A DNA stretch of 64,000 nucleotides from Macrocystis pyrifera (taxonomy: Eukaryota; Sar; Phaeophyceae; Laminariales; Laminariaceae), in contig JASSKH010000028.1 in NCBI GenBank assembly GCA_031763025.1, forward strand, positions 124,001 to 188,000, read 5' to 3'. Under the pieces are notes generated by a model, which saw nothing but the letters and a program-made list of their open reading frames with translations, did no database searches and was not told the DNA's origin. Each line of letters opens with the position of its first letter. Position 1 is the stretch's first letter. The translations under genes and the position numbers were made by a program. Positions 1 through 64,000 of the stretch are shown here, in pieces.

Positions 1-611
1 GCTCAGACACATACCCCGAGCATGAGCCAAAATGAACGTGCAAGGGGGAAGAAACGAGAAGGAAAAAGGGAAATATGCTTCCCGGGCAACACTTAACTAA
101 GTAAAAAGAGAAAGAATGAGAGGAACGAAATAAACACGCTCGTCACCCACCCACTATGTAGTACTTCTTTCATAAAGACAAGGAGGAGAAAATATAGGAA
201 AAAGTTAAGACATGGAAAAAAATCAAAGCACCAAGCCAATCCATACCGAACGGCCGCAGCAGTTGGCGGTACGAGTAGCAAAGAAAAGTCCAACCCATTA
301 GTCGGCCTGGTACCTTGCTACCCTGTCTGCGGTCTCTTTGCTACTCTCTTCTACCGCGGTTTCCCTTCTACTCCTCCCGTTCCCCCCCTGCCCCCATACA
401 CTTATACGGTGTTCCTTCTACCCCTCCTGCTGTTACTCCTCCCCCCCGTTCCCTTTAACACTACCCGCAGCGGATGCGCGGCGCTGTCTACTCAGCTTTG
501 CCTCAGCCTCGTGCCATATGCCCATGAACCGTTCAGGTGCTTCGAGGATTCCCCGGTACCACTTTCCCGTCTGTTTTGCTGCAGTGGGTCACAGTACGGT
601 CCCGACTCCAA
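1..611 (-). mobile_element. LINE copy A, 3' part (RTE-like family)
   Basis: This matches the 3' end of the LINE copies at 2.3-4.9 kb and 58-64 kb: the last part of the RT protein reading frame (about 300-611 on the minus strand) and part of the 3' untranslated region. Similarity stops abruptly near 611, so the copy is 5'-truncated. Its 3' terminus lies left of the window. It has drifted more from the other copies than they have from each other, which suggests an older insertion. Confidence 0.8.
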
Positions 612-2310
612 AAAAATATATACCGGTACATAAATGCGAAGTCAGCGTACGTATGGACCAGATGCCTACTCGTACATGGTACACAGCAGTAGTAGTACGA
701 GTTGCAACAAAACAAAACCAAACCAGCAAACAAAAAAAAGAGACGAGGGGATCACGTCAAACCTAGTCAAATGTAGAGTACACCTGGAAAAGGAGAAATA
801 CATGATAAAAATAGAGCCGATGCTCGACGTGGATTCTCCCAAAGCAAGACGACTGTTATACCCGGCGCGCGTGTGTGGGTGTACTTGCGTGCTTATATTG
901 CCCGGTTCATGTGAGACGTGCACTGGGGTTCTTCATACTTCTTCTCGTGTCGTACCGTAGCCAGTCACTTATCATGAGAAAGCCAAACGGTCGGGTGGAC
1001 GTGATATCCTACGTGAAAGATTTGCAGCCACTCGCCCTCTCGAAGAAACCAGTACGTGGAAACTGAATACGTACTCGTACAGCAGTAAGCAACCTTCCCG
1101 TTCGTACAGCAGAAGAGAGATTCATCATCGCGGTAGAATCTCGTTCGTGGTCACACTATACGCTCAGAAGCCACCGAACAATCGACTCCACCGGGGTCTC
1201 GCGAGGCGCTGAGTTCTTCGTGGTCCCAGTTCGCTCCGACGTCCGACGCCGGCGCCCGGCTTCTTCTGGCGCGGGCCGATTGTCTTGCCGTACTCCACAG
1301 TCAGCAATACATGGGATAGGTCCGGATTTCAAATCCTCCTTTCTTTGCATTTCAGCCAGTTCCGCACCCGACGAAAAAGGAGCGGGGCGGCCGCCGCAGC
1401 GATCGCTGGGTTCGTTATAAGCTCTGTTTGTTTCTAGCCTCTTACCACTTTGTCGTGCTGTTGTAGAGCTGCGATATCGCTCACGGAGTGATACTCAATC
1501 ACTGTGTGTCCATACAACAATGAGGGCTTTCCTGAAAAGGAATCCACCCTGCTGGCGTCCCCTCTTTTCTGTTCCAGATTACTGGACTATTTGATGTCGT
1601 CAGTAGTAACATTTGTCCCGTGAAGAGTAATCACTGCAGATTGGAACGCAGGCCCGTGCCTCACACACACGTACATCCTCTCCATCGTTGATGGTCGTTT
1701 CGTGGGATCGTCTGTACCGATTCTATAGCAAAACCTGGCGTGTATTATACGCTATTCCCCAAGAAAGGGAAGTGCCATAGATGTCGAGTCGAATGTTGGG
1801 ACCTCCACGGGACAATACACATACATGCGACGGTCTGGTCAAGAACCTGGAACCCACAGAAATCAACTCTGATAACTCCACACAGAGGGCGCCCGATGAA
1901 GTAACCTGGTCTGGTTTGGACCATGACGATCGCCGGGAGAGAGGGAGAGAGGGAAGACAGAGGGGAGTCATGGAGAGAGGAAGAAGGGACGGAGAGAAGC
2001 TGGAGGAGGGAAATGTTGGAGGAAAGCCTTTGCCACTGCTGTACCGCTGATTTCTCGAAGCCTAGTTCAAGACCGTCACCCCCATTGGGATGCTAGAAGT
2101 AGACGTGAATTTAACCTTTTTTCCACTTGAAAATAGACTCGACGAACTGCATTTCCGCTGGGCTTAGAGGAGCGATTGCTGTTCCTCCATCCGTTACCCC
2201 GGTTGGGATGCTGGAAGTCAACTTTGATAACTGTACACACAGGGTACCCAAAGAGGTATGGTTCGGACCATGACGATTGCCTCCACGAGTGCTTCGGCCC
2301 GGAGCGTGCG
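612..2310. other. Intergenic stretch with a diverged direct repeat
   Basis: I see no supported gene here. Open frames are short and resemble no known family. Two segments are diverged copies of each other: about 1853-1940 and 2205-2290. Both contain a TCAACTYTGATAACT-type core followed by an ACACAGGG-like run and GGACCATGACGATYGCC. They may be remains of an unidentified repeat. Confidence 0.5.
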
Positions 2311-4868
2311 CTATGTGTGTGTGTGTGTTTTTCACATTAAACCGTTCTTCTACTCGTCGACATCCAGCAAGCCCAGTGTCCGTGCTGATTCTTCACCCTA
2401 GAAACACACGAGCTCTGTGGTCACAGACTACGACACGGAGATAGCACACCGTAATGCATTAATAGCTTACGCGATACCATGCCTTCGCACTAGGTGCGGC
2501 CGACAAAACATACATTCATACGCCAGCAACCAAAATACACCATGAAGATAGAGAAGCAACGAAGAAACCAAACCGAAAAAGAAAAGGAGAGTAATCCCAA
2601 ATAAATAAATATAATGGGAAGCCAAAGCTCAGACACGTACCCCGAGCATGAGCCAAAATAGACTTGCAAGGGGGAAGAAACGGGAAAGGAAAATTTAAAT
2701 ATGCATCCCGGGCAACACTTAACTTAGTAAAAAGAGAAAGAGGGAGTAGGCCATAATAAACACGCTCGTCACCCACCCACTATGTAGTACTTCTTTCATA
2801 AGGACAACAAGGGGAAAAGATGGGAAAAAGTTAAGTCATGGAAAAACATCAAAGCACCAAGCCAATACATACCGAACGGCCGCAGCAGTTGGCGGTACGA
2901 GTAGCAAAGAAACGTCCTACCTATTAGTCGGCCTTGTACCTTGCTACCCTGTCTGCGGTGTCTCTGCTACTCTCTGCTACCGTGGTTTCCCTTCTACTCC
3001 TCCCGTCCCCCCCCCTGCCCCCATACACTTGTACGGTGTTCCTTCTACCCTTCCTGCTGTCACCCCTTCCCCCGTTCCCTTTAACACTACCCGCACCGGA
3101 TGCGCGGCGCTGTCTACTCAGCTTTGCCTCACCCTCGTTCCACCTGCCCATGAACTGTTCAGCTGCTTCGAGGATTCCCCGGTACCACTTTCCCGTATGT
3201 TCTGCTGCAGTGAGCCACAGTGCGGTCCCAATTCCAAAGACAAAGGGGGAGTCTTCCGTTGATCCCTCGGTGGCTTTGAACACTCTAAGGTCCTCAGCAA
3301 TGGCCCTAGGCCAAGTCTTGAGCTGCCCGCCTGGTTTCGGGCTCCCCCCACCAGCGACCGTCCCGAACATCAACCGACTGGGCAATCGCCCCTCGTGTTG
3401 CCGCACCAGAGCCCGCGCAAAGAAGAGTCGCCGTTTACGGATGGTCGTTTCGATACTTTCGCATCGTGTTATCCTGAGCGCCTTCGCGTACGAGAGGGTG
3501 GTGTGGTCGGTGCGTAGTCGGCGCTGGAAACCAATGACTTGCAGAAGGACTTCGTGGTGGGCTGATCGAAGCTTGGCGAAGTGGTCCGCATTGAGGGTCC
3601 ACGTCACGAAACCGTACAGCAAGGTCTCAAGCACCTCGGCCTTCAGCATCTGGACTTTCAGACTAAGCGGTGCGTTCGTCCTATTGTACAGTTCTGGACC
3701 ATACCGTTTGAGGCATGCCCGCATCAGACGGATTCGTCGCTCGATTTCGAAGGAGAGGTCAGCGTGCTCATGGATAATGCCTCCTAGGTAAAAAAATTGG
3801 GTCGTCTGTTTATACTTTTGGCCTGCAGCTTCGATCGCGAGCGATGAGGTGGTAAACGTCTGATCCTGTATTCGTAGGAGCATCGTCTCTGTCTTCTTTT
3901 CGGATACCGTGAGGGCTACTGCTTCGAAGACAGTCACGATGACTGTCATCATTCTTGCACGGCCTTCCGCCGACTTCGAGACTATTCCTGCGTCGTCTGC
4001 ATACAACATACTCCACACAGCCCTTTGCCCGCATGCCAACGGTTCCCCTTTTCCGACAACCCTGTCCTCTTCGAGATAAACCAAATCCCTTACGATGCAT
4101 TCGTCTTTGCTGAGGCGTACCAGCACGATGTGTATCGCAGCGGCGAAGAACACGTTGGACAGTAACGGCGATAGTTCGCAGCCTTGCCGCAGCCCCTGGG
4201 TTACATTGAACCAGTCCGAGTGTTCACCGTCATCCGCACGCACGCGAGCCCGCATGCCTTCGTGAAAATTGCGAATGATTGTGAGCATCTTGGTTGGTAC
4301 ACCAAGGCGTGTGAGTACCTCCCACAACAGTTCTCGGTCGACAGAGTCGTACGCTTTCTGCAAGTCGATGAAGCACATGTACAGGGGGATTTTCTTCTGC
4401 CGTCCGAGCTGCTGCAACCGGCGCACGACAAACAGCATATCGACTGTCGACCGTGCGGGGCGGAAGCCGTACTGTTCTTCAGGAAGTATATGCTCGGTCT
4501 CGCAGTAGCTGCTTAGACGGGACGCAACGATTTTCAGCAACACCTTGCCTGCGTGAGCAGCAAGCGCAATGCCTCTGTAGTTGTTGCAATGAGTTATGTC
4601 CTTCTTTTTGTGAAGGGTTTTTATGATCGCATCTTTCCATTGCTGGGGGACTTCTCCCGCTACCCAAACGTTAACAAGAGTACTGTGAAAATACTGCACG
4701 AAAGCGGGGTGGTCAAGTTTCAGTACTTCGACCGGGAGACCATCTGGTCCAACGGCTTTCCATTTTGACATACCCTTCACTGCTTCCATCATCTCGTCAA
4801 TGGATTGTTCATTTCCAAGGGATAGTTTCAGCGGTCGTGGTGGCACTAGGTCGATGATCGTGGGGTCA
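2311..4868 (-). mobile_element. LINE copy B (RTE-like), 5'-truncated, with open RT frame
   Basis: This is a minus-strand non-LTR retrotransposon. Its 3' terminus at 2311-2325 is a (TG)n run (CA on the element strand), the same terminus as copies at 27.06, 39.90, 57.95 and 61.19 kb. A microsatellite tail instead of poly(A) is typical of RTE-like elements. A 3' UTR of about 600 bp precedes the RT reading frame. Similarity to the other copies ends at about 4868, so the endonuclease is absent. Unlike the other copies it lacks the two shared defects (a stop before the RT and a one-base shift), so it represents an earlier or intact lineage. Confidence 0.88.
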
Positions 4869-4954
4869 ATGCTATGGGCGCAGCTGTTTCCAAAGAAACG
4901 TCTTCGTACGTGATCATTGAGTGACCCTGATCGAACAGAAAGACAGACACACAA
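2924..4954 (-). CDS. LINE reverse transcriptase, 676-aa open frame
   Basis: RNA-templated DNA synthesis for target-primed reverse transcription is the expected role. The frame shows the usual non-LTR RT blocks in order: NNYRGIAL, the palm motif with [13 protein letters not shown] near residues 195-207, TQGLRQGC, and the catalytic YADD near residue 318. A long C-terminal region follows, with YLGGIIHE, a LYGFVTWTL block and an [12 protein letters not shown] block; this tail is common in RTE-like elements. I see no RNase H. The first ~30 residues, including the start Met, come from flanking DNA beyond the truncation at 4868, so the native N terminus (endonuclease) is missing. [10 protein letters not shown] differs from [10 protein letters not shown] or [10 protein letters not shown] in sister copies. 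Confidence 0.85.
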
Positions 4955-7088
4955 ACAAGTTTTCTGCAGACAAGTTTTCTGAATCCTTTTGAAAGATCAC
5001 AAGTGGACCACTGGTGGAATGCCCATCCCATCTTCCCGTCTCTTTCCCATCTCGCTGTGAAGAAACGGGAACGTTTTCCCATGTAGTCTCACGACCAGGC
5101 CCCGCACACTTCGCGCCCGACGGTCTCACACCATATCGCACGGTGTCATGAGCAACGTGCATACACCTGGTACTAGTAATTAGTGGCAATGAAGCGCGAC
5201 CTCAGTACACTGCAGTAGTCATATCTGCGATGTGTCATTCTGGGCGAATACGGATTACTCTGTTTCGTGCTGAACCAACCAACACGGACGAAGAGGTTCC
5301 CACTTCGAAATTCGATTATTTTTCAAGACGAAAACTCAGCACCTGCTGACATGTTTTGTCTAACAGAAAGAGTTTTTTGTATTAATAGCAGATGTCACCA
5401 CTGCTGTTATGTACGACATCTACAGCAAGCTTCTCTAGCAGAAAATAGCAGCAGCAGTAAGTAGCAGTAGAACACTCGAGGCCCGGGTCAGCGTCGCTGA
5501 ACGCTCGGCTTGTGTCGGTTTAGCCCTTGAATCCTTTGTACAAGTACGTGCTCGATTCTTGTTGTGTGTTTCCAGTTTTGGCCCTTCAATTCGAAGAGGA
5601 AAAAAAAACTACTTCGATTTCGAGCTTCGGATTTGTATTTTTCGACTTCAGATATGAATGACATCACATACGAGTATTATGAAGTAAAAAAATCTAAATT
5701 CGACCGGCCGGTTTCGATTTCAGAATCCAATGACCCATGTCGAAGAGTGAAATGCTCTCTAAATTCAACATGTTATCCACGATAGGAAACAGCAGCAGAA
5801 CGATGGATGAGTTGGATGGTGACACAGCTGTATGTCGACGTTGCTTCCCGCCCAACGCGCGGTCGGCGCGTCAGACTACAACCGGCTGGCGCGGGCTCAG
5901 GCCCAGAAACCACAAAAAGCGCACTTCGCGCGGACCTCTCCGTGAACACATATCCGTAGACCACCCTGCTCTACAGCAACAGCAGCAGCGGCAGTTAGTC
6001 GCATTGTGAAACAAAAATACCAAGACAGATTGACTCTAGCGCACTCGCCACGTCCCTTCGCTGCCAGATCAGGGGCAGTCAGCCTTGGTCCGGACACCCA
6101 GGTCCTACGCGCAGTGCAGCGCACCCAGCGCGTCTCTTTGGGGCGCCAGACCACAACCACAGCTGTTGGTCTCCGCGTTTGCTCGAATCTCTAAGCACAA
6201 TAAATCCAATTTTTCCGCATAGGAAGACTGCTTCGATTTGCCAAGTTCACATCTGAAACGTGACTCTGAAACTGAAAAATCGGACCGCATAGGAAACGAC
6301 CTTATAGGTGTCCAACAGAGCTTCTGGTAGCAGATGCCACCACGACTTCTGCTGTACACCTACAGCGAGTCTTCTGCTTCTCCGTTACCTCATCAGTAGG
6401 AGGGTAGGCCTGACAATACCATCTGCAGCATGTATTGGAGACATGGCCCGAACGTTGCTGTGGACAGGCACACAGTCTGCCTACGAGTACTCGTCGTAGA
6501 GTTTGGTTTCGTTTGGTAGAAGTCCAAAAGCGAACATCATGATGCGGTTGTTAGTTCTGTTTCTTTCCAGCCATGGCGGCGCCATGTGCCTGCACACGTT
6601 GCCGTGCCTAGCTCGACCTATTCAGAACGATTACCATGGTACAAGCACGAGAAATGTTCGCTTGTATGCGTGCGTGCACAGAGCCCCCCGGGACTGGAAT
6701 TGGCGCCGTATGCGTTGAGTGCAGTGGTTAAACGTGGTCGAACAAAATTTTTAATCATGATGACACACCCCGACATACACACAAACAGAAAAACTCAAAT
6801 CAAGACACCCTTCCCTCGTCTTCGAGCCGTTATGAAGAGGCTTTTTTTTCCGGACAACCACGAAGAAAAAGCCTCGCGCTTCACGCGCCTCATCATCAAT
6901 GCGTTCGTTAGTCCGCTGGTGCTGCCACCACTACTCGTAGTCAAAGATGCCAGGGGCAGCACTTTACCCTTGTCAGAAAGCAACTTCGCTTTGACATGTC
7001 TTGACTGACAAACTACGAGATTTCAGTGTGGAACATTCGACATCATTCACAGCGCACGTGCTGTGTTGCTTGTCGTGTCTCGTAACAG
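4869..7088. other. Stretch without a recognised gene
   Basis: Open frames up to 140 codons occur (for example plus strand 6586-7008) but none shows a recognisable domain. Two loosely similar segments, about 5389-5442 and 6329-6380, share an AGCAGATGYCACCAC start followed by CTGCTGT and CTACAGC. Nothing else is supported. Confidence 0.45.
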
Positions 7089-7360
7089 TTTGGTTGTCCA
7101 CTTCCACGAAAAAATGCTTGATATTAATTGAAGAAGCCAAAATGGTGGGAGGGGGGTAGCTGCCCTCGCCCGCCCCCCCCCCTGCATGTGTACGCCTTCC
7201 TTTCCTCTATATATATAATAGCCGGAGGGAAAAGAGAAGAGGGGGGGGGGGGGTGTCGCCCCGTCCCTTTTCGCTTGCTCACGCCTCCCCCCCCCCACCC
7301 CCCCACACAAAACGCGGTCGGCCTCCTTACCGGTCGCGCCCCGATAGTGGAAAGTCTCCC
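7089..7360 (-). repeat. YR1 repeat B2 (outer 3' end)
   Basis: About 270 bp matching 8473-8745. Both start with TTTGGTTGTCCACTTCCA and contain a TATATA stretch, an AATAGCCGGAGG motif and long G and C runs. It forms the left end of the element. Confidence 0.78.
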
Positions 7361-7394
7361 CCTCCAGAGCACTCGCTCAGTCCAGGGGCTCTGA

Positions 7395-8085
7395 ATTGCT
7401 GAAACGGTCTCGTGGTTCCGTTTCTAACGGCCCGTGCGATCGGGAACCCACTTGATCCACCACTACTTGTGTGTGCTTCCGCGGGATTCTTCCGTTTCAA
7501 ACGGCCCTCTCATGTCGGGAACCTCCCACGACTGCCAAACGATCAATAAAGACCCATGATTCCGTTTCTATCGGCCCGTGCACTCGGGGAATCACGGCTA
7601 ATCGACCACTACATTGCGCGTGCTTTCGTGTGTTTTTTTCTGTTTCTAACGACCCGTTCACCTCGACTGCCAGACGATTATGAGTGTAGTGATGCCGTTT
7701 CAAGCGGCTCGTGCGATCGGGATTAGGCCACTACTAATCGACCACTATGTGCATGTGCTTTCGGGTGGTTCCGTTTCTGACGACCCGTTCGCACCGGGAG
7801 CCAACCACGATTGCTAAACGGTTATTGAATGAGATGATTCCGTTTCTAACGGCCCGTGCGATCGTGATTATGCCACCACTTACGCGTGCTTTCTAGTGTT
7901 TCGTTTCTGACGGCCGTTGCGATCGTGATAATGCCACCACTTACGCGTGCTTTCTAGTGGTTCCGTTTCTGACGGCCCTTGCGATTGGGAACCCACCACG
8001 AAAACGAAACGATTAGTATGTAATGATTCCGTTTCAAACGGCCCGGGCGATCGGGATTAAGCCATTACTAATCGACCACTGTGTC
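7395..8085. repeat. ~75-bp tandem array with inverted-repeat core
   Basis: About ten degenerate units, spaced roughly 50-80 bp, each carry a CCGTTTCTAACGG-like core followed by CCCGTGCGATCGGGA or a variant. The core is an inverted repeat (CCGTT/AACGG), and GATCGGGA recurs after it. Linking text such as AATCGACCACTA and CGTGCTTTC alternates between units, which suggests a two-unit higher-order period. The array lies between repeats B2 and A2 of YR1. Confidence 0.8.
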
Positions 8086-8157
8086 TCCTTCCCCTTCGTT
8101 TGCCCATCCGCCGTGGAAATTTGTTGCGGGAGGGTGGCGGGAAAAAAACAACAACTA

Positions 8158-8472
8158 TAGACGACTCCCTGGCGTCCCTTGCCCGGTTCTATTCAGCTCG
8201 TGCAGGGCCTTGCTTATTAGCTATCTATCCTGGATACTCGCTGCACCGACGACTCCGCTTCACACTGCTCTACCGCTGCTTGCTCGTATCTGAACTGCGT
8301 TGGTTTTTCCTCATCAATCATCCGGAATTTCGTTTTCTTCATTTTTACCCCGTACTAAACATCCCTTGTTTTTATATGGGAAACCCTCCGAAACAGTCTC
8401 ATCCTTTTACTGGTTTATTTTTTCTACCCGTTACCCCCCAAACACCAGGTTAACCCTATGACAACCTTCCTC
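8158..8472 (-). repeat. YR1 repeat A2
   Basis: About 315 bp matching A1 at 15474-15796 with scattered differences. It begins TAGACGACT and ends CAACCTTCCTC directly before B1. Confidence 0.8.
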
Positions 8473-8745
8473 TTTGGTTGTCCACTTCCAAAAACAAATG
8501 CTTGATATTAACTGAAGAAGCCGAAATGGTGGGGGGGGGGGGGGGGGGCTGCCCTGGCCCGTCCCCCCCTTGCATGCGTACGCGATCCTTTCCCCTATAT
8601 AAAATAGCCGGAGGACAGAGAGAAAAGAGGGGGGGGGGTCGCCCGGTCACTTTTCGCTTGCTTACGCCTCCCCCCCCACCCACCCAAACGAAACGCGGTC
8701 GACCTCCTTTCCGGTCGCGCTCCGCTAGTGGAACGCCTCCCTTCA
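8473..8745 (-). repeat. YR1 repeat B1
   Basis: Matches B2 at the left end. It abuts A2 with no gap and borders the recombinase part of the element. Confidence 0.78.
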
Positions 8746-8869
8746 CGAGACGGCGGTTCCTTTCCCCCTTCGTCCAGATATGTGTAGGGACTGTTTGGGT
8801 ACTTTGCAGCCTCCCAAGCGGTCTTGACTATACGGGGCAGAGTAGCACCTATAGTATTTAGCCCCATCT

Positions 8870-10080
8870 AGTCCCTTGTCCTGGCTGTCTCTCAAACTTC
8901 CCCCCCCCATGCTCTAACACCTCTGATACCCATACCGGGTCTTCAATGTTAGCCCTAACGTAGACCATAAACGGGTCCGACGACCATCTCCCTTCTTTCT
9001 TAATCACTGCCTCCGGCACTCTTTTCGCGGCCAGTCTGGTTGCCCCCCCTATTCTCCCCGAAATCAACGCGAATTCTTCCGAAATCAGACTTGCCCCCGC
9101 TCCCCTCCTCTCTTCCCTCCACCTCCTCCCTACACTGGCGAGACCCTTCCTCAAGCGCTGGGTTGCCTTCCGCCTGGACCAGACCCTCCAACCGTCCGTT
9201 CCTCGATATTACATTAACGGGGCTTCCCCTGTCAACTCCCCGGCATTGTACACTACCAAAAGCTCCACCAATAGCCAGCCCCCCCTTCCTCTCCTTCACC
9301 CCGTCCTGATCTTTTCCTGACTAGTACCGCTCCTTTTCGTCCTTGATCTCCCTTCGATCCCCTGAACCTCACCTCTACCTTATTTGCTTCCCGAATGCTA
9401 CCCTCTGCCAGTTGATCGTTATCTCTGAAAAACGCTTCGTCCCCCCTCCTTAAGCAGTACCTGGTATACCATATGATACACCCCTCTCGTCTAGGCAAAC
9501 AATTATGACTCTCGCAACATAAAACAAAATAGGACAGTGCCAGACCTATCCATAACACCCCCCCCCTTCCCCCTATGATGCAGTGCTTCCTTGCATTCCC
9601 CTCAGCATCTCCCAAGTCAATGGTCTTCTTACCCTCTGCTGACTGCCCGTCTCTGCGTGTGCTCTCTTGATACCTTGCCTCACCGACCTAATCAATGGGT
9701 TACTCATGGGCACCGAAAGCCCCACGAACTGCTCATGGTAGAAATTTCGCCACCAACTTGCCTACTACCGTCGACTCCTTGTTCCCTTTTTCTGCGCAGC
9801 AGTGCCCCATGAACTCGACCAACTCTCCCACTAACTCAATCTCCCCCATGTCTTTCTGCAGCCAACACCCCTTCCCGACAAACGATCTCCAGCTCACCCA
9901 CGTCCTCCAACTCGCCTCGTAAGTTTTTCTAGACGAAGCTGCAACTATTGAAAAGGCGTTCTCTCTCGCAATATCTCCGAACACATTAGCTGCTCCCCCG
10001 ATCCCAGATCCTGCACCTGCCAGGCGATTTCGGTATATTCTGCGTTCAGTTTCTCGGGGCTCTGCTCCTCTCGCCACCTA
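8870..10080 (-). pseudogene. YR1 tyrosine recombinase part
   Basis: On the minus strand a block with ISGRIGGATRLAAKRVP, GRWSSDPFMVYVR and neighbouring residues matches the C-terminal catalytic part of tyrosine recombinases (the Arg-rich box and the nucleophile Tyr). An N-terminal SAM-like block with SSRKTYEASWRTWVSW lies upstream on the element strand. In this class of element the recombinase joins a circular DNA copy to the target, in place of an integrase. The region is a fossil. Confidence 0.75.
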
Positions 10081-12950
10081 TTAGTCAGACCATCTGCCAA
10101 CCTGTTATCGACCCCTCGTACGTGCCTTGCCTGAAAACACCACCTTCCCCTTGCTTCCAACGCCCCCATCATTCTCATCAACGCCCCTACTCTCGCTTGT
10201 TTTTTACCCCCCCCACGACCGTACTAAGAGCAGAACTGGTAATGCACCCACTGGAGATAACTAGAGATATGAAAAAATTGAACGGGCAATATAAAGAAAG
10301 GAACATGCCAAAAAAGAGGTTGCCAGCCATAGTTGATAGAGCTGTATGGGAGAAAGCAACTAAAGGGCGGGCTGGAATAAGGTGGGATGGCGTAGTTGAG
10401 AAAGTATGGAAGGATATAGGCGGAAACCAAGAAGATATGATGCCCGCCGGGAAGTTTGGGAGGTACAAGGCAGAAGTAGAAGAAAGGATAGAAAGAAGGG
10501 AAAGGCTAGCGCTAGAAACAAGGCGGAATCGGAAAAACCCTTAGAGATATACGGGGGATTGAGGGAAGGAATAGGAATGAAAACGTATTTGCATGGCCCA
10601 ATGGACTTCGCGAAGACGCTGAAACTGCGCTTTCGTGTAGGGGACCTGGACCTGCCAGAAAGAAGAAAGAGGTACACCAGTAGCCGGGAGTAGGAGGAAG
10701 TAGACGCACAGATGTGCCCGTGTGGCAAAGCAATAGAGAGTAGAACTCACAGAGTAAGAGAATGTGAAATATACAAGACAGAACGGGATGTGTTAGAGGA
10801 GGAGATGAGGGAAATAGACGAATGTGGAATGGAGGAGTTTAAAACAATGAATAGCAGCGAGAAAGCGATCGCTATCTTAGGAGATAGATGGTAGCCATAG
10901 GAGGCCCAGCAAGAAGAGGATAAGATTAGCAAAAAGGTTTCTATGAAATATATGGAAACAACGTAATGAGCGCCCAATTGTTGGAGGTGTCTCGATTAGA
11001 AGTAGGAACGGTACTCCGTCTCGAAAGGGATGCGTGGTCAATGGTCAAATGACTAAGGTAAGCAACAAATGAGTACGCCCCCCCCACGACACCTCTTTAC
11101 CCAGGTTACGGCTGCTCCGTTATCTGCCCTCATCAAAACTGCCTCCCCCTTCCTACCCGGTCTCTCCCCCCTCATGTCTACCATTACGAACGCCGTCACA
11201 ACCATGGCCATGACTTCCTACAGGTTAATAGGAATTAAATCAGCTACCGCCTGACCCTCCCTTATCGTACGTTTCTGCACCTCTTCTGGCAGGGCGAATC
11301 TCCAGTACACCCCCGTTTCCATGCACAATCTCAATATCGCTGTCAAGGAAGCGTCCGAAAACCAGTTTCTACTCGGCCGCTGCTTCATGAAGCTGAAAGA
11401 CGGTGCTGTTATGCTCTCTCCCCCGTACCCTCCCCCCGTCTCCAAAAACCATCTCCACCATTCCACGTCTACCATGAGCTCCCGCGACAACCGTAAAACT
11501 CGTCTCGCTTCCTTCTGCTTTCTGAACCTACCCCACGCACCCCCCCCCTGGCCCGCTCCACCCCATCAAGATGCAGATTAGATAACTGCAGAAGCCGACG
11601 GACGAAGTACCGTTCGGCCCGGATTACAAACGATGCGTGGTACAGCTTCCCTGCTAACACTAGCACCTCCCTCACTGTTACCGTCTGCTGCCCTGCTGGC
11701 CATTCTGCCAATCGTGCTCGTAATTCGTCTACCTTTCGTTTCGGGAGGGCAATAGTCATGCTTCCAGTGTCAACATCGTACCCCAACACCTCTTGCTGCG
11801 TTGCCCAGTCTGTCACCTTTTTTTTCGAAAGTAACGGCTCCCCCCTCATGACCTCTCGCCCATAGCCTACTCGTGGATTATCGCTAACGATCGAGACAAG
11901 TCCAAACACCGCGCCCCATCCAGATCTCACTGAACCTCTACTGAGGTGGCATCATATATAAACAAACACAAAGGCTGGGTCGTCCGCCCCTCTCCCGTTC
12001 GCCGGCGGCACTACGCACTCTGCCGGCCACTGGGCTACTGGACGCCCCGTTGCCTGCGCAACCATCACGTGCTCTACCGCGCGGTCTCCCGCCCTCGAGA
12101 ACGACGCGGATGCTATAGTGATGTCGCGTTACGCATGCTGCATCGCAGCTGATATCACGCCCCACCACCCCGGACTACCCCTCCACCCAAACTGCAAGCG
12201 CAAATCGACGAAACGGTACTCCCCAAATACGTACCCGAAAAGCCGCCGCACCGTCAGGATCTACTGGGATCTGTCTTAACGCATTTTTGCCGTCCACTCT
12301 TTGAGTAAGAATTCGCGCTCGATCCCCGAACTTAACCTTCAACCCCAGTACCCTTTGTAAAATTTCATGCATGACCCCCGCCAGCGTACATGCCGGAATC
12401 CCCAATCCGTCTCGTCGAGTTCACCGACTCGCGCCCGTTTCCGTGCTCAAAGGTCATGTCGTGGATTATCCTTATCTTTTCGCGCTCTTCTACTACCCCA
12501 ACTGAAGACACCCGCAGTCCCGGTACCTTCTCCGCTTGCTTCTTTGAGAAAACAATCGCCCTGCCCCCGCCACGTCCGCAACCGCTTTCCCACACTGCAT
12601 CGCTAAATTTCTGCGCGCTTGAATGGTTTCCGTATGCAAGTTCCTGTGTAAGGTCCCCCCCTGGCCCGACGTCTACCGGTACCCCCCCACGCGCGCTATG
12701 TGCCTTAACTTGTCGACATCCGGGAATTGGTGCTTGTACCCGAAGAACGCTTGTACGCGCTCTGGGTCCATGTGGGTTGCTGTCAACGAACCCCCCAACC
12801 ATTGCACAACCCTCTCTACTACCCCCCCTTCCCCCGCCCCGGATACTCGCGACAAAACTGCCCCAGCCGTCGTAGCTAAAACTCGCACTACGCTTGCCGC
12901 CTTCACCGATTTCCATGATACCTTTCCCAACTACCCATGTGCAACCTCCC
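10080..12950 (-). pseudogene. YR1 reverse transcriptase and RNase H part
   Basis: Minus-strand blocks match DIRS-type RT: GVPVDVGPGGDL with YGNHSSA, then VGVVEEREKIRIIHDMTF, and downstream LGYDVDTGSMTIALP followed by a connection region. RNase H-like pieces follow, including a WWRWFLETGG block and HVRGVDNRLADGLT at its end. The same blocks occur in the second element at 32-34 kb. The part is a fossil and is interrupted by the nested insertion at 10.2-11.07 kb. Confidence 0.75.
10205..11065 (+). mobile_element. Fragment of a different non-LTR retrotransposon nested in YR1
   Basis: The plus strand here is much less C-rich than its surroundings and reads as the C-terminal end of a LINE protein. 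A basic region is followed by KTLKLRFRVGDLDLPERRK, then a CxC...H...C zinc-knuckle-like block (CPCGKAIESRTHRVREC) and a conserved-looking end AIAILGDRW. This matches the end of many non-LTR RT proteins. It is not closely similar to the RTE-like LINE of this window. An internal stop separates the two halves near 10.69 kb. The RNase H region of YR1 resumes on both sides, so this is an insertion. Confidence 0.65.
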
Positions 12951-12959
12951 AACGCTTCT

Positions 12960-14530
12960 GCTCTTCAACGCGCCGGCCGGATATCGCACCTGTTTCTGAC
13001 AAAACCACCGACCCCAGAGTCGGACCCCCCATTTTGGCCAAGCGCCCAACCCGAACCCCCCGCCGTCGCCCTCGTCGCAGTCGCTCCAGAACTCATGACG
13101 GTTGCTCGCTTAGTTGGCTTCGCTGTGCCGCGGAGCCCGTGTCCTCATTTCTTCGCCGGCCCGTCGTCCCCTTCTCCGCCTTCTCCGTCCCCCGTTCTCC
13201 TCCCCCACCCTCCCCCGTCCCCCTCCCTCTTACGCTTCCCCAACCCGCCTCCGTTCCTCGGCAGATACGCACCCTTCGGGTTTTTGTAGCTGCCTTCGTG
13301 CCTGTACCTCTACCGCAGCCCCCTCTTAGGCTCGTGGAGCACGCACCGAGCTCCTCATAATCACGGCAGGGTCGGTCGTATGCTCCTTCCCCCCCCCCCC
13401 CCCACCGTCCCCTCCCCCTCCGCCTGCCCACCCCGCCCCGCCCCCTCCGCCCCCCCTCCCCCCCCCCCCCCCCCACCCCCACTGCTCCCCGTCCCACTCC
13501 TTGCTCGTCCCCCCCCCCCCCTCCACCCCACCCCCCCAAGGCCCCGCTTCCGCTTGTCCCCCCGCTTGCTCCACCCTCCCGCCCCCCCCTCCCCGTCCTC
13601 TCTTGTGCCCCCCCGTGGCGTGCTCCTCGGCGTATCCTACTTCCCCCAGGTGGATGGATGCTGCCGTGACCCACGTATGTGCCCGCGAGAACAGCGGTAA
13701 GGACAACGGGTAAACGTCGCTCGGCCCTGGAAACGTACCGATTTCCTGCTTCAGCATATTTGCTTGCCGGGCCACCTCCTCCCACCACTCCTGGAGGTCT
13801 TAGTTAACCAATTGCACAAATTTTGTTTGAAACCGCTCAGACAGGGCCACCTTTGTGCGTGGAACGTCCTTACCCCTTGCGCGACAACCCGGAAACGCTC
13901 CACCAGCTTATTCGTCCTACGCAGCGACGCTCGACCAAAGGCTTGTTCCCGTCCACCACGTACTGCATGAGGTGCGTCAACAAAAGAAAAACACTGCCTC
14001 CACCCTGTGGTCCAACGACACCCGCGCGCTCCCTCCCCCGAAGCTAAAATGATCCCTCTGCGCGAAATTCCGCACATCAAGGTTGCTCAGCGCTGCTACC
14101 TGCCGCGCCCCTTCCCCCTTGACGATGAAAGTCCCTGTGATCGTGCCCAAAGCATCCGCCGAATCAAAGGGTGGGGGTTTCCCATCCCCGCGCAGTGATG
14201 ACCAGACCACTATCGTGCAGTTGCTCTTGCGCCACATCGTCTCCGCTACTGATGGCTTGCTTCCCCGCTCCCCGCCTCCCCACCCCCATCCCTCCCCCCC
14301 CCCCAACCTTGCAACCCGGACGAAAAATTCGATGGTCCTCCCTCCCCCCAGTGCGGCCTGGTGCTGAGCAAGGAACGGATGCCGTCCCCCCCCCCCCGGA
14401 GCTGCTTCGTGCTGCGGCTGCCGGTGCAACCTCCGTGCTCCCCTCTCCCACGGACTTGTCTCCTCCCCCGCCCGCCCCCACTGTCCTTCTAGTGCCCCCA
14501 TCTCCCACTGTCGCGACCCCGACACGTCTA
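12960..14530 (-). pseudogene. YR1 region between RT and Gag-like part, very C/G-rich
   Basis: On the element strand this reads as Gly-rich sequence with a short less biased block (14.0-14.25 kb, containing KPPPFDSADALGTITGTF). Long C runs fill 13.39-13.62 kb and 14.28-14.40 kb on the plus strand. I assign it to YR1 by position only; the family of the less biased block is not recognised. Confidence 0.5.
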
Positions 14531-15430
14531 TCTCCCACTCGCTGACATCCTCGAACCCCCCCAGGCCTGACTACTGCTGCAGCTGTAGCTGCATGCTTGG
14601 CCGCTGTCGCTGCTGTCGCGGGTTCGATACTCCCCCCGCCCCAACCTATTCCCCCCCCCCCCCCCCCCCTCCCTTCCCTCCTCCCCCCCCCCCCCCCCCC
14701 CCGCGTTTTCCCTGCCGCATTGCTCTGATGCCCGCTCTTGCTGCTGCTACTGCTGCAGTGGGTTCCCCCCCCCTTCCCCTGTATGTCCACTTTTCTTGCT
14801 GTGGTGCCCACTCTTGCTGTAGCTGCTGCGGTGTGCCCCGGCTATGCGGCTGCTGCAGTGTCCACCCCTGCTGCTGCTGCTGCGGCGGCGGGCCTCCCGG
14901 GCCCCAGGGTGCCTGTGAGGGAATGTTAAAGGTCGTGAGCTGGCGGCTAGCCCGCCTCCCCCCCGCCTCCTGCTGATACAAACTCCCTCCACCCGACCAT
15001 GGGGGACCCTGAATCTCCTTTTCGGGGGTAAAATGGTCGTTGCGCTGCGATGGGGCATGTTGCATGGAGTTGGACTGCTCGCGGTTCCCATACGAGCCGT
15101 TCCCACGCTCCCTACCCTGCGACGTGTAACCCCACCTACCCCCCCTACCCGACCGCATGTGAGCTCCTTGGTGTACTGTCTGGCTACCCTCAAAGTGCAC
15201 GTTCCTATTCGTACCCCGGCTACCCAGGGTATTTGCTCGCACTCTACCGTCGTCGTTGTTGCTCGACCCCCCTGCTGAAGACTGATCGTCCTCCGCGTTG
15301 CCGGCCGCCCCATTCCCTTGGGTCGACCCCCGCCTTGGGCCCGGGCCTCCTACAAGATTGTCGTGCTCCTCGTCCTGCTGCTGTATCGCGGTAAGACGTT
15401 CCCCCATCCTGAGCGTCGACCCTCCCAACG
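14530..15430 (-). pseudogene. YR1 Gag-like Gln/Gly/Asn-rich part
   Basis: An open minus-strand frame (14646-15428) encodes a hydrophilic protein rich in Gln, Gly, Asn and Arg, ending in a poly-Gly tract. It sits where the first ORF of a tyrosine-recombinase retroelement is expected, just inside repeat A1. No capsid or zinc-knuckle signature is visible, so the Gag assignment rests on position and composition. Confidence 0.45.
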
Positions 15431-15473
15431 CACAGGCTCAACGACTTCTGGCCACTTGCCGACTAAAAAATAA

Positions 15474-15796
15474 TTAGACGACTGCCTGACGTCCCTTGCC
15501 CGGTTCATTTCAGCCCGTGCAGGGCCTTGCCCGTTATCTATCTATCCTGGATACTCGCTGCACCGACGACCCCGCTTCACACCGCTCTACCGCTGCTTGC
15601 TCGTATCTGAACTGCGTTGGTCTTTCCTCATCAATCATCCGAAACTCTTCTATTATTTTTCATTCTTACCCCGTACTAAACATCCCTTGTTATTGTATGG
15701 GAAACCCTCCGAAATAGTCTCATCCCTTCACTGGATTATTTTTTATACCCGTTACCCTCTAAACACCAGGTTGCCCCTACGACAACCTTCCTCTTT
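15474..15796 (-). repeat. YR1 repeat A1 (5' end)
   Basis: Matches A2 at 8158-8472 and stops after CTTCCTCTTT, exactly where B1 begins beside A2. This is the right-hand end of the element. Confidence 0.8.
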
Positions 15797-16132
15797 TGCT
15801 CCTAGTGGGGCAGCACCATTGCTCTAGTTGAAACATACAATTTCCGGAGAGTGCTGAGCACACTTCTCGCTGCCCTAAAGCGATCGCCGCGATAGCGCGT
15901 GACCGGGTAAATCCTGCAGGGACTTTACCGCGCTACCCTTGCCACGGAACTGTGACTTGTTGCATTCTTTGGTGACGTGCGGAACCGCCTGGACTGCATG
16001 GCCAATATGACACTAAGTGATACCCGCAAGAACGATGGTTATCATGTCTCAACCTTGACTGTTAACAGAAGCACGCTGGTCATCTCGACACCATCCAACC
16101 ACAATTTCGGCAGATGCACAAACCAGTCTCAG
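15797..16132. other. Short spacer, no gene seen
   Basis: This lies between the end of YR1 and the 3' end of the glycosyltransferase gene. No open frame or RNA signal is supported. Confidence 0.5.
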
Positions 16133-17348
16133 TTATATTGGCAATCGAGGATTGTCATCGTCTAGCAACCAGTGGTTAGTTTGTTTCATCCATTTTTCTC
16201 TAAACCTCACGGGCTTTTTTATCGCGCAGTGTGCCACCACGGTCTCGTTCGATATTGGGGTTTCACGGCATTGGCGCGTGAATGTGCTGTGGGGAAGCAA
16301 CGTAACAACGAATGGCCCGTCATCACCATGCAGAATGTCGATGGTTCCCCCTCCCCCCGCCGACACTCTCTGTATATCGCATGTCACCGTCGCTATCCCA
16401 AATGACTCCAAACCTATCGATAGCTCTATTGGTTGAGACTTGGTCGTCCCCAACTTGCGAAACCAACTTTTCCATGGACCTCATCATCTTGTTCATCCCT
16501 TCACCCGTCGCTCGAAACAATATGAAACCCATGCACATGGAGGTACCCCATTTTTTGAAAGTGTCGTGAGGGATACGCCCACGCGAGGCCACCACGCTGC
16601 TGCTTCGAACATCGGGTGGGTTGAAATATTCCATTGGGTCACGGAGCCAGATCGCGTCAGAATCGGACACAATAACGTTATAACCCTTCCTTACTAGGCA
16701 AGACAGTGCTCGGATCCTCGTTCTCCACAGGTCTTGGACAGTCTCGAACGACATGGAACCCAGCGGTACGCAACGGACATCCAGTGAGGCGACTAGCGTA
16801 ACGGACGCGTCATCCGTGCACATGAGGTACAAGTTATCCCGCGTGAAGACCGAGTTTCGTTCCATCAGCATCATGAAGTTCCGCTCCAAGTTCACGTAGG
16901 CTTCACTCACAACTTGCATCACCAAGGCGGGATCTGTGCGGGGGTGGTACCCAGGATGCCCATTCGTCGCACGCAGATTGTCCAGTTATTGGAGATGGAC
17001 GGGTTGATGTTGGGGACACAACTTCCGTCAGCGGTGTCGCCGCTGCAAATGGGAGTTGCGAAGACACCGAAGATCCCCATGGCTTGTACAATATGATGCA
17101 GAAATTTAGCTTCAAGCGGGGTGCTAGTCTCATTCTCGCCAGCAGGCTCGCGAAAGATGGTGCGGGCGCCTTGTGATGTGATGGTTGCCGTCGGATGCCT
17201 AAAACATGAAACGGAGAAAACGCACGTGTCTTTGATTCGTCGTCTCGGGTCGATGTACAGGATTTCCTCTCGAGCAAATTCGGGTGACTTGGTAGGTTCA
17301 CCCCCAGAAAACCGTTTGAAACTGGTCCAGGAACGAGACGACGCTTAG
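16133..17348 (-). CDS. GT77-like (Nucleotid_trans) glycosyltransferase, in three frame segments
   Basis: Likely a Golgi-type nucleotide-sugar transferase acting on cell-wall or glycoprotein glycans; the exact substrate cannot be read. The middle segment (about 16345-16940) holds the family signature: VSDSDAIWLRDP, a DxD-type metal and sugar-nucleotide site, then GTSMCMGFILFRATGEG and VGDDQVSTNRAID. The 5' segment (about 16935-17345) contains CVFSVSCFRHPTATITSQG and ends in NNWTICVRRMGIL, in another frame. The 3' segment (16133 to about 16360) continues with TIDILHGDDGPFVVTLLP and ends at a TAA. The second switch lies in a G-run near 16345, where either a real indel or an assembly slip is plausible. 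No start codon, signal anchor or intron is certain. It is either a decayed gene or one with sequence errors; the composition is balanced and unlike the repeats around it. Confidence 0.65.
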
Positions 17349-20054
17349 GAGCATTATCTGTTTCGCCGGGATCGTTTTCTACCACAGCCCTCTCGCAGGA
17401 CATTCATCGAGTGTCGATTCAACTACGTACTCCGGTACGCGGCTGTTTGTCTCTGCAATCGAAGTGATAATCGCGTCGAATATCTTGGGGTCCCATCCCG
17501 TGGGCAGTCAAAATACGCCGTGCTTTCGGGACGTTTGGGAGTGTTTCAATCAAGCTCGACAAGCATCGTCTATTCAACCTGGTATTGGCATTGGCCTTGC
17601 GTATCGTTTCAAACACGACCTACCCGTTCATAACTGTGCTCATGGGCTACGAAACGTGCCTCCTTCGATTGCATGCCAGATTGGATTAACGGCTTCTTAC
17701 AATTGTGTGTCTCACGTATCTGCTCACCGTTTGTTCAATGATCTAAAGCTGCGATTGGACAGCAACTGGCGTGGTTAGGGGTAGCAGCCGCGCGGGTTGC
17801 CTGAAAGAACTTGTTCACTGTGTCCTGCTCGTGTAGGAAAGCGCTATCGAGGACCAAGACAAAGAAACAGTTGTATGATGGAGCCGGTCGCCTGCCACAG
17901 CACAAGCGTGAGGAGTACAGCGTGGGGCGTTAAGGTGTTGCTGTCAATACGTAGGTTGTGGGGTTATCGTGATGTAAGTCTGCCAAGAACGAAACCAATG
18001 TTGCCGGAGAAATATGTAAAGCGAATACAGGATAGTGGGTAAGGGTTATCAAACCAGTCCTTAAGACAAAGAGCCGACCCAAACCCTGACGTTCAATTTA
18101 TCTGGAGGCGTTTTCCTTGCTTGACTTCTTGGTAAGAAAGACAAGTTTGTATCGGGGCAGGAAAATCATCAACACGGTACTGGCCCATATCAGGTTTAGG
18201 AGGCGGGCCCGTGGGGCTGCCAATTTGTCTCGACAGGTTCAGGCCCGGACTCCAGATATACTCATCAATATGTTTGAAATACGAGATGCATGCATGTTGG
18301 TAGTTGCAGCGTTTCGAGCGGGCGCTCAAAGTGCTAGCCTGTTTTCACGGAATGGCACGCGTGTACCAACCCTAACGTTGGTCACTTAGTCTTTCCCTTC
18401 AAATACAGTCACAAAACAAGTTTCGACGCCTTGTTCACTCACTTTATTCCTCTGTTATTCGTTTCATGTACAGTAGAAGCAGCAGATTATTTTGTTACAA
18501 GTAGCAAATAACTGGACCAAACTACAAAGTAGGTAACACCAGCTTTTCAATGTCATTTCTGTACCGCAACTAGTATTGCCCCGGGCTTGATCGGTGGTTG
18601 CGCACTAGCCGTAGCTTGCAAATCAAGTTCGTGATACCACACGTTTTCAAGGGTGATGACCTCACTTCACAGCATACCCGACAATCACCTTCGGTCAGTG
18701 ACGTCTTTATTTTCAAGTGTTTCCCGCGATCCTTTCCCTCAAAACTGATCCGACAACGATTTACGGCTTATAGCTGTCTATTGACACAGGGGTCTCGGGC
18801 AAAACAAGAGGGTGCGCTCGCAGGTGCGCAATCCAGTACCTGCGGGCGAATCAGGAGACGATTTTCACATTTGTTTTCGAGGAAGAACTACAGTGGGCCT
18901 TACTGGAGAATCACGTCTGGGCAGGATTTAGTACCTAGCTACCCTGTAGATATATATAGCTAACACGACCGGAGAACATAAATAATATAATCGGGTTTTT
19001 GTTATAAACAATATCCAGTGTTGTTGATGTTTACAGTGCATAAGACAGACGGTAGAGTGCCAGGCGGTCGAGTGTTGCACTTGCGCACATCGTTCCGTAC
19101 ATCGCACTTTTTTCACCACGAAGCGTAGACATCGTGCGGCGTGCCGCACCACGAATTATGTGTGCCACACCTTTTCACGCCACTATCCAAGAACGATTTG
19201 TTCGGCTTTGGGCTCTGTTAACCATCAACATAGTTTTATCAATATTTTAGGCCCACAATACCTGATTGTTATCTGGTTACATGCCCATTGGTTGTCACAT
19301 ATTTGTAACAGTTTTTAATCGGGTAACATTTCAGGCCAGCTGGCATCCTATCTCCAAGCGAATAAACAAGCGATTGAGATGTACATTTTGGGTGTGTTGG
19401 CGCAGACGTGTTTGGGAAACAAAACAAAATCCAGCGGCCTCCCGGGAGCCCTCCATGAGGCCGCGCCTCACCCTCCGGCTTGTGGTGTGCCCTAGTTGTG
19501 GAGCCACATACGTGCAACCCAAGGTCCAATGCGGATGTGCAGCACGACGTCTCTACGTGTTTAATCGATCCGCGTAGGCCAGAGATACAGCAGCTCTCAC
19601 AGTACATTTTAACACTCATATCCAACGAGGTTTGCGCGTTCGGATCAACAGCAAGCTCACGTATATTATCGTTCGCCACTGTTATTCATTTGGCATCCTG
19701 CATGCGTATATCGGTTTTGCATAACCCCCCCCCCCCTCCCCCCCCCCATCGTAGGTCGGAGTTCATACGCTTTACAACTCACGATGTCAGCTAGATCGTT
19801 TCGTCCTGCCTCCCTAGTGTCTTTTCTTTGGGACCCTTTTCTTGCTACTGCACGTCGCGTATCTTTCGATTCCTCGAGTTCCGTTCGGGCCAAACCTGGT
19901 TTCTATAGGATGCAGAGCTTATTCGGCTTATCCGTCTTCCGCCTGGCAAGTTATAGAGGTGTGGGAGAGGGTTGTGAAGTGCCGTATCTTCTCGATCCGG
20001 CGCCCAGATTTTTCTGGATGGATTTGTACCCTCTTGGTTTCTAAGCATCTGCAT
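17349..20054. other. Stretch without a firm gene
   Basis: Several open frames of 60-136 codons occur on both strands, none with a convincing family match. A short plus-strand block near 19.49-19.56 kb reads as a CxxC-rich segment (VCPSCGATYVQPKVQCGC), which could be a small zinc ribbon or chance. The N terminus of the glycosyltransferase may lie at 17.4-18.4 kb on the minus strand but cannot be placed. Confidence 0.4.
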
Positions 20055-20400
20055 ATTTTTTTATTTTTTTTTTTTTTTTTTTTAATCATCACTTTTACTT
20101 TCCAGCCCACTCGTAGGAGGTTTTACCCTCAACGATCTTCTGGACAAGCCGTGGTCACAGGTGTCGTCCCTTCTCCCCCCCGGTACGTGCCTTTATTTTT
20201 TGTCGCGCATAGGGTTCAGCATTCCCACTGCTCGTCGATTTTCATCGAATGTAGCCAACTCACGCTTTCGCGCTTTCCGCTTATCAATTTTTTATGCAAG
20301 AAAAAGTCCCTACGATATGAGCATGCACTCGGTGAGACTCGAACTCACGAAATTGATCTTGACAGGCTCGCGGACCACCTACCAAGCCACCGGGGACGCC
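20055..20400 (-). mobile_element. tRNA-derived SINE, copy 1
   Basis: This runs on the minus strand from a tRNA-like head (starting near 20400) through a ~200-bp body to a long A tail, seen as T at 20055-20083. The head has a TGGCTTGGTAGG box A-like and a GAGTTCGAGTCTC box B, as expected for an internal RNA polymerase III promoter. The body shares AAGCGCGAAAGCGTGAG, CGACGAGCAGTGGGAATGC and GACGACACCTGTGACCACGG with four other copies. Confidence 0.85.
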
Positions 20401-21362
20401 GGCCCTTCCATGGCGCCTAACCCTATGGTAGTAATGGTACACTGTTTACCATATATTGTTAAGGTGGCACGTTGTGCATATAACGAGCCAAGCAAATCAT
20501 TTCTAAGACCACCCTGGTCTCAGAATCCTCAGTCAGCCAGGAAAATGGGAGCCACTAAAACAAAAAAACAAAGACATCAAACTCTGTGAGTAACTGAACG
20601 CGCCTAGGTCGACCTGCAATTACTAGGGCTGTCAGTTGGCTGACTAATAGTCGCCAGCTACAGTAGTGAAAAGTTGGCTAGATATTGTAGTTAGTTGCGG
20701 CGGAGCCACCTATCTAACTATTTTTCGCATCCATGTGTCGTTGCTTGTAGAAAGGCTCGTTCAGTACGGGGTACGTACTTCCTGGCGTCTCCAGTAGTAC
20801 TACGAGGCTGCGAGCACACAAAGAAGGCTTCTGCAACTCATGAAACATCAACCCATCGCCATCGGCTGTGCCGCCACCGATGGCAGGGCCGAAGGTGCTG
20901 GCAGCGCTGAGCCTGGCCTGCATACCAAGGCAGGGTTGGAGCGTCTTGTCCAGGAACTCGTCGTTCCGAGCGCTCCTCTGCGACCAAGTACGCGCGACAA
21001 GGCAGTGGTTCACTACTATCAACCGTTCAAGCCCTGAATCCCCGGCGTTGGATAATCTTTTCTCTATGCTCCTATCGTAGTAGAGGTTCCACTCTGTTTT
21101 CATTGCTATTTCTTGTGTTGTTTTACTGGTGGTGTGCTACTACGTGCGACGCGAGGTCGGCTCGCATACGCACAGCTCCAAAGGTCGTGCGAGTTCCACT
21201 ACACGCCCCGTACCACACCCAGTACCAGTCATTTCGGGTGTGGATACTTCGGGTACTGGCAGATGCTAAATATAGTTTCCAACTTTACCCGGCCTCTCGG
21301 TGTCAGACAATACGAAACAAGCAGAGCAGGATCGTCATCCACCCACAACACACGACTCATTA
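20401..21362. other. Stretch with one unassigned open frame
   Basis: A 129-codon minus-strand frame (20714-21103) starts MKTEWNLYYDRSIEKRL and contains FGPAIGGGTADGDG. The composition looks protein-like, but I recognise no family. The rest holds nothing I can name. Confidence 0.35.
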
Positions 21363-22430
21363 GATATGGCTTATCAATCGAAGAAAAGAAGAGAAAGAAA
21401 TATAATGAAAATCACAGAGCATCAGCGCAAGAAGTAAAATAAACAAATGCCAAGACAAAGGAAGACCACGTTCGAACCAGCTGCACAAGTTGGTGGCACT
21501 ATTAATAGTAGTATAGGCATGTTCTACTTCCTAGTCTGCACGGTGCCTTTCTACCCTGTCTGCCATCTCCTTCCTACTTTCGTCCACTACAGTTTCCCTT
21601 CTACTTATGTTCTCCCCCCCTGTCCGCATTCCCTTGATCGGGGTTTCTTCCACTTCTCTTGTTGCCCCCCCTCCCTCCATTCCCTTGGACACCACCCACG
21701 GCGGAAGCGCGGCGCTGCATACTCAGCTCAGCCTCAGCCTCGTGCCACCTCACCATGAACCATTTGGCTGCTTCGAGGATCCCCCGGTACCACTTCCCCG
21801 TCTTTTTTTGCGGCAGTGGACCACAGCGCGGTCTCAACTCCAAACACCAAAGGGGCAAGTTCCGTTGACGCTTCGGTGGTTCGGAACTCCTCGAGATCTT
21901 TGACTATGCATCTATTCCATGTCTTGAACTGTCCGCCAGGTCTCGGGTTCCTCCCACCAGCCATCGTCGCGAACATTACCCGACTGGGTGATCGCTCCTT
22001 GCTTTGCCATGCCATCCCCCGCGCAAAGGAGACCCGCCGTTTGCGAATGGTCGTTTCGGTGCTCTCGCAACGTGACATGTTGAGAGCCTTCGCGTACGAG
22101 AGGGTGTATGGTCAGTACGAAGTCGGCGCTGGAAGCCAATGACTCGCAACAGGACTTGGTGGTGAGCCGTTCGAAGCTTGGCGAAGTGTTCCGCTCTGAG
22201 GGTCGACGTCACACACCCGTACAGCAGGGTCTCAATCTCCTCGGCCTTCAGCATTCGGACTTTCAGGCTAAGGAGGGCGGCCGTCCTATCGTACAGCTCT
22301 GGGCAGAACCGTTTGAGGCATGCTCGCATGAGACGGATCCGTCGGTCGATTTAGAGCGAGAGGTCAGCGTTTTTGTGGTAATGCCGCCTAGGTATAAGAA
22401 CTGGGCCGTCTGCTTATACCTCTGGCCTAC
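21363..22430 (-). mobile_element. LINE of an older, diverged subfamily, 3' part
   Basis: The minus strand encodes the C-terminal part of an RT protein related to the main LINE but clearly diverged: [34 protein letters not shown] and [13 protein letters not shown] are recognisable. The frame is shifted near 22.07 kb. The 3' UTR differs from the main family and matches the copy at 36.1-36.47 kb; both end at a GATTGAYAAGCC on the element strand. Loss of similarity at about 22430 marks 5' truncation. Confidence 0.75.
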
Positions 22431-22546
22431 TCCAATACGTAATTATAGTACACTGAAGCTACTTTTACACAACGCACGACAGGCAATCGCCACACCTATC
22501 TACGCTCCTGTCAACGCTCTCCGTCAGTGATTCGGAAGAAGCCAAT

Positions 22547-22918
22547 GTCCCCCGTGGCTTGGTAGGTGGTCCGCGAGCCTATCAAGATCTGTTTCGTGAG
22601 TTCGAGTCTCACCGAGCGCATGCTCGTAGGGACTTTTTCGTGGATAAAATGATTAGCGGAAAGCGCGAGAGCGTGAGGTAGCTGAATATTCGATGAAAAT
22701 CGACGAGCAGTGGGAATGCTGAACCCTATGCGCGATAAAAACTAAGGGCACGTACCGGGGTGCTGAACGCTATGCGCGATAAAAACTAAGGGCACGTACC
22801 GGGGGCAAAAAGGGACGACACCTGTGACCACGGCTTGTCCAGAAGATCGCTGAGGGCAAGTACTCTTACGAGATAGGCTGGAAAGTAGAAGGGATGATTG
22901 ACAAACAAAACAAAACAT
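22547..22918 (+). mobile_element. tRNA-derived SINE, copy 2, with internal duplication
   Basis: The plus-strand copy has the tRNA-like head, with box B GAGTTCGAGTCTC. A ~43-bp part of the body beginning GCTGAACSCTATGCGCGATA is present twice in tandem (about 22719-22803). The tail is A-rich with ACAAAACAAAA. It is the most diverged of the five copies. Confidence 0.8.
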
Positions 22919-23580
22919 GGAAAAATCGACAAAATACTCATCTAACCCGTGAGGGGGGAAATATGCGCTGTCCAGTACAACCGCGACAGACGAGTCGATT
23001 TTACTCGTTATTTAATGCTTGTCGGTAGCTGTGAAGTATTACGAGTAATAGTAGTGATGACAACGGTTATTGTTGTGTTTTAAGTTGGAAATACCTTTTG
23101 TACGGGGAATATTTTTTTTTCTGAATTCGAGGCAAAAACATTATACCAGGTATGTTAACATATAGCAAGAGGAATCATCTATGATCTAATATATGTTATA
23201 TCGGAGTTACGAAACCAAGAAAACAAAATACACCACGAACTCACAAAATACTCCATATAGTAATATATCTTCCTATATGCTCCAAATCAGAAGTACATAT
23301 TTTTAAATATATGCCACATACACACGTAAAAAAAAAACTCCGGTGCTGGCCACGCAGTGCGATACAGAAAGATGGTCAGCATATTGGAGAATTTCAGTGA
23401 TGGTACGCAAAAATGACTTTACCCTGGAATGAAAACAACGAAAACACACTGCATCATCTTGAAAAAATCATTCATGTGTGACGCTTCGTTCAAAATAAAG
23501 GATTGATACGCCCCTGATCCACCACAAATAGATGCCAATGGGCGAACTGGGGGGAGGATAGAAGGGTGCGATGATGATGA
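22919..23580. other. AT-rich stretch, no gene
   Basis: This is AT-rich with short A and T runs. A ~65-bp segment at 23213-23275 (GAGTTACGAAACCAAGAAAA onward) is similar to 27365-27430, so related sequence lies on both sides of LINE copy E. Confidence 0.45.
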
Positions 23581-23587
23581 ATGTAGG

Positions 23588-23900
23588 GTGCTCGGAGCAT
23601 ACGGACGAGATGTTCGTAGTGATAACGGCAAACGGCTTTGGTCGTTCGCTACCAGTTGCAAGCTAGCGCTCACCAACACATTTTTCAGCACGCGCAAGGG
23701 CGGAATATCGCATACATACAACGGCACCAGCCTGAATGATCGTAAGCGAATCGACTACATCCTAACTCGTCAAGCCCACCGACCTAGAGTACATACCGAC
23801 CTAGAGTACATAATGTTACAGTCGTCCCACAGCCCCCACCACCTGCTAAGGCTGATTCAGACCATAACATCGTGTACATCAAGACCCGACTTAGTGGTCA
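23588..23900 (+). pseudogene. LINE APE-type endonuclease, C-terminal part
   Basis: The frame from 23588 reads GAYGRDVRSDNGKRLWSFA, then ISHTYNGTSLNDRKRIDYIL, matching the conserved end of LINE AP-like endonucleases that nick the target strand. The catalytic DSDHN motif (ADSDHNIVYIKTRL) follows near 23853 in another frame. The N-terminal half of the domain is missing. Confidence 0.75.
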
Positions 23901-24636
23901 CTTTTCGTCTAACCGAAGATTGCTGAAACCCCCAAAACGCCGAGAATTCGACAAGCAGCTTTTCTTATCCGATGGAGAGCGTCGACACCGAATAGTCGAG
24001 AGGGTCGTTTCCACTCTTAACCAACCTACCCAGCCTCGTAACACGTCTGGCATGGTTGAGTTTTTCACCACAACTGTCATGAATGCTGTTAAGAAAGAGG
24101 TGCCACCTCCACCACGTCGCCACCACCGAAACGGTTGGTGTGAGACCCCCGAAACGGTGGCCGCTTTAAAAGTAGCATGGACAGCGAGGGGGGATGCGAG
24201 ACAGCTCTTGCGTGTCTACCCCCGAGATAGTACAGCGTGGAAGAAGTTGAGATCCGCCTGTGCGAATCTGCAGGAAGTGGTCGCCGCAGGAGTCAATGCG
24301 TATTTTGAAGAGTACCTCGCTGAAACCGAGAAATTCTTCGCGCGTTCCGATCAACGAGGGTTCTACAAGCACCTGAAGAGTACGGTAGGGTTGCAAGGTA
24401 CGAAAGCGAGGAGTGAACAGTTTATCATGGACGAGGGTGGCACGCTGTTGCGGGATCAAGCGCGAATTCGTGAAAGATGGGCGACGCACTACCACAAACT
24501 ATTGAACACGAAATCGCTGAAACTTGACCCCACGATCATCGACCTAGTGCCACCACGGCCGCTGAAACTATCCCTTGGAAATGAACCATCCATTGACGAG
24601 ATGATGGAAGCAGTGAAGGGTATGTCAAACTGGTAA
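23872..24636 (+). pseudogene. LINE linker domain between endonuclease and RT
   Basis: A 254-codon frame covers the end of the endonuclease and the domain before the RT. It includes SDQRGFYKHLKSTVGLQGTK, RIRERWATHYHKLLNTKS and ends at GMSNW followed by TAA, where copy B reads [16 protein letters not shown]. This block is conserved in copies G and H. Confidence 0.75.
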
Positions 24637-25014
24637 GCCGTTGGACCAGATGGTCTCCCGGTCGAAGTACTGAAACTTGACCACCCCGCTTTCGTGCAGT
24701 ATTTTCACAGTATCCTTGTTAACGTTTGGGTAACGGGAGAAGTCCCCCAGCAATGGAAAGATGCGATCATAAAAAACCCTTCATAAAAAGAAGGATAGAA
24801 CTGATTGAAACAACTACAGAGGTATTTCGCTTGTTGCTCACGCAGGCAAGGTGTTGCTGAAAATCGTTGCGTCCCGTCTAAGCAGCTACTGCGAGACCAA
24901 GCATATACTCCCTGAAGAACAGCGCGGCTTCCGCCCCGCACGGTCAACAGTCGATATGCTGTTTGTCGTGCGCCGGTTGCAGCAGCTCGGGCGGCAGAAG
25001 AAAATCCCCTGTAC

Positions 25015-26469
25015 ATGTGCTTCATCGACTTGCAGAAAGCGTACGACTCTGTCGACCGAGAACTGTTGTGGGAGGTACTCACACGCCTTGGTGTACCAAC
25101 CAAGATGCTCACAATCATTCGCAATTTTCACGAAGGCATGCGGGCTCGCGTGCGTGCGGATGACCGTGAACACTCGGACTGGTTCAATGTAACCCAGGGG
25201 CTGCGGCAAGGCTGCGTACTATCGCCGTTACTGTTCAACGTGTTTCTTCGCCGCTGCGATACACATCGTGCTGGTACGCCTCAGCAAAGACGAATGCATC
25301 GTAAGGGATTTGGTTCATCTCGAGAGGACATGGTTGTCGGAAAAGAGGAACCGTTGGCATGCGTGCAAAGGGCTGTGTGGAGCATGTTGTATGCAGATGA
25401 CGCAGGAATAGTCTCGAAGTCGGCGGAAGGCCTTGCAAGAATGATGACAGTCATCGTGACTGTCTTCGAAGCAGTAGGTCTCACGGTATCCGAGAAGAAG
25501 ACAGAGACGATGCTCCTACGAACACCGGATCAGACGTTTACTACCTCGTCGCTCGCGATCGAAGCTGCTGGCCAAAAGTATAAACAGACGACCCAGTTTT
25601 TGTACCTAGGAGGCATTATCCACGAGAACGCTGACCTCTCCTTCGAAATCGAGCGACGAATCCGTCTGATGCGGGCATGCCTCAAACGGTATGGTCCGGA
25701 ACTGTACGATAGGACGAACGCACCGCTTAGTCTGAAAGTCCGGATGCTGAAGGCCGAGGTGATTGAGACCTTGCTGTACGGTTGCGTGACGTGGACCCTC
25801 AATGCGGACCACTTCGCCAAGCTTCGATCAGTCCACCACGAAGTCCTTCTGCGAGTCATTGGTTTCCAGCGCCGACTACGCACCGACCACACCACCCTCT
25901 CGTACGCGAAGGCGCTCAGGATAACACGATGCGAAAGTATCGAAACGACCATCCGTAAACGGCGACTCTTCTTTGCGGGGGCTGTGGTGCGGCAACACGA
26001 GGGGCGATTGCCCAGTCGGTTGATGTTCGGGACGATCGCTGGTGGGGGGAGCCCGAAACCAGGCGGGCAGCCCAAGACTTGGCCTAGGGCCATTGCTGAG
26101 GACCTTGGAGTGTTCAAAGCCACCGAGGGATCAACGGAAGACTCTCCCTTAGTCTTTGGAGTTGGGACCGCACTGTGGCCCACTGCAGCAAAACAGACGG
26201 GAAAGTGGTATCGGGGAATCCTCGAAGCAGCTGAACACTTCATGGGCAGGTGGCACGAGGCTGAGGCAAAGCTGAGTAGACAGCGCCGTGCATCCGCTGC
26301 AGGTAGTGTTAGAGGGAATGGGGGGAGGGGTAACAGCAGGAGGGGTAGAAGGAACACCGTACAAGTGTATGGGGGCAGGGGGGGGAACAGGAGGAGTAGA
26401 AGGGAAACCACGGTAGAAGAGAGTAGCAGAGAGACCGCAGATAGGGTAGCAACGTACCAGGCCGACTAA
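25015..26469 (+). pseudogene. LINE reverse transcriptase, C-terminal two thirds
   Basis: The frame opens at the palm motif [13 protein letters not shown] and passes [18 protein letters not shown] and YADDAGIVS to the end of the protein. A compensated pair of indels replaces about 25 residues between the GC motif and the YADD, so this RT is probably inactive even apart from the upstream defects. Confidence 0.8.
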
Positions 26470-27063
26470 TAGGTTGGACTTTTCTTTGCTACTCGTACCG
26501 CCAACTGCTGCGGCCGTTCGGTATGCATTTTGATTTTTTTCCCTTCTTATCCTTATGAAAGAAGTACTACATAGTGGGTGGGTGACGAGCGTATTTTGGC
26601 CCACTCACTATTGCTCTTTTTACTTAGTTAAGTGTTCACCGGGATGCATAGTCCCCTTTTTCCTTCTCGTATATTTCCCCTTGCACGTCCCTTTTGGCTC
26701 ATGCTCGGGGTAAGTATGTATGTGTCTGAGCTTTGGCTTCCCATTTTATTTACTTATTTGGGTTTCTTCTCCTTTTCTTTTTCTTTTTCTTGTTCTTTTT
26801 CGGTTTGGTTTCTTCGTTGCTTCTCTTTCTTTATGGTGTATTTTGGTTGCTGGCGTATGTATGTATGTTGTGTCGGCCGCACCTAGTGCGAAGGCATGGT
26901 ATTGCGTAGGCTATTAATGCAGTACGGTGTGTTATCTCTGTGTCGTAGTCTGTGACCACAGAGCTCGTATCTTTCGAGGGTGAAGAATCAGCACGGACAC
27001 TGGGCTTGCTGGATGTCGACGGGTAGAAGAACGGTTTAATGTGGAGAACACACACACACACAC

Positions 27064-28249
27064 CACGACTCCTGAAAAACAGTTTTATTATTATTGGTCC
27101 CTCAGATCAAACCCCCAAAACAACCCACCAGCCGATGTACCTTCTTAGTTGCTGCTGCAGAGGAAAAACCACACAGACATGTCATGCTTGACAATATTGT
27201 GGGGAGGGAGAAGAGCTTGCTCTACGACCACCCCGGATCTAGGTTATTATTCAGAGGTTTGGAAGGCTTGAAACAATGAGGAAGAAGATAATCATCTACT
27301 ACTGATGTATGTAGTACTCTTCATGGGTATACATACATCCCTGGTACATAAATTTGCTGAATTCGGGGAGACGAAATCAAGAAAACTAAATACCCGAGAA
27401 ACTCAGAACATACTCTATTTAAGTAATAGTCCTTATATTATTAATAGCCTATTGCTTTTGGCAACGTGCGATGTAATTCTAATAACTCTCACTGATGCTC
27501 AGAAGTATTTCGTGTAATAATCATCTCACTGCTGCTCAGAAGTCCAACCACAAACGATCTTCACGGCACAAGCGTGCGTTTGATGTGATCGGTTTGTGAT
27601 AAAAAAAGGTATCCCCGCGTTACGCCACCGCATAGATTGATGGGTATCTGATCATACACGAGCCGATAGAAATGTGTTTTTTTTATCTTACCCAACACCA
27701 TAACACGTTCGGGAGTACCATAATGTATGCCGTGTTATGGAAATTGTTATTGCCCTCGATAGAATGCGTTCGAGCGCTGTTCTCGGTTTGCTTGTCTCTT
27801 TTTTTGTGAAGTCGCAGGTGGAGTTGTTGAGAGTGACGGGAGTGGCCACTCGGGACCAGCACAGACGGAACCCCAGAGTGCTGTGTCTGGCTCAGGCAGA
27901 GCGTCTACTTGTTGACTATCGGTACCACTTACTATAGTACTCGGCGGGGACATATATCCAGCAGCAGCACACGAAGACGGCACGAGCACCCGCACCAGTA
28001 CCACAGCAATGGGATCGATATCATTGAGATGTAATTGGGGCTGCAGGGCTGAATACAAGACTGTTGGCCACAATGAAAAACGAAACATGAACGGGGAGAG
28101 ATCTCCAACAATCATTCAGAAAGCTGACGACGCTCTCTTAGCCAAAGCAAAACATGTCGGTTGTGTATTACAACAAGTAAACCACAGATTGACAAGATCT
28201 TATATATCTCTGTACCGTGAAATAGTTGTTGGCGAAATGAGAACTGATC
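27064..28249. other. Stretch without a recognised gene
   Basis: It contains the second member of the ~65-bp similarity noted at 23.2 kb (27365-27430). Open frames (up to 122 codons, minus strand 27747-28115) show no known domain. Confidence 0.4.
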
Positions 28250-28340
28250 TGAGGTGGATGCATGCTCTGGGGGGCAAGAGCTTGCCGCCGGCGTCCTACG
28301 GAATCCTCCCAAACCTGAAAAAAGCCCATATTTTGTTGTG
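28250..28340 (+). repeat. Partial copy of unclassified repeat R
   Basis: Matches the second half of the units at 29968, 30271 and 30681: GAGGTGGATGCATGCTCT, GGGGGCAAGAGCTTGCC and GTATCCTCCCAAACCTG-like text, ending in AAAAAAGCCCATATTTTG. Confidence 0.65.
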
Positions 28341-28395
28341 TGTTGTTACACATTCGACAGATTGACGTCTTTTCAACTGCCCGGCTATTATTTTT

Positions 28396-28670
28396 GCGAG
28401 TACCGAAACATACGACGAGAGGATCGCAAAATACAAATAAAGGCGAAAAGTAGAAACTAATCAACTAACTGCTCTGTGCTGTTGTTGTAAAATACCTACG
28501 ATAGATAGTATTCAATCTTGGGTAATTCTTTTTGCGAGTACCGAAACATACATACGCACGAGGATCGCAAAATACAAATAAAGGCGAAAAGTAGAAAGTA
28601 ATCAACAAACTACTGTTAACAGTTGTTGTAAAAGACCGACGATAGTTCGTATGCATTTTTTTGGAGTAGT
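28396..28670 (+). repeat. Tandem pair of ~135-bp units (repeat Q), third copy at 29634-29705
   Basis: Each unit contains GCGAGTACCGAAACATAC, then GGATCGCAAAATACAAATAA and GGCGAAAAGTAGAAA, followed by a TGTTGTAAAA segment. The two here are head to tail; a shorter one lies at 29634-29705. Function unknown. Confidence 0.7.
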
Positions 28671-28808
28671 ATGCAATTTTTCAATAGTACTCTTCAGGAG
28701 TATTAGCGCAGAACGAAAATTGAATAGGGTGTTTTCGGCGGTACACTTATTATCCAAAAATGATGTCTCTCCGGCATGCGCTTTACCAGTATCAATTTCT
28801 AAGACCCG

Positions 28809-29158
28809 GCGTCCCCGGTGGCTTGGTAGGTGGTCCGCGTGCCTGTCAAGATCAATTTCGTGGGTTCAAGTCTCACCGAGTGCATGCCCATGGGGACTTT
28901 TTCTTGCATAAAAAATTGATAAGCGGAAAGCGCGAAAGCGTGAGTTGCCTACATTCGATGAAAATCGACGAGCAGTGGGAATGCTGAACCCTATGCGCGA
29001 CAAAAAATAAAGGCACGTACCGGGGGGGGAAGGGACGACACCTGTGACCACGGCTTGTCCAGAAGATCGTCGAGGGTAAAACCTCCTACGAGTGGGCTGA
29101 AAAGTAAAAGTGATGGATAAAAAAAAATAAACAAAATAAAAAAAAATATAAAAAAATA
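28809..29158 (+). mobile_element. tRNA-derived SINE, copy 3
   Basis: Starts GTCCCCGGTGGCTTGGTAGG, box B GGGTTCAAGTCTC, body as in the other copies, then an A-rich tail to about 29158. Confidence 0.85.
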
Positions 29159-29251
29159 CAGATCTTCTCGGAAAACGATCAGATGGGTGTCGATGTGCAA
29201 TAATTTGCAAGTACGTACGTGGTATGCTGTACCAGGTACCAATCTCTCGTA

Positions 29252-29583
29252 TACCCCGGTGGCTTGGTAGGTGGTCCGCGAGCCTATCAAGATCAATTTC
29301 GTGAGTTCGAGTCTCACCGAGTGCATGCTCGTAGGGACTTTTTCTTGCATAAAATTGATTAGCGGAAAGCGCGAGAGCGTGAGTTAGCTGTACATTCGAT
29401 GAAAATCGACGAGCAGTGGGAATGCTGAACCCTATGCGCGATAAAAACTAAAGGCACGTATCGGGGGGGAGAAGGGACGACACCTGTGACCACGGCTTGT
29501 CCAGAAGATCGTCGAGGGTAAAACCTCCTACGAGTGGGCTGGAAAGTAAAAGTGATTAAAAAAAAAAAAAAAAAAAAAAAAAA
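29252..29583 (+). mobile_element. tRNA-derived SINE, copy 4
   Basis: Same family and strand as copy 3, about 95 bp downstream of its tail. It ends in an uninterrupted A run at 29558-29583, which suggests a fairly recent insertion. Box B reads GAGTTCGAGTCTC. Confidence 0.87.
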
Positions 29584-29710
29584 CGATGGATGAGCGCTGT
29601 GCGCTGGCAGATTATTCATTGTACTATACCTGGTATGCGAGTACGGAAACATACGCGATGACGATCGCAAACAAATAAAGGCGAAAAGTAGAAAGTAATC
29701 CACTGCTTCC

Positions 29711-29766
29711 TTCGGCGTCCTACGGTATCCCCCCAAACCTGAAGAAAAGCCCATTTTTTGCCTTTC
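29711..29766 (+). repeat. Partial copy of repeat R
   Basis: Only the last part of the unit is present: GGCGTCCTACGGTATCC followed by AAAAGCCCATTTTTTGCC. Confidence 0.55.
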
Positions 29767-29967
29767 GCTGCTGTAAAGACTTGCGATAGTACGCAATTTT
29801 TTTGCCATTCGAGACGCAGCAGTGCTCGTACTGCGTAGATAATTTTGCTGTGGCACAAAAAGTAACCCACTCCTGTTATACTGTAAATACCTGCTGTAGT
29901 ATGCGAATGGAAAAGCGAAGTACACCAAAAAAGTATTTTACTTTAGCGCGTGCCCCGATACACGATA

Positions 29968-30870
29968 GACGCTCGATCTCGACGGAGACTCAGCCCACGG
30001 ACAACCCGCGCGGTGGCGTGCAAGATCAACTAGTGTAGATGACGGGCTCGAAGAAATGAGGTGGATGCATTCTCTAGGGGGCAAGAGCTTGCCGGCGGCG
30101 TCCAACGGTATCCTCCCAAAACTGAGAAAAGCCCATTTTTTGCCATTCTAGACGTTTGTTGTACTCATGTACTGATATGGACACAATACATTTTTTTGCC
30201 ATTCTGTTATGATACTGCTTGGATACAGCACTCTGCAGTATACAGCAGTACTCGTCCATAATTTTGCTCTCAATCTCGAAAGAGACTCAGCCCACGGACA
30301 ACCCGCGCGGTGGCGGGCAAGATCAACTAGTATAGATGACGGGCTCGAAGAAATGAGGTGGATGCATGCTCTAGGGGGCAAGAGCTTGCCGGCGGCGTCC
30401 AACGGTATCCTTCCAAAACTGAGAAAAGCTCATTTTTTTTGCCATTCGAGACACGTTTGTTGTACTGATGTACTGATAGACACAATGCATTTTTTTGCCA
30501 TTCTGTTATGATACTGCTGGATACAGCACTGCAAGTACAGCAGTACTCGTCCATAATTTTGCTCTGACACAAAAAGTAACCCACTCCTGTTGTACTCTAA
30601 AAAACCTGCTGTAGTATGCGAATGGAAACGCGAAGTTCACCAAAAAAGTATTATTTCAGCTGGTGCGACGATACACGATTGACGCTCGATCTCGACAGAG
30701 ACTCAGCCCACGGGCAATCCGCGCGGTGGCGGGCAAGATCAACTAGTATAGATGACGGGCTCGAAGAAATGAGGTGGATGCATGCTCTAGGGGGCAAGAG
30801 CTTGCCGGCGGCGTCCTACGGTATCCTCCCAAACCTGAAAAAAAAAAGCCCATGTTTTGCCATTCGAGAC
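29968..30870 (+). repeat. Three complete units of repeat R in a local tandem duplication
   Basis: Units lie at 29968-30153, 30271-30451 and 30681-30870, about 185 bp each, with spacings near 303 and 410 bp. Each has GAGACTCAGCCCACGG, CCGCGCGGTGGCG, GATGACGGGCTCGAAGAAAT, a GGCAAGAGCTTGCC hairpin, and a T-rich end near AAAAGCCCATTTTTTGCC. Spacers are also duplicated in part (about 29850-29967 against 30565-30680), so larger blocks were copied together. No RNA family or transposon domain is recognised. Confidence 0.75.
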
Positions 30871-30959
30871 GGATACAGCAGTAGTAGTACTCATAGCTAA
30901 TGTTTTTCATCTATTTCGTGCACACCAGCGGCCAATGCGCTGCACTGAGCGTGGGACCC

Positions 30960-31184
30960 AAGCGTCTGAGCCAACTCTTACTCTTGTATTCATCGCCACT
31001 CTTGCACAACAAGACAGCACTACAACAGTAGCATGCACCTGGTCTGGTGTATAGACGTCTCCCCAACTCGGTACGGGCGTCTGAGCCAACTCTTCTATTC
31101 ATCCCCACCGTTGCACAACAAGACGGCACTACAGCAGTAGCAGGCACCTGGTCTGGTGTATAGCCGTCTCCCCAACTCGGTATG
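30960..31184. repeat. Two ~112-bp tandem units
   Basis: 30960-31077 and 31078-31184 both run from GCGTCTGAGCCAACTCTT through TGCACAACAAGACRGCACTA to CTCCCCAACTCGGTA. Confidence 0.8.
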
Positions 31185-31425
31185 GGACATGGGATATGTT
31201 GGTATGGTATGTGGGAATATGGTATATGGGAATATGGGATATTGGTGGTATGGTATATGGGGATATATATGGGAAAAACCACCGTATGTGGTATGGTATG
31301 TGTTGACGGTATGGTACGGGAAAAACACAGTATATGGTATGGTACGTTTGTGGTATGGTACCATGGTACGATGTCGTGGATGTATTATATGGCTAAATTT
31401 GCCTTGTGGTATGGTATGTTTCAGT
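31180..31425. repeat. Degenerate GGTATGGTA/TATGGGA tract
   Basis: About 245 bp of imperfect TATGG-type repeats with a GGTACCATGGTACC-like palindromic segment near 31356-31370. Low-complexity DNA; no gene. Confidence 0.75.
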
Positions 31426-31522
31426 ATATAAGGTCCGTAACGGTCGAAAACGTCGTACGAATATCAATTGTAACGAGCTTATATATCGGCCATTGGAAAG
31501 TGTTCGAAAATATAAGCTTGCG

Positions 31523-31552
<30 letters not shown>
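31523..31552. repeat. (GACA)n microsatellite
   Basis: Seven uninterrupted ACAG/GACA units. Confidence 0.9.
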
Positions 31553-31554
<2 letters not shown>

Positions 31555-32988
31555 TGTAATTACCGCAGCTGAGACTCAGTTTTACAAACTGAGAATTTTT
31601 GAAGATAAGCCAACATACCATGTGTGTAACAAACCGTGGCTGTTTCGGTCCAGGTTACGATGAAGGAGTGGATCCAACGGTTTCGGAGTGTCATATTCCT
31701 TAGAAAATGGTGAGATTGGGGGAGGATTACCACCAGAAAGAAAAGAGGGTGGCAGAATACAACGCACGATTGGCGGAAGCTGCAGAGATACCTGATGCTT
31801 TCAACGCAATTCAATGAGAGGCGGAGAGATGCAACGCATTAAACGCTTTGCAAAAAAGGGCGTATAGTGCAACAGTAGGGGATTTGAAGTGTGGTGGAAG
31901 GATGGGAAAGGTAGCTGCTTCATTCGGTTGAGAATTGATAGCTTCGCATCGTAATGCTAACTTGATAGAGCAACATTTCGGTTCGACAGGTTTCAATGAC
32001 ATGAAGCGTTTGATGTAAGCGGTTAGGCACGGAGTGCCAGTCGATGTCATCGAAGGAGGAAATTTGGAAGCATCATTGCAACATAGGAATCATTCCAGCA
32101 AGTTGCAGCACAGTGATTTGCTGTTGGACAGGCTCATGGAGGACAGAGTGAGTGGTCGCGCTTTACCTTTACACCGGTGGGCAGCATATGTATGCGGTTC
32201 GGGGGTTGAGAATATCCTCATTGGCCGTGGTAGAGGAACGAAAGAAAGTGAGAGTGATAGTAGATTTGACACTAGCTGCTAGGACATGAAGTGGACACAG
32301 ACACTGACTTCGACAAAGCGCCTGTGTGTGATTTGGGGGAGGTACTATTGAGATTTATCGCGCAAACGCGCGCTCGTCGTGAACAAGTCGACGCGGAAGT
32401 GCCCATTTATAATTCAAAAATGGACGTGAAGGGCGCATTCAGAAGAGTTCACATTGAGTGGAACAAAGCACCTATCTTTTCATATGTGGTAGGGGAGTAC
32501 ATTGTTATTGATTTCAGGTTGGCGTTCGGTTGGCGTTCGACACCTGGATGGTGGGGTTTAATGTCTGCGGCACTTCTTTACTCGCATCGCAACACTGAAG
32601 TCAATACAGCAGCAGTGGTTTTGCCGAAGCGAGATAAATAGCAAACGGTGTTAAGGTTTTGGTCCCTGCTGAAGGATCAATTGCGAGGTGTGCTCCTCCG
32701 GAGTCGTTGTCGTAGCTGAAATACATGGTCGCTCAGAGACGGCGTTTTACGCTGAGATTTACCTTGACGATATGCTGAATGTGTAAGCATGTAAGCGTGG
32801 TAACGAGAGTCGGCTGCTAACAGCAAAACGTTCTGCGGTTTCGGATCATTGAAGGATGTTTGGAGATGACAGCAAACCTCCCGTGCCTGTTTTGTCACAA
32901 AAGAAATTGACGAATTGGGCAGTGTCAAGAAGTTTTGGGTTTTGACATTGATACGCAACGAATGAGGAAGAAATTGCCGGAACCTTAA

Positions 32989-33007
32989 CACTAACCCTAA
33001 CCCTAAC
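32989..33007. repeat. Short telomere-like run (CTAACC)n
   Basis: Reads CTAACCCTAACCCTAAC, nearly three TTAGGG-type repeats, inside YR2. Too short to be a telomere; it could be a break-repair patch or chance. Confidence 0.5.
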
Positions 33008-33181
33008 TATTAATAGCAAGACCGCAACGGCTAGAGAGATGTGGAGTTTGACAGGGATATTACGTCATGTCGCCACTGTCATGAGGCCAGATCGGTTCTT
33101 TGTGCGGAGGTTGTTGTTGATGGTAGGACTGGAAGGCCAGCAGGAGTCTAGTGACACGCAGTTAGTTGGCTGCGGTACCTA

Positions 33182-33286
33182 TTGCGGGGGACCATAGTAT
33201 ATAGGACCAAATACTGTCAGGAAAAATAGGTAAACATATAGGTTTTTATGTATACCATAGGTCCTATTAACTGTGGACCCCCGTAA
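33182..33286. mobile_element. MITE-like inverted-repeat element, copy 1
   Basis: About 105 bp with inverted ends: GGGGGACCATAGTATATAGG at the left, and at the right its near-complement ending in CCCCCGTAA. An AT-rich middle (AAAAATAGG...TATAGGTTTTTATG) links the arms. It lies inside the RNase H region of YR2. Confidence 0.8.
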
Positions 33287-35000
33287 TAGGGGGACTTTCG
33301 TATTATTAGGCCAAGAGTTCCACGCGGATTTGGATTGGTGGAAATGGGCTAGAGCTGCTCGTATCATATTTGGTGGACGGTGTCTCTTTGTATTCACCTT
33401 GTTTTTCTCAAACGCAATGGGATCCGGAACGGCATTGGTCATCGGAAGCTACTGTTAGTGCGGTTGGAGGTCTCTGCGTAGAGACAGGGGTGTGGTGGGG
33501 ATACGATTTATCATCTGACCAGAAAAGTAGGTTCGATGTAGTGCGCAAAGCATAACATGAATTCGATTAATTTGTTGGAATTGCTGGGGATGGTAATGAC
33601 GGCGTATGTGGTGGTGGTGCAGGAATCAGACCACTCGACTATTGTTGGAGCGCCCGTTGTTATGCCTGGAGACAACGTGTCGGCGATGACGTGGGTTCAT
33701 GAGTCCGGGGGAACACGTGATCCAAGAGTTGGTAAACACGTTATCCAAGAGCTGCGTATTTTTTATGCGATATTTGGGCAGGATAGAGATGCGAGCTGGT
33801 TGGTGCTTTAAAGCTGAGCATAGTCGAGGAGTCAGTAATGTTTTGGCTGTTGACATTTCTAGATGGCCTCGCGAAAATATTTATTCGCGATTATCTTCCC
33901 TTCACCCGCATATGCAATGGCAGGAGGCGAGTTTGCGGGAGAGTGGTGGAATGACGTGTTCGGGAATCTTGCAGGCTTATTGGCGACGGTCGGAGCGGCT
34001 CTTTCGACAAAAGTCACTTATAAAGATGCCTGGCGTTTGTGTGGAGTTGGGGGGGGAGGTGGTGGCGAGTGAGATCGCGAAGTATAAGGCGCATCTGTAT
34101 TTTCTCGTGGAAACAAAGTGTAAACGGTTGAAGGGGTGTACAGCTTTTTCATCGCCGAGAGGGAATAGATTTGCCGCTGAAGCACTTTCTCATAAAATCC
34201 GTGAAGGCAGGCATTTCGAGGGAGAGTGCAATGAAGGGGGAACCTTGGATTCGGCATCCAATTTCGTGGGCTATGTTGAGACAGGGATGGTCGTTCGTTC
34301 CGGACTGGGGGGAAGGAGGCAAAGTGATGTGGTTGATGCTGGCAGTTTGATGTTTTTGGGGGGCGGTGCGTCAGAGATGTTCGCATACAATGATGGAAAA
34401 ATGCACAAAGATTTTGGAGTGCAGAGTGACGAGGGGAGACGTGTTTATTTTGTGGTATGGTACAGTTGCGAGCGCCTGAATTGTGGCGGTGTGCTGATCG
34501 GGTTGAACTTTTGTTCAGAGGATAAAAAGGAGTTCAGAAGAGGTATGGAGAAGTAGTTTCACGCAAGAATACGGTGGTTGGTGCGATTGGATTAAATTGG
34601 GATACTATGCCATCGTCTATTCGTCAATTGAAGGGGGAGGCCGGTGATTTTTGAGGTGATGCTCGAATTGGTGATGCTGTATCCAATTTTGGACGTACGT
34701 TGTCCTTTGGCTACATACGCAGACTGGAATAGATGGAGAGTGTGGACGCGTAACCAGGCCACTGTGTCACGAAGAGCATTAGTGGGAAGGCAAGGTTTGG
34801 TACCGGGAGAGTATGCATTGCATTCGAGAAGGATTGGCGGAGCAACGAGACTTGCTGCAGGAGGGGTGTCGACAATGGAAAACCAGCGTCAGGGGAGGTG
34901 GAAGAGTGATCCAGTTATGATGCATGTCAGAGCCGCAAGAGAGGAGGAGGAGGAGGATAGGGTTTCAAAGTGTTTCAGCTTATAATGCTGTGGCCGGAGG

Positions 35001-36104
35001 GATTCAGTCAAGACAGGGGACAAAGTGGGGAGGGGGCGGAGTAAGAAAACATTATAAATGTGGGGTTTAGGAGTGGGGGTAGGCATGTGGAATGGATTGG
35101 TAGCACACAGATACGGTACATACTGTTTTAAGGTGTGGTACCAAGTTGGCAGTCTACATCGGGTGTGTGTTTTATATGCTACTGTAGGTTAAGTGTGGAT
35201 CAGATCCATCACTCACTATTACGGCGGACCATAGTAAATAGGACCAACTGTTGTTATGAATAGTAAAAATAGGGAAATATATAGTTCCTGTACTGTAGGT
35301 CCTATTTAATATGATCCCCCGTAAAAATACTATTTCCAGATTCATAAGCAAAACAAAGTAAAAAAAATGAACGGAGGAAATCTGGGGTTTGTGGAGAGGT
35401 ATTGACTCGTTGGCATGCTTGGACAGAAGGAATGGGCAAGAGATGCATAGAGCTAGTGAAGGGTGCAGTTGATGTAATTAGGGAGACAGGCTGGGAAGGG
35501 TTCACACGGTGAGGAAGAAGACACGTCGGGAAGAAGACCATCTACCGCAGTATTCTACTCGTGGGGGTGTACGAGCAGCGGGGTTTGATATCCTTTACAA
35601 ATCGGCGAGTTGAAAGAAGAAGAAGAAGAAGAAGAAGAAAAAGAGGTGCAGTCGCGATTACAATTGGAATACTACTATCAATAAAAATCACGTTTCAAAA
35701 TTTCAGGTGAGAATTCGTAAAAACCGCGTGGATAACCTCTCGGGCAATCCAGCTCGTACAAGTTCTGTAGTCACAAACTACAAAGCTACGCCACAACAGA
35801 GATACTAATAATACCTTGCCACGTATACAGTAAGCACACACACATTGGGCAATGCAATGCCATGTCATCATACTGGTATGAAATAGGCACCACATACACA
35901 TTCCAGGAAATAGAGAAATGGAACGAAAAACAAACAAACAAACCAACAAACAAACAACGAAGAGACAAATCGAAAGAGAAAAGGACACAAAAATAAAAAA
36001 CAAGAAAGAGAATGTTGTGCCACCCCGCAAGGGATGGATGTGGAAGACACTTCAAAAGAACGAGCTGGGAAAAAAGGAAAAAAAAAATAAAACACCACCA
36101 TTAA
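35001..36104. other. Non-coding stretch with microsatellites
   Basis: Besides the small inverted-repeat element at 35219 it contains an (AGA)n run at 35612-35645 and a (CAAA)n-like run at 35930-35960. No gene is supported. Confidence 0.5.
35219..35323. mobile_element. MITE-like element, copy 2
   Basis: Same family: left arm CGGACCATAGTAAATAGGACC-like (with GGCGG in place of GGGGG), right arm GGTCCTATTTAATATG then CCCCCGTAA. Confidence 0.8.
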
Positions 36105-36473
36105 ATATTACTCTTCGTGGACAGAGCAAGACTAAGTTCATCGTACTGGGGAGCAACAAGAGGAGCGGCAGAACAACCGACCAAGGGAATGTGGAGAGGG
36201 GGGGGAACAGGGGTAGAAGGGAAACTGCAGTGAACGAAAGTAGGAAGGAGATGGCAGACAGGGTAGAAAGGTATCGGGCGGACTAGGAAGTAGAACATGC
36301 CTATGCTACTCGTGCCACCAACTGGTCTGGTGCAGCTGGTTCGAACGTGGTCTTCCTTTGTCTTCCTTTTATTTTAGTTTATATATTATTTCATTTTTTT
36401 TCCTTCTTTTTGCGCTGAGCCTATGTGATTTTTCATTTTATTTCTTTCTCTTCTTTTCTTCGATTGACAAGCC
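36105..36473 (+). mobile_element. 3' end of the older LINE subfamily
   Basis: The plus strand matches the complement of 21363-21700: the last codons of the RT frame (ends YRAD then TAG near 36285), a GCTACTCGTGCCACCAACTG segment and a T-rich 3' UTR ending GATTGACAAGCC. Strongly 5'-truncated. Confidence 0.75.
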
Positions 36474-36599
36474 TTATTGAAGGAGTCGTGTGGCGTGAGT
36501 GGATGACGATCCTTCTTTGCTCGTTTCGTATTGTCTGACGCCGAGGGGCCTGGTATAGTTGACGAACGCTGGACGGAGGCGGAAACACGGGTAGCTCTA

Positions 36600-37160
36600 T
36601 CTAGTGTTGGATATCGTACCGAAACTTTTGATATATCGTTCGATAATCCTTTTTTTTTATCGAACCGAAAATAGTTCGGTATTCCGATATTAGTTTCGAT
36701 ATTTCGATCAACGAAAAATGTACGATAAAGCGATAAAAGGCCGAACGCCTCCACGGGGGACAGGGGACACGGCATTAAAACCTCTATCGCCCCGCCGCTG
36801 TCTTTGACAGCAAGGATGCAGGCGATCGAGCATCAGCTTCAACGCTTCACGCTTGAGAAGGGGCTTGAAGAGGACGAGGACGACGACGACGAGAGCACCG
36901 GGGAGGACGACTGGATGAGCTGGTGGTGCCGGCACCAGTTTGCGTACCCGACCCTGGTTAGCTTAGCCTAGAGGTATTTAGCGATTTCTGCTTCGTCGGC
37001 TGCGTCTGAGCGCGTTTCCTCAGCGGCGGGGAATGCATCTCCTAACGAAAAAAAAGCGTAATAGGTTGGCGTTTCCTCAGCGGCGGGGAAGGCACGTCGT
37101 AACGAAAAAAAAAGCGTAATAGGTTGGGAGATTACACGGTCGATGCCCTCGTGTTTTTGG
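36600..37160 (+). pseudogene. hAT transposase C-terminal (dimerisation) remnant
   Basis: From 36816 the plus strand reads an acidic stretch, then WWCRHQFAYPTLVSLA, a TAG at 36969, and in the same frame RYLAISASSAASERVSSAAG. This matches the hAT dimerisation domain (WW, yP, La.yLaip.SSa.SERvFSaaG). The region after SERV is duplicated in tandem: 37012-37068 and 37069-37126 (GCGTTTCCTCAGCGGCGGGG). AT-rich sequence with repeated TCGAT motifs lies upstream (36600-36735). The catalytic DDE part is absent, so this is a dead fragment of a DNA transposon. Confidence 0.75.
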
Positions 37161-37280
37161 ACGGTTCGCACGGATTGGCATGGTCAAGCGGAATCTCGCA
37201 GGAGGCGTCGGCAGGAAGGGCAAGTGATTTTTTGTTTTTTGTGTGGCGGCGACGGTTGGGTTCGTGAGTACGTACGTACC

Positions 37281-37592
37281 GGCGTCCCCGGTAGCTTGGT
37301 AGGTGGTCCGCGTGCCTGTCAAGATCAATTTGGTGGGTTCAAGTCTCACCGAGTGCATGCTCATAGGGACTTATTCTTGCATAAAAAATTGATGAGCGGA
37401 AAGCGCGAAAGCGTGAGTTGGCTACATTCGACGGAAATCGACGAGCAATGGGAATGCTGAAACCCGATGCGCGACAAAAACAAAGGCACGTACCGGGGGG
37501 CAGAAGGGACGACACCTGTGACCACGGCTTGTCCAGAAGATCGTCGAGGGTAAAACCTCCTACGAGTGGGCTGGAAAGTAAAAGTGATGAAG
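37281..37592 (+). mobile_element. tRNA-derived SINE, copy 5
   Basis: Head GTCCCCGGTAGCTTGGTAGG, box B GGGTTCAAGTCTC, body to AAAGTAAAAGTGATGA, with almost no A tail. Closest to copy 3. Confidence 0.85.
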
Positions 37593-38118
37593 GAAATACA
37601 AGTTCTTCCGAATAGCATTGTGCGGCCTTATGCGTATACATTTATTTTGTTGTGTTAAGCGGTGGTTGTCGTGGCGCTCTGGTACTTAACAGCTACAAAT
37701 ATAAATACAACTAGGGGAGTCTCTGGCCAGTAGTCAATCGCGAGGGAAATAATGGAAAACACGCGCGGTTCACGCAGCTTGCAAAGTTGAGTATCGATCG
37801 ATCTGCCGATCGGTTGAACTCACAGCTGACGTGCTTTCTTAGTTTCTTATAAAATACAACTATAATTACGATTTTTGGGGTCGTTGTCACTTGCTAGCTC
37901 TTGGCAGACAGACCGACTGATAGACAGCTCTTCGCAAACAGCCCTTCTTCTTTGAAACAGCCGAACAGCCAAACAACCTTTCTTCTTTCTTCTTCGCCAA
38001 ACAGCCAAACAACCTTTCTGAATTCTTCTTTCTTCTTCCGCAAACTGCCAACCAATAGACAGCTGTTCGCACGGCGCCTAAAAGAGGCGTCTCGCCTTCG
38101 ACGAACGGCATAGATAGG
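37593..38118. other. Stretch left of the LTR element, short direct repeats
   Basis: About 37950-38030 holds two copies of an AACAGCCAAACAACCTTTCT unit with TTCTTCTTTCTTCTTC linkers, and two similar GACAGCTSTTCGC segments (37923 and 38059). No gene is evident. This DNA was next to 52.0 kb before the LTR element inserted. Confidence 0.5.
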
Positions 38119-38122
38119 TGCA

Positions 38123-38586
38123 TGTGATATGAGTAGAGCACTCATGGGCTATAGATATAGATAATACGTTGCAGTCTTGTAGTTCCACGAATACGAGAAT
38201 AATCCAAAGAATGGATTAACCCGGCGGATATTCCGTTAGTCGAGAGTATCGTTATTTTAGGAATGTTCCTTGATGCAGATAGGACTACGAAGTGAGAAGT
38301 TCTTATATTAGTAGAAGAACGATCGGTAGCCATAGGAAAGTTCTGTTGGAGTACATCAGATAAGAGGAATTTAGGAGAGTTTGTGGCGTGGGGTGGGACG
38401 AGTATATCTGGGCGTCGAGTCCCGCCCCCCTACCTCTCACTTCTCTACCAGAGCACCTCCTCAGCTCTCGCCATCAACAAGAAGATCTAAATCAGAAGAA
38501 GCGAAGCACTGCTTTCCAGCTGCCAGAACAACCTGCGTCCCTTGCCACTACCCTTACCACTACCCTAGAGCCTTCCCCGCATCACA
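38123..38586 (+). repeat. 5' LTR
   Basis: 464 bp with TGTGAT at the start and ATCACA at the end. A GAGTATATCTGGGCG segment near 38400 is a possible TATA-type promoter. The other LTR has the same length and about 98.7% identity. Confidence 0.9.
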
Positions 38587-39051
38587 TCTGACGTCGTCGC
38601 ATTCAACGAATGTTCTGGCCAAGCTTGGGACTGCAGCGCTTCTTCTAGATCTTCTCACGATCATGTGAGCCATCCCTATATCCGGGAGGCATCTGGTTTT
38701 GAAGTCAACATTTTATTTATTTATTTTTGTTTATGTTCCCTGTTTCTCGTTTCTTTCGTTCTTCTTGCTCTCTCTTTTCTTTCGTTTTTTTTTTTCTTCT
38801 TTTTATTTTACGAACCTGCGTTACTGAGTGCGTTTTATAGTGTAGAGCGTGACAAGCTGCCTAGTGGCATAAGTAGGCGCTTCTCCCCTCCCAGTATAGG
38901 TGAGTTGGCGCTTCTCCCCTCCTAGTAGGCACCGTCAAATCGCACGTGCAAGTACGTACGTACAACAAGCTCTGTTGTTCTTTCTTAGTAAGTACTTGAT
39001 ATATAAGTACTGGTGCTAATAGCAGTATGATGATCGAGGTTTGTTTTTCCG

Positions 39052-39898
39052 ATCCTCGAAGCAGCTGAACAGTTCATGGGCAGGTGGCACGAGGCTGAGG
39101 CAAAGCTGAGTAGACAGCGCCGTGCATCCGCTGCAGGTAGTGTTAGAGGGAATGGGGGGAGGGGTAACAGCAGGAGGGGTAGAGGGAACACCGTACAAGT
39201 GTATAGGGGCAGGGGGGGGAACAGGAGGAGTAGAAGGGAAACCGCGGTAGAAGAGAGTAGCAGAGAGACCGCAGATAGGGTAGCAAGGTACCAGGCCGAC
39301 TAATAGGTTGGACGTTTCTTTGCTACTCGTACCGCCAACTGCTGCGGCCGTTCGGTATGCATTTTGATTTTTTTCCCTTCTTATCCTTATGAAAGAAGTA
39401 CTACATAGTGGGTGGGTGACGAGCGTATTTTGGCCCACTCACTATTGCTCTTTTTACTTAGTTAAGTGTTCACCGGGATGCATAGTCCCCTTTTTCCTTC
39501 TCGTATCTTTCCCCTTGCACGTCCCTTTTGGCTCATGCTCGGGGTAAGTATGTATGTGTCTGAGCTTTGGCTTCCCATTTTATTTATTTATTTGGGATTC
39601 TTCTCCTTTTCTTTTTCTTTTTCTTGTTCTTTTTCGGTTTGGTTTTTTCGTTGCTTCTCTTTCTTTATGGTGTATTTTGGTTGCTGGCGTATGTATGTAT
39701 GTTGTGTCGGCCGCACCTAGTGCGAAGGCATGGTATTACGTAGGCTATTAATGCATTACGGTGTGTTATCTCTGTGTCGTAGTCTGTGACCACAGAGCTC
39801 GTATCTTTCTAGGGTGAAGAATCAGCACGGACACTGGGCTTGCTGGATGTCGACGAGTAGAAGAACGGTTTAATGTGAAGAAACACACACACACACAC
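39052..39898 (+). mobile_element. LINE copy F (3' end) inserted in the LTR element leader
   Basis: The plus-strand 3' piece of the RTE-like LINE starts at GATCCTCGAAGCAGCTG and ends in (CA)n at 39884-39898. It encodes the last ~80 codons of the RT frame, ending RYQAD, plus the full 3' UTR. It is nearly identical to copies E and H. Because it sits inside a young LTR element, it must be younger still. Confidence 0.87.
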
Positions 39899-42477
39899 AT
39901 ACCCCGTCTCCGCCGTGGAATGACGAGGTCGATGACCTCCACGATATGTGATTCCACGTGGTTGAATGCACCTGGAGACCCCCCAAATGACCTCGTGCTC
40001 ATCGCACAAACCAAGCAGCGTTTTCCTTTGTACCCCTCCGCCTCGATATGCCCGCCCTTTCACAGGGAATGCACGTAGTAAGTACTACTGTAGGTGGAAC
40101 TACTGGCACATTCTTGCCCGCAGACATTTTGTCTGCATCTTCCGGTCTATACCCGTGTTGTATGGGATTTGACCCTTACCACGACTACGAAGAAGCTGCT
40201 ATCGTACTGATAGGACAAACACGCAGCAGTACCGACACCTTATTCTTTGGTACGTGATATGTATGCCGGTGGTGTGACTTACTAGTATACGCATCTGTAT
40301 GCAGTGTACAAACGTCTCGACCATAATTGCGAATTGTATCCGCTTGTATCCATCGCATGGAATATTCGCCTGCGAGTTCTTGAGAAGCCATTATTATTAT
40401 TTATTTATTTTTACCTGATACGAGCAATGGTATACGTATTGACTGACCTTACTTGCGACCCCCTGATAGCGAGAAGAGCCACATATATTGTTTTATTATT
40501 TTTTTTCGTGCCCTTTTTTTCTCATGCCCTTTGGTTACTGGATTTCAAACCACATACTGGCCTACAGAGACTGGTATACGAGCGAGGTACAAATAGTGAA
40601 TAGTGGTACGATGGTACGTAGTACTGCTATTACGAATATAGTACCAAAATTTCCCGTGACCCCCCCCCTCGTTCCCTGCCATATATTTAGGTAGCCAAAC
40701 GATACACAATTGGGTAAGTCCCCCCGTCTCGATGTGATGGAGTCGCACATCCATCGTATAGGAACGCATATCCTCGGCAGACGAATCTTATATGGTTGCA
40801 CGTAGCTCTTTAGGGATATATCTGTAGGCGAATCTCACGTGGTTATACGTACCTCGTTTGGGACCAGCGTACATATCTGCACCCCTCTTCAGATTGGCCC
40901 ATCGTTACGCTGCTTCTACCCTACGAGGTACAGAACAAGCGGCATGATGCACCTCCTGCGGAGCCTTTACTATATAAACAGGGCGCATGTTGCCGAAATT
41001 GACCAGATTTCTGCTACCTTTTTTGCCCCACCCCCACAGCCTGTAGATACAAACAACGGCCATTATTTCCATTTTTTTTGTTTTATTTTATTTTACTGCT
41101 GCTCTTTACGTGCACGTTTCCCAGCGTTAACGACATAACACAGCTTTATGATGCTGAACGTTGTCCCACGGCTGCCTGTGTGCATCTAAATTTCTCAGTT
41201 TTACACCAGAAATAAGGTATAAGCTGCCTACGTGCACGATCTTCAGCGTTAACGATACAACGAGGCTTTATGGCGCCCAACCTTGTCTGACTACTGCTGT
41301 TTACGTCTACCCCCCCCCAGCTGTACTACATTAACAGAATGTACGATACCTGATCTGGTCCGAATATTTTGTTTGGTCGTGTTTGTTTTCCCTCCCTTTC
41401 CCGTTTCGCTTTCGACTTTTGTTTTTGTTTTCTCTTTTTTTTTTTCTTCTCCACTTTTTAGCCCTAGCAGGGTAGACACTGTTCAAGTTTGTTACAAGTT
41501 TTATTTTCCAGCGCATCCCATCTCCACCCGCTTTTACAAATATGCAGGGTACAGGCTGCCTAGAACTGTAACACTACAAAGGTTACACAAACGATTAACA
41601 TATCATCTGTTTATCCCTTGTTTGTCCAGCTTCTCACAAAAACAGCAGCTGCCTGCTGCTCATATATGGAACATAACTGTGGCCCGGGCAGTGACCAGTT
41701 CCAAAGAGATGAACTAAATGCTGGCCAAATTAAACAAAAATATATACCTGGTACAATTTTTCGCGGCGGATTAGAGTATTGGACCTCCCCACAGGAGCCA
41801 AATGATACCCTTTTCCACATTTTTACGTACCGGGGTCTATTTATTTATTTTTTTTGTTTCCCACTTGTGCTACCTCTACGATACCCTACGTATCTCACAT
41901 CGTGTCGGACCTCGCGACGCCCCGAAATGCACCGGTTACTGTCTGTTTTGCCACGGAACAACAAGCTGCTCACCGTTCAGGGAATCGCCCGATATTCTGT
42001 GCAGCTACTAAATAGTGCCGGCATGCTGCATTTTTTTCCCGACTCGACCGGCACATTTTCTTTACGGGTACTCTTATTTGTATCCCAACGAAAGGTCTTG
42101 CACTGCCCACGCTCAGTAAGCATCACGCCCTGTTATCATTACGAACATTGGGCATTTCAGACGGAGTTCTGTTCAATTCTGTTCAACGGATATCACTTGA
42201 GTGACCCCGGCGCGACTACCGTCAATCAAACGCGAGGTGCCTGGCGCTAGTTAGATGCCCTCAACTATAAAAATATCCTTCGACGGGCACTAAAATCGTG
42301 GCGCGCACAACCTCAACACCCCCTATCGTACGTCCTTACCGTCACTCCTTTCTCTCTCCTAGATCGGTTTGTTGGTATTGTAGCCGCCTACCCTGATCCA
42401 AGCCTGGATCCACCCGCCCTCTCCATCTTCCACCAAACCTTTTCCCGCCCCAGTGCAAGCGTTCCACCCGCCTAAAC
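39899..42477 (+). other. Leader of the LTR element, no clear gene
   Basis: About 2.6 kb of T-rich sequence between the LINE insertion and the Gag-like region. Two ~65-bp segments are related: about 41105-41172 and 41228-41292 (both TACGTGCACG, then CAGCGTTAACGA and GGCTTTAT or GCTTTAT). Open frames up to 210 codons show no known domain. Confidence 0.5.
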
Positions 42478-44130
42478 ATGGCCGAGAAAGCTTCCTCCAC
42501 CAACATTCCCGGCGCCCACTCCCCCGACGCCACCAACCCCCGCGAGGCGAGGTATGCCGCAAGGGCCTTTCGCGCTACCGACGACGACACCCCTGGCTTC
42601 GAAACCATTCTGAGCGACTTCACGCTACACCCCACCACACCGGGATCTTCTCCAATGGGAGCAGGCACGACCAGTGCCGGGCCTACCATCAACCCGGAGG
42701 TCTCTGCACAGGAAACCTCCACCCTGGCTCTCAATCCGGGGCGTTACCAAGGCGATCCCACGGCCCTCCGTGAGCGCCGTGCGGCCCTCAAAGCCCACCA
42801 CGAGCAGCTCCTCCTTCTCGCGAAAGAGGGCGCTGACCTCCTACTCGTGTTACCGCCGTTCCCCACCCCTTCCTCGAACCCTTTCGACTCCACCTATGGG
42901 ACTACAGCTGCGACCGCGGCCACCACGGCCCAATCGCAGCCGTTCGCTCCTCACCATGGGCACCCTATACGTCCGCCGCGATGTCTAGGACCACCACCTC
43001 TCAGCCTCCCAAAAACCAAACTGGGACCATAATGTCCCAGGCACCACTACCGGCCCAACCCTTGCCAGCCCCCATACCCACTGGGCACCGGCACCCGCAG
43101 ACGTTCGGCTTTGAGCCCAATGACTGGGTCTTCCTCGACGCTAAGCTCCGCTGGATGCAGAGTACACGCGACGCGACGGCCTCGGATGTCTCGCTAGAGG
43201 TACACCGTGTATGGCGGCTCTTCACACCCGACTGTAACCCGTCGATCACTTTCGTTCTGGCCCGCGCCGCCACCGAGGGTGTTTCTTCCGAGTTCATCGG
43301 GGCCGCCCATACCCGTTTACTCGAGCCACGGTATTTTCACTCGAACGCCGGCCGCGGCTACGTGTGGAACCCAACCGTCTCGACCCGCTCCCCCGACACC
43401 CTCAACCACCCGCCCCACGACGGACATGCCATCGCCGGTGACACCGCCCCTTCCCACCTCGACAGCGCCGCCCCCTACGACGACAGCGCCCCGCTCCTCA
43501 CGAGCGCGCAGCCGGATGACGAGAGCCAACACGGAGCCCACGACGGAGGCGGAACGTCGTGGTGTCCCACGCCCAAGCCCTACGAGCTCACGGTGACCAC
43601 TGCCCCAACTGCAATGGCACGGACATAGTATGAAGACCTGCCCCCTGCGCTTCGCAACACGTTCGGCATCCTCAGCCCGATAGTCGGACACGCCTAGCGC
43701 CAATGGCAGCAGAGGATGCTCTTATATCGCCGTGGACACTACGAGCACAACCTGGAGCGAAACTCCAACCGCTACGACAACAACAACCGTCGAGGCAACA
43801 ACAACAACAACCGCAGCGGAAACTACAACAGCAACCACTCCAACCAGAACCACTCCCGCAACTACCGCGGCAACAACGGGCGCTCCGACAACTGGCGCCA
43901 CAACAACGGCCGGTCATACGACAACGGCAACCGACAGTCGCCAGGGCAACAGTTCCAACAACAACGCATCGAGCCTGCCCCCCTCGTCTTCCGCGTTGAC
44001 GGTGCATACCCCTGCGACCAATACTTCCGCACCTGCCGCCCCCGCGAACATGCGGATGGGCAGCACCAACTCGGGTACCCACCCGAACCAACGGCAGCCG
44101 GGAACCTTCCGCACCAACTGACAAGCCGAT
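42478..44130 (+). pseudogene. Gag-like region of the LTR element
   Basis: A first part is hydrophilic and Pro/Thr/Ala-rich with a LRERRAALKAHHEQLLLLAK helix. The next has FGFEPNDWVFLDAKLRWMQ and RVWRLFTPDCNPSITFVLAR, a compact, less biased block that could be a capsid-like core. The last is Asn/Arg/Gly-rich, as in nucleic-acid-binding Gag tails. Assigned by position and composition; I see no firm zinc knuckle. Fossil. Confidence 0.55.
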
Positions 44131-44208
44131 GGTGGAGCAACTGCCGCATCTCCACCAACAGCATCTACTGCGAGCACCCGAGGCTCCCAGGACGCACGAG
44201 TAAATCAC

Positions 44209-46743
44209 GTGCATCACGCCTCCCCGACCCCTGCCCTCCAATGCCCCCCCCCTACCCCAGCCCATTTCACAGTCACTTGTTCAAGCACTGATCATCTTGC
44301 CCAAGTGATTGCCTTGAGGTGTGGGCGGGAGGAGGCCAAGACGCCGAGCCCCACCGGGATGCTCCACTCGACGTCTTCTGGCGGTGAGCAACGCTGCTTG
44401 CCGACTATTGCCGAGACCCCAGACATTGCTACCCTGGGAAACGTCTCGACGATTACGGCTACCAGCGGTTCCGGTTCACACGAAACTACTGTTTCGTCTA
44501 CCGGGCCACCGCCCCCTGAGCCTGCCTCATCAAGGCCGCTCCATACGCGCATGTTCCAGCATGCGCGTATTTCTTGTGACAGCGTTGAACCCGCGAACGA
44601 CGGGCTTCTTCCAGCTGCTACGGTGTTGACACCACCGCTGTCCCTGAGCTCGAGGGACAGTCCCGTTTTGAATACGGAAGACTCGCGACCAACGTCGACC
44701 AGGGTCTGCCCTGAGCCCCCTGACCCGTCCTCCTCGCCTGCTTCGCGCAAAGCGTGGACACGGACCCCAGGTGTGGCATCCCCTAGCGAGTATGCCCCTG
44801 TTCTCCAAAAGTTGGACGATAGGGCGCTTGAGGGTCGTCCCGCCCGGCTTATAAGCCCCGGCGAGGACCGCCCCGGTACCTCGGCTTTGCCGAGCAATTC
44901 CCCCGCGAACACGAGGGTTCCGGTCAGCACCGCTCGATCGTTGCTGACTCTACCTCCGTCGACGCCAGGCGGCGATAGGAAAGATTATCGTCGCCCCCCA
45001 CCCCCGACACAAAAGACGCCATCAACTGCACACGTCACCGCCGAGGCCGCCTCATCTTTCCACTTCTTCTGGGACTCCTCTTCGGTCTTTTCGCAGTGGT
45101 ACCTGTGCGACATCGAACACGATGGCGTCACATACAACTGCGCTGAGCAGATGATGATGGCGCAGAAGGCCGCGCTCTTCGGGGACATCACAACTGAGCG
45201 CCGCATCAAAGCGACCCGCGACCCAGCCCGCCAAAAAGCACTTGGGCGAACCGTTTCCGACTTCGACGAAATGGTCTGGGAGCGACACCGCTACACCATC
45301 GCCCTCTACATTAACTTCTCCAAGTTCCGCCAACACCCGGAGCTACGGGAGGAGCTAATAGCAACCGGCGACAAGCACATCGCCGAGGCCAGCCCACACG
45401 ACCTCATCTGGGGCATAGGCTTCAAGGCCGACCATCCGGACGCCTGTGACCCGACGCGTTGGCGTGGTCGGAATCTGCTGGGCAGGATACTGATGGACGT
45501 TCGAGCAAACCTCGGCGCCAATCGCTCCGCCCAGCCTCCATTTCCTCCCCATCTTCATGACCCGGAGCCAACACCCGCCCCCACCGACTCCACCCGGGTC
45601 TCCCCCACAGCCGACGGCATCCACGAAACAAGCCCGACCCCTCCATGGCAACCGCCTACCTCTCCACTTGGGCCACTCCTACCGCCGTCTACCCCCGACG
45701 CCTACCCCAGCAGCCACTTTGCCCAAGTGTCCACCATCAACACCGCAACTCACAGCCACCTCCCTACCCGCCGCCCGCCGATACCGGAACACGGACCATG
45801 CCTTACAAGCGGCATCATTACCGTCGACGACGCGTCGTTCACGACGAAAGTACTCGTACACAGCGGCCCCACCACCACTACGCGCCGCGAACTCGTGGCA
45901 CTGCTCGATACCGGCTCGCCCCAGTCGTTTATCACCGCAACCGCGATGGAGCAACTGAAGGCTTCCCAGGCAGCCACCGATGCGTGCGAACGGCACAGTT
46001 CCCCCCGTTCATGGGGAGGTTTCGGCACTTCAGACCCCCTCTCCACCTCCGTCTCCATCCGCTTAAGCATCCAGTTTATGCGCCTCCAGTCCCCCACTGC
46101 TGCCCTGGCAGTATGGGCCTGCGTAGTTCCTGCAGGAACCATGCAGCACCCCATCCTTCTGAGACGAGACAGCTGGATGCGCTTCGAGCAACGCTCGTAT
46201 ACCACGCTCCAGCAACAGCCCCCCCCCCCCCCCCACCAACCTAACCGGCGAACCCGCGGTGAGCTCTCCTTGAACCACCATGACCCCAACGGAGCCTCTG
46301 CATTCATTTCCAACGATCGTTCCACTGACGACGTCTACCCCCTCCGATTCGCCGGCAACAAAGCTATTTCGCTTTCCTCCACCCCCAAGCTCGTCAAGGT
46401 CAACCTGGCGCGTCAGTCAGGCGCTCCAGCATTTACCGGGAACTACATGGTGAACATGCTCCCCCGCGAGAACCCCCTGTCCGACCCGGCCATTTTCGTC
46501 TCCGACGAATACCTAACGGTCCCACTATCTGGATCTACCGATCTCGAGCCGGGCGACCTCCTCGGAACCTCCTGCTCCCCACTGGTACAGGCACCACTTT
46601 CCACCCTTGGACACCCTTCCTTGGCCCCTCCCCATCCCCCTCCGATTCCGGATGTACATGCCCTCCACGACAACATCCCCGTGGCCGACCAGAGCCCATC
46701 GACAGACGACTCTCCTACCGCACCAAAAGCCCCGTGCCCATAA
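44209..46743 (+). CDS. Element open frame carrying NADAR and aspartic protease domains (844 aa)
   Basis: Residues 1-280 are low-complexity and Pro/Ser/Thr-rich. Residues about 284-435 are a well-preserved NADAR (YbiA/DUF1768) domain: FHFFWDSSSVFSQWYL, YNCAEQMMMAQKAALFGD, ALGRTVSDFDEMVWERHRY, HDLIWGIGF, and WRGRNLLGRILMDVR. The family cleaves N-glycosidic bonds of ADP-ribose- or ribose-phosphate-linked bases; members remove ADP-ribose from guanine and act on riboflavin precursors. Near residue 565, ELVALLDTGSPQSFI is a retropepsin active site, which processes Gag-Pol. Position upstream of the protease suggests NADAR is made as part of the Gag-Pro product (inference). Its residue pattern matches cellular NADAR closely, so it was probably under selection until recently. 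Confidence 0.85.
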   Translation: MHHASPTPALQCPPPTPAHFTVTCSSTDHLAQVIALRCGREEAKTPSPTGMLHSTSSGGEQRCLPTIAETPDIATLGNVSTITATSGSGSHETTVSSTGPPPPEPASSRPLHTRMFQHARISCDSVEPANDGLLPAATVLTPPLSLSSRDSPVLNTEDSRPTSTRVCPEPPDPSSSPASRKAWTRTPGVASPSEYAPVLQKLDDRALEGRPARLISPGEDRPGTSALPSNSPANTRVPVSTARSLLTLPPSTPGGDRKDYRRPPPPTQKTPSTAHVTAEAASSFHFFWDSSSVFSQWYLCDIEHDGVTYNCAEQMMMAQKAALFGDITTERRIKATRDPARQKALGRTVSDFDEMVWERHRYTIALYINFSKFRQHPELREELIATGDKHIAEASPHDLIWGIGFKADHPDACDPTRWRGRNLLGRILMDVRANLGANRSAQPPFPPHLHDPEPTPAPTDSTRVSPTADGIHETSPTPPWQPPTSPLGPLLPPSTPDAYPSSHFAQVSTINTATHSHLPTRRPPIPEHGPCLTSGIITVDDASFTTKVLVHSGPTTTTRRELVALLDTGSPQSFITATAMEQLKASQAATDACERHSSPRSWGGFGTSDPLSTSVSIRLSIQFMRLQSPTAALAVWACVVPAGTMQHPILLRRDSWMRFEQRSYTTLQQQPPPPPHQPNRRTRGELSLNHHDPNGASAFISNDRSTDDVYPLRFAGNKAISLSSTPKLVKVNLARQSGAPAFTGNYMVNMLPRENPLSDPAIFVSDEYLTVPLSGSTDLEPGDLLGTSCSPLVQAPLSTLGHPSLAPPHPPPIPDVHALHDNIPVADQSPSTDDSPTAPKAPCP

Positions 46744-46859
46744 CTTCTTGCACGCCTCAACGCCGACCAACAGGAAAGCTTACTCGACCTTTGGGAACGT
46801 CTGCCGTTACACCTACGCGACGTCAACTTCGACCTGCACGGTTCTAGATGAACCCCGTC

Positions 46860-47110
46860 GGTGATCAACAACCTGGGAGACGTCCTCTGCGAATTCCAGG
46901 ACGTCTTCTCCACCACCAAGACTGACTTCGGCTCGTGCCCGCTCATGCCGTTCAAGATCACCGTACCCCCGGACAGCCCAACGGCTCGAGCTCCTTTCAG
47001 CGTACACCTACACGCTGGAGTACCGGAAGGGCACGGCCAACGACAACGCCGACTTCCTCTCCCGGCTTCCCCAACCAGCCACCGACGCCGACCGCACCGG
47101 ACGCAACCGC
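46860..47110 (+). pseudogene. RT/RNase H-related part of the LTR element
   Basis: Short blocks typical of Ty3/gypsy Pol occur: VLCEFQDVFSTTKTDFG, as found before the RT, and YRKGTANDNADFLSRLP, as found at the end of RNase H. Fossil; only these parts are recognisable in this copy. Confidence 0.65.
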
Positions 47111-47669
47111 CTCACTGGCCCCGACACCGTCGGCATCTACCTCATCCGCCCCTGCGGCTTCGCGCCGAACGACCCTTCCACCCCGGGTATCGGCTTGGGT
47201 GGGCTCGTGTCCCCCCCTTCCAGACCCATCCCAACCGTCCAGCCGCTCCCCTTCACCGACGACGACTTCCGCGACTTTCGCCTACTCGGACCACGTATGG
47301 AGCACCCCACCCTTTCCCCCGCAACCCACACCTTCATCGGGCCTATTGCGACCAGCGACTCCACCACCGGACAGCTTGCCGGCACCGAGAATGCCGCCGT
47401 GAACACCGGAGCTCCTCCAGGCTCGGCTTCCATGCCGTCCGTCGTCTCTCCGCCGCCCACCATTGGCGCCACGACACCAGCCCTTTCAGGTCTGATATCT
47501 TCTCGGACCCGCCATCGCGTCGCCGCTGCCGCGGGAACCCCTCGGCCTACAGCCGACTACCGGTTTGGACGCCGACCGCCACCCAAGCCATTGGCGCCCA
47601 CTACGCAAAGAACGACACCCTCAACAATGCCCTCTCCGCCGGCACCAACACCACCGGTAGTGCCCCTTC

Positions 47670-49013
47670 TTGAGCCCGTCGTCGAACCCGATGACGAACC
47701 CTACCTCCTCGCCTAGGTCGAGCACTACACCTACAAAGACTGGGCGCGAGAACAACGCGCGGAGCCCCTGTGCTGCGCCACCATCCGCTTCCTGTCGTTG
47801 GACTCCCCCAGCCCCACGCCGCACGACCTCCTGGACTTCATCCCCCCGGCCTGGCGCCCACAACGTTCGGACGTCCTCACTTTTGCCTCCAAAAGCAAGC
47901 TACACCGTACCGACGACGAAAACCGCCCTCCTGGTCCAACGACCACCCACAACCTCATCCGGGAACAGCCTACCACCACCCGCCCCCTCTACCCCACGCG
48001 TCTACGTGCCAATGTTAATGCGCCCTTGGGTGCTGAACACATGCCACTCCACCACCTCTCTACACCTGGGAGTCACCCGAACGGTCCGCATGTTGGCACG
48101 TTTCTTTTGGTGGATTGGCATGGACGCTTCCGTCCGCTGGTGGATCCGCCGTTGCCTTCAATGCCAGGCGCGGAAGACCTCCCGGCACACCATTCGTTGG
48201 CCCATCCTTTCTCTTCCTTTGCCCAACGGGCCTGGCATCACCGTCAGCGTCGACTACTTCGGGCCCCTGCCGCTCACGCCGCGCGGGAACGTCCACATCC
48301 TCCTCTTCACAGACCGCTTCAGCCGCCGCGCCGATATGTATGCCGTTTCAGCGGTGCAGTTCACGGCCGCCGGCACTGCCGACATCTTCCTGAACGAGTA
48401 CATCCCTCTCTGGGGGTGCCCGGTTACACTTCTCTCCGACAACGGACTACATCTCACCTCCAAGCTTGCGAACATCGTCTACGAACGCCTTGACGTCCAC
48501 AAGGTCAACACCAGCTCCTACCACCCCTGCACCAACGACGGCGTCGAGCGCGTCAACCACGTGCTGGCCCAAATGCTCTCTATGGTTGGCAACGAACAGC
48601 AGACCGACTGGGACGTGCTGCTCCCACACGTGTCGTCGGCCTACAACAATTCCGTGAACGCCGCCACAGGGCTTGCACCTAACAAAATCCACATGGGCCG
48701 CCTTCCTCGCCTCCCGCTCTCGGTCTTCGAACCCGACAGCATCGGCGGTCACCAAAGCCTGGACCGCGATCACCTGGTTTACATCAACCTCGCCACCGAC
48801 CGACAACGACGCGCCTATTCCCTCGTCCGCGAACTACACCGACTCACCGTCTCGCGTCTTCAGCGCCGCAATGCGCCCATCATGGCCGCCCTCCTAGCAT
48901 CCCCCCCCTTCACCGTAGGCGACTGGGTTTGGGTCTACAACTCCGCCTCAACCATCCGCCAAGGCGCCAAAAGGGCACCGACGCAACCGTCCTCAAGGCG
49001 AAGCTTTCCCTGA
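47670..49013 (+). pseudogene. Integrase part of the LTR element
   Basis: A His/Cys zinc-binding N-terminal block ends with WWIRRCLQCQARK. The DDE core follows: SVDYFGPLPL with the first Asp, LLSDNGLHLTSK with the second, and NDGVERVNHVLAQM with the Glu, spaced as in retroviral-type integrases. AYNNSVNAATGLAPNKIHMG is the usual end of the core. The enzyme would join element DNA to the target and produce the short target duplication seen at the ends. Confidence 0.85.
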
Positions 49014-49957
49014 ACTGGAATGGCCCCTTCAAGGTCCTTGCCGTAGGGCCGACGCCCGCCTCAAACACCCCCGACAATCGCCCCCTTCACGACAAGCTAC
49101 TTTTCCTCGACCTTCCATCGGACCTTCCGGGACGGGACTCCAAGCCACGCGTCTCCGTCCAACGATGCAAACCTTGCCGGAACCCCGACGACACCAGCGA
49201 CATCCCCAAGCATCTGCCCGCGGACCTTACTACATACGTGCTCACAGCTTCTGCCGCCAAGTCCCCCCCTTACCACGTCACCGTCGACGACGTCACTCCT
49301 CCACCGGAACGCCTCGAGGTCGAGCAGATCACTGGCCATCAACTCGTACGCGGCCGCGGCGGGGTCATCGCCGTTCTGTACGAGACTCACTGGACTGGAC
49401 TTCTCAGCCCCTCGTGGGAACGCGAGCTGGACCTTCAACACTTCCGGCGCCACATCCTACTTTACTGGTCACGATCACCAACCCAGCACCGCCAGACGAA
49501 CCGCCTCTACCGCCAGATGCGCATCGGCGCCGCTCACCGCGAACTGGCCCGATCTCAAGGACAAATCTTCCTCGCCCCAGGCTACGCCTTGGTCTCCCGC
49601 AGCCTTTGGCTCCACAACTTCAGCACCACCATCCTACCCTCCGGAGCACACATATGGTACAAGGCGCGCGACGGCCTTTGGTGGCTGGGCAAGGTCGCCC
49701 ACAGCTCACCCCCTGACGCCTCTTCGGGAACTCCGCCGGAGTCTTCACCGGGAAGCTCCTACATCGTCCGGTTCCTGGACGACCCCGGCCCGATCAAGAT
49801 CGACCTCCAACCCGCCCGCTACACTACAGCACGGAACGCCGTATACGGATCGTGGTGTCTTCAACGCCATGGGAATGGGAGCCTAGCACGTGGGGTGCTG
49901 CGGAACTCTGATGTGTCCCGCGGAACCCCCACCGTTTCCACTCCCCCCCCTGGTTAG
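48929..49957 (+). pseudogene. Chromodomain and Tudor-like tail of the LTR element
   Basis: At about 49313-49470, LEVEQITGHQLVRGRGG and SWERELDLQHFRRHILLYW form a chromodomain, which in chromoviruses steers integration to modified chromatin. After a linker, a second small domain (about 49635-49830) reads WYKARDGLWWLGKV and YIVRFLDDPGPIKIDL, resembling a Tudor or Agenet barrel. That would be a second histone- or methyl-reading module (inference). Pol end; a 1.58-kb trailer separates it from the 3' LTR. Confidence 0.75.
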
Positions 49958-51533
49958 CCTTAGTTTAGTCTTTTGTTAGTTCTGGGTATTTGGTTCTGGT
50001 TAGTCTGCAATATCTTAAGAGTTGTTCTTCAGGGCTAGTCTTCAATAGTCATCAGCAGTCATCTTCTTGGGAGTGTTTGTTTCCATCTACCGCCACCGGT
50101 ATCGCTTGACCGACCCCGTGTTGGCTACCGATCCGAGGCCGTGTATGTTTCTTTTTTTTTTGGGCGTGTTTGGGAGTATCATCGTCCCCCCCACCCCCGC
50201 CGTTTGTTTTTTCTTCTTATCGCCTACGGCTCCGTGTAACCTCCTTACGTTCAGGCCACTGACTGGTAGCGATACCTTCATTTGCATTTGTGTTTGTACT
50301 CCACTAGCCTACAGCCAATTGTCGGCGATATCACGCCGAGGTAAAATCGTGTTGTAGCCTGAGCTGTGCTCTGACCTCAGTCGACTTCGGCCGACCCGTG
50401 TTTCAGACGGTCCTCGAGCTAAGACTATATCGAGCTTCCAGCTCACCCGTGTTTCTTCCATGTTTGACAAGTAGGGTCCCGATAGCATTGCCGCCCCGGA
50501 AGGCCGCTGAGTTATCGGCCATACATAAGCGGTTCGGACGTGATCGATTTCTCCTGACCTGTGCCCAGCTTTTTGTCTGTTTTCTGGTCCGGATGGTATT
50601 TCGTTTTCTCTTTCCCTTTTCTTCTTCTTTCTTTCTTGTCCGGTATTCCGCACACACCCCTCTGTCCTCTGGCAAACGACACCACGTTTGATGTCGCCCC
50701 GGTTGACCGAGTTGCACACGCTAGTTTTTGGGCCCCGCGCTATCTACAACTTCGAACTGCACGCATTAGGCCGATTTTCTTGCGGATTTTCTTGCGATTT
50801 TCTTGCCGCCACCGTCTTTGAGTTTGTTTTTGTTGAGTTGGCTACCTTGCTACGATTGCTGGTTTTGTTCACACCACGGACAGGTCTCCGAGATGCCGCG
50901 TTGTTTGTTGCGTCTCTCGGTTTTAGTAGTCCCTAGTACACGCAGCCCTCATAGCACTCTAGCTGTGTCCCTTCTGTCTCGCATGATGACTACCATGTTA
51001 GGACCTTCGCCACAAGACAAGGCATGGGGCCTAGCGGATATATATATATATATGTTTTTTGAATTGTGATCGCTGTCTCCTTTTTAGAGTTTCCTCGTTC
51101 GCCAACCCGGTTCAGCGAACAACCCTTTCGTACTTCCTTGGGCCCCAGACAATGGCTCCAGTGAAACGCTTGTACGTCCTTCTTTTGCCTTCATTTGGGT
51201 CTTCGTTTTCTTCTTCGGCCTTCGCTTTCGGTTTCTGCCTCATTTTGCGTTCGTCTTTCTTTGTTTTCATTTTGGGTGATTTTTCCTTTCGCCTCTGCTA
51301 CGAGTTCGGTGTCTCTCTCCTTTAGTCTCCCTTTCCGTCGTTGTTCGCAGCGAACACCCCCTCTTCGTAGTGTTTGGGTTTTATTACGAGGTGTGGGGGG
51401 ATCTATAGCCTCATTTCTTTTGTTTCGAATAGCCGCATCTTCGACCACCTTTTTCTGGCCGTTCGGGATGAACTTTGTCATCACCCTCCGACCATCTTGT
51501 GGTCTGCATATACGACTATTCAGGGTGGGCTAA
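49958..51533 (+). other. Trailer of the LTR element
   Basis: T-rich, with Phe- and Ser-coding low-complexity frames and an AT-dinucleotide run near 51040-51052. No gene seen. The purine stretch directly before the 3' LTR is weak (CAGGGTGGGC), so the polypurine tract is uncertain. Confidence 0.5.
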
Positions 51534-51997
51534 TGTGATATGAGTAGAGCACTCATGGGCTATAGATATAGATAATACGTTGCAGTTTTGTAGTTCCACG
51601 AATACGAGAATAATCCAAAGAATGGATTAACCCGGCGGATATTCCGTTAGTCGAGAGTATCGTTATTTTAGGAATGTTCCTTGATGCAGATAGGACTACG
51701 AAGTGAGAAGTTCTTATATTAGCAGAAGAACGATCGGTAGCCATAGGAAAGTTCTGTTGGAGTACATCAGATAAGAGGAATTTAGGAGAGTTTGTGGCGT
51801 GGGGTGGGACGAGTATATCTGGGCGTCGAGTCCCGCCCCCCTACCTCTCACTTCTCTACCAGAGCACCTCCTCAGCTCTCGCCATCAACAAGAAGATCTA
51901 AATCAGAAGAAGCGAAGCACTGCTTTCCAGCTGCCAGAACAACCTGCGTCCCTTGCCACTACCCTTACCACTACCCTAGAGCGGGCTCCGCATCACA
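51534..51997 (+). repeat. 3' LTR
   Basis: 464 bp, same ends and orientation as the 5' LTR, followed by TGCA that matches the four bases before the 5' LTR. Confidence 0.9.
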
Positions 51998-52001
51998 TGC
52001 A

Positions 52002-54426
52002 GCTGTCGGCGGCCAAGCTGCTGCTGTCGGTGGCGAACCTGCTGGTGCTGCAACCCCCGCCTCTCCCTTCTCCACGCCCCCTAAGCTCACCTCCCCCTCG
52101 TCGAGAGGCGCGTGGTCCTCGCCCTCTGGCAAGAGAGCGGCAACGACAAAGACCGACCTGGTGCCGGGCTGTTGTTTGCGACCAGTGCACAGACCAGCAC
52201 TTGGTCAAGAACTCCGCGCCTGGTGGCAAAAACGTGGCCTTCGCCACCTGCAAGGATTTCACGTGCGTGGTGGCGGGATCATCCTGACAGGGCAAACGAC
52301 TGCGAGTTCTGTGCTCGCCCGATCAAGGAAGGGACTGTCTCGTATTCCCTCGAGACTGCTGACAGTGATGAGTGTCTTATGTCTATTGTGCATGCTGTTT
52401 GTTGCCAGTACGTTTTTTGGGTTTTCAATTGCCTTTTTGCATACAAACCTACGTCAAAGCGTTTATTTATTTTTTACTCATCCATGCTCGTTCTTTCTCC
52501 TTCGTGCGTTGCGTCGGCTCCTCTTACACACAGTGCACACGAACGCGCACATGCACAACTGTTTGCGGGACGTCAACGAAGGAACGGAGGATTCAGCTGT
52601 CGCCGTCACCGCTGCACCGAACGACGTGAGTGCTACTGCTACTGTGGTGCATTTTCGGTGCATGCACACGATTTCTGTGTGTACATGTTTTGGTGACCCC
52701 ACGTACTCATTTTGCTCGTTTTCGGCTGCCGCTGCTGCTGCTGCTGCTGTCAGCGCCACGCCATGAGTGCTGCTGCTGCTGTGCACCTGCTTCTCCTGTG
52801 CACTCGCTGCTGCTGTAGTGCTGCTGCGTTGTTGCCGTGCTGTGCACCTGCTGCTCCTGTGCAATTGCTGCTGCTGTATGTAGTGCTGCTGCGTTGTTGC
52901 CGTGCATCATGCTGGAAGCGTACATATTTTCGGATCGTCAATTCCGTAGGTTTTGCGATGGAGGCATACCAGGGTACATGCTTTTTTTCTTCCTTATTTT
53001 CATATCGTTGCTATGCTGCTGCTGCTGCTTCTGCTGCTGCTGCCAACGCTGCGGCGATTCGTTGCAGCTTCTGCTGCTGCTAATGCTGTAGCTGCTTCTG
53101 CTTCTGCTGCTGCTAATGCTGCCGCAATATCCACTGAATGTTCGTATGTACTCGGATTGCTGTTTTTCTTGGTCGTTTTTGTACCCAAATGGTTCCTTTT
53201 ATTTGATACGTGAAAAAATATTTTTGTCGTTTTGCTCCTGCATTTTGCGTACGTACTATTTCTCGTTTTTGGCTTGGTTATTTTCATATATATCGTTGCT
53301 ATGCTGCTGCTGTGGTGCTGCTGCGTTGTTGCCGTACATCATGCTGCACCTGTGTGAGTACATATTTCGGTATCGTCAATGAAATTCCGTAGGTTTTGCG
53401 ATTGCGGCATACCAGGGTACGTACTTTTTTTCTTCCTTATTTTCATATCGTTGCTATGCTGCTGCTGCTGCTGCCAACGCGGATTATTGTTTTTATTGGC
53501 CATTTTTGTACCCAAATGGTTTTTTGATACGTAAAAAAAATATTTTGGTCGTTTTGCTCCTGCATTTTGCGTACGTACTACTTTTTCTCGTATTTCGTAT
53601 TGTTGCTATGCTGCTGCTGCGTTGTTGCCGTACAGCATGCGGAGGTGGGTCTATAGTGAGGTATCAAACATACTTTTCGGACGGCCTCGGGGTACATACT
53701 TTTTTTTTCTCCCTTCTTTTCATATCGTTGCTATGCTGCTGCTGCCAACGCTGTGGCGATCCGTTGCTGCTGCTGCTGCTGCTGCTGCTGCTCTGCTTTT
53801 AGTGCTGCTGCAATATTCACCGAATGTTTGTATGTACTCGGATAATTGTGTTTCCTGGTCGTTTTGTGGCGCTGCTGCGTTGTTGCCGTACATACATCAT
53901 GCTGGACGTGATTTGTGTGTCTATTAAACTTAAATTTAAAACTCGTGCGTGTGTACATGTTTCTGTATCGTCAATGATTTTTTTTGTGGTGCTGCTGCGT
54001 TGTTGCCGTACATCATGCTGGACGTGATTTGTGTGTGTACTGTACTACACTTGTGTGTGTACATATTTCTGTATCGTCAATGAAATTACGTACTTGCTGC
54101 TTCTGCTGATGCTGCTGCTGCCGTCGTATAGCAAGCGATTACGTACTGCTGTTGTGCCGCTGTAGAGTAGTACGAATAATGAACTCTGCCCCCCCCCCCC
54201 CTTCCCCCTCCCCCGCCATTCCCTGCACGCCGCTCCCGCCCCGCGCACCCTATATGTTTACTTCGACCAGGTCCGTGGCAAGTGCTACAACTGCCGCCTG
54301 ACGGACTCCACCATCAAAGACGGAGACATCATCATCAAGCGCAAAAAGACTCCCTTCCATTTCGCCTGCTCCAGGGCTTCGCGGGATTCCGAAGCAGTAT
54401 ACGCCAAGCAGATTGTCGCCATCTAG
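52002..54426 (+). CDS. Probable two-exon gene with paired CxxC...HxxC zinc-binding segments
   Basis: The first exon candidate (up to about 52408) contains CEFCARPIKEGTVSY and, further on, SIVHAVC. The second (about 54255-54426) contains CYNCRLTDSTIKDGDIII and FHFAC, then a TAG. Both share a C-x2-C, an IK-E/D-G turn and H-x2-C, so they look like two copies of one treble-clef finger, reminiscent of PARP-type or LIM-like fingers. A GTACGT donor-like site follows the first (52408) and a pyrimidine-poor ACCAG precedes the second (54269), so exact junctions are uncertain. The intervening 1.8 kb is repeat DNA. The LTR element inserted directly upstream and may have separated the gene from its 5' part. 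Function unknown. Confidence 0.45.
52409..54250 (+). repeat. Intron-like block of CTG/GCT triplets and minisatellite
   Basis: Runs of GCT/CTG lie at 52728-52750, 53015-53045, 53458-53475 and 53761-53795, among others. Two longer motifs recur in order: TTCATATCGTTGCTATGCTG (52997, 53282, 53443, 53719) and GCTGCGTTGTTGCCGTACAT (about 52890, 53320, 53875, 53995, with variants). The unit is some 150-400 bp with variable triplet length. Likely arose by repeated slippage and duplication. Confidence 0.8.
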
Positions 54427-54850
54427 GACGAACGAAAAGAAACAAATTGTTTGCCACGTTTCCCAAAATCACGATTATTTCTTCCTACACATATCCAACG
54501 GGTTCAACAGCGAACAGATCCACATTCTGGGCCTCCCGCCTCGTTACTACAGCATCCTGAAAGACTATTTACATATCATGTCTCATCCAAACTCCTATGC
54601 TGGCTACATCGAAATCGCGGCCGCCCAGCAACTATACAACATTTCCATAACCGTTGTCGTTGCCGGCACTGCTGCTTTCTCTCCTGTCCCAAACCTTCCT
54701 TTAAATAACAGCCTGTATGTTGTATCATCCACATGCCAAGCACTACTCCACTCTCTCCCCACACTGATGAAAGATGTTATTCTTATTATTAGACGAATGT
54801 CATTCTTACTCTTGCGTCACCCGATCTTACGTTTCACATTACATTCATAA
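54413..54850 (+). pseudogene. OTU-like cysteine protease fragment
   Basis: The 145-codon frame contains YYSILKDYLHIMSHPNSYAG and GYIEIAAAQQLYNISITVV. These match the central part of OTU deubiquitinase-like domains (a glycine-containing loop, then IEL.A...y...I.V). Neither the catalytic Cys block nor the C-terminal His is clear, so it is partial. It overlaps the end of the zinc-finger exon in another frame. OTU-like domains occur both in host genes and in mobile elements, so the owner is open. Confidence 0.45.
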
Positions 54851-54971
54851 ATAAACGCGATTAGTACTACATCCTTCACCGTTTCTTACACAAATACATT
54901 TAGTTTGGTTGGCTTTGGGCTATGTCGCCAATTGATTGCAGTTATATGTACACGAAACGACGGAATACCCA

Positions 54972-55022
54972 CTCCGAAGGAAAGCCTTGTATATATATAT
55001 ATATACAAGGTTCCCCTCCGGG
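54972..55022. other. Long hairpin-forming palindrome
   Basis: A perfect 26-bp palindrome (54985-55010), CCTTG + alternating TA + CAAGG, is extended on both sides by CCGAAGGAAAG and TTCCCCTCCGG with about one mismatch in ten. It could form a cruciform or RNA hairpin. No element family is recognised. Confidence 0.7.
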
Positions 55023-55439
55023 AGGTGCCGTATTAATGGGGGAGTGGCGCAAGAGCGAAAGAATAATACTCGTATGAAACCCTGCACACCTTTTTAGAAG
55101 TAGCACCTGCACCCACCCATCATTTTAACGTGAAGAACACACACATCATATTTTTGTGGACAGACTATATTATACTGCTGTTCGCGGAATTAGTGTGGGA
55201 TCATTAATTACTACAATAACATATTATAGGGTATCGGTAAGTTGAGATATATTGATCCAGCTGACGCGCGGCGATTAATTCGTAAGTACATAAAAGTTGC
55301 GCGAGGTCGAGGTTGCGCCATAATACTTTGTGACCGGCTGAGTAACAAGGTGCAGCATATACATACATACTACAGGTACTACAATATATGTGTTGCCCCA
55401 AAATAAATGTTTTCTTGGTGCTCAGGGTATAATATCAAG

Positions 55440-56290
55440 GTTTCACATAGGTAAATGTTCGAGAACAAATCGTAGTCCGAGTACTGAGAGTATTGGAATA
55501 CAGGCGGCAAAACTACTGCGAGTACTGAGAAGGCCCAAATACTGAGAGTAATGAGAGTGTGAGCAGTACCGAACCCCGAGAATTCAGGTTGCTTGAAGTA
55601 TGTACCCGCAGTAGTATCGAAACGCGACATAAATACTTGGGGTAAAGGCAATATAAGCGCACAGTGCAGAACCTCGAGATACTGAGAGCATTCACAGCAG
55701 TCATGCATAATATTATATCGAAATACTGGCAGAGACTGCTTTGAGTGCTCAAGTTGTCTCCAGCGAAAGTAGTTTGCTCCGACTCCCACTCGTGTGGGAC
55801 TATCTGGGTGTGTTTTGTGCCGAACGCTGGGTCTGAGACTTGTCGACACGGCGCACAAACGGTTGAAGTATACTTCACATACTCGAAGTATACTGGGCAT
55901 ATTGAGGGTATTTCATTACTGCGAGTACTGAGTCTCGCAGAAGAAGCAGCAGTACGAACACTACCAATCGACGAAATATACTGCTATAGACTAGTACTTA
56001 CTGGTATACTTGTAGTACCCGCGGTACATAACCCCGAGATACTTGAAGCACAACAGGCGGTATCCATGCCAGCAGCAGTAGCGAACCCCGCATTAGTGCG
56101 AGAGCGAAGCGAACCCCGCATTAATGCGAGCCCGAAGAAATTATACGCAGTAGTATCTACAGAACCTCAAAATACTGGGAGTACTCAGTATCTCGAGTAC
56201 AAAAACCCCGAAATACTGCGAGTGTCCGAAGTACCTACGGTAATAGCAGCAGTATTTTCTCGAACATACTTTGCTTTATAAACTCCCAAG
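55440..56290. repeat. Degenerate AGTACTG/GAGATACT-rich region
   Basis: Words such as CGAGTACTGAGAG, AATACTGAGAGTA and CCCCGAGATACT recur every 20-60 bp over about 850 bp, in loose order. A short tandem pair, GCGAACCCCGCATTARTGCGAG, lies at about 56079-56130. Open frames on both strands follow from this simple text and are not gene-like. Confidence 0.65.
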
Positions 56291-56514
56291 TATTCGGAGT
56301 AGCTGTGAAATGTTGAGGTATGAACGCACGCCACACGCAAACGCCCCGCCCAAACTCTTTAATTTGGGCTAAACCACACAAGTAGCATGTACTCTGTCAC
56401 ATAATACGTTCAGAAAAGCAAGGTGTGGACGAATGTATTATTATTACTACTGCTGTAGTACTCTGTTGTAGTTCTGTGGTACAAAAATAGTCAAAAGTGA
56501 GATTAAGAAAAAAG

Positions 56515-56605
56515 AACGGGGATGGTGCGAGTCGAACCTCGGAAACGAAAATGTTATCCAGCAAGTGCAGTTTAAACCTATACGCTAGAACAGCGCTCGT
56601 ACAAC
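56515..56605 (-). tRNA. tRNA-like sequence, probably a pseudogene
   Basis: On the minus strand TAGCGTATAGGTTTAAACTG resembles box A and GAGGTTCGACTCGCACC resembles box B at about tRNA spacing. The T-arm does not pair well and the anticodon arm is unclear (CTGGATAA in the loop region). It is either a decayed tRNA or the head of an unrecognised SINE. Confidence 0.35.
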
Positions 56606-57330
56606 TGGCATGTCGTGTTTTTTACGCAATCTAAAACACTTTGCACGATCTTCTACAGCAGTAGAGTAGCTTGTACAGGTACGACAGCATATTCAGCAGT
56701 ACTGCTGTAAAATGCAACGCGAGGAACGTACGTGTACTGATCCCCTTTCAGCTGGCTCTAGGATCTATCGATCAGCAATGTAGGACACACTGCAATCAGA
56801 ACTACTGTATGTGTAAGTACCGCTGTAAGTATATTACGAACGCTGCTGTACGAATGAGCCGCAGTACGATCATCCATACGCGCAAGGTGTGCTCACTGCT
56901 GCTGCTGGGCAGCAGGGTTGGTTGTGGTGCTGTAGGAAGCTGGAGGTAAGCACGCTTTGTGCACTGCTGTGGGTATTGTTCTCTAGGCGGTGGTCCGTGC
57001 TCCGTCAACAACCCAAAAAAAATGTATGATGAGCCGGGGGGAGAAAACAGAGAGCATGGCAATGTACCGATATACGTACGTACAAAATAAGGCCTCTTTA
57101 CCGAAACCAGGGAAATCGTCTTATCCACTCCCGCCGAAAAAAAATATTTAAGCGCCTGCCACGCGCTTCAGAGTGCACGGATCGCGCCGAGACCTAGACC
57201 AATGTGTCCGGCAGGGCTTCCCGTGTCCGTGTACGTACTGTTTTGCCTAAAAGTGCTCGTGCGAAGAGAAAAGTTGGCAAAAGTACGAAAATTTGACAAA
57301 TATAGGTATACATATGTCCTCTACTATTAT
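56606..57330. other. Stretch without a recognised gene
   Basis: Short frames only; no repeat matching elsewhere in the window was found. Confidence 0.45.
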
Positions 57331-57437
57331 TTCGGGGGAGCATAGTAAATAGGACCAAATATTGTTAGTAAAAATACGGAAATGTATAGGTTTTTGTCTG
57401 TACCGTCGGTCCTATTTACTATGCCCCCCCGCGATAA
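57331..57437. mobile_element. MITE-like element, copy 3
   Basis: Left arm CGGGGGAGCATAGTAAATAG, right arm GGTCCTATTTACTATGCCCC; the inner arms GCATAGTAAATAGGACC match perfectly. Middle as in copy 1 (TAGGTTTTTGT). It is the best-paired copy. Confidence 0.85.
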
Positions 57438-57951
57438 CAATACAGCATAATAAACTTGATTATTAATAGGTGTATTTGTTCTTTCTCATGTACATGGTGC
57501 ACAATACACTATCATACCCGGTATACCTGGTAGCCAATACCTGTCTTCCATTTTGTTTTTTTGTCTATTATTGATAATCTCTTTTTTGCTTCCCTGGTGT
57601 TCTTAGTAGCGTAGTACGTATATTTGTCTTTTCGTTCTTATCTCTGTTCTACACCCCTCGTGCAGTGTGCGAGCCTGCAATCTGCGAAAACATGCGCATT
57701 CTCTCGTGTGTTTCCTTTCTTGATTTCTTGCTTTCTTGCCTGAATTAAACTTGTTTTATCTCTCGTCCCTTTTCGATTTTTGTTTTTTTCCCCGATTTTA
57801 ATTTTGATTTTTCGACGTCAAGTTGTTTTTTTCATCCTGTCCATTTCTTCTGAGTAGTATGTGGTCTTCTCGGTTTCTGTGGCGACGTGTACAGCGTACC
57901 GCATGTATCTGATACGTACGTGCGCGGACCTCACTTTTATTTTTGTCTGAG
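57438..57951. other. T-rich stretch, no gene
   Basis: Pyrimidine-rich text with no supported gene, ending at the (TG)n terminus of LINE copy G. Confidence 0.5.
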
Positions 57952-58827
57952 GTGTGTGTGTGTGTTCTTCACATTAAACCGTTCTTCCACTTGTCGACAT
58001 CCAGCAAGCCCTGTGTCCGTGCTGATTCTTCACCCTAGAAAGATACGAGCTCCGTGGTCACAGACTACGACACAGAGATAACACACCGTAATGCATTAAT
58101 AGCTTACGCAATGCCATGCCTTCGCACTAGGTGCGGCCGACACAACATACATACATACGCCAGCAACCAAAATACACCATAAAGAAAGAGAAGCAAAGAA
58201 GAAACCAAACCGAAAAAGAAAAAGAAAAGGAGAAGAATCCCAAATAAATAAATAAAATGGGAAGCCAAAGCTCAGACACATACTTACCCCGAGCATGAGC
58301 CAAAAGGGACATGCAAAGGGGAAGATACGAGAAAGAAAAGGGGGACTATGCATCCCGGTGAACACTTGACTACGTAAAAAGAGAAATAATGAGTGGGCCA
58401 AAATACGCTCGTCACCCACCCACTATGTAGTACTTCTTTCATAAGGAACAGAAGGGGAAAATATAGGGAAAAGCTAAGTCATGGAAAAAAATCAAAGCAC
58501 CAAGCCAATACATACCGAACGGCCGCAGCAGTTGGCGGTACGAGTAGCAAAGAAAAGTCCAACCTATTAGTCGGCCTGGTACCTTGCTACCCTATCTGCG
58601 GTCTCTCTGCTACTCTCTTCTACCGCGGTTTCCCTTCTACTCCTCCTGTTCCCCCCCCTGCCCCCATACACTTGTACGGTGTTCCTTCTACCCCTCTTGC
58701 TGTTACCCCTCCCCCCATTCCCTCTAACACTACCTGCAGCAGATGCACGGCGCTGTCTACTCAGCTTTGCCTCAGCCTCGTGCCACCTGCCCATGAACTG
58801 TTCAGCTGCTTCGAGGATTCCCCTGTA

Positions 58828-60186
58828 TCACTTTCCCGTCTGTTTTGCTGCAGTGGGCCACAGTGTGGTCCCAACTCCAAAGACTAAGGGGGAGTCTTCC
58901 GTTGATCCCTCGGTGGCTTTGAACACTCTAAGGTCCTCAGCAATGGCCCTAGGCCGAGTCTCGGGCTGCCGGCCTGGTTTCGGGCTCCCCCCACCAGCGA
59001 TCGTCCCGAACATCAACCGACTGGGCAATCGCCCCTCGTGTTGCCGCACCACAGCCCCCGCAAAGAAGAGTCGCCGTTTACGGATGGTCGTTTCGATACT
59101 TTTGTATCGTGTTATCCTGAGCGCCTTCGCATACGAGAGGGTGGTGTGGTCGGTGCGTAGTCGGCGCTGGAGGCCAATGACTCGCAGAAGGACTTCGTGG
59201 TGGGCTGATCGAAGCTTGGCGAAGTGGTCCGCATTGAGGGTCCACGTCACGCAACCGTACAGCAAGGTCTCAATCACCTCGGCCTTCAGCATCCGGACTT
59301 TCAGACTAAGCGGTGCGTTCGTCCTATCGTACAGTTCCGGACCATACCGTTTGAGGCATGCCCGCATCAGACGGATTCGTCGCTCGATTTCGAAGGAGAG
59401 GTCAGCGTTCTCGTGGATAATGCCTCCTAGGTACAAAAACTGGGTCGTCTGTTTATACTTATAACCTGCAGCTTCGATTGCGAGCGGTGAGGTGGTAAAC
59501 GTCTGATCCGGTGTTCGTAGGAGCATCGTCTCTGTCTTCTTCTCGGATACCGTGAGACCTACTGCTTCGAAGACAGTCACGATGACTGTCATCATTCTTG
59601 CAAGGCCTTCCGCCGACTTCGAGACTATTCCTGCGTCATCTGCATACAACATGCCCCACACAGCCCTTTGCCCGCATGCCAACGGTTCCACTTTTCCGAC
59701 AACCATGTCCTCTTCGAGATGAACCAAATCCCTTACGATACATTCGTCTTTGCTGAGGCGTACCAGCACGATGTGTATCGCAGCGGCGAAGAACACGTTG
59801 AACAGTATCGGCGATAGTACGCAGCCTTGCCGCAGCCCCTGGGTTACATTGAACCAGTCCGAGTGTTCACCGTCATCCGCAGGCATGCGAGCCCGCATGC
59901 CTTCGTGAAAATTGCGAATGATTGTGAGCATCTTGGTTGGTACACCAAGGCGTGTGAGTACCTCCCACAACAGTTCTCGGTCGACAGAGTCGTACGCTTT
60001 CTGCACGTCAATGAAGCACATGTACAGGGGGATTTTCTTCTGCCGCCCGAGTTCCTGCAACCGGCGCACGACAAACAGCATATCGACTGTTGACCGTGCG
60101 GGGCGGAAGCCGCACTGTTCTTCAGGGAGTATATGCTCGGTCTCGCAGTAGCTGCTTAGACGGGACGCAACGATTTTCAGCAACAC
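58828..60186 (-). pseudogene. LINE G reverse transcriptase, 452 codons
   Basis: Starts at [20 protein letters not shown] and includes [31 protein letters not shown] and YADDAGIVS, ending KQTGK and a stop. The N-terminal RT block is in another frame because of the shared A-run shift. RMPADDGEH and [12 protein letters not shown] link it to copy H. Confidence 0.83.
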
Positions 60187-60400
60187 CTTGCCTGCGTGAG
60201 CAACAAGCGAAATACCTCTGTAGTTGTTTCAATCAGTTCTATCCTTCTTTTTGTGAAGGGTTTTTTATGATCGCATCTTTCCGTTGCTGGGGGACTTCTC
60301 CCGTTACCCAAACGTTAACAAGGATACTGTGAAAATACTGCACGAAAGCGGGGTGGTCAAGTTTCAGTACTTCGACCGGGAGACCATCTGGTCCAACGGC

Positions 60401-60985
60401 TTACCAGTTTGACATACCCTTCACTGCTTCCATCGCCTCGTCAATGGATGGTTCATTTCCAAGGAATAGTTTCAGCGGTCGTGGTGGCACTAGGTCGATG
60501 ATCGTGGGGTCAAGTTTCAGCGATTTCGTGTTGAATAGTTTGTGGTAGTGCCTCGCCCATCTTTCACGAATTCGCGCATGATCCCGCAACAGCGTGCCAC
60601 CCACGTCCATGATAAACTGTTCACTCCTCGCTTTCGTACCTTGCAACCCTACCGTACTCTTCAGGTGCTTGTAGAACCCTCGTTGATCGGAACTCGCGAG
60701 GAATTTCTCAGTTTCAGCGAGGTACTCTTCAAAATACGCATTGACTCCTGCGGCGACCACTTCCTGCAGATTCGCACAGGCGGATTTCAACTTGTTCTAC
60801 GCTGTACTATCTCGGGGGTAGACACGCAAGAGCTCTCTCGCATCCCCCCTCGCTGTCCATGCTACTTTGAAAGCGGCCACCGTTTCGGGGGTCTCACACC
60901 AACCGTTTCGGTGGTGGCGACGTGGTGGAGGTGGCACCTCTTTTTCAACAGCATTCATGACAGTTGTGGTGAAAAACTCAACCAT
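60401..60985 (-). pseudogene. LINE G linker domain
   Basis: Two adjoining frames (60401-60790 and 60797-60985) match the domain between endonuclease and RT in copy E, with RGFYKHLKSTVGLQGTK and ending GMSNW plus a stop. Confidence 0.75.
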
Positions 60986-61780
60986 GCCAGACGTGTTACG
61001 AGGCTGGGTAGGTTGGTTAAGAGTGGAAACGACCCTCTCGACTATTCGGTGTCGACACTCTCCATCGGATAAGAAAAGCTGCCTGTCGAATTCTCGGCGT
61101 TTTGGGGGTTTTCAGCAATCTTCAGTTAGACGAACCACTAAATTGGACCTTGATGTTCACGATGTTATGGTCTGAATCAGCCTTAGCAGGTGGTGTGTGT
61201 GTGTGTTCTTCACATTAAACCGTTCTTCTACTCGTCGACATCCAGCAAGCCCAGTGTCCGTGCTGATTCTTCACCCTAGAAAGATACGAGCTCTGTGGTC
61301 ACAGACTACGACACAGAGATAATACACCGTGATGCATTAATAGCCTACGTAATACCATGCCTTCGCACTAGGTGCGACCGACACAACATACGTACACCCA
61401 AAATACACCATAAAGAAAGAGAAGCAACGAAAAAACCAAACCGAAAAAGAACAAGAAAAAGAAAAAGAAAGAGAAAAGGAGAAGAATCCCAAATAAATAA
61501 ATAAAATGGGAAGCCAAAGCTCAGACACATACATACTTACCCCGAGCATGAGCCAAAAGGGACGTGCAAGGGGAAAGATACGAGAAGGAAAAAGGGGACT
61601 ATGCATCCCGGTGAACACTTAACTAAGTAAAAAGAGCAACAGTGAGTGGGCCAAAATACGCTCGTCACCCACCCACTATGTAGTACTTCTTTCATAAGGA
61701 TAAGAAGGGAAAAAAATCAAAATGCATACCGAACGGCCGCAGCAGTTGGCGGTACGAGTAGCAAAGAAAAGTCCAACCTA

Positions 61781-63400
61781 TTAGTCGGCCTGGTACCTTG
61801 CTACCCTATCTGCGGTCTCTCTGCTACTCTCTTCTACCGCGGTTTCCCTTCTACTCCTCCTGTTCCCCCCCCTGCCCCCATACACTTGTACGGTGTTCCC
61901 TCTACCCCTCCTGCTGTTACCCCTCCCCCCATTCCCTCTAACACTACCTGCAGCGGATGCACGGCGCTGTCTACTCAGCTTTGCCTCAGCCTCGTGCCAC
62001 CTGCCCATGAACTGTTCAGCTGCTTCGAGGATTCGCCGGTACCGCTTTCCCGTCTGTTTTGCTGCAGTGGGCCACAGTGCGGTCCCAACTCCAAAGATTA
62101 AGGGGGAGTCTTCCGTTGATCCCTCGGTGGCTTTGAACACTCTAAGGTCCTCAGCAATGGCCCTAGGCCGAGTCTCGGGCTGCCGGCCTGGTTTCGGGCT
62201 CCCCCCACCAGCGATCGTCCCGAACATCAACCGACTGGGCAATCGCCCCTCGTGTTGCCGCACCACAGCCCCCGCAAAGAAGAGTCGCCGTTTACGGATG
62301 GTCGTTTCGATATTTACGCATCGTGTTATCCTGAGCGCCTTCGCATACGAGAGGGTGGTGTGGTCGGTGCGTAGTCGGCGCTGGAAACCAATAACTCGCA
62401 GACGGACTTCGTGGTGGGCTGATCGAAGCTTGGCGAAGTGGTCCGCATTGAGGGTCCACGTCACGCAACCGTACAGCAAGGTCTCAATCACCTCGGCCTT
62501 CAGCATCCGGACTTTCAGACTAAGCGGTGCGTTCGTCCTATCGTACAGTTCCGGACCATACCGTTTGAGGCATGCCCGCATCAGACGGATTCGTCGCTCG
62601 ATTTCGAAGGAGAGGTCAGCGTTCTCGTGGATAATGCCTCCTAGGTATAAAACCTGGGTCGTCTGTTTATACTTTTGGCCTGCAGCTTCGATTGCGAGCG
62701 GTGAGGTGGTAAACGTCTGATCCGGTGTTCGTAGGAGCATCGTCTCTGTCTTCTTCTCGGATACCGTGAGACCTACTGCTTCGAAGACAGTCACGAGGAC
62801 TGTCATCATTCTTGCAAGGCCTTCTGCCGACTTCGAGACTATTCCTGTGTCATCTGCATACAACATGCCCCACACAGCCCTTTGCCCGCATGCCAACGGT
62901 TCCTCTTTTCCGACAACCATGTCCTCTTCGAGATGAACCAAATCCCTTACGATGCATTCGTCTTTGCTGAGGCGTACCAGCACGACGTGTATCGCAGCGG
63001 CGAAGAACACGTTGAACAGTATCGGCGATAGTACGCAGCCTTGCCGCAGCCCCTGGGTTACATTGAACCAGTCCGAGTGTTCACCGTCATCCGCAGGCAT
63101 GCGAGCCCGCATGCCTTCGTGAAAATTGCGAATGATTGTGAGCATCTTGGTTGGTACACCAAGGCGTGTGAGTACCTCCCACAACAGTTCTCGGTCGACA
63201 GAGTCGTACGCTTTCTCCAAGTCGATGAAGCACATGTACAGGGGGATTTTCTTCTGCCGCCCGAGCTGCTGCAACCGGCGCACGACAAACAGCATATCGA
63301 CTGATGACCGTGCGGGGCGGAAGCCGCACTGTTCTTCAGGGAGTATATGCTCGGTCTCGCAGTAGCTGCTTAGACGAGACGCAACGATTTTCAGCAACAC
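61781..63400 (-). pseudogene. LINE H reverse transcriptase, 539 codons
   Basis: From [20 protein letters not shown] through [25 protein letters not shown] and YADDTGIVS to the natural end RYQAD. The catalytic YADD is kept. The upstream RT block (about 63.42-63.62 kb) lies behind the shared frame shift and stop. Confidence 0.83.
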
Positions 63401-63614
63401 CTTGCCTGCGTGAGCAACAAGCGAAATACCTCTGTAGTTGTTTCAATCAGTTCTATCCTTCTTTTTATGAAGGGTTTTTTATGATCGCATCTTTCCATTG
63501 CTGGGGGACTTCTCCCGTTACCCAAACGTTAACAAGGATACTGTGAAAATACTGCACGAAAGCGGGGTGGTCAAGTTTCAGTACTTCGACCGGGAGACCA
63601 TCTGGTCCAACGGC

Positions 63615-64000
63615 TTACCAGTTTGACATACCCTTCACTGCTTCCATCGCCTCGTCAATGGATGGTTCATTTCCAAGGAATAGTTTCAGCGGTCGTGAGG
63701 GCACTAGGTCGATGATCGTGGGGTCAAGTTTCAGCGATTTCGTGTTGAATAGTTTGTGGTAGTGCCCCGCCCATCTTTCACGAATTCGCGCATGATCCCG
63801 CAACAGCGTGCCATCTTCGTCCATGATAAACTGTTCACTCCTCGCTTTCGTACCTTGCAACCCTACCGTACTCTTCAGGTGCTTGTAGAACCCTCGTTGA
63901 TCGGAACTCGCGAGGAATTTCTCAGTTTCAGCGAGGTACTCTTCAAAATACGCATTGACTCCTGCGGCGACCACTTCCTGCAGATTCGCACAGGCGGATC
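63615..64000 (-). pseudogene. LINE H linker domain, cut by window end
   Basis: Matches the domain before the RT (SDQRGFYKHLKSTVGLQGTK; ends GMSNW and a stop). The rest lies beyond the window. Confidence 0.75.

Follow-up and report, generated by a model that had tools for sequence, protein, structure and literature searches.

A NADAR domain is a regular part of Pol in several families of Ty3/gypsy-type retrotransposons of the giant kelp

In the genome of the giant kelp Macrocystis pyrifera, a NADAR domain recurs regularly in at least four families of LTR retrotransposons, between which it has diverged and in which it is under selective constraint. The copy from which the analysis starts lies in a stretch of 64,000 nucleotides, called the window in what follows (C209:124001-188000), and the searches covered the genome of 537,376,219 bases on 223 contigs. 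The evidence combines the structure of the window element, the fold and the active-site residues of its NADAR, the recurrence of the domain next to the reverse transcriptase (RT) throughout the genome, and the substitution patterns within and between the element families.

Results

Structure of the window element

Judged by its sequence organization, the window element is a Ty3/gypsy-type LTR retrotransposon with NADAR at the N-terminus of Pol. It extends from 38123 to 51997 and is limited by a pair of TG..CA LTRs with 6 mismatches between them, outside both of which stands the 4-bp target-site duplication TGCA. Its features, in window coordinates, are the following.

38119..38122, no strand: target-site duplication TGCA, 5' side (sequence; repeated at 51998-52001)
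38123..38586, plus strand: 5' LTR, 464 bp, TGTGAT...ATCACA (direct repeat)
39052..39898, plus strand: 3' end of a non-LTR retrotransposon (LINE) inside the leader, foreign to the element proper (repeat identity)
42397..44291, plus strand: Gag-like region, in several frames in the window copy (position and composition)
44122..46743, plus strand: open frame of 873 codons with Pro-rich N-terminus, NADAR, linker, protease and post-protease region, then a stop
45064..45513, plus strand: NADAR domain (PF08719), YbiA subfamily (Pfam, sequence, fold, active-site residues)
45780..46215, plus strand: retropepsin-like protease region, DTGS near 45900 (motif; 57% identical to family B)
46852..46975, plus strand: beginning of the reverse-transcriptase region, judged by letters; RT gone after about 46976
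47000..47071, plus strand: what is left of the RNase H C-terminus, judged by letters, in frame 46865-47716; no Pfam match
48006..48179, plus strand: integrase zinc-binding domain H2C2 (PF17921, E=1.4e-16)
48228..48527, plus strand: integrase core rve, under the curated cut-off (PF00665, E=1.7e-4)
49316..49471, plus strand: possible C-terminal chromodomain, weak and below the cut-off (PF00385, E=0.093)
51534..51997, plus strand: 3' LTR, 464 bp (direct repeat, genome rows)
51998..52001, no strand: target-site duplication TGCA, 3' side (sequence)

The LINE 3' end is 85-98% identical to four longer repeats of the window, and the open reading frames of the three that were scanned gave an RVT_1 match. 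The Gag-like region gave no Pfam match, the Pfam match of the protease is weak (Asp_protease_2, E=0.2), and the integrase domains sit 3' of the NADAR-protease frame in a different frame. The Pfam scan of frame 46865-47713 of the window copy gave no RVT match. In the family B locus L031, NADAR is followed in the next frame by RT (4.9e-25) and RNase H (2.6e-18), and the order protease-RT-RNase H-integrase was pieced together from this locus up to RNase H and from the window copy for the integrase. The Rfam scan returned nothing at gathering scores, and a protein search with the 873-residue frame, whose candidates were proteins of similar length only, gave 0 of 580 at E<=0.001.

Identity and fold of the domain

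The domain in the window is a complete YbiA-type NADAR. In frame 44122-46743, PF08719 scores 163.1 bits against a curated cut-off of 35.1 (E=8.3e-48), and the match runs over residues 315-464 of the 873-codon frame (window 45064-45513) and over model positions 1-162 of 163. The sequence matches among solved structures are the NADAR of Phytophthora nicotianae (8bau, E=7.2e-19) and, in second place, E. coli YbiA (2b3w, E=1.3e-8). The AlphaFold2 model of the domain has a confident fold (mean pLDDT 95.2), and its only PDB fold matches at E<=0.001 are the same two structures, 8bau (E=2.2e-10, TM-scores 0.82/0.74) and 2b3w (E=1.1e-7, TM-scores 0.80/0.80); phage, giant-virus and nidovirus-like RNA-virus NADARs are among the viral models that match it. 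A chance match or artefact is ruled out by the Pfam E-value, by the fold and by the presence of the domain at 208 genomic places, and a misread host NADAR gene is ruled out because the domain is read in frame with the protease region in the window copy and with RT in a relative.

The initial annotation had recognized a complete-looking NADAR in one frame with a retropepsin region, and the Pfam match and the predicted fold bear it out, the match starting two codons inside the 45058 that it had given. It had also placed the domain between a Gag-like part and Pol; the frame shared with the protease stands, and the domain is better placed in Pol itself, at its N-terminal end, the copy being non-autonomous.

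Active-site residues

In the Phytophthora enzyme, ADP-ribose is described as being held by E43, K50, R79, W89, R93, E125, D130 and W133, while Y84 and D86 line its adenosine part (PMC11543638). These contact residues were placed by hand on the kelp sequence via the 8bau alignment, the crystal numbering being 2 below the chain count. Most of the residues predicted in this way to contact ADP-ribose are kept in the element NADARs: K50 in 95/95 copies of family A and 23/24 of family B, R93 in 95/95 and 24/24, E125 and R79 each in 94/95 and 24/24, W89 in 93/95 and 24/24, D130 and W133 each in 92/95 and 24/24, and E43 in 86/95 and 24/24, seven of its nine family A replacements being to G. K75, counted alongside them, is kept in 89/95 and 24/24. 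E125 is also invariant in an alignment of 50 rows, and a glutamate at this position is given as the mark of the YbiA subfamily, D being found there in BC4488 and H in the phage type (PMC11125620, PMC11543638). The position of Y84 is occupied by F in all 119 copies of families A and B, and that of D86 by E in 93/95 copies of family A and by C (20), R (3) or Y (1) in family B.

NADAR as a regular module of the element families

The best rows of two genome searches, one with the NADAR family (best 150 of 1264 candidates scored, 150/150 over the cut-off) and one with the NADAR protein (best 150 of 1261 candidates scored), gave at least 208 distinct NADAR places, no two of them within 1 kb. The RT of L031 was used for a third search, in which the best 128 of 3687 candidates were scored; since best-scoring rows only were taken, intact copies are over-represented in all these counts. 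Thirty-three of the 128 RT rows pair with a listed NADAR row, always on the same strand with NADAR first and in no other order, and 31 of these 33 pairs have a common spacing close to 2.0 kb. Of the 17 plus-strand pairs, 16 are spaced 1987-2081 bases and one 2525; on the minus strand, where coordinate counting adds about 468, 15 of 16 lie at 2459-2479 and one at 2873. Of the remaining 95 rows, the 20 best and the 20 with the lowest similarity were examined over the expected NADAR stretch only: 37 of these 40 carry the domain near the expected place, several of them frameshifted, and it is missing from that stretch at three (L122, L126 and L159). NADAR thus lies about 2 kb upstream of RT, on the same strand and in the same order, at 70 of the 73 RT loci examined among the 128 scored. 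An open frame of 1696 codons is reported both by the NADAR row at C204:7350719 and by the RT row 2001 bases beyond it.

The elements fall into at least four families, A to D, the window belonging to family A; the samples of families C and D consist solely of loci reached through RT. The initial annotation had envisaged that other copies of this LTR family might lack NADAR, or that the domain might be a one-off captured exon evolving neutrally. Neither was borne out at the loci examined: the recurrence of the domain at 70 of the 73 RT loci examined rules out a one-off capture, and its presence in four families is accompanied by the signs of purifying selection described below.

The LTRs give a second view of the same association. 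The search with the 3' LTR returned 42 rows from 2270 first-look candidates, of which 40 span base 1 to 464, the two of the window included; the two partial rows were excluded from the comparison of LTR and NADAR distances. Nine of the 40 full-length rows lie at most 12 kb from a listed NADAR row and share its strand in every case. Six NADAR copies outside the window have an LTR row 5747-7217 bases downstream on the same strand, one of them having in addition an LTR 100 bp upstream, and this recurrence 5.7-7.2 kb 3' of six other copies rules out that the direct repeats of the window are part of another element. The 31 full-length LTR rows away from a listed NADAR may be solo LTRs, other derivatives or unlisted copies.

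A NADAR-bearing derivative without RT

The copy in the window is defective. Its open frame ends at 46743, and RT and the greater part of RNase H have been lost beyond about 46976. Sixteen loci of family A are readable at this junction, and 11 of them, the window included, share the window sequence, the deletion being therefore common to 10 of the 15 others. The sequences of L017 and L018 reach no further than the junction, and the letters preceding it served to group them with the 11. In four loci (L035, L036, L037 and L040) there is no deletion and a different, RT-type sequence continues, and one (L038) is unlike both the deleted and the RT-type groups. The distances from NADAR to the downstream LTR form two groups, at 5.7-6.0 kb and at 7.2 kb, which fit a loss of about 1.2 kb. 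An RT-less derivative is therefore present at several places, and it presumably moved by using the RT of other copies.

Conservation and selection

Between families A to D, the NADARs are 45-58% identical in global alignments of nine sequences, and up to 59% in local comparison. When the window is compared with family B, 150/150 NADAR residues are aligned at 50% identity; the protease reaches 57% and the post-protease region 39%, against 22% for the linker and 10% for the Pro-rich N-terminus. The flanks have thus diverged (10-22%) while NADAR stayed about as conserved as the protease, which counts against its being a passenger. Between families, dN is 0.35-0.51 and dS is 2.1-3.6 or beyond computing, so that the dN/dS of 0.13-0.22 obtained where computable is rough, dS being near saturation; an unsaturated pair of family C gives a ratio of 0.20 (dN 0.049, dS 0.249). 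The pair formed by the window and L017 gives 0.94, with no selection visible.

Within families, the ratio of nonsynonymous to synonymous changes (N/S) varies with the number of copies that share a change. In the 95 copies of family A, changes seen once have an N/S of 2.83, against 2.69-3.48 expected according to the transition bias, and are near neutral; the ratio is 1.79 for changes seen 2-4 times and 1.57 for those seen five or more times. In the 24 copies of family B (2.60-3.36 expected), it is 1.97 for changes seen once, 1.25 for 2-4 times and 1.0 for five or more times, the last two values resting on 27 and 4 changes. L112, which has compensating indels, and L041, which is the window itself, were left out of this count. 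A stop codon lies inside NADAR in 14 of 96 family A copies. As read from these substitutions, the profile is the pattern of an element domain that would be selected while the element moves and would decay after insertion. The dN/dS check proposed in the initial annotation gave signs of purifying selection, in the comparisons between families and in the shared changes of family A, which fall below the neutral expectation. As a side observation, L017/L018 and L029/L030 look like duplicated stretches.

Kinship of the element NADARs

In a tree of 129 NADAR rows, the element NADARs fall into two clades, A+C (support 94/91) and B+D (100/94), and the stand-alone protein P0008 falls inside the A+C clade. 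A single clade of all 23 element NADARs, P0089 not being counted among them, is not rejected (p-AU 0.253). Proteins that share the flanks of the element, such as P0001, P0003 and P0106, group with family A, and P0080 groups with family C. Among bacterial and archaeal genomes, the best rows of a scan come from Polyangia, Nannocystis and Lysobacter, at 52-56% identity. A quick tree of 69 rows, for which 37 of 80 bacterial or archaeal and 8 of 80 viral loci were chosen and those containing stops dropped, places Myxococcota rows next to B+D with a support of 83, which is a lead only.

Discussion

The pairing of NADAR with a Gypsy element is itself known. The domain was described in one of four Gypsy lineages of Ectocarpus, for example in Gypsy-12_Ec32, with a putative C-terminal chromodomain and outside relatives that are almost exclusively bacterial (Genome Biol 2025, PMC12477816), and the statement of the initial annotation that no standard Ty3/gypsy module of this type was known had thus been overtaken. 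According to the published description, NADAR stands at the Pol N-terminus there as in the kelp; the kelp case differs by the species and by what is shown for it, namely at least four families, copy counts, selection on the domain, active-site counts and an RT-less derivative. The main text of that report makes no mention of kelp, Macrocystis or Saccharina, and no further report of a NADAR-retrotransposon pairing was found in the literature, as judged by titles and abstract openings. Within the literature searched, the kelp families, their counts, the selection on the domain and the RT-less derivative are new.

Other known systems resemble the kelp elements in part. The Phytophthora nicotianae NADAR (8bau), the best match in sequence and in PDB fold, shares E43, K50, E125, R79, W89, R93, D130 and W133 with nearly all the copies, but is a non-element enzyme as studied, and its Y84 and D86 are changed in the kelp element. 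The Tx1 LINE elements of Crassostrea gigas likewise have NADAR in a retrotransposon protein; by their description, they differ in being non-LTR elements with divergent NADARs in ORF1 (PMC12477816). RNA viruses also carry an ADP-ribose hydrolase, NADAR or macrodomain, in a replication polyprotein, where it is proposed to undo host ADP-ribosylation (PMC9503650), but they perform neither reverse transcription nor integration. The DarT1-linked NADAR antitoxins (BC4488) belong to the same superfamily, and their tested members share the guanine-ADP-ribose chemistry (PMC11543638), but they have D where the kelp element has E125.

The model we favour, to which we give a probability of roughly 0.4, is that NADAR rides in Pol and in the particle and strips guanine ADP-ribose from the RNA or cDNA of the element, thereby averting a host block. 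The domain would be made as part of Pol, would enter the virus-like particle along with the RNA and cDNA of the element, and would probably be released by the element protease. Acting as an N-glycosidase, it would remove ADP-ribose from guanines of the element's own RNA or cDNA or, alternatively, would clear an ADP-ribose derivative nearby, and reverse transcription or integration would proceed unblocked by host ADP-ribosylation. The NADARs tested, including the oomycete YbiA-type enzyme, are reported to hydrolyse ADP-ribosyl-guanine (PMC11543638, PMC11125620), but it is also reported that in vitro activity of a NADAR need not bring protection in vivo (PMC11125620), a point against the model. 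A search of the kelp genome for DarT (PF14487), exon by exon, gave 0 matches, while 1 of 14 control genomes gave a match. The idea of an ADP-ribosylation block gets no help from the genome because of this null result, which, together with the changes at Y84 and D86, leaves room for another ADP-ribose substrate. The replacement of E43 in 9 of 95 family A copies, the dN/dS of 0.94 for the window and L017, and the 3 of 40 RT loci at which NADAR is missing from the expected stretch also speak against the model. With no DarT match and with E at position 125 in 118 of 119 copies, the element NADARs do not belong to the DarT-NADAR toxin-antitoxin systems.

Three other explanations have to be weighed against the particle-borne removal of ADP-ribose. 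NADAR might serve the processing or binding of the element transcript, acting for example on RNA ends or on RNA-linked ADP-ribose, with no reversal of a host attack. We consider this somewhat unlikely: such a role was proposed by the authors of the Ectocarpus and oyster study for the elements of both (PMC12477816) and fits the placement of the domain in Pol near RT, but the Pfam scan of the frame gives NADAR and no RNA-binding domain and the conserved residues are those that hold ADP-ribose, two points that weigh little either way. A metabolic, YbiA-like N-glycosidase that would act on riboflavin intermediates, damaged nucleotides or NAD derivatives, and so clean the nucleotide pool for reverse transcription, seems improbable to us. 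NADARs are indeed said to act on riboflavin intermediates (PMC9503650) and one of the two fold matches is YbiA itself (2b3w), but an enzyme of the pool has no need of a fusion to Pol, which is an argument and not a datum.

Finally, the domain might be a passenger, an exon captured from the host or from bacteria and carried along with no role of its own. The near-neutral private changes of family A, the stops in 14 of its 96 copies and the dN/dS of 0.94 between the window and L017 would agree with this, but its recurrence at 70 of the 73 RT loci examined, its presence in four families that are 45-59% identical, the decay of linkers next to a NADAR that did not decay, and the constraint seen in shared variants and between families make this very improbable. 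At the other extreme, NADAR could be an obligatory, particle-borne Pol enzyme of a whole brown-algal Gypsy lineage, kept even by the dispersed RT-less derivative because every element would have to clear guanine ADP-ribosylation off its RNA or cDNA. We hold this wider claim to be doubtful; if it were true, brown algae would have a so far unknown, non-DarT defence by nucleic-acid ADP-ribosylation, and the element NADAR families would record the arms race with it.

In conclusion, our observations turn a brief remark made in 2025 on Ectocarpus into a quantified case in the giant kelp, in which the polyprotein of a retroelement includes an ADP-ribose-hydrolase domain under constraint. The RT-less derivative that retains NADAR provides a natural test of whether the domain acts in cis. 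If the element NADARs are active, this would point to nucleic-acid ADP-ribosylation as a barrier to retrotransposons in brown algae, and the element NADARs would stand in parallel to the macrodomains of RNA viruses and the NADARs of phages.

Other features of the window

Several further features surround or interrupt the RT-less NADAR-bearing Ty3/gypsy-type element:

2315-4869, 23837-27061, 57952-61195 and 61192-64000: non-LTR retrotransposon copies, up to 3.2 kb
16326-16985 (-): ORF encoding a Nucleotid_trans domain (PF03407, E=7.3e-15)
39052-39898: 847-bp non-LTR retrotransposon 3' end with a CA-repeat tail, inside the leader of the NADAR element
52731-54092: clustered, GCT-rich imperfect repeats, a little 3' of the NADAR element

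Two of the non-LTR copies are arranged head to tail, and the ORFs of the three copies scanned all matched RVT_1. The minus-strand ORF may represent one exon of a host gene for a glycosyltransferase.

NADAR loci and LTR pairs in the genome

Contig C200 (22.0 Mb, 4.1% of the genome) holds 41 of the 208 listed NADAR places, an excess with a binomial p of 7e-17, computed on rows that are non-independent and represent the best-scoring candidates only; 31 of these 41 lie in the second part of the contig, beyond 11 Mb. The second half of giant kelp scaffold 2, which may correspond to C200, is described as gene-poor, in a sex-determination context, in the published account (PMC10498591).

Genome matches to the 3' LTR of the element include three same-strand pairs spaced by just 3.5-4.4 kb, which possibly mark non-autonomous derivatives of reduced length, whether or not these carry NADAR:

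C190: 3873545/3877936
C208: 2204946/2208483
C125: 641592/645289

NADAR proteins outside the element

Among the comparison proteins, P0108, P0115, P0118 and P0120, and also P0116, P0121, P0123 and P0124, combine NADAR with further domains according to their precomputed Pfam labels (PF10021; PF03747; PF01661), which denote PARG-like, ADP-ribosylglycohydrolase and macro domains.

The Ectocarpus NADAR protein Esi0017_0056 (391 residues, two predicted introns, two close relatives within Ectocarpus) is induced by stress and was reported to confer higher stress tolerance in Arabidopsis (PMC7922944). This protein could be a part or a derivative of a NADAR-Gypsy element.
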